In this document: positions 1 to 64,000 of the stretch, piece after piece
How the letters are laid out: every line of letters begins with the position of its first letter
Numbering within the stretch: position 1 is the first letter of the stretch
Assembly (NCBI RefSeq): GCF_041146795.1
Contig: NC_135170.1
Coordinates: 4,082,533-4,146,532 of the forward strand
Length of the DNA: 64,000 nt
Source: Maylandia zebra
Taxonomy: Eukaryota > Chordata > Actinopteri > Cichliformes > Cichlidae
Direction of reading: 5' to 3'
The notes under the pieces: model-generated
Databases searched by the model: none
What the model saw: only the letters and a program-made list of their open reading frames with translations
Told to the model about the DNA's origin: nothing
Translations under genes and position numbers: made by a program

Positions 1-148
1 TGTGCGAGCTTCACAAGCAACAGAGTTGTGCAAAATACAATAATGTAAACAAGCAAAATACAAGAATGGCTACATCTGAAACTAATAAATATATGTACAA
101 TATATAATAGTATATGCATTTCTGGATGTGTATACTAAATATTTTTCT

Positions 149-212
<64 letters not shown>

Positions 213-287
213 ACATATTTTACAAATTAAATAGAGTAAACAATAAATAAAATATATAAAATAAATAAAATAAAATAAAGTACACAT
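1..287 (-). mobile_element. Rex1-like LINE 3' fragment nested in the Gypsy fossil
   Basis: The sequence is the reverse complement of the 3' UTR of the near-full-length LINE at 29749-33340 (compare 33020-33260), including the GT/CA tract. The window begins inside it. In the second Gypsy copy the fragment runs 46386-46735 and ends in the ATTTG repeat tail. It is a 5'-truncated LINE insertion and carries no ORF of its own. Confidence 0.85.
150..210. repeat. (GT)n microsatellite
   Basis: A pure GT tract of about 61 bp lies inside the Rex1-like 3' UTR fragment. The equivalent tract in the other Gypsy copy (46614-46657) is shorter, so it has changed length since the segmental duplication. Confidence 0.95.
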
Positions 288-2946
288 CTTCCTGCCATAC
301 AGGAGTTCATAGGGAGCGAGGGAAGTAGTTGCATGCTGTGTTGCACGGTAAACTTGAAGCCAATCCAGCACAGTCGCCTTCCATGGTTTCGACTGCTGGA
401 TTGCTGTCTGGATACAGGTGTGGAGAGCACGATGAAACCGTTCGATTGCTCCGTTTGAAGCTGAGTAGTAGACAGATGTTCTGCTGTGGGAGATGCCTCT
501 ATCCTGGAGGAATGAGGTGAACATTACAGAGGTGAACTGTGTACCATTGTCAGTCACGATGTTCTCTGGGTTGCCATGACGACTAAAGACAGATGAGAGA
601 AACTGAATGACATCATCAGTAGTAGCAGAAGGTGAAAAGGCAAGCTCAGGCCATTTGGAGTAGTAGTCAGTCAATGTTATGACATATCTACAAGCAGGTA
701 TAGCAGTATCAAAAGGCCCAACAATGTCAAGACCAAATTTTTTCCACGGTCCATCAGGCAGTGGGACGGGTTGGAGAGGAGCAGGGTTAGTATGTGCAGT
801 TTTGTCATTGGACTGACAGAGGAGGCATGAGGTTATGGCAGACTGAACTTGTGAGTCCATTTTTGGCCACCAGTAGAGGTCTTGTAGTCTTTGTTTTGTG
901 CGCACAATCCCTTGATGACTTTCATGTGCCAGTGCAATCAGTTTAAGTCTCACTGAAAGTGGTGCAATGAGCCTTGAGCCTCTGAGAACATAATCACTTA
1001 GGGTTGAAAGTTCATTACGGATTTTGTAGTAAGGTGCAAGCGTGACATCAAGTGCTTTGATTGAGGCAGGCCAGTCGCTTTGTATTTGTGAACGCAAAGC
1101 AACCAGTTCAGGGCAAGTTGAACAGGCAGAGTCAAAGTCCGCAACAGGAAGAGAGGACATGGCAGCAGAAACTTGGGCTACCATTTCATGATCTGCATCT
1201 GATGTAGGATGGGAAGAAACAGGCAGGGGCAGGCGAGAGAGACAGTCAGCTGTATAGTTCTGAGAACCTGGGCGGTAAATAACATCATAGTCAAAACACA
1301 GGAGGCGGGCAGACCAGCGGGCGATGCGCATTCCAGCCCTATTAATCCCTTTGGTGCTCAGCAGTGTTGTCAGAGCTTGGTGGTCTGTCCGCAGAGTAAA
1401 ACGTCGGCCCCACAAATACGTTCTCCATTTCTCTGCAGCCCACACACAAGCATAAGCTTCTTTTTCAACAGTTGAGTACTTTTGTTCTGTTGCAGACAGT
1501 GTGCGGGAAGCAAACGCCACAGGTTTTTCTGTGGCATCAGGTTGCACTTGAGCAAATACAGCACCAAGCCCATAGTCACTTGCATCAGTAGAGATCACGA
1601 CACGCAAGGCAGGGTCAAACAGTGCCAGGAGTTTTTTTACTTCTTCAAAGCTCGCTTGTGCATCTAAAGTCCATGTGAAGGTGTTCTTGTCATTAGCACA
1701 GGCAGGCATAGGGGCTACAACAGTTGCAAAGTTTGGCAAGAACTTGGAGTACCATGACACCAAGCCCAGGAAGGATCTCAGAGCAACAGCATCAGATGGG
1801 GGAGGGGCTCTCAAAACAGCATCAATATGCTCCTCATCAGGAAGAATGCCATCAGCAGTGACAACATGACCTAGGAAGCGTAGCGATGTCTTCCTAAAAT
1901 GGCATTTGTTTTCGTTAAGCACAAGTCCAGCATCTTTGAGCTTCTGCAGGACAGTGCTAAGGTTTTGGTCATGCTCAGCTGCACTTTTACTGTAGACAAT
2001 AAGGTCATCCAGGTAGTTTTGGACACCTGGGAGGTTTTTAAGAATTTCAGCCATCATTTTCTGAAAAGCTGAGGGGGCAGAGGCCAGTCCATAAGGTACT
2101 CTACAGAATCTGAAGAGTCCATCATGTGTAATGAATGCTGTCAAATCTCTGCTATCTTCATGCAGGGGCAGCTGGTAGTATGCATTTGCAAGATCAATTG
2201 TAGAAAACACTTTTGCACCCTGTAAGCTGGCAAACAATTCATCCACATGTGGTAAGGGGTAGCAATCAGTGATCACAGCTTTGTTTGGTTCACGGAGGTC
2301 TGCACACAGCCTTATTCCACCAGTTTTCCGTCCTGTCACAACAATTGGGGATACCCATGGTGATGCATCAATCCGTTCAATGACACCAGCTTTGAGTAAA
2401 CGATCCAGTTCTGCTGAAACTGAAGCCCTCACAGCAAACGGGAGACGTCGCAGCTTCTGACGCACAGGTTTGACTGTTGGGTCAACTTTCACTTTATGCA
2501 CAAAGGCACGCACACAGCCAATATCTGGGGCAGCAGGGATGCAAGAAGCAGGTGATGGGTTTGTAGACATCACAGAAGCAGTAGGATCAGTACATGGAGG
2601 TAGAACAGTATTGCCTGCAATGCTGACATTCAGCGCTTCCATCAGATCTCTTCCAAGAAGAGGAGTTCCTTTTCTTACAACAAAGAACACAGCTGAGGCA
2701 GATGCATTTCCTCTGCTCACTGTGACTTGCAGGCAGCCTAACACAGGGATTGTTTTCTTTGTGTATGTAACTAGTTGAAGGTCAGGTGGTTTTAGTGGCG
2801 TACCACTGAAGTGCTCTTCGTAGATGTGGTTAGGCAGGATAGAAACTGCAGAACCTGTGTCCACAATCAGTTCAATATCCTTAGCTGATGACGTAGGTGT
2901 GCTCACATTTATGCTGCATTGCAATCCTTTTGATGCATGAGAAGGA

Positions 2947-3690
2947 TCTAGTAAGTAAGTAAGTAAGTAAAATTTATTTATATAGCACTTTTTTAAGACA
3001 AAACGCTGTTACAAAGTGCTTCACAAGAAAACATGTCAAACAAACAATATAGCAACATAAAGAAAGTATAAAAGCATATCAAAAAAGCAATAGTACAATA
3101 TAAATATAAAATAAAACAACATGTTACGCATTAACATTTCCCAAATGCCTGTCTAAACAGATGAGTTTTAAGCTGTTTTTTGAAAGAAGCCATTGTATCG
3201 ATGGTGCGTAGTGGGGGGGGTAAACCATTCCACAGTATAGGAGCCAGGGTTTGAAATGCGTGATCCCCCTTTGTTTTCAGACGAGTCCGTGGGATAGATA
3301 GACGACCGCTATCAGTGGATCTAAGAGTTCGCTTTGGAGAATAGGGCTGGAGAAGCTCCGAGATATAGATGGGGGCCCCACCTTGTAGAGACATAAACGT
3401 AAAGGTGAGGATTTTGAACTTATATCTATACTCAACCGGAAGCCAATGCAGGGATTTTAGTATAGGAGTGATATGGGAAAATTTATTGCTATGGGTCAAA
3501 AGCCTTGCTGCAGCATTCTGAACCGCTTGGAGCCGATTTAGTGAGGCCTTAGATACGCAGGAAAAGAGTGCATTACAATAATCCAGCCGGGAGGAGATAA
3601 AGGCGTGGACAAGCATCTCCAGTTCGGTTGTGGAGACAATAGTCCTGAGTTTGGCAATATTTCTTAAGTGAAAAAATCTGTTAAGTAAAG
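2947..3690 (-). mobile_element. L2-type LINE 3' fragment nested in the Gypsy fossil
   Basis: The minus strand encodes the C-terminal domain that follows the reverse transcriptase in fish L2-like LINEs: a SRLDYCNALFS motif, then LQAVQNAAARLL, then SLHWLPV. The 3' UTR holds a TTTATTTATATAGC motif and the element ends in a (TAAG)n-type repeat near 2950-2968. It is a 5'-truncated insertion in the same orientation as its Gypsy host. The same insertion is at about 49395-50138, so it predates the segmental duplication. The L2 assignment rests on these motifs and the tail only. Confidence 0.8.
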
Positions 3691-4569
3691 GACTGTGAGT
3701 TTTGGTAAATGGACTTCCCGTACATCTCTTGTCTTGGATGAGCAGCAGACACGAGCAAAATGTCCAATTTTATGACACAGTTTACTAGTAGCTTTGGCAG
3801 CAGGACACTGACGAAAGTTGGCTAAATGACTGTTTGAACCACATCTAAAACAGTTCTTAGATGTTTTTGTTGCATGAGATGGCTTTGCAGGGTGAGCATT
3901 GTACTTATGTTTCCTCTGCATGGAGTGCGAGTGAGACTGCACAGCTTGGACTGGAGTACTGCTGTCTGCAGCTATGGATTTAGCTTGTTGGACTGCAGAT
4001 TCCATTTGTGTTGCCAGTGTAACAGCTTTATCTAGTGTCAAATCAGGTTCAAGCAAGAGGCTTTCTCTTATGCTGGGGCTAGACACATGTTCAACTAGCT
4101 GATCACGGATCATTTCTTCTGTCCTGTCATCAAACTCACATTTAGAAGCAAGGTCACGCAAGCTGGCCACATACTGGATAACAGTCTCATGTGAAGCTTG
4201 TGTTCGCTGTCTGAAAGCATGTCTTTCCACAACAACATTTACCTTGGGTGAAAAGTATTGTTCTAGGGCAGTAACAGCAGAGGCAAAAGTGTCACCTGTA
4301 TTTGGCAGTGAGTAGAAAATCCTTTGTCCCTCAGTTCCTAAGCAGTGAAGTAAAGTAGCTCTTCTTCATGCTTCAGGCCAAGCATTCCCTGTTGCATTGA
4401 TCACAAGCAAATAATTGTTGAACATACGCATCCACATGTTGAATGGCAAAAGAGGGTCTCCAGGGCAAGGCAAAAACATCGGTGGCGGATGGACGTTTGC
4501 AGTCATGATGACTCGGCAAAAAAACTCAAAGCAGAGAAAAAAAACACGCAGGGTTACTCGTCGCCAAAA

Positions 4570-4801
4570 TGTAATGGTGGGCGGTAATAACCAGTCCTCA
4601 TGAAGAACAGTGCTCTTTAATGAATTCAGCACAGACTAACATCCAAGGGATAGCAGTGACACACATCGGCTATCAGCTAGCCACCTAACTGTATTCTATC
4701 TCTTTCTATTCTCTAAACCTTTTCCGGCTCCGCTTTACCTCTTATTTTGCGACACCACCCTCTAGTGGTGCAATATGATATAAACATTACGGAACACAAC
4801 A
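4570..4801 (-). repeat. Gypsy 5' LTR (232 bp)
   Basis: It starts TGTAATGG and ends CACAACA on the plus strand (TG..CA). It appears identical by eye to the LTRs at 45443-45674 and 51018-51249. CTCAT follows at 4802-4806. Confidence 0.93.
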
Positions 4802-4806
4802 CTCAT

Positions 4807-5075
4807 CTTTCTGAAGCACTTTGCAAACCACACCAAGGTAAGCCATGAAAAAAAGTAATGGAATTGCGATGCTGGTGCACAGCTACATTTTTTCAGCTTC
4901 ATTGTTATGTTCAAAGTTGGTGCAAGAGTTGTAGGTTATAATGCCCACTGAGCCAATGAGGCCAAACTCAAGGAAGACCAACCAAAATTAATGAAATATT
5001 CAGTTGCAGAAAATTCCATAATTTGTCTTTTTTGGGGGGTTGGAATATGTTCAAAAGCTAGATTTCTGCATTCTG

Positions 5076-5127
<52 letters not shown>

Positions 5128-5455
5128 CTACATAAATGGCTCTAAGTGCATTCATGTGTTGAATAAACAAAGATTACATGTTAATGTTTTGTCAGTACCC
5201 TTATTTCATTGTGTTACATTTCACCCCAGGATATGTTACAACTAACCCAGACTATGGGGTTAATTGTAACATTTCACTCTTCGTGTTTGAGACCATACCA
5301 TGCAATGGGTAATTGTGCTGCAGAGAAAGTAGCTGCACTATTTAATAGCAGAGACATGTAAATACTTTGCATTACATTTTGAATCCACTACCTTAAAAGA
5401 GCTCCAATTTACAGACAGAAATGTCAAAGATGTGACAACTATCCCCGGTCTCCCC
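4807..5455 (+). mobile_element. pogo-type DNA transposon P1, right part
   Basis: This is the right portion of the pogo-like element seen whole at 20643-21997. It begins where the Gypsy fossil interrupts the DDE-domain reading frame (frame encodes KHFANHTK) and ends at 5455 with the inverted terminal repeat ACTATCCCCGGTCTCCCC followed by TA. The left part lies outside the window beyond the Gypsy insertion. It contains a CA microsatellite and no intact gene. Confidence 0.8.
5077..5126. repeat. (CA)n microsatellite, 50 bp
   Basis: A pure CA tract inside pogo P1. The equivalent tracts are about 100 bp at 21569-21668 and 16 bp at 51525-51540, so the locus is hypervariable among the three copies. 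Confidence 0.95.
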
Positions 5456-5755
5456 TACAGATGTATTACTCTACCGCTCTTTTATGTTTTTTCAACATTT
5501 TTGGCTCAGTTTTGCAGGTTAGTGTTTTGCTGTGTGTCTGAGCTGTTTTGGGAAATTAATTAAAAAACTTTAGTAACTCAAAACTCTGAAGACATTTAAG
5601 CAGACAAAAGAAGTGAAATAAAATACACACGCGTTATTAAAGGTTTCCAAATCAACAAAGGGTCTCAGTAAATGTTCCAGACAAATGTGCTCCACTGCAA
5701 CAAGAAGCCGAATTCTTTACAACACACAAGTTTTCAGTGAAATTCTTTTAGTGGC

Positions 5756-5761
5756 TTTATT
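5756..5761 (-). promoter_or_regulatory. Candidate polyadenylation signal of dnase1 copy A
   Basis: AATAAA on the minus strand about 125 bp downstream of the dnase1 stop codon. It is conserved at 22289-22294 and 52170-52175 in the other two copies. Confidence 0.5.
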
Positions 5762-5885
5762 GTGCATTTGCATTTCATGAAGCTGTGGCTGACAGTAGTC
5801 CCCAACTGAATGATCATTGTGCTGGCTGCAGATTGAGCACGATGTGTGGAAAGCTTGTGGAAGTCACGGTTCAAGCAACGTGAGC

Positions 5886-8845
5886 CTAACCGCTCAGCTT
5901 CACCTCCACGGGGAAGTGGTCGCTGACAGCCAACGCCTGAGAGACAGAGAAACCGTTCTTTTAGTGGCTCACAGTTTGTGCTGCAGACGGCTTCAGTTTC
6001 CACAGGTTTCTTTCCAGTGCTGAAAAACTCAACGTGCCTGCATGGTAATGCCATCACTACAGTATACACTGCATTATGATTTTGTTTGCATCTCTGTGGT
6101 CGTTACTACAGCCACTGCTTTACAAAGTTGCTCGATTTTCTGTAGCTCAAAGCTGATATTAAAAAAGCAAAAGTGCTTTAAAACTGCATGATTTCTGATG
6201 GGGCGACTGCTTTGCCCTTTGTGTAGAATGCCTCTCTTCTGATTGGAGCTCAGTAAACATTTTGCTGACGAGTCTATGGTCTCAGTTGCAGTGAATACAG
6301 CATTATGTTAACTTTTTATATTGACGTTTCCATTAGTGTCAGCGGGGAATGAGGCAGGTTGTGCTTTTTAGTTCAAATGAATTCTTACAGAGATAAGGAT
6401 TGAAATTCATCTGTTACCAGATCTTGTTTGAGATTCAGGTCCGTCATGTAGTTATACACCTTCGCACTATCTTTCACCACTCCTCTCATCATGTCCGCAG
6501 TGACCACAATCCTGCAAACACAGAAAGATGATTAGAGTTTAGAGTTTGCGTGCACACATCAGAACGACCTGCCACAATCTGTCTACCTGTCGTAAGGGCA
6601 GACAGTTTGCGACACGGTAGTGTCGGCCGCATCAGTGATCAGCCAATGGAAAGTCTTGTCAGTGAAGATGCGGATCTGCTGCCAGTCAGACCCGGACACA
6701 TAACTACAGCCTGCGTTGAAGTCACCCAGCAGCACGATGTCCCGCAGGGATAGTAGTGTGAGTCGCATTTACCGAATGTGTGTTTTTCCACCAAATAAAT
6801 GATTTTTACTTGTAGGCTGTAAATACATCATTGTTCCAGCGAGCGCGGACATCTGCCACCACGTCATAGAGAGCATTTAGCTCCCGAACAGCTGATTCTG
6901 GGGAGGTGTGCTGAGGGATCAGAGTAAAGTCTCTCACAGCTACAGAAGAGAAGGGAACGAAGGAGTGTTGACAGTGACGGAGGCGCTTACACCGCATGAG
7001 AATGATAAAGGACTAGTGACTAACATGTCCCAGGAACTACCACGCACAAATGTTTGAATGAGGATCCACATCATTATCAGTGTGATGCAGAAACAGCTGT
7101 ATAACTCGAGCCACAGCACCTACCAGTGTGTTTGGAGGAGAACATTACGACAAACGGCTCCCTGCTAAAGGCGTCTTGTCCAGTTTCCTCCGGGCCGTCG
7201 TCATAGGTGTAGCTTTTTGCCACCGATACCAGCGCCTCCCTGTGGAGAAAATCACCACCTTTTCATTTGCTGCCAGTGTGTACTTCATTTCTAAACATGT
7301 CCAGTTGCTTCTCGGGACAAATTTATTGTAGTTCTGCTTTTCCCCTTTTTTTAAATCACTTCTTCTGAATTCTGAGTGTGTATAAGATGTATGTTTATGC
7401 CAGAACAAAGACGGAGGATTTGCCGTTAAATTACTTCAAACATGCCTCAAACACTACAAACATGCTGGAAATATAAATTTTTAATCAAGTTGTTTTGAAT
7501 GGTTATTTGAGAAACTTATGGGAGGTTCTTTAACCCTCTGAGGTCTAAGTGATGATGATCCAACACCAATCCTGACTTTAACCCCGGGCAACGTGAACAA
7601 GTCATTTTTATTTTTGTTAAATTGTTTGGCTTTAAGAAACAAAGAAAACAATCAAACTATTCACATTCTGCCATGAAAAAGACTTTTTCCCTTTCTACAA
7701 AATACATATTTAGAGCAAGAACTAAAAATGCTTTTTACACGGCATCACTGCAACGAACCATGTTTTGTTGCAAACAGCCGCCCCTCCCTGAGCCTGACTC
7801 TGCCGGAGGTTTCTTCCTGTCAAAAGGGAGTTTTTCCTTCCCACTGTTGCCAAAGTGCTGCTCATAGGGGTCATTTGATTGTTGGGTTTTTCTCTGTATG
7901 TGTTATTGTAGGGTCTACCTGACAGTATAAAGCGCCTTGAGGCGACTCTTGTTGTGATTTGGCGCTGTGTAAATAAAATTGAACTGAATAAATATCATTT
8001 CACTGTGTGTAGAGTAGAGACTTATTTTTTTCATCGTGGTGCACCTGTAAAGGAAGAGATATCGCTCTTTATAGGTGCTCGCACCGAGAGGCTCGCTGAC
8101 GATGTATTTGTACTGAGGAGAATCTCTGGGGGGAAACAAACACACACTTTTATGTTTCCATACGTTTGCATTTCATGCTCAGTGTTACTCTGAATGTTCC
8201 ATGTTCGGTGTGTGGACTCACTTGTTGACGTACTCCATGAGTTTTTGGGTTGCTGAGAGATCACTGTCTCTGACCTCTTGGATCAGAATGACGTCATAGC
8301 GTTGGACAATCTGCAAAACACACATAAAAAATGAAAATGAATCAGCTGATTGTCCATCTTGCAACATCACGTTTGTTTATATTTTACCTTGCACGAAAAA
8401 ATTCATGTGTTAAGCTTTAGATTGTAAAGGCAACGCTACAGCTGTTGCACATCCAGTTATTTCATTGATCATTCCTTAAGCATAGAGGTGGGAATATTCT
8501 GGGAATATTCAGGTTTACTTCTGCAACAGGCCAAATCATCCAAAGCATTTCTCAAAATTCAGTTCAAACTATTTCAAAACGCACACACAAGATAACACTT
8601 CTGGATTGGTTTTGAAAGCACTCTGACCCAAATTGCATTACAAATGGGTGGATGTAAACATTTTGTACAAACTGTCATATCTACCAAAGAGGGAAAAGTC
8701 CCAGACCTTGGTAATGATGTTCATCAGAGTGGTGTTGGAGGCTTTGGTGTCTCCGAAGGATTTGATGTTAAAGGCTCCCAGCAGCAGCGAGTTAGAGAGA
8801 TGCAGCAAGGTCAGAAAAAGCCCCAAAGTGCCCACCAAATGCATC
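5886..8845 (-). CDS. dnase1: Deoxyribonuclease I, copy A (exon 7 acceptor mutated)
   Basis: Secreted Ca/Mg-dependent endonuclease of the DNase I family. Coding exons read right to left: 8845-8707 (ATG at 8844), 8310-8222, 8125-8045, 7239-7124, 6939-6827, 6741-6587, 6511-6418, 5936-5886. Joined they give 278 residues, the usual family length. Residues 1-21 form a signal peptide. Family catalytic or metal residues are present: Glu58 (IQEVRDS), His152 (PQHTSP), Asp186/Asn188 (GDFNAGCSY), Asp230 (CPYDR), His269 (SDHFPVEV). Cys191 and Cys227 can form the conserved disulfide; the small first loop lacks its cysteine pair (GPEETG). Exon phases agree throughout. The intron before exon 7 ends GG (6743-6742) instead of AG, unlike copy B. 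Skipping this 155-bp exon would shift the frame and lose most catalytic residues, so this copy may be a pseudogene unless a cryptic site is used. Confidence 0.88.
7765..7990 (+). mobile_element. LINE/SINE 3'-end relic in dnase1 intron, copy A
   Basis: It has the common teleost retroposon 3' end: a GGTTTCTTCCTGTCAAAAGG motif, then AAAGCGCCTTGAGGCGACT, then TTTGGCGCTGTGTAAATAAA, ending in a TTGAACTGAAT tail. It lies in the intron between the exons at 8125-8045 and 7239-7124. Only the 3' end is present and no ORF is visible. The family is not resolved. It is shared by all three units and so predates the duplication. Confidence 0.7.
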
Positions 8846-9536
8846 CTACACCAAACAGGTCACATGTTAAAAATGACTTAGAAATCACATGAAACACTGA
8901 CGCTTACAAATGATTTCATATTTATTTTACACGTATGTATGCAAATGACTTCCCAGGTTATCAGGTTAATAATTTCCAGTTCCTGTGCATTAAAAACCGA
9001 TTTGCAGGCTGAAGTAAGGCCTTTCCTTTCACTCCATATTTCTCTGTCATAAAGTCCAGTTTAACATGGAGGTTAGTCCAAAACAAAGCGGCTCATGTTC
9101 CACCATCTGCTGAGAGCTCATGACATGAGAGTGAGAGACCAAACACCTGCTCCTCTGGATGTATTTTTGGCAGTTTATCTAACATGCTATTTAGCGCGTC
9201 GCTATTTGCAGCATGTTGCAAGGCTTGGTAAAATATTATCCTTTTAGGACAATATATTACTCTGTTGCCCTGGTTACACCGTCCTGGAGCTGTTGTGGAA
9301 GACCAAAGGTTGCCAAATATGGAAACAGAGAGCTGCATTTATACTGTGATGGTTTGCATGTGCTGCTGAAATGTGTTTGTAAACGCACAATTACTGCAGG
9401 AAAAATGCACAAAAGTTACTGTAATGCTGCTGTAGCCTGAAACATCCACTCTAAACAAGAAACTGGCTCACAGTATTGCACCGAATACAGCTCAGATGTT
9501 TTTGTAGCGAGTGAGAGGTCCATACCTGCTCCTGTA

Positions 9537-9640
9537 TGTCTGCACGGTGGAGACGCCTGAACTCGTGAATCTTCTGAAAGCTCCTGAAAAGCTTCTGAGC
9601 AGAATGGCGACCAGTGTCTCTTTTGAGGTTTTTATCTACC
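9537..9640 (-). other. dnase1: Probable 5' UTR exon and promoter side of dnase1, copy A
   Basis: On the minus strand a splice-donor-like GAGCAG|GTATGG lies at 9537/9536. The exon carrying the start codon has an acceptor (GTGTAG|G) just 1 bp before its ATG, so a separate non-coding first exon is required. This stretch is the best candidate. The transcription start is not visible and the right end is a guess. No TATA box was recognised. Confidence 0.45.
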
Positions 9641-11840
9641 TGCAGGCGCATGTGACTGCAGGGTGCTGGGGAGGAGTACAGAGAAAAGGTGTGTTGTGGA
9701 TGGGGTACAGATTTCAGGCTTTCAGGTTCTCACACCCCAAGATTGCAGTGCAACAAGGATAACGTTGCAACCTCAAATTCTTTTCTGCTCGTCATACAAT
9801 AAAAACACTTCAGCATTGTTTTAACTTGCTGTTGTCCTGTTTGGCATTTGTGTGAAGTTCTGTCACACTTCACAAATGAACTCAGAATGAGTGTCGCAGT
9901 GTTGGGATGACCTTAAACTTTGGCAAAATCCTTACGGAAACTGAAGAAATTCCTTCAAGCAGTTTGAAAGATGCCTTGTTCATGAGAGCAGGGACAGACA
10001 AAACATAATATCTACTCTAGGTCTGCTCCAGCAGAGACACGTAACAGTCATTAGCAATAACAACAGTAATATTGCTACAGCCTTGTTAAACTATCATCTG
10101 TCCCAGTGTTATATCTTGAAATCAGACCTTCAAAAACCTTCCGATAGGCTGATACAACACAAGTATGCCACCGTCTCCACCTTATTGGTCAGAAAGTTTT
10201 TCTTCCCAGTTGTAGCTGAACAAACAGAACCCATTCACTTACAATGCATTCAAGCTTGACAACACAATAATACACTTTAGTGAAGTTTCATAAAAGTGCT
10301 CATACTTACAGCATGTTACAGTTGTCATGTTACTGATGAGGGTTAAGCTCTATGTTTTTAACATTGTAATCAGATCTGCCAGGTCGGTGCTTAGACATAT
10401 ACCGGTGTCCACTACACCCAGCCTCCTGACTCTTTCTTTACTGCCAGCTGTCGAGAATCTGATGCCTCAGCAAATACTGAATAAATTTCGGTGCCACCGC
10501 TGCTGTCCACATTCATGCTCCCGTCAGGGTAAACCATAGTTTCCCAAACTTTCCATGTATTTTAAACTTGAGAATCCAAGTGAAGCCAAGATGTTTGCTG
10601 ACTATTAGTCTTGTTTATGAAGTAGACAAACGAATTTTGTGTAGAAAGGATGAGGGCTCAGTGTGCGCGTGAGGAAAGCTTGCACGAGAGGAAATCTCCA
10701 CTGGGACATGGAAAACTACCACATACTGACCTAAAGAGCAACGAGTACAGAGGGAGAAACAGCAGGAAGTGCAGCTTAACCACAGATTTGTAGCCACTCT
10801 TGCAGTTTAAACCAAAGACCAACAGAGAGTTGCACTAGGGCCAAAGTAGCAGGATCATTTTCTGTATTTGACTTTTGGTTATATGCACATGTGACCTGTT
10901 GGGGGGTGCAGATGTGCAGTATCTGCACCTTATATTTTTCTCTAACATCCATAAACATGCACACTCTGGTAAAACTAATTAAAGTTAAATACTTCTTTGT
11001 AAGATGTTTAATAAAGAATGATAAAATGGAAAAGTGCCATGTGTGTAGCTAAAAATAAGCCCCAGAGCGAACGGCAAGGCTGCAGTCTGGGAACCGGCGG
11101 GGCGGTCACCGCTGGGATGTGCTTATCAGAGTGTGGAAAGTTGTGGACTTTAAAGTGTTGAACTTTGATGGATAACCAGTCGTGTCTCAGATCAAACGTG
11201 CAGAATAAAATCTTTGCCATAACTGTTGGCATGAGAGTGATGCTCATTATCCCTTCTGGCAACATTTTGAATAGCACCATCTGGTCAAGCAAGGCCATGT
11301 GACACACTGAGCTCGTGATACTGGTTTTGGGCGGCAGTGGTACGGACACTACTGGACTGAAACTGGTTTGAGAGTCTGCTAAAACGACAGCATGTAAGGA
11401 CACAATGACTGTGTTTTAGTAAGTGTTTACCTGTTTTACTAAATGTACTTAAGAACTGCTGAGACCGTTTATAAACCTGTGTTTAAATTTCAAGAAAAGA
11501 ATGATGCATTTGCATTTCTGTATTAATAGTTGGAACCGAGGAGGAAATATGAATATGAATGCAGCTGCATCGTTTTTTGCATTCATGATGTCGTTTTATT
11601 CAAATCAGTTTGTGTTAAATGCCCCAGACAACAAATCTGTTGTCGGTTTAATTTCAGAAAGGATGGCGCCACATCATGTGATCATTACAGCATATGTACA
11701 GATCTAAATGCATTTCATGTCCTATTATAGTTTTATTCACTTCAGATTAGCATCAAAGTTGTAGCCGCGTCTTTGCCCATTATGAGCCATAAAGTTGGAC
11801 ACTGTTGGAGACTGTTCTGCTGGTGATAAATGAAACGAGA
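9641..11840. other. Intergenic stretch between dnase1 and zinc-finger gene, unit A
   Basis: No gene, RNA or mobile element was recognised. A 131-codon minus-strand open frame at 11008-11403 is kept in all three units, but it has no recognisable domain and the units are nearly identical throughout, so its conservation means little. Confidence 0.5.
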
Positions 11841-11857
11841 CGATCGTTTAAAAGGAT

Positions 11858-11863
11858 TTTATT
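11858..11863 (-). promoter_or_regulatory. Candidate polyadenylation signal of the zinc-finger gene, copy A
   Basis: AATAAA on the minus strand about 430 bp past the zinc-finger stop codon and just beyond the 11-bp minisatellite. If used, the minisatellite is transcribed in the 3' UTR. Confidence 0.4.
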
Positions 11864-11896
11864 TTGAAATCTAACACCCATGTAGAGCTAACATTG

Positions 11897-11973
11897 ATCG
11901 TAATAACATCGTAATAACATCGTAATAACATCGTAATAACATCGTAATAACATCGTAATAACATCGTAATAAC
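11897..11973. repeat. 11-bp minisatellite, 7 copies
   Basis: Perfect tandem array of the unit ATCGTAATAAC. Units B and C each have 11 repeats (35146-35266, 58314-58434). It lies in the presumed 3' UTR of the zinc-finger gene. Confidence 0.95.
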
Positions 11974-12289
11974 ATCTTTACAGTTTGTGTAAACCCAACA
12001 GAAACCATGTTGTCCCAAAACGCTGCGTTTGTGTCCCATATGTAACACCGTGTATTATCCAACTTATTTCACATGGTTTAACTTGAACTTTAAAAACTAC
12101 AATAAAGTTTTGCTGTATTACCAGTAACAAATCTTTTATATACACATTAGCTTGTTTAAAAAAACTGACTGAATTACCTCTAAACTGGTTCTAGGCTTTG
12201 TCACACTGGTCGCACTGGTGCGTGTCCATGGTCAGTAAGCGTAGAGTTGACTTAAGCTCGAGTTTGTGTAAACTGAACTGCTGCACCGA

Positions 12290-13099
12290 TCACGTATCAG
12301 CGTCTGTTGGCGTGTTTCTGGGGTCGCTGGCTGGAGGCTTTCCCAGAAAGGTCACATGCGGCGCCAGCTTGTGTGTCGCCAAGCTCGACTTCAAAGCAAA
12401 AGCCCTCCCACACTGGTCACACTTGTGTGCTTTAACTCCACTGTGGACCAGTTTATGTCTCTTTAAGTTGCTCTGATGATTAAAAGCCTTTCCGCACTCC
12501 TCACATGTGTGGGGTTTTTCTCCGCTGTGGACCATCTCATGGATTTTTAAGTAGCTCATCTGAGCAAAAGCCTTCCCACACTGGCTACATGCGTATGGTT
12601 TGACTCCTCTGTGCAGGCGCTGATGAGTTCTCAAGTTGCCCATCAAACTAAATGTCTTTCCGCACTCCTCACATGTGTGGGGTTTTTCTCCGCTGTGGAC
12701 CATCTCATGGATTTTTAAGTATCTCATCTGAGTAAAAGCCTTCTCACACTGGCTACATGCGTATGGTTTGACTCCTCTGTGTAGGCGCTGATGAGTTCTC
12801 AAGTTGCCCATCAAACTAAATGTCTTTCCACACTGGTGGCACATGTGTGGTTTGACGCCGCTGTGGCTGAGGTGATGTGTTTTTAAGTTGCCTTTCCGAT
12901 TAAAAGTCTTTCCACACTGGTCACAACTGAAGGGCTTTTCCCCACTGTGGATGCGCTGGTGTCTTCTGAGGTGACACGGGGCATGAAACTTCTTGTTACA
13001 CTGATCACACCTGTAGTGCTCAAGTAAGTTTGCACTTGAGTGAGCATCTTCAGCCAACTGAGAGCACTGAGGTGTTGGGCTCTCTTTGGCGTCTTGTTC
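12290..13099 (-). CDS. C2H2 zinc-finger protein, terminal exon, copy A (8 fingers)
   Basis: Probable nuclear DNA-binding protein. The minus-strand exon starts at 13099 after a good acceptor (TTTGTTGCTGTAG) and reads through an acidic lead (EQDAKESPTP) into eight C-x2-C...H-x3/4-H fingers. They are joined by standard linkers (HSGEKP, HRGVKP, HSGVKP), and the stop is at 12290. There is no in-frame ATG at the head of the exon, so an upstream exon must supply the start; it was not identified. Fingers 3-4 and 5-6 are near-duplicates, showing growth by two-finger modules. No KRAB, SCAN or BTB domain is visible. The last finger has H-x4-H. Differences from copies B and C fall mainly at helix contact positions. 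The identity of the family member is unknown. Confidence 0.85.
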   Translation of the reverse strand, partial: EQDAKESPTPQCSQLAEDAHSSANLLEHYRCDQCNKKFHAPCHLRRHQRIHSGEKPFSCDQCGKTFNRKGNLKTHHLSHSGVKPHMCHQCGKTFSLMGNLRTHQRLHRGVKPYACSQCEKAFTQMRYLKIHEMVHSGEKPHTCEECGKTFSLMGNLRTHQRLHRGVKPYACSQCGKAFAQMSYLKIHEMVHSGEKPHTCEECGKAFNHQSNLKRHKLVHSGVKAHKCDQCGRAFALKSSLATHKLAPHVTFLGKPPASDPRNTPTDADT

Positions 13100-15235
13100 C
13101 TACAGCAACAAAGACACAGGCAGGGAGTCAGAAGCTTAATAAGTGTTTGAGTTAAATCTTGTTTTGTCGTGCCGGCCTCTCTGCTTCGATAAGAAACATG
13201 TTTGTTGGATGATGCCCATAATAGTAACCTGTTGTGTTGTAAATTGTTTGGATGCGTTTTGGAAAAGAAAGACTGTATTATTGCATAAAATACATTTAAA
13301 CAAGTGCATCGCTGATTGCATCTTGTGGACATCGGTTCTACCAGCTGATTGCCCTGCTCAGTCTTTACGCCCGACCCAACGAGGGACAATCAAATGCAGA
13401 GGGGACAGTGCGACTTCACCCGTGCACTTGCACCTCTTGCACACAGTCCTCATTTACAAAGTGCTCTGCAAATCACCCCGTCCCTGTTACAGTGCAGAGA
13501 GCCAAAAATGAACCATTTAGTCCTTGGTGTAAGACCAGGGGTGTCGAACTCCAGGCCTCGAGGGCCGGTGTCCTGCAGGTTTTAGATCTCACCCTGGGTC
13601 AGCACACCTGAATCAATTGATTAGTTCGTTACCAGGAGAACTGGAAGTCATTTAACCATTTAAATCAGCTGTGTTGGAAATAAGGAAAGGTCTAAGAGGT
13701 TGAAGCCTTCGTCTTTCCATTTACTATTTTCTTTTCTTAACATGCATTTTGTTTCTCATGTTCTGGAAAACTGTAAATAATTACTAAAGGGTGGTAGTTA
13801 ACAATAATCATAATGATATAATGACAATAAATGATGATCATTCATGAAAGTTGTACTGATAGACTTTTCACGTTTCCTAAAAGCAGCTCGGCCTTGGTTT
13901 GCACGGCACTTCCAGATGTGTTTATAAACTACGAACAATTTCACGTATAAAAGTCTGTAAAATGTTCGGACTCATGATTTATAAAAACGATGTTTTTCTC
14001 ACCGTGTGTGAAGAAAACATTTTCTTCTTTCCAAGATGGCCGACTACGTTCCTCCGTCAGACTGCTCGACCCACCAACACCTGCCAGGAAAGAGCTTTAT
14101 TAGGCTCCGGAGCCGAAATGCACATTAAAGTCACTTTACATCCAGATGACTTAGACCGTCCTAAGATAATAAACTTTTAGCCTGGTCTAGATTAAACTGA
14201 GCTGATGGCAAGACGGAGGATCAGAGGACTTGAAGCTTTAAATAATCCCTCAAGGAGACAGGTCTAACCTTTCCTTTGAAATATCTCTGAGGTAGCATGG
14301 ACAACATACACGTGCAGATGAGAAATGACACCCTGATTCAATCATTCCCTCTCTGTAAACACTTTAACTGGGAAGCCAAGCTAAAGGTTAAATGATCAGC
14401 GGCTGTAGGTTTAGCTGTGCTCGTATGCCCGGACAATACAAATATATAAATAAAGAACTGCACACAAACACAATTACACTACTTGATCTGTTACAATCGA
14501 GCGACATTACTTGTCAGCATCTGGAATCATGGAACTCTTTGGTCACGGTGAAGGAACAGTGTGCAGGGCTGTTTTTAAAATGAGGTTTTTCACCAAGCAT
14601 CCTGATGGGCTCTTCCCAAGAGTTAGTGGACAGATAGTTGGAGGTCATGTTCCCAACAAGCAGCAACTGGTGCCGAGGATGAAAGGAACCATGAATGTGC
14701 TCAAAGCTAGATTGCGAAACCGCGATATCAGAAACACATCCTGCATGTGCTGAACTTGCTTTCTAGCAAAGCACCCTGGTTTGCAGTGTCCCAGGTGTAG
14801 GCCAGCACTGAGGATTGTTCTCCAGTCACTGTACACACAGTTTAAGGGAGGACAGCAGTTCCTACTTTGAAGGTAAACCTTAAATGATCAGCAGCCATGA
14901 GTTTAGTTGTGCTCGTACAAGTTATTGTCTCCAGTGTCTCTGCGGGTCCCTAACACTCCCTCACAAACACACCTGAGCTGGGAACATACCTGAGGGAGAG
15001 CAGCAGATGACAGCATGCAGGAGACAACAAACTAATCTAAACATATAAAACAACTCCAACCAACATCAGCTTGGTGGTTACCTTTGGAGGAGCCCAGCCC
15101 ATGAGCTGTGCTGTGATGACTTATGGTGAACAGGTGTGCCAACAACTAAGAGCCGAGACAGAGCCTCTTAAAGCTGTAGGACAAAAAACAGCACGTCCAG
15201 AGCACCTGAAGGCCAGAAGGTGGCAGCAGCAAACG
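13100..15235. other. Zinc-finger upstream region, unit A
   Basis: It should hold the missing 5' exon or exons of the zinc-finger gene on the minus strand. A candidate short frame containing VKTEQGNQ lies near 13310-13390, but its splice sites are unconvincing. A CCAAGATGGCCGAC motif at about 14031-14044 resembles a YY1-type core-promoter element and is kept in all units. Apart from the hAT MITE listed separately, nothing else was recognised. Confidence 0.35.
13538..13680. mobile_element. hAT-type MITE relic, unit A
   Basis: It starts CCAGGGGTGTCGAACTCCAG and continues with a GAGGGCCGGTGTCCTGCAGG motif and CAGCACACCTGAATCAATTG, the familiar teleost non-autonomous hAT repeat. The right end is degenerate. 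It is also in unit C (about 60000-60142) and missing from unit B through a local deletion. Confidence 0.65.
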
Positions 15236-15433
15236 GGTGTCAGGTACAATCTTCAGCTTCCATAGTATCTACAGATCATACACTCCTCCCTTTGCTCAGT
15301 GTTTTCACCTTCAGCACATAAAGGTGAACTTCAACCACACCAACAGACTGGAATATGTTCACCCACACAGACCTGGACCAGTACGCCTCATCTGTACTGG
15401 ATTACATCTCCAAAACCACAGACAGTGTCACCA

Positions 15434-15665
15434 CCTGACAGTGGGCAGGGATAGCTCAGTAGGTAGAGTGGTGGCACCATGATCGGAAGGTCGGTGGTTC
15501 GACTCCACTGAACGGCTACCCTGAGGTACCCCTGAGCAAGGTACCGTCCCTACACACTGCTCCCCGGGCGCTGCATTGGTGGCTGCCCACTGCTTCACTG
15601 GGTGAATGGGTTAAATGCAGAGGAACTATATCCCTACGGGGACTAACATGCACACTTTACTTTAC
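15434..15665 (+). mobile_element. tRNA-derived SINE inside LINE fragment, unit A
   Basis: It begins GGCAGGGATAGCTCAGTAGG (A box TAGCTCAGTAGGTAGAG) with B box GGTTCGACTCC. The body reads CTGCTCCCCGGGCGCTGC, then GGGTGAATGGGTTAAATGC, and the tail is CCCTACGGGGACTAA. This is a standard fish tRNA SINE. It is inserted in the LINE between codons for DSVTT and KRITM and is shared by all three units. Confidence 0.8.
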
Positions 15666-16444
15666 ACCCAGAAACGGATCACCATGTACCCCAACCAGAA
15701 GCCTTGGATGAACCGGGATCTTTGTCTCTTCCTGAAGGCCCGCAACACCGCCTTTAGGTCAGGAGATGCACACGCCTACAGCACAGCCAGGGCTAATCTA
15801 AAGAAGGGCATCAAAAAAGCCAAACACCATTACAAAAAGAAGGTAGAAGAACACTTCTCCAACTCCAACCCCCGACGCATGTGGCAAGGACTCCAGACCA
15901 TCACAGACTACAGGACCACCAAACCCTCCCCCGCATCCTCTGATGTCTCCTTCCTCAATGAGCTCAACAACTTTTATGCTCGTTTTGAGCGAGGGAACCC
16001 CACAATCACAACCAAAGCAGACCACCAACCTATGACTCTCTCCCCCACCGATGTAGGAGTGGTGCTGAGCAGGATCAGTGTCCACAAGGCTGCAGGTCCT
16101 GATGGCATCCCCGGGCCTGTTCTCAGAGCGTGTTCTGGGGAGCTTGCAGGAGTGCTGACAGACATATTCAATCTGTCCTTGGCCCACGCTGTGGTACCGG
16201 CCTGCTTCAAATCCACCTCCATCGTCCCGATACCCAAAAACTCCAACCCATCTTGCCTCAATGATTACCGCCCAGTAGCACTCACCCCCATCATCACTAA
16301 GTGCTTAGAGCAGCTGGTCCTAGCACACTTCAAATCCTGTCTCCCCCCCACCCTGGACCCCCACCAATTCGCATACCGCCAGAACAGGAGCACAGAGGAT
16401 GCAGTCTCCATCGCACTGCACTCTGTCCTCTCACACCTGGACAA

Positions 16445-17002
16445 TGTTACGAGTTCAAATATTGGGGATGGAGACAAGAGGAAAAACCACAATAACAACA
16501 CTGGTCCTGCCGGGTTGAGTCAAACGATGATTTTAATGATCACACGCGTGGGAGATGGACACCGTACGCAGACAGCATCAGATCTCAAAATGGTGGAGCA
16601 TTGCTCAAACTCTTATAGCCTCTGGTGCCTCCACCTTATCATAAAAAGCCTAAACATTCACATGCTTTCTCTCACACGGCGCCTAAGCTACGACCTTGGC
16701 TCCCTGTTTATCTGCTCCTGCTGAGATGGGGCAGAAAACTCCAGCATGTTCTGTTCTCTTCTAATCAGACAAATAAGGCGATGACTTTCTGCGAACAGTA
16801 TTTCTTATAACTCAGCAGTATAATGCATCATAAAACAATATCATTCATCCACAATAAATCAGCAGTCTAAGGTAATGCAAACTAATGCAAGAGTTATCAC
16901 CTTCTTCTAATTCAGGAGAATAATGCAAACTAAAACTACATAATAATTCACAATCTTTAATTAGGGGTCTAACATGGCATAAAATAATATTATAATCTCA
17001 CA
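16445..17002. mobile_element. Probable solo LTR, unit A only (fossil)
   Basis: A 558-bp insertion that starts TGTTACGAG and ends TCTCACA (TG..CA) and contains an AATAAA near 16854. It is flanked by a 4-bp duplication, ACAA. The same site in unit B (about 42535) is uninterrupted, giving a clean empty allele. No internal retroviral genes are present, so a solo LTR left by LTR-LTR recombination is the simplest reading. The family is not identified. Confidence 0.6.
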
Positions 17003-17331
17003 ACAACAACAACACCTACGCCAGAATGCTGTTTATAGACTTCAGTTCAGCATTCAATACAATCCACCCCTCACAACTCATCAGGACACTGACAGACCTG
17101 GGCATCAGCTCCCTCATCTGCAAATGGTTACTGGACTTCCTGACCAACCGCCCCCAACATGTCCGGCTGGATAACCGCTGCTCATCTACCATCACAATGA
17201 ACACCGGTGTACCACAAGGCTGTGTGATGAGCCCTTTCCTCTACTCCCTCTTCACCCACGACTGCAGACCTGCTGATGGTTCCAACACCATCATTAAGTT
17301 TGCAGATGACATCACGGTGATTGGCCTCATC

Positions 17332-17398
17332 AGTGCTTTGAGCGCTCAGATGAGTAGAAACGCGCTACATAAGAACCAGTCCATTTACCATTTGGGTA
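17332..17398 (+). mobile_element. SINE 3' tail fragment, unit A
   Basis: AGTGCTTTGAGCGCTCAGAT through AACCAGTCCATTTACCATT matches the 3' tail of the SINE at 32655-32917. Only the tail is present, joined directly to the truncated LINE reverse transcriptase. The same join is in unit B. Confidence 0.7.
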
Positions 17399-17786
17399 AT
17401 AAAATTGCAGGTAACATTTCCAAGGCAGGTAGGAAAAAAATGAGCTGCTATCAGTGTATGTTTGTTTTAAGGTGAGGTGCCACGAACCCGCATGTAGGGA
17501 GATGTAACCTCGTACCTCAGAAGTGTCGATATGGGTGTATTTCCATCTGTACAGCAGTATTTAGTACATCCTGGTACTTGGCAGGATGTGCAGGAGGCAG
17601 AGAAAGAGCATAAGCTTTCAGCACCTGTTAGAAATGTCACTTTCCCACATAAGAAATAAAAGGTGCTCCACAATAGTGCTGCAATTGAATATATTTTGCA
17701 ATGAATTGAAGCCCATGTCAGTATTCATAGAAGAAATTGTATATGAATGCACAGCTTCCTTACATGTGCATTTGTTTCATTTGCAG

Positions 17787-17953
17787 ATCACGCCAGACAG
17801 CTCACAAAGTCCATGATGAGGAAGCCAACCATAGACAAGCTGGCGGCTAACAGAGAGGCTGATGTCAATAACTTTGTCAAGTTCATCACCAAGGACTCTA
17901 TTCAGAAGTCCCTGGGGATGTATCTGGAGATGCTTAAGAGAAGAAAGGCTTAG
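17787..17953 (+). CDS. 3' terminal exon of an unrecognised gene, unit A
   Basis: A strong acceptor (TTTGTTTCATTTGCAG) at 17786 is followed by an open frame of 54 full codons to a TAG at 17951-17953. The segment is basic and helical in look (MMRKPTIDKLAANREAD, then KFITKDSIQKSLGMYLEM, ending LKRRKA). AATAAA follows at 18071-18076. It looks like a real last exon, but the gene was not recognised and no upstream exon was found. The LINE/SINE cluster would lie in its last intron. Position in the unit, strand and sequence are the same in unit B (43319-43485); in unit C it would lie beyond the hAT insertion, outside the window. Confidence 0.5.
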
Positions 17954-18070
17954 AGAGGGGAAACATGTTTGCACACTTTGTAGCACCAGCTACAGATGTG
18001 ATCTGACATCAGGCAGTGAGCAGTCTACATGTTTGGGGGATAAAACCCAGCATTTACCCCTCAAGGTGTT

Positions 18071-18076
18071 AATAAA
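18071..18076 (+). promoter_or_regulatory. Polyadenylation signal after the unrecognised terminal exon
   Basis: AATAAA 118 bp after the stop codon, in the context TTAATAAAAACAC. It is conserved in unit B at 43603-43608. Confidence 0.5.
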
Positions 18077-18426
18077 AACACTCGAGGTTAGGGTGTGACT
18101 TTTTGTTTTGGTTTGAAGAGCCGTACACTCGGGCAACCTGCCGAGCCTTCTCCATCACTCAGCATTACCTGCAGTATGCTTACGCGAGCAAACTGCTAAT
18201 TGTTGCAAAAGAGTCTCACATATGAAGGACTAACAGCAAATCTGACCTTTAGTGCATCTAAATGTGGCAAAGCCTTTGTCATCTCTAACAAATGTTTGGT
18301 TTTTACTGTGAAATATCCAAATAAATGTCTGGATTCATACATTAAATGGATTAAAGCGTGTGGTTCTCATTCATTATCTCTGTAACTCAGACGTCTCTAC
18401 ATTCAAATGACAGTGGAGAATGTTAA

Positions 18427-19811
18427 GAGGCCCTGGGACCATTTTTGTACATTTTAGTTTTTCAGTTACAAGCCATTTGCACTGTGTTGAATGGAATATA
18501 GCCAAATTCTCTAAAAAAAAGTTTGGCATAATTTCATTTCAAAATTCAAGTCTGACTTCCTTAAATTAGCTTCAGTGGCTAAGCTAACAATACACATCCT
18601 CTTAGAGCCCTAGGGACCATTTTTGACCCATTGACTTCCATTATAAACGCTATTTTTCACTGCAGAATTATTACCGTTAATGTCTTGGTGATTACTTATG
18701 TTTCCGTTTCGTTTTGGTCTATGAGCCTTAGAGTTGTAATTTTTTTATTTGTCCACCGGGTGGCGCCCTTGCTCCACATTTGATCCCTGCTGGAAAACAG
18801 CGGGCTGCTTGGACAGACCTGCGGGAAATGAAGCCTCATTTCCGGCGTGCAGCAGCGGCTTCGCCCGCTGATCGGGCGGGACCATTTTCGGTCCCTAGGA
18901 CCGTTAGAGGGTGCTTTTTTTTTTTTAGTCAACAGGAAATGACGTATTTGTTGTCACGTGGTATCGGACGTGTGGGCTGGAAAAAGGAGTCCCCGGTGAT
19001 CGTGCCCCGGTCATCGTCGCGACTTACCCTGGGAAGATGCACTTATTTCGGCCTAGAGGAGAAGCATTTGCCACCTGGAGACCATTTTCTGGTCCTGAAA
19101 AAAATAATAAAAGGCGATCAAAATGAATGTTGGTGCCAATCTTTAGTCCATCTAAAGGCCTAATTATAATAACAATTGAATATTACCTCAAATGTTTTTT
19201 TTGGAAAATATTCAAGTTTTATGTTTTTTGGGGTAAAAAAAGCAGTGCGCTCATGTGACGAAACCGGGATATAAAGGGTTAAAATCCGCGAAATGTAATT
19301 AAAACTTGACATGAATATTTCAAGGAGAAGTAGGTCTAAAAGATTGGCTAATTTAAAGTGGAATAAAATATTAATATATAAATTTTTTATAGCACTTTTT
19401 TGGGCGTGGTCGATTAGGACCGATAGTGTGTGCATTTTATGAAATGCGCTCCTGCAAAAAAAATAAAAGGCGATCAAAATGAATGTTGGTGCCAATCTTT
19501 GGTCCATCTAAAGGCCTAATTATAATAACAAACAAATATTACTTCAAATGTTTTATTTGGAAAATATTTAGTTTTTTGGGGCTAAAAAAACAGGACGCTC
19601 ATGTAATAAAACTGGGATTTAAAGGGTTAAAACAACGAAAATCGAATTAAAACTTTATATGAATATTTCAGGGAGAAGTAGTTTTAAAAGACTGACCAAT
19701 TTAAAGTGGAAAAAAATATGAATATATAATCTTTTTATTGCACTTTTGGGGCGGGACCATTTTTGGTCCCCAGGGCTCTAAAGGGATGCATTTTTAAGGG
19801 TCAGCCAGGAG
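18427..19811. mobile_element. TTAA-flanked insertion, piggyBac-like non-autonomous element, unit A only
   Basis: A 1385-bp insertion bounded by TTAA on both sides (18423-18426 and 19812-19815). Unit B has a single TTAA at the same point (43954-43957). Near the ends are inverted copies of an AGAGCCCTGGGGACCATTTT-type motif (left AGAGGCCCTGGGACCATTTT), repeated inside at about 18603 and 18880. TTAA duplication and precise loss are hallmarks of piggyBac elements. No transposase frame is visible, so it would depend on another copy. The extreme ends do not align well as terminal inverted repeats, which keeps the family call tentative. Confidence 0.6.
19111..19800. repeat. Two diverged 356-bp direct repeats inside the TTAA element
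   Basis: The segment starting AAGGCGATCAAAATGAATG at 19111 recurs at 19467, a period of 356 bp. Matching stretches include GTTGGTGCCAATCTTT and AAAGGCCTAATTATAATAAC. The copies differ by scattered substitutions and small indels, so the repeat is old relative to the segmental duplication. Confidence 0.8.
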
Positions 19812-19815
19812 TTAA

Positions 19816-20640
19816 AAATTCAGCGGACAACCAAATCAAAATGAATCTTGCATTCTTATAACAAGGAGCATTTTTCATTCTTTGTATGTTTGTGTTTTGG
19901 ACAATTGAATCAATATACGACACTTCAAAAGGACCTGAGTGTCAGCGCAACACAATCGGCTAAACTTCAGGTGTGCAGTGTCTCCACACTTTTCACTGTC
20001 ACGTCCTGTGTGTGACAGACATGAATGACCTCTGCTGTGGTGCTCCCTGTTTTCTTTGAGCACTACATTTACACATTTAAGAGTATTACCCTCAAATGTG
20101 TTTGGATTTGTCAATGTGTGAGTCGTCTACTAAGCCTAAAGCTACAAGTCACTAATGTGACTCCTGGAAAAGTAAATGTTCTTTCATGTAAAGAGATGAA
20201 ATCAGCACGTGTATTCACTTTAATATTACATCCTCGGGGGGGAGGCTAAGTATTTTGCAGCAGCTTGGTATTGAACTGCAAACCTTCCAATTAGTAGAAC
20301 TGAACTACAGCAACCCCAACTCAACTGTTCAGCCAGGACAAGCAGTGCTTGTCTAGTCAGTTATACCAAAGCATAAGTGATGTGCTTCTACATCACTGCC
20401 ATCTTGAGGCTGCAGTCAGCTATCGTCTCTCCAAGCACACTTCTCTTGGACGCTATTAGAAACTCTAGTGTCTCTATTTCCCAGGCGTCTTTAGCTTTTT
20501 GTATGCAGACAACCTGATTTTCCATTTCAGTGTTTAAAAATCACAGGTTAACATATGTGGTGAACACATTTCAGCTTTACAGGAGTAACTGAAGATGACT
20601 GAAAATAATCTTTAATGAATACATTGTTTCTTCTTTTGTG
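19816..20640. other. Non-coding stretch before pogo P2
   Basis: No gene or named repeat was recognised. The sequence is nearly identical to 43958-44783 in unit B. Confidence 0.5.
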
Positions 20641-21293
20641 TAGGGGAGACCGGGGATAGTTGTAACGTGGGTCAGTTGTAACACTTCCAGTTTCTCCAAT
20701 CAGGGCTAAGTTTCAAATGATGTGACTCATCCTGTGCATGCCCAACTCAGTTCTGCTATCACATGTGAAAAATCAGCACATTTTGTCAAACACAGACAAT
20801 TTAACACAAAAAAAGTAATTTGTATGCCAAAAAGTACGTTTTTCTACTTTATTTCAATTTCTAATAGCATTATCTGCTTTGCAGTTAAACTCATCAAACT
20901 TAAATTGTGTTATTTGTATGTCTATGGGGATATATTCTGTGTAGGTCTTTAGTGCTAATGTTTTAGCCGTTGGCTGTAATGTTAGCTAGTTCATGGCTAT
21001 AGGAGTCTGGGTCAGTTGTAACAGCTACAGTCGGGGTCAGTTGTAACAATAACGCAGATGTTACAACTTACCACACTATTACTTTAACTTATATTAAACA
21101 AGTTGGGGCAACGACATCAGCAGAGAGAGGTTCACTGGTCGCATTTGTATATGCGGTTAATGCCATTGGCAACACAATTCCTCCACTGTTTGTGTTCCCA
21201 CACATACATTATGCAGACCACTGTGTCAGAGATGGACCAGTAGGAAGCACTGGTAGTGGAAATAAATCAGGATGGGTGCAAGAAACAGATTTC

Positions 21294-21298
21294 CTCAT
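21294..21298. other. Empty target site of the Gypsy insertion
   Basis: CTCAT occurs once here in an uninterrupted DDE-domain reading frame. At 45438-45442 and 51250-51254 the same five bases flank the 5.8-kb Gypsy fossil as a target duplication. Confidence 0.93.
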
Positions 21299-21567
21299 CT
21301 TTCTGAAGCACTTTGCAAACCACACCAAGGTAAGCCATGATAAAAAGTAATGGAATTGCGATGCTGGTGCACAGCTACATTTTTTCAGCTTCATTGTTAT
21401 GTTCAAAGTTGGTGCAAGAGTTGTAGGTTATAATGCCCACTGAGCCAATGAGGCCAAACTCAAGGAAGACCAACCAAAATTAATGAAATATTCAGTTGCA
21501 GAAAATTCCATAATTTGTCTTTTTTGGGGGGTTGGAATATGTTCAAAAGCTAGATTTCTGCATTCTG

Positions 21568-21568
<1 letters not shown>

Positions 21569-21661
<93 letters not shown>

Positions 21662-21668
21662 ACACACA
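21569..21668. repeat. (CA)n microsatellite, about 100 bp
   Basis: A CA tract with two CATA interruptions inside pogo P2. It is the longest of the three homologous tracts. Confidence 0.95.
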
Positions 21669-22418
21669 GCTACATAAATGGCTCTAAGTGCATTCATGTG
21701 TTGAATAAACAAAGATTACATGTTAATGTTTTGTTAGTACTCTTATTTCATTGTGTTACATTTCACCCCAGGATATGTTACAACTAACCCAGACTATGGG
21801 GTTAATTGTAACATTTCACTCTTCGTGTTTGAGGCCATACCATGCAATGGGTAATTGTGCTGCAGAGAAAATAGCTGCACTATTTAATAGCAGAGACATG
21901 TAAATACTTTGCATTACATTTTGAATCCACTACCTTAAAAGAGCTCCAATTTACAGACAGAAATGTCAAAGATGTGACAACTATCCCCGGTCTCCCCTAC
22001 AGATGTATTACTCTACCGCTCTTTTATGTTTTTTCAACATTTTTGGCTCAGTTTTGCAGGTTAGTGTTTTGCTGTGTGTTTGAGCTGTTTTGGGAAATTA
22101 ATTAAAAAACGTTAAACTCTGAAGACATTTAAGCAGACAAAGGAAGTGAAATAAAATACAAACGCGTTATTAAAGGTTTCCAAATCAACAAAGGGCCTCA
22201 GTAAATGTTCCAGACAAATGTGCTCCACTGCAACAAGAAGCCGAATTCTTTACAACACACAAGTTTTCAGTGAAATTCTTTTAGTGGCTTTATTGTGCAT
22301 TTGCATTTCATGAAGCTGTGGCTGACAGTAGTCCCCAACTGAATGATCATTGTGCTGGCTGCAGATTGAGCACGATGTGTGGAAAGCTTGTGGAAGTCAC
22401 GGTTCAAGCAACGTGAGC

Positions 22419-25381
22419 CTAACCGCTCAGCTTCACCTCCACGGGGAAGTGGTCGCTGACAGCCAACGCCTGAGAGACAGAGAAACCGTTCTTTTAGTGG
22501 CTCACAGTTTGTGCTGCAGACGGCTTCAGTTTCCACAGGTTTCTTTCCAGTGCTGAAAAACTCAACGTGCCTGCATGGTAATGCCATCACTACAGTATAC
22601 ACTGCATTATGATTTTGTTTGCATCTCTGTGGTCGTTACTACAGCCACTGCTTTACAAAGTTGCTCGATTTTCTGTAGCTCAAAGCTGATATTAAAAAAG
22701 CAAAAGTGCTTTAAAACTGCATGATTTCTGATGGGGCGACTGCTTTGCCCTTTGTGTAGAATGCCTCTCTTCTGATTGGAGCTCAGTAAACATTTTGCTG
22801 ACGAGTCTATGGTCTCAGTTGCAGTGAATACAGCATTATGTTAACTTTTTATATTGACGTTTCCATTAGTGTCAGCGGGGAATGAGGCAGGTTGTGCTTT
22901 TTAGTTCAAATGAATTCTTACAGAGATAAGGATTGAAATTCATCTGTTACCAGATCTTGTTTGAGATTCAGGTCCGTCATGTAGTTATACACCTTCGCAC
23001 TCTCTTTCACCACTCCTCTCATCATGTCCGCAGTGACCACAATCCTGCAAACACAGAAAGATGATTAGAGTTTAGAGTTTGCGTGCACACATCAGAACGA
23101 CCTGCCACAATCTGTCTACCTGTCGTAAGGGCAGACAGTTTGCGACACGGTAGTGTCGGCCGCATCAGTGATCAGCCAATGGAAAGTCTTGTCAGTGAAG
23201 ATGCGGATCTGCTGCCAGTCAGACCCGGACACATAACTACAGCCTGCGTTGAAGTCACCCAGCAGCACGATGTCCTGCAGGGAGAGTAGTGTGAGTCGCA
23301 TTTACCGAATGTGTGTTTTTCCACCAAATAAATGATTTTTACTTGTAGGCTGTAAATACATCATTGTTCCAGCGAGCGCGGACATCTGCCACCACGTCAT
23401 AGAGAGCATTTAGCTCCCGAACAGCTGATTCTGGGGAGGTGTGCTGAGGGATCAGAGTAAAGTCTCTCACAGCTACAGAAGAGAAGGGAACGAAGGAGTG
23501 TTGACAGTGACGGAGGCGCTTACACCGCATGAGAATGATAAAGGACTAGTGACTAACATGTCCCAGGAACTACCACGCACAAATGTTTGAATGAGGATCC
23601 ACATCATTATCAGTGTGATGCAGAAACAGCTGTATAACTCGAGCCACAGCACCTACCAGTGTGTTTGGAGGAGAACATTACGACAAACGGCTCCCTGCTA
23701 AAGGCGTCTTGTCCAGTTTCCTCCGGGCCGTCGTCATAGGTGTAGCTTTTTGCCACCGATACCAGCGCCTCCCTGTGGAGAAAATCACCACCTTTTCATT
23801 TGCTGCCAGTGTGTACTTCATTTCTAAACATGTCCAGTTGCTTCTCGGGACAAATTTATTGTAGTTCTGCTTTTCCCCTTTTTTTAAATCACTTCTTCTG
23901 AATTCTGAGTGTGTATAAGATGTATGTTTATGCCAGAACAAAGACGGAGGATTTGCCGTTAAATTACTTCAAACATGCCTCAAACACTACAAACATGCTG
24001 GAAATATAAATTTTTAATCAAGTTGTTTTGAATGGTTATTTGAGAAACTTATGGGAGGTTCTTTAACCCTCTGAGGTCTAAGTAATGATGATGATCCAAC
24101 ACCAATCCTGACTTTAACCCCGGGCAACGTGAACAAGTCATTTTTATTTTTGTTAAATTGTTTGGCTTTAAGAAACAAAGAAAACAATCAAACTATTCAC
24201 ATTCTGCCATGAAAAAGACTTTTTCCCTTTCTACAAAATACATATTTAGAGCAAGAACTAAAAATGCTTTTTACACGGCATCACTGCAACGAACCATGTT
24301 TTGTTGCAAACAGCCGCCCCTCCCTGAGCCTGACTCTGCCGGAGGTTTCTTCCTGTCAAAAGGGAGTTTTTCCTTCCCACTGTTGCCAAAGTGCTGCTCA
24401 TAGGGGTCATTTGATTGTTGGGTTTTTCTCTGTATGTGTTATTGTAGGGTCTACCTGACAGTATAAAGCGCCTTGAGGCGACTCTTGTTGTGATTTGGCG
24501 CTGTGTAAATAAAATTGAACTGAATAAATATCATTTCACTGTGTGTAGAGTAGAGACTTATTTTTTTCATCGTGGTGCACCTGTAAAGGAAGAGATATCG
24601 CTCTTTATAGGTGCTCGCACCGAGAGGCTCGCTGACGATGTATTTGTACTGAGGAGAATCTCTGGGGGGAAACAAACACACACTTTTATGTTTCCATACG
24701 TTTGCATTTCATGCTCAGTGTTACTCTGAATGTTCCATGTTCGGTGTGTGGACTCACTTGTTGACGTACTCCATGAGTTTTTGGGTTGCTGAGAGATCAC
24801 TGTCTCTGACCTCTTGGATCAGAATGACGTCATAGCGTTGGACAATCTGCAAAACACACATAAAAAATGAAAATGAATCAGCTGATTGTCCATCTTGCAA
24901 CATCACGTTTGTTTATATTTTACCTTGCACGAAAAAATTCATGTGTTAAGCTTTAGATTGTAAAGGCAACGCTACAGCTGTTGCACATCCAGTTATTTCA
25001 TTGATCATTCCTTAAGCATAGAGGTGGGAATATTCTGGGAATATTCAGGTTTACTTCTGCAACAGGCCAAATCATCCAAAGCATTTCTCAAAATTCAGTT
25101 CAAACTATTTCAAAACGCACACACAAGATAACACTTCTGGATTGGTTTTGAAAGCACTCTGACCCAAATTGCATTACAAATGGGTGGATGTAAACATTTT
25201 GTACAAACTGTCATATCTACCAAAGAGGGAAAAGTCCCAGACCTTGGTAATGATGTTCATCAGAGTGGTGTTGGAGGCTTTGGTGTCTCCGAAGGATTTG
25301 ATGTTAAAGGCTCCCAGCAGCAGCGAGTTAGAGAGATGCAGCAAGGTCAGAAAAAGCCCCAAAGTGCCCACCAAATGCATC
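22419..25381 (-). CDS. dnase1: Deoxyribonuclease I, copy B (intact splice sites)
   Basis: Same gene structure as copy A. Coding exons: 25381-25243 (ATG at 25380), 24846-24758, 24661-24581, 23772-23657, 23472-23360, 23274-23120, 23044-22951, 22469-22419. They encode 278 residues with signal peptide, the catalytic Glu and two His, the metal-binding GDFN loop and the CPYD Asp. Every intron has GT/AG, including CTCCCTGCAG|GACATC before exon 7 (AG at 23276-23275), the site lost in copies A and C. Exon 8 encodes VVKES where A and C have VVKDS. No stop or shift was seen, so this is the copy most likely to make active enzyme. Its 5' UTR exon and upstream DNA are duplicated by the retroposon event at 26076-29748, which may affect transcription. 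Confidence 0.9.
24301..24526 (+). mobile_element. LINE/SINE 3'-end relic in dnase1 intron, copy B
   Basis: Orthologous copy of the relic at 7765-7990, in the same intron and with the same ends. Confidence 0.7.
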
Positions 25382-26075
25382 CTACACCAAACAGGTCACA
25401 TGTTAAAAATGACTTAGAAATCACATGAAACACTGACGCTTACAAATGATTTCATATTTATTTTACACGTATGTATGCAAATGACTTCCCAGGTTATCAG
25501 GTTAATAATTTCCAGTTCCTGTGCATTAAAAACCGATTTGCAGGCTGAAGTAAGGCCTTTCCTTTCACTCCATATTTCTCTGTCATAAAGTCCAGTTTAA
25601 CATGGAGGTTAGTCCAAAACAAAGCGGCTCATGTTCCACCATCTGCTGAGAGCTCATGACATGAGAGTGAGAGACCTAACACCTGCTCCTCTGGATGTAT
25701 TTTTGGCAGTTTATCTAACATGCTATTTAGCGCGTCGCTATTTGCAGCATGTTGCAAGGCTTGGTAAAATATTATCCTTTTAGGACAATATATTACTCTG
25801 TTGCCCTGGTTACACCGTCCTGGAGCTGTTGTGGAAGACCAAAGGTTGCCAAATATGGAAACAGAGAGCTGCATTTATACTGTGATGGTTTGCATGTGCT
25901 GCTGAAATGTGTTTGTAAACGCACAATTACTGCAGGAAAAATGCACAAAAGTTACTGTAATGCTGCTGTAGCCTGAAACATCCACTCTAAACAAGAAACT
26001 GGCTCACAGTATTGCACCGAATACAGCTCAGATGTTTTTGTAGCGAGTGAGAGGTCCATACCTGCTCCTGTATGT

Positions 26076-26653
26076 CTGCACGGTGGAGACGCCTGAACTC
26101 GTGAATCTTCTGAAAGCTCCTGAAAAGCTTCTGAGCAGAATGGCGACCAGTGTCTCTTTTGAGGTTTTTATCTACCTGCAGGCGCATGTGACTGCAGGGT
26201 GCTGGGGAGGAGTACAGAGAAAAGGTGTGTTGTGGATGGGGTACAGATTTCAGGCTTTCAGGTTCTCACATCCCAAGATTGCAGTGCAACAAGGATAACG
26301 TTGCAACCTCAAATTCTTTTCTGCTCGTCATACAATAAAAACACTTCAGCATTGTTTTAACTTGCTGTTGTCCTGTTTGGCATTTGTGTGAAGTTCTGTC
26401 ACACTTCACAAATGAACTCAGAATGAGTGTCGCAGTGTTGGGATGACCTTAAACTTTGGCAAAATCCTTACGGAAACTGAAGAAATTCCTTCAAGCAGTT
26501 TGAAAGATGCCTTGTTCATGAGAGCAGGGACAGACAAAACATAATATCTACTCTAGGTCTGCTCCAGCAGAGACACGTAACAGTCATTAGCAATAACAAC
26601 AGTAATATTGCTACAGCCTTGTTAAACTATCATCTGTCCCAGTGTTATATCTT
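26076..26653. repeat. 578-bp direct repeat, left copy (dnase1 5' exon and upstream DNA)
   Basis: Nearly identical to 29171-29748 (one clear difference seen, AGCAATAAC versus AACAATAAC). It contains most of the probable dnase1 5' UTR exon and its upstream sequence. The two copies exactly flank the poly-A retroposon, so together they read as an extremely long target-site duplication. Confidence 0.9.
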
Positions 26654-29170
26654 TTTTTTTTTTTTTTTTTTTTTTTTTTCTAAATGACATCAGAAACAGC
26701 AGTATGCGACATTACGTGATGGCAGAGCTTCAGTTCATCCTTTGTCATTTTTTTTTTTTTTTTTTTTTTTTTTAATAAATAGGACAGGGGGAATGAATGA
26801 GAGAAAGAGGGGGAGAGAAAGAAAGAAAACCAAAGGGGAGAAGAGACGGTGAGAAGGGGGGGGAAGAGAGAGAGAAAAAAAAAAAAAAGAACTCCTGGGT
26901 CACCTGTATGGAGAAAAAAACAAAACAAAAAAAACAAACAAACAGAGGAGACAGCAAACAACAAAGAGCAACATAATAATAGAGAAAACAAAGCACCATC
27001 ACAATAAACTAGCTAGTCATAGATATCAATATTTACTAAATAATAAACGATATTGTGCAGCACGCAAGATAGACAGCGCACAGTGTGCTTTGAGGCAGCA
27101 GCCAAGAAAGCTTTAGTCCGCGTCTGTGAATACCCATGTGTGCATACCTGTGTGGATCAGCATGCTTGCATTCCAAAGGTTTCTCCATGTAATGATCTGC
27201 TAGGGAGTGTGGGGGGGCCACAGCCCCGTCCTCCAGGGTGTGAAGCAGGTATGGAGGAGATCAAAACTCCAGACATCCAGAGGCCCCCAGAACACAAGAG
27301 ACCATGGAAGACCAACAGAGGGGCAGCCGCGCCACTGTTCCAGTAAGAGCTGAGGAGAGTTCCAGATGAGGGCTCACTCAGCAGCCGCGGAGCAGAAGTC
27401 AGGGGGAGTTGCAGTGACGCGCCCGTGAGCTCCGCCGGCCCCCAGCTGTGCCTGAGTGACCGAGCCCCAGGCCGAGAGGCCGGGGGCACCCCACCTCCAA
27501 AGGGGCCCGAGCGAGCCCCAGGCCCCGACAAGCGGCCGCCAAGGAGTGAGCCGGTGTGTACCCGGACGCCCACCCCCAGACACAAAGAACCACCAACACA
27601 CCGACACCTGAGGGAGTCCGCCACCGGCAGGGGAAGTGGTGGTGGGTGGAGATAGGCCTCCAAACCTTGGAGGGCCTGAGGTGTCCACAGAGAGGTGGCG
27701 TCTGATACCCAACCTGACATATAGACACAGACATACAGGCACACACAGACACAAACATCCATTCCCACCCTCATGCTCTCATATGCACTCACTCCACACT
27801 CAACCAACGTGGAGACAGACATAAAGAGACGCTGTACACACAATCACACTCCCCAAGCGTACTCTACAAACCGGGTCTAGGTACCCTTGCCCCTGGAGGG
27901 GGGAATTGCACCCAGACCCAGGTGGTGTTACCCTTTTCCCTGCGGTGGGGAGAGGCAGACCACCCCGACTCCGCAGCAGCAGGGAGGCCCCACACCCCAG
28001 ACCGCAGTCGGACGGCCAACTCCTCCTACTAGCCCTCCCGCTCCAGCAGGCCGCAGAGAATGGGGGTGGGAGAAGACTCCAAACCTCCCTCCACCCGCTC
28101 ATTGTAGTGTTGATGCATATGTGTTCTAAGGTGCAATTAAAACCCAGGAGGGCATGGAGCTACCTGCCAGAGAGCAGCAGGTAAGCGCATGGTCCCTCCT
28201 GCTAGCCCTCAATGACTAAGTGTATTTAAAATTGAGAGGTGGGCAACGACGTCAGGGGTGAGGTGTACACCCTGATGGTGATTTGGACTCCGTGATTGTG
28301 CCCACCCCCAAGATCCTATATGTATGTGTAATGAGAGTGTGAATAATGTGAATGTCTAAGTTGTGGGTTAAAATTGAGGCAGAGGCAGCCAGAAGGGGAC
28401 AGGGGGGGGGGGGGTAGCCTCCTCTGCACCCTGGTGACATACCCCTACTCCAAGGCCCTGCATGTGTGGGTGGTTGTGGAGGAGCGGGAAGAGGGAGGCA
28501 GCTGGAGATGGGGAGGGAAGGAAGGGAGGGGCAGGTAACCCCTCCCTGGGGCCAGCTCCCCCGCTGACCCCAGTAGGCACCCCCACCCTCCGCGACCCGC
28601 CAGGGAAGGGGGGCCCAGGCCCATCAGACCGGGGCCCAGTGCAGTAGCGCCCCCCGGCTCCACAGAGCCCTGGACAGTCCACCCAACCCCACCACAGAGA
28701 AAACTGCACCCACCCCACCATCCACACATCTTCCAGACTACATAAGACGGTAAACGCCCAGGCTGAGATATTCCTCCACCTCTCCTGTATCTCCCCCTCC
28801 TGCAGAGAGTTCCTGAAGAGAAGAAAGCTCCTGCAAGATGTGACCATCCCCCCCACCAGTTGAAGAGCCCCCCAGGCGGCTCGACGCACCGGCGGCACCC
28901 TGCTCCAGGGCCGGGCCCCCATGCACCCACCCGCCCACAACCCCGGCAACACACCAACCAGGACCCAAGCCCCCGAGGCCCGGCCCGGGCCCCAGCCCAG
29001 AGACGGAGCGCCCCCAGAACCTCACGCCCATCCCGGACCCACCCAGGGGCAGCCAGGCTACCAGGTCAGTAACCCACGTCCGTCAGCACAGACCCTCCCC
29101 TAGCCCCGCTGCACGCAGCCGCGAGGAAACAGTCACCTGAGAGCCAACAGAGCCCCCAACCGGACGTGAC
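26654..29170 (-). mobile_element. Poly-A retroposon, unit B only, with double poly-A tail
   Basis: About 2.5 kb of sequence absent from units A and C. Read on the minus strand it starts GC-rich (about 27180-29170, several long spurious open frames from G/C skew) and becomes purine/pyrimidine-rich. It ends in an A26 tract (26748-26773), then about 60 bp of unique sequence, then a second A tract at the insertion point (poly-T 26652-26689). This layout fits LINE-machinery retroposition with a 3' transduction. No reverse transcriptase motif was found. It may be a 5'-UTR-rich L1/Tx1-type relic or a retroposed non-coding RNA; the family is unknown. Confidence 0.6.
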
Positions 29171-29748
29171 CTGCACGGTGGAGACGCCTGAACTCGTGAA
29201 TCTTCTGAAAGCTCCTGAAAAGCTTCTGAGCAGAATGGCGACCAGTGTCTCTTTTGAGGTTTTTATCTACCTGCAGGCGCATGTGACTGCAGGGTGCTGG
29301 GGAGGAGTACAGAGAAAAGGTGTGTTGTGGATGGGGTACAGATTTCAGGCTTTCAGGTTCTCACATCCCAAGATTGCAGTGCAACAAGGATAACGTTGCA
29401 ACCTCAAATTCTTTTCTGCTCGTCATACAATAAAAACACTTCAGCATTGTTTTAACTTGCTGTTGTCCTGTTTGGCATTTGTGTGAAGTTCTGTCACACT
29501 TCACAAATGAACTCAGAATGAGTGTCGCAGTGTTGGGATGACCTTAAACTTTGGCAAAATCCTTACGGAAACTGAAGAAATTCCTTCAAGCAGTTTGAAA
29601 GATGCCTTGTTCATGAGAGCAGGGACAGACAAAACATAATATCTACTCTAGGTCTGCTCCAGCAGAGACACGTAACAGTCATTAACAATAACAACAGTAA
29701 TATTGCTACAGCCTTGTTAAACTATCATCTGTCCCAGTGTTATATCTT
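29171..29748. repeat. 578-bp direct repeat, right copy
   Basis: Second copy of 26076-26653. It lacks the last four bases and the GTATGG donor of the dnase1 5' UTR exon. The join to the retroposon instead creates CCGTGCAG|GTCACG on the minus strand, a possible but unproven donor. Its right end coincides exactly with the start of the Rex1-like LINE. Confidence 0.9.
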
Positions 29749-29754
29749 ATATCA

Positions 29755-29768
29755 TCCAAGATGGCGCC
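29755..29768 (+). promoter_or_regulatory. YY1-like motif at LINE 5' end
   Basis: ATCCAAGATGGCGC overlaps the LINE start codon. AAGATGGCGGC is the known YY1-type motif of TATA-less promoters and of human L1 5' ends. The match is by motif only. Confidence 0.4.
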
Positions 29769-32634
29769 GAGTATGGCAGCCTCGTCGCGAGCTCCCCCAA
29801 GCAACAGCTTTTTTCTGTGTTTAATTTTACTTTTCCTTCATTTTTTCGCGAGTAGCACATGTCTCCTTGTGTACGACCGCCAAACCTTACTGGACATAAA
29901 AGACGGTCTTTCTTATAACTTTCCGGAGTTCAAGTTTTGCAACATGGACGCTCCGTTTGCAGACCCCCCATTCATCTCACCTGAGACGCCTTTGTTCTCT
30001 GGTCCTGGAGGCCGCAAACGCCGACGCAGAGGGAGAAGATCTGGCGTTCTGGTTCGACTGAGACGGCGCACTAACAGACCACCGTTACCCAGTTTATTAC
30101 TGGCTAATATGCAGTCTCTGGAGAACAAGCTGTGCGAGCTTCGGGCACGGATCTCATTCCAGCGAGAGATGCGGGACTGCTGCGTGATCTGCCTCACAGA
30201 AACCTGGCTATCGGACAAGGTACCGGACTCCGCAATACAACTACCGGGGTTCTCCGTGCATCGCGCGGACAGGTCACAGGATCTTACTGGGAAAAGCAGA
30301 GGCGGTGGTGTGTGTTTCATGATCAACAACAGCTGGTGTGATTATGCGAACGTGCACCCGGTCAAATCCTTCTGCTCACCGGACCTGGAGTACCTGATGA
30401 TTAAGTGCCGGCCATTCTGGCTACCGAGGGAATTTACAGCAGTGATTATTACGGCTGTTTACATTCCCCCACAAGCCAACACTGACCCTGCACTCAGGGA
30501 ACTGCACAGCGCGATCAACAGCGAGGAAACCGCACACCCAGAGGCAGCGTTTATCACAGCCGGAGACTTTAATGAGGGAAACCTGAAGAAAGTCTCACCA
30601 AAACTCCATCAACACATCCATTTTAACACCCGTGGAGACCGGCTACTCGACCACTGCTACACCTCTTTCCGGGATGCGTACAAAGCCCTCCCCCGCGCCC
30701 CATTCGGCCAATCAGATCACTGCTCCATCCTGCTCCTGCCCGCCTACAGGCAGAAGCTGAAACAGGAAGCTCCAACCCGGAGGGCGGTGCACTGTTGGAC
30801 GGACCAATCGGAGTCTGCTCTGCGGGACTGTTTTGATCACGCGGACTGGGAAATGTTTCACGTGGCTGCTAGGGACATTGATGAGTACACAGACTCAGTC
30901 TGTGGATTTATCAGGAAATGCGTGGAAGATGTCGTCCCATCCAGAACAGTCAAATCCTTCCCAAATCAAAAACCCTGGATTAACGGAGATGTTCGCGCGG
31001 CACGGAACACCGCCTTTGCCTCCGCGAACACATCGGACTACAAACACGCACATTACCAACTCCGGAAGACGATCAAAGCAGCCAAACGTGAGTACAGGGA
31101 CAGGGTGGAGCAACAGTTTGACAACCCTCGGAGTATGTGGCAGGGACTAAACACGATCGCAGATTTTAGAGGGAAAACCAGCACACCGCAGACCACGGCC
31201 TCTCTGTGTGAGGATCTAAACGTATTCTACGCTAGATTCGACACGGCGAACACCATGAGACCGGACAGTGTGCGCACCGCGGATGACGTCAGTGCGCACA
31301 CTGTGTCTGAGGAGGATGTGCGGAGGTGCTTCAGGAAGGTGAACACGCGCAAAGCTACTGGTCCGGACGGGATTCCCGGCCGCGTCCTCAGGTCATGCGC
31401 GGCTCAGCTGGCTGGAGTGTTCATGCACATCTTCAACCTTTCCCTCTCTCTGTCTGTAGTCCCAGCCTGCTTCAAAATGGCCACCATCGTCCCTGTACCC
31501 AAATCCTCCACCATCTCCTCATTGAACGACTGGCGACCTGTAGCCCTGACCCCCATCATGAGCAAATGCTTCGAGAAGCTGGTCAGGGACTTCATCTGCT
31601 CTGCACTACCCGACTCACTGGACCCTCTACAGTTTGCATACCGCCACAACAGGTCCACTGATGATGCCATAGCCCTGACACTACACACTGCCCTGTCACA
31701 CCTGGAGAAGAGAGACACGTATGTGAGGATGCTGTTTGTAGATTACAGCTCAGCATTCAATACCATCGTTCCCTCGAAGCTGGACAGGAAACTGCAGGAT
31801 CTAGGACTGAGCAGCTCCCTCTGCAGCTGGATCCTTAGCTTCCTGTCTGACAGACGCCAGGTGGTCAGACTGGGCAGCATCACCTCATCCCCCATCACAC
31901 TGAACACTGGTGCTCCACAGGGGTGTGTACTGAGCCCTCTCCTGTACTCACTCTACACCTACGACTGCACAGCCACTAACAGCTCCAACATCATTGTGAA
32001 GTTTGCGGACGACACTACAGTGGTGGGTCTTATCACCAACGGTGATGAGACAGCTTACAGGGAGGAGGTCAGCGCCCTGACCCACTGGTGTCAAGACAAC
32101 CATCTCACCCTCAACATCGCAAAGACAAAGGAGTTGATAGTGGACTTCCGGAGGTGCAGAGAAGTACACACCCCCATCACCATCAGCGGCGCTGCTGTGG
32201 AGAGACTGAGCAGCTTCCGGTTCCTTGGAGTACATCTGGCTGAGGATCTTACGTGGTCAGTACACACAAACAAAACAGTGAAGAAGGCGCAGCAGCGCCT
32301 CTTCTTTCTCAGGAGACTGAAAAGATTCGGCATGAGCCCCCGCATCCTCAGGACCTTCTATCACTGTGCCATTGAGAGCATCTTCACTGGATGCATCACC
32401 ACCTGGTATGGCAACAGCACCGCCTACAACTGCAAAGCTCTCCAGCGAGTAGTGCGGTGCTCTGAACGGATAATTGGAGGTGAGCTTCCCTCCCTCCAAG
32501 ACATCTACAGGAAGCGCTGCCTGAGGAAAGCGGGGAGGATCATCAAGGACTCCAGTCACCCCAGCATAAACTGTTCAGACTGCTTCCATCAGGAAGGAGG
32601 TTCTGCAGCATCCGGTCCCGTACCAGCAGACTGA
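29761..32634 (+). CDS. LINE ORF: endonuclease and reverse transcriptase
   Basis: Drives LINE copying by target-primed reverse transcription. ATG at 29761 (MAPSMAASSR) was chosen because the element itself starts at 29749. About 957 codons. An apurinic-type endonuclease follows the N-terminal region: LLANMQSLENKL, ICLTETWLSD, then TAVYIPP, AGDFNE and the SDHCSILL end motif. The reverse transcriptase shows RKATGPDGIPG, DYSSAFNTI, GAPQGCVLSP and the catalytic KFADDTTVVG. The thumb/C-terminal part (FADD to WYGNSTAYN) is intact. Near 32566 one base appears lost: the expected HKLFRLLPSGRRF continues in another frame, so the ORF ends early in an unrelated short tail. Otherwise it is open, so this is a recent copy. 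Confidence 0.88.
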   Translation: MAPSMAASSRAPPSNSFFLCLILLFLHFFASSTCLLVYDRQTLLDIKDGLSYNFPEFKFCNMDAPFADPPFISPETPLFSGPGGRKRRRRGRRSGVLVRLRRRTNRPPLPSLLLANMQSLENKLCELRARISFQREMRDCCVICLTETWLSDKVPDSAIQLPGFSVHRADRSQDLTGKSRGGGVCFMINNSWCDYANVHPVKSFCSPDLEYLMIKCRPFWLPREFTAVIITAVYIPPQANTDPALRELHSAINSEETAHPEAAFITAGDFNEGNLKKVSPKLHQHIHFNTRGDRLLDHCYTSFRDAYKALPRAPFGQSDHCSILLLPAYRQKLKQEAPTRRAVHCWTDQSESALRDCFDHADWEMFHVAARDIDEYTDSVCGFIRKCVEDVVPSRTVKSFPNQKPWINGDVRAARNTAFASANTSDYKHAHYQLRKTIKAAKREYRDRVEQQFDNPRSMWQGLNTIADFRGKTSTPQTTASLCEDLNVFYARFDTANTMRPDSVRTADDVSAHTVSEEDVRRCFRKVNTRKATGPDGIPGRVLRSCAAQLAGVFMHIFNLSLSLSVVPACFKMATIVPVPKSSTISSLNDWRPVALTPIMSKCFEKLVRDFICSALPDSLDPLQFAYRHNRSTDDAIALTLHTALSHLEKRDTYVRMLFVDYSSAFNTIVPSKLDRKLQDLGLSSSLCSWILSFLSDRRQVVRLGSITSSPITLNTGAPQGCVLSPLLYSLYTYDCTATNSSNIIVKFADDTTVVGLITNGDETAYREEVSALTHWCQDNHLTLNIAKTKELIVDFRRCREVHTPITISGAAVERLSSFRFLGVHLAEDLTWSVHTNKTVKKAQQRLFFLRRLKRFGMSPRILRTFYHCAIESIFTGCITTWYGNSTAYNCKALQRVVRCSERIIGGELPSLQDIYRKRCLRKAGRIIKDSSHPSINCSDCFHQEGGSAASGPVPAD

Positions 32635-32654
32635 GAGACAGCTTCAGCTCAGGT

Positions 32655-32917
32655 GGGGTGGCTGTAGCTCAGGTGGTAGAGCAGGTCATCTACTGATCGG
32701 AAGGTTGGTGGTTCGATTCCCGGCTTCCCCTAGTCTGCATGCCAAATATCCTTGGGCAAGATACTAACCCGAAATTGCTCTCCGATGCATTCATGTATGA
32801 ATGTGTGTGAATGTCAGTTGTGCTTGTGTGAATGGGTGAATGCACAAGTTGTGTAAAGTGCTTTGAGTGCTCAGAAGAGTGGAAAAGCGCTATATAAGAA
32901 CTAGTCCATTTACCATT
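32655..32917 (+). mobile_element. tRNA-derived SINE in the LINE 3' region
   Basis: It begins GGGGTGGCTGTAGCTCAGG (A box TAGCTCAGGTGGTAGAGC) with B box GGTTCGATTCC. The body contains CCTTGGGCAAGATACTAACC and the tail is AAGCGCTATATAAGAAC plus AGTCCATTTACCATTT. It resembles cichlid AFC-like SINEs. It splits the LINE just past the ORF end (flanks GACAGCTTC and GCCATCAGACTGC). Confidence 0.82.
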
Positions 32918-33340
32918 TCTGCCATCAGACTGCTGAACACGTCATAGACACCTCAGCTTCACTACTGGAACTTTAACATTATGCACTCCATACTGTACAG
33001 TAATGCCACTGTTTTGCACATGTCTCACTCTGTATATTTTATTTTATATATTTTATTTATTGTTTACTCTATTTAATTTGTAAAATATGTGTACACACAC
33101 ACACACACGTAGAAAAATATTTAGTATACACATCCAGGAATGCATATACTATTATATATTGTACATATATTTATTAGTTTCAGATGTAGCCATTCTTGTA
33201 TTTTGCTTGTTTACATTATTGTATTTTGCACAACTCTGTTGCTTGTGAAGCTCGCACACAAGAATTTCACTCGCATGTGCTGTACCAATGTACCTGCACA
33301 TGTGATGTGACAATAAAAGTGATTTGATTTGATTTGATTT

Positions 33341-35140
33341 GAAATCAGACCTTCAAAAACCTTCCGATAGGCTGATACAACACAAGTATGCCACCGTCTC
33401 CACCTTATTGGTCAGAAAGTTTTTCTTCCCAGTTGTAGCTGAACAAACAGAACCCATTCACTTACAATGCATTCAAGCTTGACAACACAATAATACACTT
33501 TAGTGAAGTTTCATAAAAGTGCTCATACTTACAGCATGTTACAGTTGTCATGTTACTGATGAGGGTTAAGCTCTATGTTTTTAACATTGTAATCAGATCT
33601 GCCAGGTTGGTGCTTAGACATATACCGGTGTCCACTACACCCAGCCTCCTGACTCTTTCTTTACTGCCAGCTGTCGAGAATCTGATGCCTCAGCAAATAC
33701 TGAATAAATTTCGGTGCCACCGCTGCTGTCCACATTCATGCTCCCGTCAGGGTAAACCATAGTTTCCCAAACTTTCCATGTATTTTAAACTTGAGAATCC
33801 AAGTGAAGCCAAGATGTTTGCTGACTATTAGTCTTGTTTATGAAGTAGACAAACGAATTTTGTGTAGAAAGGATGAGGGCTCAGTGTGCGCGTGAGGAAA
33901 GCTTGCACGAGAGGAAATCTCCACTGGGACATGGAAAACTACCACATACTGACCTAAAGAGCAACGAGTACAGAGGGAGAAACAGCAGGAAGTGCAGCTT
34001 AACCACAGATTTGTAGCCACTCTTGCAGTTTAAACCAAAGACCAACAGAGAGTTGCACTAGGGCCAAAGTAGCAGGATCATTTTCTGTATTTGACTTTTG
34101 GTTATATGCACATGTGACCTGATGGGGACTGCAGATGTGCAGTATCTGCACCTTATATTTATATTTTATTTTATATTATATTTTTCTCTAACATCCATAA
34201 ACATGCACACTCTGGTAAAACTAATTAAAGTTAAATACTTCTTTGTAAGATGTTTAATAAAGAATGATAAAATGGAAAAGTGCCATGTGTGTAGCTAAAA
34301 ATAAGCCCCAGAGCGAACGGCAAGGCTGCAGTCTGGGAACCGGCGGGGCGGTCACCGCTGGGATGTGCTTATCAGAGTGTGGAAAGTTGTGGACTTTAAA
34401 GTGTTGAACTTTGATGGATAACCAGTCGTGTCTCAGATCAAACGTGCAGAATAAAATCTTTGCCATAACTGTTGGCATGAGAGTGATGCTCATTATCCCT
34501 TCTGGCAACATTTTGAATAGCACCATCTGGTCAAGCAAGGCCATGTGACACACTGAGCTCGTGATACTGGTTTTGGGCGGCAGTGATACGGACACTACTG
34601 GACTGAAACTGGTTTGAGAGTCTGCTAAAACGACAGCATGTAAGGACACAATGACTGTGTTTTAGTAAGTGTTTACCTGTTTTAATAAATGTACTTAAGA
34701 ACTGCTGAGACCGTTTATAAACCATATAAACCTGTGTTTAAATTTCAAGAAAAGAATGATGCATTTGCATTTCTGTATTAATAGTTGGAACCGAGGAGGA
34801 AATATGAATGCAGCTGCATCGTTTTTTGCATTCATGATGTCGTTTTATTCAAATCAGTTTGTGTTAAATGCCCCAGACAACAAATCTGTTGTCGGTTTAA
34901 TTTCAGAAAGGATGGCGCCACATCATGTGATCATTACAGCATATGTACAGATCTAAATGCATTTCATGTCCTATTATAGTTTTATTCACTTCAGATTAGC
35001 ATCAAAGTTGTAGCCGCGTCTTTGCCCATTATGAGCCATAAAGTTGGACACTGTTGGAGACTGTTCTGCTGGTGATAAATGAAACGAGACGATCGTTTAA
35101 AAGGATTTTATTTTGAAATCTAACACCCATGTAGAGCTAA
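33341..35140. other. Intergenic stretch between dnase1 and zinc-finger gene, unit B
   Basis: Equivalent to about 10115-11890 in unit A, with small indels such as a TTTATATTTTATTTTATATT expansion near 34160. No gene or repeat was recognised. Confidence 0.5.
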
Positions 35141-35145
35141 CATTG

Positions 35146-35266
35146 ATCGTAATAACATCGTAATAACATCGTAATAACATCGTAATAACATCGTAATAAC
35201 ATCGTAATAACATCGTAATAACATCGTAATAACATCGTAATAACATCGTAATAACATCGTAATAAC
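35146..35266. repeat. 11-bp minisatellite, 11 copies, unit B
   Basis: Perfect ATCGTAATAAC array, four units longer than in unit A. Confidence 0.95.
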
Positions 35267-35525
35267 ATCTTTACAGTTTGTGTAAACCCAACAGAAACCA
35301 TGTTGTCCCAAAACGCTGCGTTTGTGTCCCATATGTAACACCGTGTATTATCCAACTTATTTCACATGGTTTAACTTGAACTTTAAAAACTACAATAAAG
35401 TTTTGCTGTATTACCAGTAACAAATCTTTTATATACACATTAGCTTGTTTAAAAAAAACTGACTGAATTACCTCTAAACTGGTTCTAGGCTTTGTCACAC
35501 TGGTCACACTGGTGCGTGTCCATGG

Positions 35526-36218
35526 TCAGTAAGTGTAGGGTTGACTTAAGCTCGAGTTTGTGTAAACTGAACTGCTGCACCGATCAGCGTCTGTTGGCGT
35601 GTTTCTGGGGTCGCTGGCTGGAGGCTTTCCCAGAAAGGTCACATGCGGCACCAGCTTGTGTGTCTCCAAGCTCGACTTCAAAGCAAAAGCCCTCCCACAT
35701 TGGTCACACTTGTGTGCTTTAACTCCACTGTGGACCAGTTTGTGTCTCTTTAAGTTGCTCTTATAATTAAAAGCCTTTCCGCACTCCTCACATGTGTGGG
35801 GTTTTTCTCCGCTGTGGACCATCTCATGGATTTTTAAGTAGCTCATCTGAGTAAAAGCCTTCTCACACTGGCTACATGCGTATGGTTTGACTCCTCTGTG
35901 CAGGCGCTGATGAGTTCTCAAGTTGCTCATCAAACTAAATGTCTTTCCACACTGGTGGCACATGTGTGGTTTGACGCCGCTGTGGCTGAGGTGATGTGTT
36001 TTTAAGTTGCCTTTCCAAGTAAAAGTCTTTCCACACTGGTCACAACTGAAGGGCTTTTCCCCACTGTGGATGCGCTGGTGTCTTCTGAGGTGACACGGGG
36101 CATGAAACTTCTTGTTACACTGATCACACCTGTAGTGCTCAAGTAAGTTTGCACTTGAGTGAGCATCTTCAGCCAACTGAGAGCACTGAGGTGTTGGGCT
36201 CTCTTTGGCGTCTTGTTC
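35526..36218 (-). CDS. C2H2 zinc-finger protein, terminal exon, copy B (6 fingers)
   Basis: Same exon as copy A, starting after the acceptor at 36218, but with six fingers: one two-finger module (56 residues) is absent. A 7-bp loss near 35584 relative to copies A and C shifts the last codons, so the protein does not stop after TDAD but runs on for 17 more residues (RCSSSVYTNSSLSQ...). Contact-region changes against copy A include TWKGN for NRKGN in finger 2, SLMSN for SLMGN in finger 3 and NYKSN for NHQSN in the penultimate finger. All zinc ligands are kept, so it is probably functional. The start lies in an unidentified upstream exon. Confidence 0.85.
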   Translation of the reverse strand, partial: EQDAKESPTPQCSQLAEDAHSSANLLEHYRCDQCNKKFHAPCHLRRHQRIHSGEKPFSCDQCGKTFTWKGNLKTHHLSHSGVKPHMCHQCGKTFSLMSNLRTHQRLHRGVKPYACSQCEKAFTQMSYLKIHEMVHSGEKPHTCEECGKAFNYKSNLKRHKLVHSGVKAHKCDQCGRAFALKSSLETHKLVPHVTFLGKPPASDPRNTPTDADRCSSSVYTNSSLSQPYTY

Positions 36219-36574
36219 CTACAGCAACAAAGACACAGGCAGGGAGTCAGAAGCTTAATAAGTGTTTGAGTTAAATCTTGTTTTGTCGTGCCGGCCTCTC
36301 TGCTTCGATAAGAAACATGTTTGTTGGATGATGCCCGTAATAGTAACCTGTTGTGTTGTAAATTGTTTGGATGCGTTTTGGAAAAGAAAGACTGTATTAT
36401 TGCATAAAATACATTTAAACAAGTGCATCGCTGATTGCATCTAGTGGACATCGGTTCTACCAGCTGATTGCCCTGCTCAGTCTTTACGCCCGACCCAACG
36501 AGGGACAATCAAATGCAGAGGGGACAGTGCGACTTCACCCGTGCACTTGCACCTCTTGCACACAGTCCTCATTT

Positions 36575-36585
36575 ACAAAGTGGAA
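36575..36585. other. Deletion junction, unit B
   Basis: TTTACAAAGTGGAAATAAGG here joins sequences that are about 217 bp apart in units A and C. The missing part contains the hAT MITE. There is 1-2 bp of microhomology (TG/G) and no target duplication, so this is a deletion in B and not insertions in A and C. Confidence 0.7.
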
Positions 36586-37092
36586 ATAAGGAAAGGTCTA
36601 AGAGGTTGAAGCCTTCGTCTTTCCATTTACTATTTTCTTTTCTTAACATGCATTTAGTTTCTCATGTTCTGGAAAACTGTAAATAATTACTAAAGGGTGG
36701 TAGTTAACAATAATCATAATGATATAATGACAATAAATGATGATCATTCATGAAAGTTGTACTGATAGACTTTTCACGTTTCCTAAAAGCAGCTCGGCCT
36801 TGGTTTGCACGGCACTTCCACACTGTAAACCCCAACAGTCTACCTGACTTATAAAGTTTGTGGATATAACAATTAAAATTCCTCACAAAGTTGAAACAAC
36901 TTAAAACTTTTCTGTTCGGTTAACGATTCAAACAGTTATAATTGTACATGGCTTAGAAGTTAAGAGTAAATACTGCTTTCTTAATTATGATTTTTGAGTA
37001 AATGTTTTTTTCCGAGCTCCGCATGTGGACGTCATGACGTCATGACGTCTTCTCTCTAACCTGAACGACGTTGACAGAAAATTCTGTTCAAT

Positions 37093-37138
37093 ATGGCTGC
37101 CCTTCTCGAGCGACTGGAGAACACATTTGGAGAAACTT
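37093..37138 (+). pseudogene. Candidate first exon carried by the CACTA element
   Basis: ATG opens MAALLERLENTFGET and runs into a consensus donor (T|GTAAGT at 37139). No function is recognised. The good donor and the exons downstream on the same strand suggest a spliced transcript existed. Confidence 0.4.
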
Positions 37139-38059
37139 GTAAGTAAAACGGAACCTTCGTTATGTTTATTTTTTCCGTAAAAAAGCAAGTATATTAATAT
37201 GTTGCAGCCAATAACTTGTTTTCGAATGCGCTGTTGTGTTAAAAAGCACAGACCCAGGTGGTGAATAGTTGTTCGCGGTTGTTCGCGCTCTTTTTCAAAC
37301 ATAGATTATGTCGTCAGTTTTACAGTTTTAACCGATTAAAACACAGTTTTACGAAGAATCACACATAAAGAAAGGGTCTTAGTGATATTTTAACGACCCC
37401 TTGCCAACGCAAGAAAGTTGGTGTTTTTACAACAGCAGCCTCATTGTTCGGCAGGTTTTTTTTTTTTTTCTTCTCATTAGCATCATTCAAAAGTGACTTA
37501 GCTAGCAGTGGCAACTTCTATCTAAAACAATTGAAATATAGCAAGGTGTTGTATATTTAGTGTGCTGATAAGGTTTTCAATATTTTTATTTTTTCTTCCA
37601 AGGCTGAAGGCCAAAGACAAAAAGACAGAAGAAAAAAAAATTCAGACTGCAATTAATTTCAGGTGGAGACAGTAAACACAGGTGAGTTGAAAGATCTATT
37701 GAAGAAACCATTCATTAAGTCCCTTAAGGTGAAGATTTCATATATTGATAATGATAAAATTAACACAAATTAAAAGTTTCACTGATAAACACACAATTTT
37801 TCCTTGCTTTGAACCCCATGTTCTATATAGATCACAGCTCTGATCTGGAGAACACTATTTTAAAATACTGTGTAGGGTTTTTGTCAAATGATTAAGAAAC
37901 ATACTCTCTGTCACAAGAGACAGAAAGGTTGTGTCTTAAAAGAAAAGTCTCCAAAATTTAGTAGAGTCTGATGTCATGCAGTTTCATAAACATGTATTCT
38001 CCCCAAAGAATGACACCTGAAAACTTTGCGTTAAATGAACTTTTCTTTTCCCTTTTTAG

Positions 38060-38151
38060 GAGGCGCCTGATATCAACATGAAACGCACTGCAGTACTTCG
38101 TGCCCTTCCTGTATACCTGCGGGAGGAGGACCCAGAATTCTTTTAGACATG
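38060..38151 (+). pseudogene. Candidate internal exon carried by the CACTA element (broken)
   Basis: The acceptor CCCTTTTTAG is followed by an open frame containing MKRTAVLRALPVYLREEDPE, then a stop at TTCTTTTAG, shortly before a donor-like GTAAGT. The 'alleGLP-(I/V)-(F/Y)-LRE' pattern recalls an uncharacterised protein family common in fish genomes, by memory only. The stop shows decay. Confidence 0.45.
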
Positions 38152-38606
38152 TAATGTAAGTGTATTTTTGCATTACTTAAATTCTGCCAGTAAGATAAAA
38201 TGCTATGGATTTTTTTAAATACAATTTAATACCCTAGCAGCTACCAAATTGTACAAACAAAATACCCTCTCTGTAGAAAACCAACACACACACAGGTCAG
38301 GAGCAGGGCACAGGCGTATCACAGCACTATGGCTATGCTGCAGGTGGCCCAAAAACCAGGCTGAAGTCAAGATTTAGTTTCTTTTTGAGATAAAGTCATG
38401 AAATAAAAAATTACTTTTTTTTTTTTAGAAAAATAATAAAAATACAAATTATGTAATGCAAGAAGCTAACACGTTAATGTACATTTTTCAAAAAAAAGTA
38501 GAGTACCCTAACTCGTTACAAAGTAACCCACTACACTGCTGAATGTTTTGCTAGATTACAGGTCATGCTTGTCACATTCTCTCAAACCAACCTTACTTAT
38601 TTAATT

Positions 38607-38901
38607 GGGGCGATCGTGGCTCAAGAGTTGGGAGTTCGCCTTGTAATCAGAAGGTTGCCGGTTCGAGCCCTGGCTCCGACAGTCTCGGTCGTTGTGTCCT
38701 TGGGCAAGACACTTCACCCGTTGCCTACTGGTGGTGGTCAGAGGGCCCGGTGGCGCCAGTGTCCGGCAGCCTCGCCTCTGTCAGTGCGCCCCAGGGTGGC
38801 TGTGGCTACAATGTAGCTGCCATCACCAGTGTGTGAATGGGTGTGAATGTCTGGATGACTGAATGTGTAAAGCACTATACAAATACAGGCCATTTACCAT
38901 T
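38607..38901 (+). mobile_element. tRNA-derived SINE inside the CACTA element
   Basis: It begins GGGGCGATCGTGGCTCAAGA with B box GGTTCGAGCCC. The body includes TTGGGCAAGACACTTCACCC and the tail is TATACAAATACAGGCCATTT plus ACCATT. It lies in the intron before the 38921 exon and leaves that acceptor (TCTATTCCAG) intact. Confidence 0.85.
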
Positions 38902-38920
38902 GATACTGTGTCTATTCCAG

Positions 38921-39222
38921 GCGGACGCATTGGATGAGTCGACCCTCATTGACACTCCAGTTGCCCTTCTCACAGTGGTTACCGACGGCGCTTCCCAGTC
39001 CAGTCCATTTTACTTCCTCAAGCATGGCTGTTTTGGTGAAAGGCGACTAGGTGATGCGTGATATTCCCAGATTTGCAAATGCATTTGCTTTATTGTTTGG
39101 CTTGATCTATGCTCTGCATTTAGACTACCCCAGGAAGCTGGTTCACACATTTGCCTTAGTCCAAAATATCTTCATGGGGCTTGATGACGGCAAACCCCTG
39201 AAACCCCTGCCTACATGCTCTT
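38921..39222 (+). pseudogene. Candidate last exon carried by the CACTA element (frameshifted)
   Basis: After TCTATTCCAG the frame encodes ADALDESTLIDTPVALLTVV, then shifts near 39050 to a second frame with FANAFALLFGLIYALHLDYP and GLDDGKPLKPLP. The AFxLLFGLxYALxLxYP pattern recurs in uncharacterised fish proteins as I recall it. At least one frameshift is present, so this is a relic. Confidence 0.45.
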
Positions 39223-40010
39223 AAGGAATATAAGGCAATGTTTGTTAGGACACGCACTCTGTTACTGAGCACTTTGTTTGAAGCACTTTAAGCACTTTAA
39301 GTTTACTACAGGCTTTGGGTGGATTTAACTCCATCAGTTTACCTAATTTTCCTATACTTGACTGCCTTATCTGGTTATTTGGAAGCTGATCGTCTTTGTA
39401 CCCATTTTAAAAAATTGTTTTTCATTTCTATTTAAAAAAAAAAGTGATTAGTATTTGACTTTTTGTTTTGCATTTTTGTGTATTTTGAGAAAGATGCAAT
39501 TAGGACTGATGTCGTCCTTTGTGAGTTTATAAAAAGATAAAAGATAAATGTTCTACACAGAATTTATAATGCTCACTTTTTGGTGCCGATGTCCATGTTA
39601 GTTGTTTTATAAAAACATTTGTGATGTTTTTAAATTTTCATGAAAAAATGTTAAATAAACAAAATGTAAAGTAACTGAATTTCTGTACTTTTTTTTAGTA
39701 GTCTACACTCACAACATAAATATCTTTTAATTAATAATCAGATAATTTGAGTTTAGGTTGTAATATAATTGCATTGTGTTGCATCAAAATAATAAACTAC
39801 AAGAAACACAAAAATATTGAAATTAAAGTATACAGTCTTTGAGTAAAGCTCAATTAATAAAATATAATTTAAAATTTTTAGGTTAACAATAAATACAAAT
39901 TTTGAGTACCCCATACTTAGAAGATATGAGTTTTTGTACTTAAATCTTTTGAGGTAATCAGTTTCCACAAAAGTTTTAAGTTCAGTCAACTTGTTCGGGT
40001 TTACAGTGCA

Positions 40011-41330
40011 GATGTGTTTATAAACTACGAACAATTTCACGTATAAAAGTCTGTAAAATGTTCGGACTCATGATTTATAAAAACGATGTTTTTCTCACCG
40101 TGTGTGAAGAAAACATTTTCTTCTTTCCAAGATGGCCGACTACGTTCCTCCGTCAGACTGCTCGACCCACCAACACCTGCCAGGAAAGAGCTTTATTAGG
40201 CTCCGGAGCCGAAATGCACATTAAAGTCACTTTACATCCAGATGACTTAGACCGTCCTAAGATAATAAACTTTTAGCCTGGTCTAGATTAAACTGAGCTG
40301 ATGGCAAGACGGAGGATCAGAGGACTTGAAGCTTTAAATAATCCCTCAAGGAGACAGGTCTAACCTTTCCTTTGAAATATCTCTGAGGTAGCATGGACAA
40401 CATACACGTGCAGATGAGAAATGACACCCTGATTCAATCATTCCCTCTCTGTAAACACTTTAACTGGGAAGCCAAGCTAAAGGTTAAATGATCAGCGGCT
40501 GTAGGTTTAGCTGTGCTCGTATGCCCGGACAATACAAATATATAAATAAAGAACTGCACACAAACACAATTACACTACTTGATCTGTTACAATCGAGCGA
40601 CATTACTTGTCAGCATCTGGAATCATGGAACTCTTTGGTCACGGTGAAGGAACAGTGTGCAGGGCTGTTTTTAAAATGAGGTTTTTCACCAAGCATCCTG
40701 ATGGGCTCTTCCCAAGAGTTAGTGGACAGATTGGAGGTCATGTTCCCAACAAGCAGCAACTGGTGCCGAGGATGAAAGGAACCATGAATGTGCTCAAAGC
40801 TAGATTGCGAAACCGCGATATCAGAAACACATCCTGCATGTGCTGAACTTGCTTTCTAGCAAAGCACCCTGGTTTGCAGTGTCCCAGGTGTAGGCCAGCA
40901 CTGAGGATTGTTCTCCAGTCACTGTACACACAGTTTAAGGGAGGACAGCAGTTCCTACTTTGAAGGTAAACCTTAAATGATCAGCAGCCATGAGTTTAGT
41001 TGTGCTCGTACAAGTTATTGTCTCCAGTGTCTCTGCGGGTCCCTAACACTCCCTCACAAACACACCTGAGCTGGGAACATACCTGAGGGAGAGCAGCAGA
41101 TGACAGCATGCAGGAGACAACAAACTAATCTAAACATATAAAACAACTCCAACCAACATCAGCTTGGTGGTTACCTTTGGAGGAGCCCAGCCCATGAGCT
41201 GTGCTGTGATGACTTATGGTGAACAGGTGTGCCAACAACTAAGAGCCGAGACAGAGCCTCTTAAAGCTGTAGGACAAAAAACAGCACGTCCAGAGCACCT
41301 GAAGGCCAGAAGGTGGCAGCAGCAAACGGG
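40011..41330. other. Unit B stretch equivalent to 13915-15235
   Basis: Matches unit A with few changes and keeps the CCAAGATGGCCGAC motif (about 40127-40140). No gene was recognised. Confidence 0.4.
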
Positions 41331-41332
41331 TG

Positions 41333-42865
41333 TCAGGTACAATCTTCAGCTTCCATAGTATCTACAGATCATACACTCCTCCCTTTGCTCAGTGTTTTCA
41401 CCTTCAGCACATAAAGGTGAACTTCAACCACACCAACAGACTGGAATATGTTCACCCACACAGACCTGGACCAGTACGCCTCATCTGTACTGGATTACAT
41501 CTCCAAAACCACAGACAGTGTCACCACCTGACAGTGGGCAGGGATAGCTCAGTAGGTAGAGTGGTGGCACCATGATCGGAAGGTCGGTGGTTCGACTCCA
41601 CTGAACGGCTACCCTGAGGTACCCCTGAGCAAGGTACCGTCCCTACACACTGCTCCCCGGGCGCTGCATTGGTGGCTGCCCACTGCTTCACTGGGTGAAT
41701 GGGTTAAATGCAGAGGAACTATATCCCTACGGGGACTAACATGCACACTTTACTTTACACCCAGAAACGGATCACCATGTACCCCAACCAGAAGCCTTGG
41801 ATGAACCGGGATCTTTGTCTCTTCCTGAAGGCCCGCAACACCGCCTTTAGGTCAGGAGATGCACACGCCTACAGCACAGCCAGGGCTAATCTAAAGAAGG
41901 GCATCAAAAAAGCCAAACACCATTACAAAAAGAAGGTAGAAGAACACTTCTCCAACTCCAACCCCCGACGCATGTGGCAAGGACTCCAGACCATCACAGA
42001 CTACAGGACCACCAAACCCTCCCCCGCATCCTCTGATGTCTCCTTCCTCAATGAGCTCAACAACTTTTATGCTCGTTTTGAGCGAGGGAACCCCACAACC
42101 ACGACCAAAGCAGACCACCAACCTCTGACTCTCTCCCCCACCGATGTAGGAGCGGTGCTGAGCAGGATCAGTGTCCACAAGGCTGCAGGTCCTGATGGCA
42201 TCCCCGGGCCTGTTCTCAGAGCGTGTTCTGGGGAGCTTGCAGGAGTGCTCACAGACATATTCAATCTGTCCTTGGCCCACGCTGTGGTACCGGCCTGCTT
42301 CAAATCCACCTCCATCGTCCCGACACCCAAAAACTCCAACCCATCTTGCCTCAATGACTACCGCCCAGTAGCACTCACCCCCATCATCACTAAGTGCTTA
42401 GAGCAGCTGGTCCTAGCACACTTCAAATCCTGTCTCCCCCCCACCCTGGACCCCCACCAATTCGCATACCGCCAGAACAGGAGCACAGAGGATGCAGTCT
42501 CCATCGCACTGCACTCTGTCTGTCTCACACCTGGACAACAACAACACCTACGCCAGAATGCTGTTTATAGACTTCAGTTCAGCATTCAATACAATCCACC
42601 CCTCACAACTCATCAGGACACTGACAGACCTGGGCATCAGTTCCCTCATCTGCAAATGGTTACTGGACTTCCTGACCAACCGCCCCCAACATGTCCGGCT
42701 GGATAACCGCTGCTCATCTACCATCACAATGAACACCGGTGTACCACAAGGCTGTGTGATGAGCCCTTTCCTCTACTCCCTCTTCACCCACGACTGCAGA
42801 CCTGCTGATGGTTCCAACACCATCATTAAGTTTGCAGATGACATCACGGTGATTGGCCTCATCAG
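41333..42865 (+). mobile_element. Rex1/Babar-like LINE fragment, unit B (broken)
   Basis: Orthologue of 15240-17331 without the solo LTR, so the core is continuous from [11 protein letters not shown] through [10 protein letters not shown] to KFADD except for a short frame change near 42528. It contains the same internal SINE and the same truncated end fused to a SINE tail (42866-42930). Confidence 0.85.
41527..41758 (+). mobile_element. tRNA-derived SINE inside LINE fragment, unit B
   Basis: Orthologue of the SINE at 15434-15665 with the same boxes and insertion point. Confidence 0.8.
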
Positions 42866-42930
42866 TGCTTTGAGCGCTCAGATGAGTAGAAACGCGCTAC
42901 ATAAGAACCAGTCCATTTACCATTTGGGTA
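42866..42930 (+). mobile_element. SINE 3' tail fragment, unit B
   Basis: Same LINE-to-SINE-tail junction as 17332-17398, ending CCAGTCCATTTACCATT. Confidence 0.7.
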
Positions 42931-43318
42931 ATAAAATTGCAGGTAACATTTCCAAGGCAGGTAGGAAAAAAATGAGCTGCTATCAGTGTATGTTTGTTTT
43001 AAGGTGAGGTGCCACGAACCCGCATGTAGGGAGATGTAACCTCGTACCTCAGAAGTGTCGATATGGGTGTATTTCCATCTGTACAGCAGTATTTAGTACA
43101 TCCTGGTACTTGGCAGGATGTGCAGGAGGCAGAGAAAGAGCATAAGCTTTCAGCACCTGTTAGAAATGTCACTTTCCCACATAAGAAATAAAAGGTGCTC
43201 CACAATAGTGCTGCAATTGAATATATTTTGCAATGAATTGAAGCCCATGTCAGTATTCATAGAAGAAATTGTATATGAATGCACAGCTTCCTTACATGTG
43301 CATTTGTTTCATTTGCAG

Positions 43319-43485
43319 ATCACGCCAGACAGCTCACAAAGTCCATGATGAGGAAGCCAACCATAGACAAGCTGGCGGCTAACAGAGAGGCTGATGTCAA
43401 TAACTTTGTCAAGTTCATCACCAAGGACTCTATTCAGAAGTCCCTGGGGATGTATCTGGAGATGCTTAAGAGAAGAAAGGCTTAG
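43319..43485 (+). CDS. 3' terminal exon of an unrecognised gene, unit B
   Basis: Same as 17787-17953: acceptor TTTCATTTGCAG, basic helical C-terminus ending LKRRKA, stop TAG, AATAAA at 43603-43608. The gene was not recognised and its upstream exons were not found. Confidence 0.5.
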
Positions 43486-45442
43486 AGAGGGGAAACATGT
43501 TTGCACACTTTGTAGCACCAGCTACAGATGTGATCTGACATCAGGCAGTGAGCAGTCTACATGTTTGGGGGATAAAACCCAGCATTTACCCCTCAAGGTG
43601 TTAATAAAAACACTCGAGGTTAGGGTGTGACTTTTTGTTTTGGTTTGAAGAGCCGTACACTCGGGCAACCTGCCGAGCCTTCTCCATCACTCAGCATTAC
43701 CTGCGGTATGCTTACGCGAGCAAACTGCTAATTGTTGCAAAAGAGTCTCACATATGAAGAACTAACAGCAAATCTGACCTTTAGTGCATCTAAATGTGGC
43801 AAAGCCTTTGTCATCTCTAACAAATGTTTGGTTTTTACTGTGAAATATCCAAATAAATGTCTGGATTCATACATTAAATGGATTAAAGCGTGTGGTTCTC
43901 ATTCATTATCTCTGTAACTCAGACGTCTCTACATTCAAATGACAGTTGAGAATGTTAAAAATTCAGCGGACAACCAAATCAAAATGAATCTTGCATTCTT
44001 ATAACAAGGAGCATTTTTCATTCTTTGTATGTTTGTGTTTTGGACAATTGAATCAATATACGACACTTCAAAAGGACCTGAGTGTCAGCGCAACACAATC
44101 GGCTAAACTTCAGGTGTGCAGTGTCTCCACACTTTTCACTGTCACGTCCTGTGTGTGACAGACATGAATGACCTCTGCTGTGGTGCTCCCTGTTTTCTTT
44201 GAGCACTACATTTACACATTTAAGAGTATTACCCTCAAATGTGTTTGGATTTGTCAATGTGTGAGTCGTCTACTAAGCCTAAAGCTACAAGTCACTAATG
44301 TGACTCCTGGAAAAGTAAATGTTCTTTCATGTAAAGAGATGAAATCAGCACGTGTATTCACTTTAATATTACATCCTCGGGGGGGAGGCTAAGTATTTTG
44401 CAGCAGCTTGGTATTGAACTGCAAACCTTCCAATTAGTAGAACTGAACTACAGCAACCCCAACTCAACTGTTCAGCCAGGACAAGCAGTGCTTGTCTAGT
44501 CAGTTATACCAAAGCATAAGTGATGTGCTTCTACATCACTGCCATCTTGAGGCTGCAGTCAGCTATCGTCTCTCCAAGCACACTTCTCTTGGACGCTATT
44601 AGAAACTCTAGTGTCTCTATTTCCCAGGCGTCTTTAGCTTTTTGTATGCAGACAACCTGATTTTCCATTTCAGTGTTTAAAAATCACAGGTTAACATATG
44701 TGGTGAACACATTTCAGCTTTACAGGAGTAACTGAAGATGACTGAAAATAATCTTTAATGAATACATTGTTTCTTCTTTTGTGTAGGGGAGACCGGGGAT
44801 AGTTGTAACGTGGGTCAGTTGTAACACTTCCAGTTTCTCCAATCAGGGCTAAGTTTCAAATGATGTGACTCATCCTGTGCATGCCCAACTCAGTTCTGCT
44901 ATCACATGTGAAAAATCAGCACATTTTGTCAAACACAGACAATTTAACACGAAAAAAAGTCATTTGTATGCCAAAAAGTACGTTTTTCTACTTTATTTCA
45001 ATTTCTAATAGCATTATCTGCTTTGCAGTTAAACTCATCAAACTTAAATTATGTTATTTGTATGTCTATGGGGATATATTCTGTGTAGGTCTTTAGTGCT
45101 AATGTTTTAGCCGTTGGCTGTAATGTTAGCTAGTTCATGGCTATAGGAGTCTGGGTCAGTTGTAACAGCTACAGTCGGGGTCAGTTGTAACAATAACGCA
45201 GATGTTACAACTTACCACACTATTACTTTAACTTATATTAAACAAGTTGGGGCAACGACATCAGCAGAGAGAGGTTCACTGGTCGCATTTGTATATGTGG
45301 TTAATGCCATTGGCAACACAATTCCTCCACTGTTTGTGTTCCCACACATACATTATGCAGACCACTGTGTCAGAGATGGACCAGTAGGAAGTACTGGTAG
45401 TGGAAATAAATCAGGATGGGTGCAAGAAACAGATTTCCTCAT

Positions 45443-45674
45443 TGTAATGGTGGGCGGTAATAACCAGTCCTCATGAAGAACAGTGCTCTTTAATGAATTC
45501 AGCACAGACTAACATCCAAGGGATAGCAGTGACACACATCGGCTATCAGCTAGCCACCTAACTGTATTCTATCTCTTTCTATTCTCTAAACCTTTTCCGG
45601 CTCCGCTTTACCTCTTATTTTGCGACACCACCCTCTAGTGGTGCAATATGATATAAACATTACGGAACACAACA
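45443..45674 (-). repeat. Gypsy 3' LTR
   Basis: 232 bp, TG..CA, preceded by CTCAT. The sequence appears the same as 51018-51249. Confidence 0.95.
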
Positions 45675-46385
45675 TCTCCTCTCTCTTTATAAAACGAGTT
45701 CACCAAATAGCATAGTACAGAAATAAAGTAATTCACTGTTTAGCAAACCAAACATACACTGGTGAACTTAAATGTCGCAATAGTTATAACATCAGAATAC
45801 TACAGCTAGAAAAGCTAAATAAGCCTGACATTGTAAAATGAAAAGAAATTATTCCCGTTTTTCCATTACAATATTTTTCTCTAGTGCATTGGTGACAGGA
45901 AATCAGTTCTTCTTAAACCCAAAATAGAACAAGTAATGACATTTCTCTAATGTCCTTTTCAAGCAACCTATTATGGTACAATATAGTCTTTGTGCCAACG
46001 AGGCTTGTACTTGACGCGTGGCAGTCTTCTAGCAGTAGGTGAGCCAGTCTGGGTGTGGTGCAACCTAGCAGTGTCAGCGTTCTTTTCAGTCACTGGGCGA
46101 CAGCGTGCTAGATGAGTGGCATTCCAAATCTTCCCATCACTCAGCAAGAAGGCATTCGAGCCTGTGGCTTTTGTTACTGTTACAGGAGGGGTAAATCTGG
46201 GATGTCCTTTAGGGACATGGTGGGGTTTCCTTATCCTCACACTCTCTCCTGGTAGAAAAGAAGGTTTCCGTGCGTGACGCCTACCATCAGTGTAACGTTG
46301 CATTTTCAACTGATATTTCTGAACTGAGCGACGTGCAACGTCATCCAGTGGAGACACAGCAGGAGGCAAAGGGAGGACATCCAGT

Positions 46386-46612
46386 TTAAATCAAATCAAA
46401 TCACTTTTATTGTCACATCACATGTGCAGGTACATTGGTACAGCACATGTGAGTGAAATTCTTGTGTGCGAGCTTCACAAGCAACAGAGTTGTGCAAAAT
46501 ACAATAATGTAAACAAGCAAAATACAAGAATGGCTACATCTGAAACTAATAAATATATGTACAATATATAATAGTATATGCATTTCTGGATGTGTATACT
46601 AAATATTTTTCT

Positions 46613-46660
<48 letters not shown>

Positions 46661-46735
46661 ACATATTTTACAAATTAAATAGAGTAAACAATAAATAAAA
46701 TATATAAAATAAATAAAATAAAATAAAGTACACAT
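46386..46735 (-). mobile_element. Rex1-like LINE 3' fragment nested in the Gypsy fossil
   Basis: Reverse complement of the 3' UTR and ATTTG tail of the LINE at 29749-33340, with a GT tract at 46614-46657. It is 5'-truncated and inserted in the integrase end of the host element, in the same orientation. Confidence 0.9.
46614..46657. repeat. (GT)n microsatellite
   Basis: A 44-bp GT tract, homologous to the longer tract at 150-210. Confidence 0.95.
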
Positions 46736-49394
46736 CTTCCTGCCATACAGGAGTTCATAGGGAGCGAGGGAAGTAGTTGCATGCTGTGTTGCACGGTAAA
46801 CTTGAAGCCAATCCAGCACAGTCGCCTTCCATGGTTTCGACTGCTGGATTGCTGTCTGGATACAGGTGTGGAGAGCACGATGAAACCGTTCGATTGCTCC
46901 GTTTGAAGCTGAGTAGTAGACAGATGTTCTGCTGTGGGAGATGCCTCTATCCTGGAGGAATGAGGTGAACATTACAGAGGTGAACTGTGTACCATTGTCA
47001 GTCACGATGTTCTCTGGGTTGCCATGACGACTAAAGACAGATGAGAGAAACTGAATGACATCATCAGTAGTAGCAGAAGGTGAAAAGGCAAGCTCAGGCC
47101 ATTTGGAGTAGTAGTCAGTCAATGTTATGACATATCTACAAGCAGGTATAGCAGTATCAAAAGGCCCAACAATGTCAAGACCAAATTTTTTCCACGGTCC
47201 ATCAGGCAGTGGGACGGGTTGGAGAGGAGCAGGGTTAGTATGTGCAGTTTTGTCATTGGACTGACAGAGGAGGCATGAGGTTATGGCAGACTGAACTTGT
47301 GAGTCCATTTTTGGCCACCAGTAGAGGTCTCGTAGTCTTTGTTTTGTGCGCACAATCCCTTGATGACTTTCATGTGCCAGTGCAATCAGTTTAAGTCTCA
47401 CTGAAAGTGGTGCAATGAGCCTTGAGCCTCTGAGAACATAATCACTTAGGGTTGAAAGTTCATTACGGATTTTGTAGTAAGGTGCAAGCGTGACATCAAG
47501 TGCTTTGATTGAGGCAGGCCAGTCGCTTTGTATTTGTGAACGCAAAGCAACCAGTTCAGGGCAAGTTGAACAGGCAGAGTCAAAGTCCGCAACAGGAAGA
47601 GAGGACATGGCAGCAGAAACTTGGGCTACCATTTCATGATCTGCATCTGATGTAGGATGGGAAGAAACAGGCAGGGGCAGGCGAGAGAGACAGTCAGCTG
47701 TATAGTTCTGAGAACCTGGGCGGTAAATAACATCATAGTCAAAACACAGGAGGCGGGCAGACCAGCGGGCGATGCGCATTCCAGCCCTATTAATCCCTTT
47801 GGTGCTCAGCAGTGTTGTCAGAGCTTGGTGGTCTGTCCGCAGAGTAAAACGTCGGCCCCACAAATACGTTCTCCATTTCTCTGCAGCCCACACACAAGCA
47901 TAAGCTTCTTTTTCAACAGTTGAGTACTTTTGTTCTGTTGCAGACAGTGTGCGGGAAGCAAACGCCACAGGTTTTTCTGTGGCATCAGGTTGCACTTGAG
48001 CAAATACAGCACCAAGCCCATAGTCACTTGCATCAGTAGAGATCACGACACGCAAGGCAGGGTCAAACAGTGCCAGGAGTTTTTTTACTTCTTCAAAGCT
48101 CGCTTGTGCATCTAAAGTCCATGTGAAGGTGTTCTTGTCATTAGCACAGGCAGGCATAGGGGCTACAACAGTTGCAAAGTTTGGCAAGAACTTGGAGTAC
48201 CATGACACCAAGCCCAGGAAGGATCTCAGAGCAACAGCATCAGATGGGGGAGGGGCTCTCAAAACAGCATCAATATGCTCCTCATCAGGAAGAATGCCAT
48301 CAGCAGTGACAACATGACCTAGGAAGCGTAGCGATGTCTTCCTAAAATGGCATTTGTTTTCGTTAAGCACAAGTCCAGCATCTTTGAGCTTCTGCAGGAC
48401 AGTGCTAAGGTTTTGGTCATGCTCAGCTGCACTTTTACTGTAGACAATAAGGTCATCCAGGTAGTTTTGGACACCTGGGAGGTTTTTAAGAATTTCAGCC
48501 ATCATTTTCTGAAAAGCTGAGGGGGCAGAGGCCAGTCCATAAGGTACTCTACAGAATCTGAAGAGTCCATCATGTGTAATGAATGCTGTCAAATCTCTGC
48601 TATCTTCATGCAGGGGCAGCTGGTAGTATGCATTTGCAAGATCAATTGTAGAAAACACTTTTGCACCCTGTAAGCTGGCAAACAATTCATCCACATGTGG
48701 TAAGGGGTAGCAATCAGTGATCACAGCTTTGTTTGGTTCACGGAGGTCTGCACACAGCCTTATTCCACCAGTTTTCCGTCCTGTCACAACAATTGGGGAT
48801 ACCCATGGTGATGCATCAATCCGTTCAATGACACCAGCTTTGAGTAAACGATCCAGTTCTGCTGAAACTGAAGCCCTCACAGCAAACGGGAGACGTCGCA
48901 GCTTCTGACGCACAGGTTTGACTGTTGGGTCAACTTTCACTTTATGCACAAAGGCACGCACACAGCCAATATCTGGGGCAGCAGGGATGCAAGAAGCAGG
49001 TGATGGGTTTGTAGACATCACAGAAGCAGTAGGATCAGTACATGGAGGTAGAACAGTATTGCCTGCAATGCTGACATTCAGCGCTTCCATCAGATCTCTT
49101 CCAAGAAGAGGAGTTCCTTTTCTTACAACAAAGAACACAGCTGAGGCAGATGCATTTCCTCTGCTCACTGTGACTTGCAGGCAGCCTAACACAGGGATTG
49201 TTTTCTTTGTGTATGTAACTAGTTGAAGGTCAGGTGGTTTTAGTGGCGTACCACTGAAGTGCTCTTCGTAGATGTGGTTAGGCAGGATAGAAACTGCAGA
49301 ACCTGTGTCCACAATCAGTTCAATATCCTTAGCTGATGACGTAGGTGTGCTCACATTTATGCTGCATTGCAATCCTTTTGATGCATGAGAAGGA

Positions 49395-50138
49395 TCTAGT
49401 AAGTAAGTAAGTAAGTAAAATTTATTTATATAGCACTTTTTTAAGACAAAACGCTGTTACAAAGTGCTTCACAAGAAAACATGTCAAACAAACAATATAG
49501 CAACATAAAGAAAGTATAAAAGCATATCAAAAAAGCAATAGTACAATATAAATATAAAATAAAACAACATGTTACGCATTAACATTTCCCAAATGCCTGT
49601 CTAAACAGATGAGTTTTAAGCTGTTTTTTGAAAGAAGCCATTGTATCGATGGTGCGTAGTGGGGGGGGTAAACCATTCCACAGTATAGGAGCCAGGGTTT
49701 GAAATGCGTGATCCCCCTTTGTTTTCAGACGAGTCCGTGGGATAGATAGACGACCGCTATCAGTGGATCTAAGAGTTCGCTTTGGAGAATAGGGCTGGAG
49801 AAGCTCCGAGATATAGATGGGGGCCCCACCTTGTAGAGACATAAACGTAAAGGTGAGGATTTTGAACTTATATCTATACTCAACCGGAAGCCAATGCAGG
49901 GATTTTAGTATAGGAGTGATATGGGAAAATTTATTGCTATGGGTCAAAAGCCTTGCTGCAGCATTCTGAACCGCTTGGAGCCGATTTAGTGAGGCCTTAG
50001 ATACGCAGGAAAAGAGTGCATTACAATAATCCAGCCGGGAGGAGATAAAGGCGTGGACAAGCATCTCCAGTTCGGTTGTGGAGACAATAGTCCTGAGTTT
50101 GGCAATATTTCTTAAGTGAAAAAATCTGTTAAGTAAAG
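49395..50138 (-). mobile_element. L2-type LINE 3' fragment nested in the Gypsy fossil
   Basis: Same insertion as 2947-3690: LINE C-terminal domain (FHLRNIAKLRT, SRLDYCNALFS, SLHWLPV) and a (TAAG)n-type tail. It lies between the gag and protease regions of the host element. Confidence 0.8.
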
Positions 50139-51017
50139 GACTGTGAGTTTTGGTAAATGGACTTCCCGTACATCTCTTGTCTTGGATGAGCAGCAGACAC
50201 GAGCAAAATGTCCAATTTTATGACACAGTTTACTAGTAGCTTTGGCAGCAGGACACTGACGAAAGTTGGCTAAATGACTGTTTGAACCACATCTAAAACA
50301 GTTCTTAGATGTTTTTGTTGCATGAGATGGCTTTGCAGGGTGAGCATTGTACTTATGTTTCCTCTGCATGGAGTGCGAGTGAGACTGCACAGCTTGGACT
50401 GGAGTACTGCTGTCTGCAGCTATGGATTTAGCTTGTTGGACTGCAGATTCCATTTGTGTTGCCAGTGTAACAGCTTTATCTAGTGTCAAATCAGGTTCAA
50501 GCAAGAGGCTTTCTCTTATGCTGGGGCTAGACACATGTTCAACTAGCTGATCACGGATCATTTCTTCTGTCCTGTCATCAAACTCACATTTAGAAGCAAG
50601 GTCACGCAAGCTGGCCACATACTGGATAACAGTCTCATGTGAAGCTTGTGTTCGCTGTCTGAAAGCATGTCTTTCCACAACAACATTTACCTTGGGTGAA
50701 AAGTATTGTTCTAGGGCAGTAACAGCAGAGGCAAAAGTGTCACCTGTATTTGGCAGTGAGTAGAAAATCCTTTGTCCCTCAGTTCCTAAGCAGTGAAGTA
50801 AAGTAGCTCTTCTTCATGCTTCAGGCCAAGCATTCCCTGTTGCATTGATCACAAGCAAATAATTGTTGAACATACGCATCCACATGTTGAATGGCAAAAG
50901 AGGGTCTCCAGGGCAAGGCAAAAACATCGGTGGCGGATGGACGTTTGCAGTCATGATGACTCGGCAAAAAAACTCAAAGCAGAGAAAAAAAACACGCAGG
51001 GTTACTCGTCGCCAAAA

Positions 51018-51249
51018 TGTAATGGTGGGCGGTAATAACCAGTCCTCATGAAGAACAGTGCTCTTTAATGAATTCAGCACAGACTAACATCCAAGGGATA
51101 GCAGTGACACACATCGGCTATCAGCTAGCCACCTAACTGTATTCTATCTCTTTCTATTCTCTAAACCTTTTCCGGCTCCGCTTTACCTCTTATTTTGCGA
51201 CACCACCCTCTAGTGGTGCAATATGATATAAACATTACGGAACACAACA
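51018..51249 (-). repeat. Gypsy 5' LTR
   Basis: 232 bp, TG..CA, followed by the CTCAT target duplication at 51250-51254. Confidence 0.95.
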
Positions 51250-51524
51250 CTCATCTTTCTGAAGCACTTTGCAAACCACACCAAGGTAAGCCATGAAAAA
51301 AAGTAATGGAATTGCGATGCTGGTGCACAGCTACATTTTTTCAGCTTCATTGTTATGTTCAAAGTTGGTGCAAGAGTTGTAGGTTATAATGCCCACTGAG
51401 CCAATGAGGCCAAACTCAAGGAAGACCAACCAAAATTAAGGAAATATTCAGTTGCAGAAAATTCCATAATTTGTCTTTTTTGGGGGGTTGGAATATGTTC
51501 AAAAGCTAGATTTCTGCATTCTGT

Positions 51525-51540
51525 CACACACACACACACA
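51525..51540. repeat. (CA)8 tract
   Basis: Short homologue of the CA arrays at 5077-5126 and 21569-21668. Confidence 0.9.
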
Positions 51541-52299
51541 GCTACATAAATGGCTCTAAGTGCATTCATGTGTTGAATAAACAAAGATTACATGTTAATG
51601 TTTTGTTAGTACTCTTATTTCATTGTGTTACATTTCACCCCAGGATATGTTACAACTAACCCAGACTATGGGGTTAATTGTAACATTTCACTCTTCGTGT
51701 TTGAGACCATACCATGCAATGGGTAATTGTGCTGCAGAGAAAGTAGCTGCACTATTTAATAGCAGAGACATGTAAATACTTTGCATTACATTTTGAATCC
51801 ACTACCTTAAAAGAGCTCCAATTTACAGACAGAAATGTCAAAGATGTGACAACTATCCCCGGTCTCCCCTACAGATGTATTACTCTACCGCTCTTTTATG
51901 TTTTTTCAACATTTTTGGCTCAGTTTTGCAGGTTAGTGTTTTGCTGTGTGTCTGAGCTGTTTTGGGAAATTAATTAAAAAACTTTAGTAACTCAAAACTC
52001 TGAAGACATTTAAGCAGACAAAAGAAGTGAAATAAAATACAAACGCGTTATTAAAGGTTTCCAAATCAACAAAGGGTCTCAGTAAATGTTCCAGACAAAT
52101 GTGCTCCACTGCAACAAGAAGCCGAATTCTTTACAACACACAAGTTTTCAGTGAAATTCTTTTAGTGGCTTTATTGTGCATTTGCATTTCATGAAGCTGT
52201 GGCTGACAGTAGTCCCCAACTGAATGATCATTGTGCTGGCTGCAGATTGAGCACGATGTGTGGAAAGCTTGTGGAAGTCACGGTTCAAGCAACGTGAGC

Positions 52300-55262
52300 C
52301 TAACCGCTCAGCTTCACCTCCACGGGGAAGTGGTCGCTGACAGCCAACGCCTGAGAGACAGAGAAACCGTTCTTTTAGTGGCTCACAGTTTGTGCTGCAG
52401 ACGGCTTCAGTTTCCACAGGTTTCTTTCCAGTGCTGAAAAACTCAACGTGCCTGCATGGTAATGCCATCACTACAGTATACACTGCATTATGATTTTGTT
52501 TGCATCTCTGTGGTCGTTACTACAGCCACTGCTTTACAAAGTTGCTCGATTTTCTGTAGCTCAAAGCTGATATTAAAAAAGCAAAAGTGCTTTAAAACTG
52601 CATGATTTCTGATGGGGCGACTGCTTTGCCCTTTGTGTAGAATGCCTCTCTTCTGATTGGAGCTCAGTAAACATTTTGCTGACGAGTCTATGGTCTCAGT
52701 TGCAGTGAATACAGCATTATGTTAACTTTTTATATTGACGTTTCCATTAGTGTCAGCGGGGAATGAGGCAGGTTGTGCTTTTTAGTTCAAATGAATTCTT
52801 ACAGAGATAAGGATTGAAATTCATCTGTTACCAGATCTTGTTTGAGATTCAGGTCCGTCATGTAGTTATACACCTTCGCACTATCTTTCACCACTCCTCT
52901 CATCATGTCCGCAGTGACCACAATCCTGCAAACACAGAAAGATGATTAGAGTTTAGAGTTTGCGTGCACACATCAGAACGACCTGCCACAATCTGTCTAC
53001 CTGTCGTAAGGGCAGACAGTTTGCGACACGGTAGTGTCGGCCGCATCAGTGATCAGCCAATGGAAAGTCTTGTCAGTGAAGATGCGGATCTGCTGCCAGT
53101 CAGACCCGGACACATAACTACAGCCTGCGTTGAAGTCACCCAGCAGCACGATGTCCCGCAGGGATAGTAGTGTGAGTCGCATTTACCGAATGTGTGTTTT
53201 TCCACCAAATAAATGATTTTTACTTGTAGGCTGTAAATACATCATTGTTCCAGCGAGCGCGGACATCTGCCACCACGTCATAGAGAGCATTTAGCTCCCG
53301 AACAGCTGATTCTGGGGAGGTGTGCTGAGGGATCAGAGTAAAGTCTCTCACAGCTACAGAAGAGAAGGGAACGAAGGAGTGTTGACAGTGACGGAGGCGC
53401 TTACACCGCATGAGAATGATAAAGGACTAGTGACTAACATGTCCCAGGAACTACCACGCACAAATGTTTGAATGAGGATTCACATCATTATCAGTGTGAT
53501 GCAGAAACAGCTGTATAACTCGAGCCACAGCACCTACCAGTGTGTTTGGAGGAGAACATTACGACAAACGGCTCCCTGCTAAAGGCGTCTTGTCCAGTTT
53601 CCTCCGGGCCGTCGTCATAGGTGTAGCTTTTTGCCACCGATACCAGCGCCTCCCTGTGGAGAAAATCACCACCTTTTCATTTGCTGCCAGTGTGTACTTC
53701 ATTTCTAAACATGTCCAGTTGCTTCTCGGGACAAATTTATTGTAGTTCTGCTTTTCCCCTTTTTTTAAATCACTTCTTCTGAATTCTGAGTGTGTATAAG
53801 ATGTATGTTTATGCCAGAACAAAGACGGAGGATTTGCCGTTAAATTACTTCAAACATGCCTCAAACACTACAAACATGCTGGAAATATATATTTTTAATC
53901 AAGTTGTTTTGAATGGTTATTTGAGAAACTTATGGGAGGTTCTTTAACCCTCTGAGGTCTAAGTGATGATGATGATCCAACACCAATCCTGACTTTAACC
54001 CCGGGCAACGTGAACAAGTCATTTTTATTTTTGTTAAATTGTTTGGCTTTAAGAAACAAAGAAAACAATCAAACTATTCACATTCTGCCATGAAAAAGAC
54101 TTTTTCCCTTTCTACAAAATACATATTTAGAGCAAGAACTAAAAATGCTTTTTACACGGCATCACTGCAACGAACCATGTTTTGTTGCAAACAGCCGCCC
54201 CTCCCTGAGCCTGACTCTGCCGGAGGTTTCTTCCTGTCAAAAGGGAGTTTTTCCTTCCCACTGTTGCCAAAGTGCTGCTCATAGGGGTCATTTGATTGTT
54301 GGGTTTTTCTCTGTATGTGTTATTGTAGGGTCTACCTGACAGTATAAAGCGCCTTGAGGCGACTCTTGTTGTGATTTGGCGCTGTGTAAATAAAATTGAA
54401 CTGAATAAATATCATTTCACTGTGTGTAGAGTAGAGACTTATTTTTTTCATCGTGGTGCACCTGTAAAGGAAGAGATATCGCTCTTTATAGGTGCTCGCA
54501 CCGAGAGGCTCGCTGACGATGTATTTGTACTGAGGAGAATCTCTGGGGGGAAACAAACACACACTTTTATGTTTCCATACGTTTGCATTTCATGCTCAGT
54601 GTTACTCTGAATGTTCCATGTTCGGTGTGTGGACTCACTTGTTGACGTACTCCATGAGTTTTTGGGTTGCTGAGAGATCACTGTCTCTGACCTCTTGGAT
54701 CAGAATGACGTCATAGCGTTGGACAATCTGCAAAACACAAATAAAAAATGAAAATGAATCAGCTGATTGTCCATCTTGCAACATCACGTTTGTTTATATT
54801 TTACCTTGCACGAAAAAATTCATGTGTTAAGCTTTAGATTGTAAAGGCAACGCTACAGCTGTTGCACATCCAGTTATTTCATTGATCATTCCTTAAGCAT
54901 AGAGGTGGGAATATTCTGGGAATATTCAGGTTTACTTCTGCAACAGGCCAAATCATCCAAAGCATTTCTCAAAATTCAGTTCAAACTATTTCAAAACGCA
55001 CACACAAGATAACACTTCTGGATTGGTTTTGAAAGCACTCTGACCCAAATTGCATTACAAATGGGTGGATGTAAACATTTTGTACAAACTGTCATATCTA
55101 CCAAAGAGGGAAAAGTCCCAGACCTTGGTAATGATGTTCATCAGAGTGGTGTTGGAGGCTTTGGTGTCTCCGAAGGATTTGATGTTAAAGGCTCCCAGCA
55201 GCAGCGAGTTAGAGAGATGCAGCAAGGTCAGAAAAAGCCCCAAAGTGCCCACCAAATGCATC
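52300..55262 (-). CDS. dnase1: Deoxyribonuclease I, copy C (exon 7 acceptor mutated)
   Basis: Same exon set as copy A. Coding exons: 55262-55124 (ATG at 55261), 54727-54639, 54542-54462, 53653-53538, 53353-53241, 53155-53001, 52925-52832, 52350-52300. Reading frames are open and all catalytic residues are present. The acceptor before exon 7 reads CTATCCCTGCGG, so AG is replaced by GG (53157-53156), exactly as in copy A, and exon 8 has the VVKDS version. The shared changes show A and C inherited them from one ancestor. Without a rescue site the mRNA would lose exon 7 and shift frame, removing the GDFN loop, Asp230 and His269, so this copy may also be a pseudogene. Confidence 0.88.
54182..54407 (+). 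mobile_element. LINE/SINE 3'-end relic in dnase1 intron, copy C
   Basis: Orthologue of the relics at 7765-7990 and 24301-24526. Confidence 0.7.
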
Positions 55263-56057
55263 CTACACCAAACAGGTCACATGTTAAAAATGACTTAGAA
55301 ATCACATGAAACACTGACGCTTACAAATGATTTCATATTTATTTTACACGTATGTATGCAAATGACTTCCCAGGTTATCAGGTTAATAATTTCCAGTTCC
55401 TGTGCATTAAAAACCGATTTGCAGGCTGAAGTAAGGCCTTTCCTTTCACTCCATATTTCTCTGTCATAAAGTCCAGTTTAACATGGAGGTTAGTCCAAAA
55501 CAAAGCGGCTCATGTTCCACCATCTGCTGAGAGCTCATGACATGAGAGTGAGAGACCTAACACCTGCTCCTCTGGATGTATTTTTGGCAGTTTATCTAAC
55601 ATGCTATTTAGCGCGTCGCTATTTGCAGCATGTTGCAAGGCTTGGTAAAATATTATCCTTTTAGGACAATATATTACTCTGTTGCCCTGGTTACACCGTC
55701 CTGGAGCTGTTGTGGAAGACCAAAGGTTGCCAAATATGGAAACAGAGAGCTGCATTTATACTGTGATGGTTTGCATGTGCTGCTGAAATGTGTTTGTAAA
55801 CGCACAATTACTGCAGGAAAAATGCACAAAAGTTACTGTAATGCTGCTGTAGCCTGAAACATCCACTCTAAACAAGAAACTGGCTCACAGTATTGCACCG
55901 AATACAGCTCAGATGTTTTTGTAGCGAGTGAGAGGTCCATACCTGCTCCTGTATGTCTGCACGGTGGAGACGCCTGAACTCGTGAATCTTCTGAAAGCTC
56001 CTGAAAAGCTTCTGAGCAGAATGGCGACCAGTGTCTCTTTTGAGGTTTTTATCTACC

Positions 56058-58310
56058 TGCAGGCGCATGTGACTGCAGGGTGCTGGGGAGGAGTACAGAG
56101 AAAAGGTGTGTTGTGGATGGGGTACAGATTTCAGGCTTTCAGGTTCTCACATCCCAAGATTGCAGTGCAACAAGGATAACGTTGCAACCTCAAATTCTTT
56201 TCTGCTCGTCATACAATAAAAACACTTCAGCATTGTTTTAACTTGCTGTTGTCCTGTTTGGCATTTGTGTGAAGTTCTGTCACACTTCACAAATGAACTC
56301 AGAATGAGTGTCGCAGTGTTGGGATGACCTTAAACTTTGGCAAAATCCTTACGGAAACTGAAGAAATTCCTTCAAGCAGTTTGAAAGATGCCTTGTTCAT
56401 GAGAGCAGGGACAGACAAAACATAATATCTACTCTAGGTCTGCTCCAGCAGAGACACGTAACAGTCATTAGCAATAACAACAGTAATATTGCTACAGCCT
56501 TGTTAAACTATCATCTGTCCCAGTGTTATATCTTGAAATCAGACCTTCAAAAACCTTCCGATAGGCTGATACAACACAAGTATGCCACCGTCTCCACCTT
56601 ATTGGTCAGAAAGTTTTTCTTCCCAGTTGTAGCTGAACAAACAGAACCCATTCACTTACAATGCATTCAAGCTTGACAACACAATAATACACTTTAGTGA
56701 AGTTTCATAAAAGTGCTCATACTTACAGCATGTTACAGTTGTCATGTTACTGATGAGGGTTAAGCTCTATGTTTTTAACATTGTAATCAGATCTGCCAGG
56801 TCGGTGCTTAGACATATACCGGTGTCCACTACACCCAGCCTCCTGACTCTTTCTTTACTGCCAGCTGTCGAGAATCTGATGCCTCAGCAAATACTGAATA
56901 AATTTCGGTGCCACCGCTGCTGTCCACATTCATGCTCCCGTCAGGGTAAACCATAGTTTCCCAAACTTTCCATGTATTTTAAACTTGAGAATCCAAGTGA
57001 AGCCAAGATGTTTGCTGACTATTAGTCTTGTTTATGAAGTAGACAAACGAATTTTGTGTAGAAAGGATGAGGGCTCAGTGTGCGCGTGAGGAAAGCTTGC
57101 ACGAGAGGAAATCTCCACTGGGACATGGAAAACTACCACATACTGACCTAAAGAGCAACGAGTACAGAGGGAGAAACAGCAGGAAGTGCAGCTTAACCAC
57201 AGATTTGTAGCCACTCTTGCAGTTTAAACCAAAGACCAACAGAGAGTTGCACTAGGGCCAAAGTAGCAGGATCATTTTCTGTATTTGACTTTTGGTTATA
57301 TGCACATGTGACCTGTTGGGGGGTGCAGATGTGCAGTATCTGCACCTTATATTTTTCTCTAACATCCATAAACATGCACACTCTGGTAAAACTAATTAAA
57401 GTTAAATACTTCTTTGTAAGATGTTTAATAAAGAATGATAAAATGGAAAAGTGCCATGTGTGTAGCTAAAAATAAGCCCCAGAGCGAACGGCAAGGCTGC
57501 AGTCTGGGAACCGGCGGGGCGGTCACCGCTGGGATGTGCTTATCAGAGTGTGGAAAGTTGTGGACTTTAAAGTGTTGAACTTTGATGGATAACCAGTCGT
57601 GTCTCAGATCAAACGTGCAGAATAAAATCTTTGCCATAACTGTTGGCATGAGAGTGATGCTCATTATCCCTTTTGGCAACATTTTGAATAGCACCATCTG
57701 GTCAAGCAAGGCCATGTGACACACTGAGCTCGTGATACTGGTTTTGGGCGGCAGTGGTACGGACACTACTGGACTGAAACTGGTTTGAGAGTCTGCTAAA
57801 ACGACAGCATGTAAGGACACAATGACTGTGTTTTAGTAAGTGTTTACCTGTTTTACTAAATGTACTTAAGAACTGCTGAGACCGTTTATAAACCTGTGTT
57901 TAAATTTCAAGAAAAGAATGATGCATTTGCATTTCTGTATTAATAGTTGGAACCGAGGAGGAAATATGAATATGAATGCAGCTGCATCGTTTTTTGCATT
58001 CATGATGTCGTTTTATTCAAATCAGTTTGTGTTAAATGCCCCAGACAACAAATCTGTTGTCGGTTTAATTTCAGAAAGGATGGCGCCACATCATGTGATC
58101 ATTACAGCATATGTACAGATCTAAATGCATTTCATGTCCTATTATAGTTTTATTCACTTCAGATTAGCATCAAAGTTGTAGCCGCGTCTTTGCCCATTAT
58201 GAGCCATAAAGTTGGACACTGTTGGAGACTGTTCTGCTGGTGATAAATGAAACGAGACGATTGTTTAAAAGGATTTTATTTTGAAATCTAACACCCATGT
58301 AGAGCTAACA
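56058..58310. other. Intergenic stretch between dnase1 and zinc-finger gene, unit C
   Basis: Equivalent to 9641-11890 in unit A. No gene or repeat was recognised. Confidence 0.5.
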
Positions 58311-58313
58311 TTG

Positions 58314-58434
58314 ATCGTAATAACATCGTAATAACATCGTAATAACATCGTAATAACATCGTAATAACATCGTAATAACATCGTAATAACATCGTAATAA
58401 CATCGTAATAACATCGTAATAACATCGTAATAAC
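58314..58434. repeat. 11-bp minisatellite, 11 copies, unit C
   Basis: Perfect ATCGTAATAAC array, the same length as in unit B. Confidence 0.95.
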
Positions 58435-58751
58435 ATCTTTACAGTTTGTGTAAACCCAACAGAAACCATGTTGTCCCAAAACGCTGCGTTTGTGTCCCAT
58501 ATGTAACACCGTGTATTATCCAACTTATTTCACATGGTTTAACTTGAACTTTAAAAACTACAATAAAGTTTTGCTGTATTACCAGTAACAAATCTTTTAT
58601 ATACACATTAGCTTGTTTAAAAAAAACTGACTGAATTACCTCTAAACTGGTTCTAGGCTTTGTCACACTGGTCGCACTGGTTATTGTCCATGGTCAGTAA
58701 GTGTAGGGTTGACTTAAGCTCGAGTTTGTGTAAACTGAACTGCTGCACCGA

Positions 58752-59561
58752 TCACGTATCAGCGTCTGTTGGTGTGTTTCTGGGGTCGCTGGCTGGAGGC
58801 TTTCCCAGAAAGGTCACATGCGACGCCAGCTTGTGTGTCGCCAAGCTCGACTTCAAAGCAAAAGCCCTCCCACACTGGTCACACTTGTGTGCTTTAACTC
58901 CACTGTGGACCAGTTTATGTCTCTTTAAGTTGCTCTTATAATTAAAAGCCTTTCCGCACTCCTCACATGTGTGGGGTTTTTCTCCGCTGTGGACCATCTC
59001 ATGGATTTTTAAGTGGCTCATCCGAGTAAAAGCCTTCTCACACTGGCTACATGCGTATGGTTTGACTCCTCTGTGCAGGCGCTGATGAGTTCTCAAGTTG
59101 CCCATCAAACTAAATGTCTTTCCGCACTCCTCACATGTGTGGGGTTTTTCTCCGCTGTGGACCATCTTATGGGTTTGTAAGTGGCTCATCTGAGTAAAAG
59201 CCTTGCCACACTGGCTACATGCGTATGGTTTGACTCCTCTGTGTAGGCGCTGATGAGTTCTCAAGTTGCCCATAGAACGAAATGTCTTTCCACACTGGTG
59301 GCATATGTGTGGTTTGACGCCGCTGTGGCTGAGGTGATGTGTTTTTAAGTTGCTTTTCCGAGTAAAAGTCTTTCCACACTGGTCACAACTGAAGGGCTTT
59401 TCCCCACTGTGGATGCGCTGGTGTCTTCTGAGGTGACACGGGGCATGAAACTTCTTGTTACACTGATCACACCTGTAGTGCTCAAGTAAGTTTGCACTTG
59501 AGTGAGCATCTTCAGCCAACTGAGAGCACTGAGGTGTTGGGCTCTCTTTGGCGTCTTGTTC
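58752..59561 (-). CDS. C2H2 zinc-finger protein, terminal exon, copy C (8 fingers)
   Basis: Eight-finger version with the same acceptor (exon from 59561), acidic lead and TDADT end as copy A. Helix regions differ sharply for such similar DNA: finger 2 TRKSN, finger 3 RSMGN, finger 4 QMSHLQT (copy A QMRYLKI), finger 6 RMSHLKI (copy A QMSYLKI), finger 7 NYKSN. Zinc ligands and linkers are unchanged. It is probably functional with a different DNA preference from copies A and B. The upstream start exon was not found. Confidence 0.85.
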   Translation of the reverse strand, partial: EQDAKESPTPQCSQLAEDAHSSANLLEHYRCDQCNKKFHAPCHLRRHQRIHSGEKPFSCDQCGKTFTRKSNLKTHHLSHSGVKPHICHQCGKTFRSMGNLRTHQRLHRGVKPYACSQCGKAFTQMSHLQTHKMVHSGEKPHTCEECGKTFSLMGNLRTHQRLHRGVKPYACSQCEKAFTRMSHLKIHEMVHSGEKPHTCEECGKAFNYKSNLKRHKLVHSGVKAHKCDQCGRAFALKSSLATHKLASHVTFLGKPPASDPRNTPTDADT

Positions 59562-59999
59562 CTACAGCAACAAAGACACAGGCAGGGAGTCAGAAGCTTA
59601 ATAAGTGTTTGAGTTAAATCTTGTTTTGTCGTGCCGGCCTCTCTGCTTCGATAAGAAACATGTTTGTTGGATGATGCCCATAATAGTAACCTGTTGTGTT
59701 GTAAATTGTTTGGATGCGTTTTGGAAAAGAAAGACTGTATTATTGCATAAAATACATTTAAACAAGTGCATCGCTGATTGCATCTTGTGGACATCGGTTC
59801 TACCAGCTGATTGCCCTGCTCAGTCTTTACGCCCGACCCAACGAGGGACAATCAAATGCAGAGGGGACAGTGCGACTTCACCCGTGCACTTGCACCTCTT
59901 GCACACAGTCCTCATTTACAAAGTGCTCTGCAAATCACCCCGTCCCTGTTACAGTGCAGCGAGCCAAAAATGAACCATTTAGTCCTTGGTGTAAGACCA

Positions 60000-60142
60000 G
60001 GGGTGTCGAACTCCAGGCCTCGAGGGCCGGTGTCCTGCAGGTTTTAGATCTCACCCTGGGTCAGCACACCTGAATCAATTGATTAGTTCGTTACCAGGAG
60101 AACTGGAAGTCATTTAACCATTTAAATCAGCTGTGTTGGAAA
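60000..60142. mobile_element. hAT-type MITE relic, unit C
   Basis: Orthologue of 13538-13680, starting CAGGGGTGTCGAACTCCAGG. Confidence 0.65.
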
Positions 60143-60144
60143 TA

Positions 60145-61695
60145 AGGAAAGGTCTAAGAGGTTGAAGCCTTCGTCTTTCCATTTACTATTTTCTTTTCTT
60201 AACATGCATTTAGTTTCTCATGTTCTGGAGAACTGTAAATAATTACTAAAGGGTGGTAGTTAACAATAATCATAATGATATAATGACAATAAATGATGAT
60301 CATTCATGAAAGTTGTACTGATAGACTTTTCACGTTTCCTAAAAGCAGCTCGGCCTTGGTTTGCACGGCACTTCCAGATGTGTTTATAAACTACGAACAA
60401 TTTCACGTATAAAAGTCTGTAAAATGTTCGGACTCATGATTTATAAAAACGATGTTTTTCTCACCGTGTGTGAAGAAAACATTTTCTTCTTTCCAAGATG
60501 GCCGACTACGTTCCTCCGTCAGACTGCTCGACCCACCAACACCTGCCAGGAAAGAGCTTTATTAGGCTCCGGAGCCGAAATGCACATTAAAGTCACTTTA
60601 CATCCAGATGACTTAGACCGTCCTAAGATAATAAACTTTTAGCCTGGTCTAGATTAAACTGAGCTGATGGCAAGACGGAGGATCAGAGGACTTGAAGCTT
60701 TAAATAATCCCTCAAGGAGACAGGTCTAACCTTTCCTTTGAAATATCTCTGAGGTAGCATGGACAACATACACGTGCAGATGAGAAATGACACCCTGATT
60801 CAATCATTCCCTCTCTGTAAACACTTTAACTGGGAAGCCAAGCTAAAGGTTAAATGATCAGCGGCTGTAGGTTTAGCTGTGCTCGTATGCCCGGACAATC
60901 CAAATATATAAATAAAGAACTGCACAAACACAATTACACTACTTGATCTGTTACAATCGAGCGACATTACTTGTCAGCATCTGGAATCATGGAACTCTTT
61001 GGTCACGGTGAAGGAACAGTGTGCAGGCCTGTTTTTAAAATGAGGTTTTTCACCAAGCATCCTGATGGGCTCTTCCCAAGAGTTAGTGGACAGATAGTTG
61101 GAGGTCATGTTCCCAACAAGCAGCAACTGGTGCCGAGGATGAAAGGAACCATGAATGTGCTCAAAGCTAGATTGCGAAACCGCGATATCAGAAACACATC
61201 CTGCATGTGCTGAACTTGCTTTCTAGCAAAGCACCCTGGTTTGCAGTGTCCCAGGTGTAGGCCAGCACTGAGGATTGTTCTCCAGTCACTGTACACACAG
61301 TTTAAGGGAGGACAGCAGTTCCTACTTTGAAGGTAAACCTTAAATGATCAGCAGCCATGAGTTTAGTTGTGCTCGTACAAGTTATTGTCTCCAGTGTCTC
61401 TGCGGGTCCCTAACACTCCCTCACAAACACACCTGAGCTGGGAACATACCTGAGGGAGAGCAGCAGATGACAGCATGCAGGAGACAACAAACTAATCTAA
61501 ACATATAAAACAACTCCAACCAACATCAGCTTGGTGGTTACCTTTGGAGGAGCCCAGCCCATGAGCTGTGCTGTGATGACTTATGGTGAACAGGTGTGCC
61601 AACAACTAAGAGCCGAGACAGAGCCTCTTAAAGCTGTAGGACAAAAAACAGCACGTCCAGAGCACCTGAAGGCCAGAAGGTGGCAGCAGCAAACG
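60145..61695. other. Unit C stretch equivalent to 13685-15235
   Basis: Matches unit A closely, including the CCAAGATGGCCGAC motif near 60493-60506. No gene was recognised. Confidence 0.4.
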
Positions 61696-61699
61696 GGTG

Positions 61700-62405
61700 T
61701 CAGGTACAATCTTCAGCTTCCATAGTATCTACAGATCATACACTCCTCCCTTTGCTCAGTGTTTTCACCTTCAGCACATAAAGGTGAACTTCAACCACAC
61801 CAACAGACTGGAATATGTTCACCCACACAGACCTGGACCAGTACGCCTCATCTGTACTGGATTACATCTCCAAAACCACAGACAGTGTCACCACCTGACA
61901 GTGGGCAGGGATAGCTCAGTAGGTAGAGTGGTGGCACCATGATCGGAAGGTCGGTGGTTCGACTCCACTGAACGGCTACCCTGAGGTACCCCTGAGCAAG
62001 GTACCGTCCCTACACACTGCTCCCCGGGCGCTGCATTGGTGGCTGCCCACTGCTTCACTGGGTGAATGGGTTAAATGCAGAGGAACTATATCCCTACGGG
62101 GACTAACATGCACACTTTACTTTACACCCAGAAACGGATCACCATGTACCCCAACCAGAAGCCTTGGATGAACCGGGATCTTCGTCTCTTCCTGAAGGCC
62201 CGCAACACCGCCTTTAGGTCAGGAGATGCACACGCCTACAGCACAGCCAGGGCTAATCTAAAGAAGGGCATCAAAAAAGCCAAACACCATTACAAAAAGA
62301 AGGTAGAAGAACACTTCTCCAACTCCAACCCCCGACGCATGTGGCAAGGACTCCAGACCATCACAGACTACAGGACCACCAAACCCTCCCCCGCATCCTC
62401 TGATG
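61700..62405 (+). mobile_element. Rex1/Babar-like LINE fragment, unit C, cut by hAT insertion
   Basis: Orthologue of 15240-15945. The frame reads KRITMYPNQKPWMNRDLRL up to SPASSDA, where the hAT element begins. The rest presumably lies beyond the hAT, outside the window. Confidence 0.85.
61894..62125 (+). mobile_element. tRNA-derived SINE inside LINE fragment, unit C
   Basis: Orthologue of the SINEs at 15434-15665 and 41527-41758. Confidence 0.8.
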
Positions 62406-64000
62406 CAGGGGCGGAGCGTGGGGGTGGCTTACGGGGCTTAAGCCCGGGTTGTTTTGTCAGAAGCCCGGGGTATTTTGGAGTGTAATTTTTTCATAGTTAG
62501 ATGCCTGGCTGACAACTGTATAAAACAAAAAGTACACACAATATTCGAAGCACATAGTGCACACTGTGGGAATTTACGACTGTGCGTGAATCCCCCCCTG
62601 ATATTGGTATGATCCAAGCTCAGGCACTAAGCGACTGAGCGAGGGGGCGGGGCAGCTGCTGCCTGTGAGTGCGCTGTTGGAGAGACGGAGCCAGCCATAC
62701 TAAGGAGAGCTTAAGTTTGAGCAGGTACCAAAGCAAATCATTCGTACCGTACAAATAATGTAAATGTGACGGTGCATCACGAAAGATTGATATGAAACTG
62801 ATCACTTGACCAATATTATTTTACTTGCTCTTCAAGTGAATCAACAAATGGCGAAATGAAAAGCCGAACAAATGCTATTTTTTAGAGAGTCTTAGCTTAC
62901 ATGTGTTTATTTCATATTTTCAGTTCTTACCCTCCCCGACTAAATCGGTTTCAGTTATGTACTGAAATATAAGAATGGACATTAGAGGCTTCTTTCAAAG
63001 AAAAAACTCAGGTAAATGTTATTTTATATATTATGCTTTGTATGTTGTTCAGTATATTTCTATGCAAAACAAGAGGGATTTCAGTACACAGCAGGATATT
63101 CACATTTGTAACCAGATATTTACACTTTAGGGAGAAAACATAAAACATTTTTACTGTACAACATCAATTTAGAGTAAACTTTTGTTTTAGATAAATATTG
63201 AAATATATTTTGAATTAGTTAAATGTCAGAATAAAGAGAGACAGAGCTGTCTATTTTTTATCACTTTCATTAAATTTAGGAGTACATGTACACTAAGTTT
63301 ATTGTTAATTAATAAGAAAACTCCAGACGATTCCATTCTGAGCTGAAGAAGCTTCTGATAGGTTAGTAGAGTCCATGTGAGTAAACTGGTGGCACAGCTG
63401 TGGATGCATATAAGGCAAAACACAGAGGCTGTTTCTGTGACATGGGAAAATCAAGAGATGTCAACCAAACACCAGGAAAACAATCGTGGAGCTCCATAAG
63501 TGTGGCTCAGTTTGAATACAATTTGGTGCCATTTGCAATTAAAAAACACAGACAGTTTCTCTCTTTACTCTTAAAGTTAACAAATATGTTTTTATATTTA
63601 TCAATCTAAAAAAATAAACATTTAGTCTGATTTGATGTTACAATTAAAAAGTGTTTGTGTTTTGATCTGAAGAGTTTGTAAATATCTGGTTTCAGCTGTA
63701 TATTTGATGATTGTCAGCACAAAGAGGGAGAGAGAGGAGCAGAGATTGAGATGGAGAATGAGGACAGAACAGAGATGAACAAGAGCAGGTGAGACACACA
63801 TGTTAGTCAAATGGTTGCTTACTAAAAGTATCACTGTATCATAGGTACTCATGTATCTCGTACCTAGTGTTTCTTTTTAGGTTTGCTATTTTTCAAATTC
63901 TATATTTATTAAGTTCTGCAGGCTTGTTTGCACAACAAGGCTAAATAATTATATAAACTTTTCTCAATCTAAATATTGTACTTTGGTAGAATTAAATAAA
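62406..64000 (+). mobile_element. hAT DNA transposon, 5' part, runs off the window
   Basis: It starts abruptly with CAGGGGCGGAGC, a typical hAT terminus, inside the LINE frame. The 8 bases before it (CTCTGATG, 62398-62405) are the expected target duplication. Non-coding sequence of about 570 bp leads to a short exon at 62975-63011. A long A/T-rich intron-like stretch follows, and a purine-rich possible exon sits near 63712-63789. The right terminus is outside the window. It is absent from units A and B. Confidence 0.75.
62975..63011 (+). CDS. Candidate first coding exon of a hAT transposase
   Basis: ATG opens MDIRGFFQRKNS and the exon ends at a consensus donor (CAG|GTAAAT). Starts of the form MDIR-x-FF are typical of TTF-type/ZMYM1-like hAT transposases and related host genes. 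The phase after this exon is 1. The stretch 63712-63789 (HKEGERGAEIEMENEDR in one frame, then AG|GTGAGA) fits only if joined in phase 0, so the next exon is not settled. Confidence 0.55.

Follow-up and report, generated by a model that had tools for sequence, protein, structure and literature searches.

What keeps the recognition helices of neighboring zinc-finger genes distinct when the DNA around them is almost the same? The question is raised by C2H2 zinc-finger exons within a 64,000-nucleotide stretch of the Maylandia zebra genome (hereafter, the window; contig NC_135170.1, positions 4,082,533–4,146,532), which an earlier note on the sequence had described as nearly identical copies differing mainly at DNA-contact positions.

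A tandem cluster of zinc-finger exons

The earlier note had counted three exons, which are indeed present on the minus strand of the window, but the full set is six. Searching the 962-Mb assembly (63 contigs) with the exon that we call c3 returned 244 matches overall (several per exon), including a tandem array of six close copies (a, b, c1, c2, c3 and f) that follow one another on the minus strand of NC_135170.1 at ~4.048, 4.072, 4.095, 4.118, 4.141 and 4.165 Mb, respectively. Copies a, b and f come from sequence stretches adjoining the window, and their units were mapped there. The genome contains many other zinc-finger exons (on C2, C3, C9 and C33), and among the matches listed none outside the cluster exceeded 58% protein identity to c3. 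Viral contigs yielded one weak relative only (L001, 28% identity).

Each copy sits in a unit of ~23 kb, with three units inside the window and six in the cluster, and every unit has an intact zinc-finger exon. When the window was compared with itself, positions 5078–21298 paired with 21620–45442, with large insertions between, and the flank of the c1 unit (5111–15945) was collinear with that of the c3 unit (51525–62405). Insertions of large size differ between unit copies; one in the c2 unit, absent from the c1 and c3 units, holds a LINE-type frame of 977 amino acids with a reverse transcriptase match (29701–32634). An LTR-type retroelement whose long frame is Pol-like occupies 1–5092 and 46465–51540; aligned over 5092 columns, its two copies show 2 mismatches and one gap. 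Scanning two pieces of it separately gave RVT_1 and RNase H matches. An 11-bp tandem repeat, ATCGTAATAAC, lies 3′ of the gene (11896–11976, and homologous sites), and its longest exact run varies from 4 to 11 copies across the six units.

Because the start of the open frame coincides exactly with a good predicted splice acceptor, we read it as a terminal exon; the frame start in all six copies was located by the acceptor sequence. Exon c1 (12290–13099, minus strand) encodes 269 amino acids and eight fingers, of which seven are canonical and the eighth is degenerate, and its predicted acceptor AG (13100–13101, phase 0) follows a polypyrimidine tract. Exon c2 (35526–36218, minus strand; predicted acceptor AG at 36219–36220) encodes 230 amino acids and six fingers, and exon c3 (58752–59561, minus strand; predicted acceptor AG at 59562–59563) again encodes 269 amino acids and eight fingers. 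The 60 bases upstream of the predicted acceptor are identical in c1, c2 and c3. All six copies retain an open frame with no stop codon or frameshift within any array, and all six show a 28-residue finger period, with eight fingers in a, c1, c3 and f and six in b and c2. By their fingers they fall into four array types: I (a and c1), II (b and c2), III (c3) and IV (f). The Pfam domains PF00096 and PF13465 matched 5–7 stretches in each window copy, and the best solved-structure match, ZNF568, covers the finger region only. A strict donor search of 13100–21600 found no upstream exon, nothing in the reading frames of 13100–15700 was recognizable by eye as a 5′ exon, and a scan of the zinc-finger exon alone gave no KRAB match. 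The six predicted genes could be unexpressed.

Exon c1 has a two-finger internal repeat of 168 bp (12512–12847, minus strand), in which fingers 3–4 (12680–12847) are repeated as fingers 5–6 (12512–12679). Finger pairs 3/5 and 4/6 are the only near-copies within the array, and fingers 1, 2, 7 and 8 are distinct. In b and c2, two fingers (168 bp) are missing. Their junction may lie in fingers 3/5, as suggested by a synonymous finger-3 marker and by the best breakpoint against c3, or in fingers 4/6, where the best breakpoint against c1 falls. The C termini vary as well: b and c2 (window 35570–35600) and f (~4164.8 kb) have distinct 7-bp deletions at the stop codon, each of which shifts the frame into one and the same extended tail, CSSSVYTNSSLSQPYTY, bar one preceding residue; a, c1 and c3 have no such tail. 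A further finger remnant, HQCDQCDKA*, lies past the stop codon (window 12180–12290), which suggests that the array may once have been longer.

Changes at the recognition helices

The helix strings that the earlier note had quoted for c1, c2 and c3 are all present (for example, NRKGN/TWKGN/TRKSN in finger 2), as is the variation that it listed at positions −2, −1, 2, 3 and 6, to which +1 and +5 must be added. Its comparison of finger 4 needs a qualification: the strings are there, but because c2 is missing the 168 bp, the 'finger 4' of that copy could instead correspond to finger 6 or to a fusion of 4 and 6. Variation lies mainly in the helices, as proposed, but not exclusively, with at least seven off-helix finger codons varying among the six copies (counted over codons 29–246; codon 247 varies too). 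No linker residue or zinc ligand varies in fingers 1–7 of the six copies, in agreement with the earlier description.

Between c1 and c3, 19 codons differ, comprising 18 amino-acid changes and 1 synonymous change, and 13 of the 18 amino-acid changes fall at helix positions −2 to 6. Some differences between copies span two or three adjacent bases. The usual helix targets are −1, 3 and 6, and these positions account for 8 of the 19 helix codons that vary among the six copies. The single position most often varied is +2, with 5 of 19; it varies in five of the eight fingers, in four of them through a GGC/AGC change (12512–13015, c1 fingers 1–6, and homologues).

With flanks ~99.5% or more identical and units ~23 kb long, one might suspect that the mosaic and some of the copies arose during assembly, through collapse or mis-phasing of tandem repeats or haplotypes. 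We give such an artefact only a slight chance: the copies differ in large insertions and in finger number, every frame is open, and the differences concentrate in helix codons, which is unlike assembly error.

We counted events across the six copies and found 20 replacement events at 156 helix sites, 8 at 483 other replacement sites and 6 at 149 synonymous sites, compared with 66 at 8459 flank sites. The synonymous count splits two-base codons in favor of synonymous steps, and whole-codon synonymous changes number 4. Helix replacements exceeded synonymous changes (p = 0.0048, with small synonymous counts of 4–6), other replacements (p = 1e-7) and flank changes (p = 3e-17; odds ratio 18.7, a ~16-fold rate). 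The excess over synonymous changes was also seen for replacements at −1, 2, 3 and 6 (p = 0.0006). Among the window copies alone, the comparison of helix replacements with synonymous changes gave p = 0.0015 for c1–c3, 0.084 for c1–c2 and 0.13 for c2–c3.

The earlier note had called for a codon-based comparison of contact and non-contact sites. We fitted our own two-class codon model of the GY94 type (F3x4 frequencies) on the tree ((a,c1),(b,c2),(c3,f)), which assumes a single tree, an assumption violated by exchange between copies. The estimate of omega was 8.1 for helix positions −2 to 6 and 0.83 for the other codons, and fixing the helix omega at 1 was rejected with a likelihood-ratio statistic of 23.2 (p = 1.4e-6). 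Restricting the first class to −1, 2, 3 and 6 gave an omega of 11.1, and restricting it to −1, 3 and 6 gave 9.0. The helix omega was 8.4 after dropping two codons with two-base changes, and 5.4 (p = 0.0008) when fingers 4 and 6 were dropped too. Two other trees gave a helix omega of 11.6 with a worse likelihood; because their likelihoods were identical, we take both to have collapsed to one star-like tree and count them once. Random sets of 64 codons gave likelihood-ratio statistics of 0.1–6.9, smaller than 23.2 in six of six draws. The exon as a whole is raised, which brought two of the six to nominal p < 0.05, and the random draws, though few, are therefore a fairer yardstick than the chi-square distribution. 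The helix omega exceeded 1 in all reruns, bearing out the suggestion of diversifying selection at contact positions, which we regard as well supported in this cluster.

A second pair of zinc-finger exons, L006 and L009 on C3, which differ at 9 of 639 upstream positions, was also compared. Over 13 fingers paired gap-free, which may not all be orthologous, replacements numbered 42 at 237 helix sites and 29 at 634 finger-framework sites, and synonymous changes 27 at 218 sites. Helix replacements exceeded framework replacements (p = 3e-9) but not, at a significant level, synonymous changes (p = 0.073), and the changed helix positions were mainly −1, 3 and 6. We discarded another count for this pair (p = 0.014), which took in 97 pre-finger codons, much of them probably intron. 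The pair repeats the island pattern described below without proving an omega above 1. Another pair, L007 and L008, is 86.7% identical.

A divergence island and exchange between copies

The changed helices lie within a ~0.7-kb island of divergence that takes in fingers 2–8, the C-terminal end and a 3′ edge (12201–12905 in c1, with counterparts at 35495–36024 in c2 and 58663–59367 in c3). Outside it, in flanks that are counted here with finger 1 and the exon's 5′ portion, divergence is 0.16–0.53% in all 15 copy pairs; inside it, divergence is 2.4–4.0% in 13 of the 15. The remaining two are the same-type pairs, at 0.14–0.28% (2/705 for a–c1 and 1/698 for b–c2); BLAST-based island counts for b and c2 are approximate, some bases of the two missing fingers having been placed twice. 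We therefore took site counts from a mafft alignment of c1 10116–13463, in which 39 island columns vary (as opposed to 40 by BLAST), compared with 27 in the remaining 2.6 kb. Windows of the same size outside the island reach 11 variable columns at most. For c1 and c3, 16 differences over about 10,127 flank bases contrast with 26 over 705 in the island, and helix replacements exceed flank changes with p = 1.9e-18.

The DNA around the helices, which the earlier note had called nearly identical, is so in the flanks but not just 3′ of the stop codon. Past the c1 and c3 stop, the island edge at 12212–12245, adjoining the finger remnant, holds six variable bases and includes a 3-base change in c3; two of the six (12240 and 12245) are coding in the longer-tail copies. 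Counting synonymous and 3′ noncoding changes together, silent events in the island number 10–12 at 238 sites, more than the 66 at 8459 in the flank (p = 4e-5 to 1e-6) and fewer than helix replacements (p = 0.0017–0.0054). The earlier note had held that synonymous and flanking differences at a similar density would speak against selection, and this is partly what we see, in that island silent sites and the 3′ noncoding edge exceed the far flanks.

This raised silent divergence means that selection on point changes alone cannot account for the island. In the codon model, branch lengths put the neutral c1–c3 distance of the exon at ~0.040 per codon, about eightfold the per-base flank distance. 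Taken together, the silent rate and the model attribute the excess to an older or less homogenized island and, on top of that, a further omega of ~8 at the helices. With six copies of one genome, older divergence spared from conversion and fast recent change may both fit. GC-biased conversion, which we set aside by reasoning only, should lift synonymous changes along with replacements.

The same figures bear on the idea that the helices are under relaxed constraint and drifting toward pseudogenes rather than under positive selection. A degenerate eighth finger and a finger remnant past the stop would fit such decay, but relaxation cannot exceed the neutral rate, and helix replacement stands ~16-fold above the flank rate and above local silent sites; nor do any of the six arrays contain a stop or frameshift. 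We find this explanation hardly credible.

Relationships among the six copies disagree between flank and exon. The closest flanks are those of c1 and c3, despite their island differences, while a and c1, nearly identical in the island, differ at 33 of 10,129 flank bases, about twice the c1–c3 figure. Columns in which a matches c1 and b matches c2 account for 24 of the 26 gap-free variable columns of the island, compared with 7 of the 25 of the near flank (p = 2e-6). Copy f carries fingers 2 and 6 as in c3 and finger 7 as in a and c1. At gap-free informative sites of c1 10116–13463, four-gamete conflicts affected 9 of the 91 island site pairs and 14 of the 36 near-flank pairs. The closest conflict was 20 bp apart (12455/12475), and the minimum number of recombination events (Rm) was three in the island and six over the aligned 3.3 kb. 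These gap-free counts replace BLAST-based ones (32/276; Rm of 5) affected by the double-placed bases. Recurrent mutation could account for some of the incompatible pairs. Sequence exchange between copies is thus supported.

The earlier note had also raised conversion from finger to finger, of which we saw no sign in three marked tracts of c3 (20–24 bases, with 1–2 mismatches allowed, in a search that skips very common words). For two of these there was no other match in the assembly, and the third, in finger 4, matched only the neighboring copy f. The exchange supported by the data is therefore between copies rather than between fingers. The same search tells against importation of the island by ectopic gene conversion from distant zinc-finger genes, a scheme needing no selection at this locus. 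Potential donors are plentiful, as the 244 matches to c3 attest, and the adjacent-base changes look templated. However, donors no closer than the outside matches listed, at 58% protein identity or less, would be expected to bring many synonymous differences, whereas the exon has 4 whole-codon ones, and we consider such importation very improbable.

A stronger competitor holds that the duplications are very recent and that fast positive selection acted on point mutations, the flanks being alike through youth with no homogenization. Consistent with this, the island divergence of the same-type pairs a–c1 and b–c2 is no higher than that of the flank, synonymous changes are few and the search for the three marked tracts turned up no donor outside the cluster. 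It does not, however, explain why local silent sites exceed the flank, why c1 and c3 are closest in their flanks yet far apart in the island with a and c1 showing the reverse, or why some changes span two or three adjacent bases. We think it an unlikely account of the cluster.

We consider it probable instead that the four array types are kept apart by diversifying selection on contact residues, with conversion or unequal exchange homogenizing the rest. The six poly-C2H2 genes, which encode predicted sequence-specific DNA-binding proteins, form a young tandem cluster. On this reading, diversifying selection would favor changes at DNA-facing helix positions and thereby turn the copies toward different DNA targets. 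Conversion or unequal exchange among the units would keep the remainder alike and reshuffle variants, and the finger exon, with its four array types, would stand out as a divergent island because selection acts against the loss of distinct helix sets. This supposes that the island owes its persistence to selection, that the six genes yield proteins differing in the DNA they bind, and that the driver may be a DNA target that itself changes, for instance a mobile element. More tentatively, the helices might serve as interchangeable recognition cassettes, with short tracts shuffling single helices and selection keeping at least four arrays per chromosome; if so, new DNA specificities would arise from recombined existing helices plus new mutation.

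The cluster among known zinc-finger systems

Clustered, young and diversifying C2H2 arrays in a terminal exon are familiar from mammalian KRAB zinc-finger genes. The cluster resembles them in its clustered young arrays, although here we have the finger exon only, with no KRAB match in it. Fast change at contact residues is also a feature of the PRDM9 zinc-finger array, and the cluster shares it. Unlike PRDM9, whose array is built of near-identical, minisatellite-like fingers, it has near-copies only in finger pairs 3/5 and 4/6, and the gene here is multicopy.

Positive selection at contact residues is established in poly-zinc-finger expansions (Emerson and Thomas, 2009; PMC2604467), where a table includes D. 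rerio and T. rubripes sets that were significant. Those expansions have in common with the cluster C2H2 paralogues, a helix omega above 1 and changes in finger number. Compared with them, the units here are very young, as their flank divergence indicates, +2 is the most varied position, and exchange in the flanks is visible. Cyprinid FiNZ genes likewise show positive selection at base-contacting residues, their knock-down derepresses elements and an arms race with transposable elements has been proposed for them (Wells et al., 2023; PMC10547256). They share with the cluster membership of a fish zinc-finger family and selection at contact residues, but FiNZ genes are defined by an N-terminal domain and the cluster is known from its finger exon alone.

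Divergence peaks that selection maintains in the face of conversion have a precedent in the human opsins, ~24 kb apart; the review that describes them (PMC3924837) treats red/green opsins and RHCE/RHD as duplicates with a selected divergence peak under gene conversion, and such a peak is discussed for copepod GOT1 (PMC3728101). All share with our cluster low flank divergence, a peak over the functional site and exchange between copies. Their peaks cover a few residues in a gene pair, whereas here the peak spans a modular DNA-binding array in six copies.

The cluster is thus a striking instance of an otherwise ordinary type of system, and a clear, very young further case of a poly-zinc-finger cluster selected at contact residues. 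It is an unusually clean and recent one, in which the flanks provide an internal neutral yardstick beside a selected DNA-reading exon, and it allows joint measurement of diversifying selection and conversion at a single cluster. Sister species could tie its diversification to a particular DNA target.
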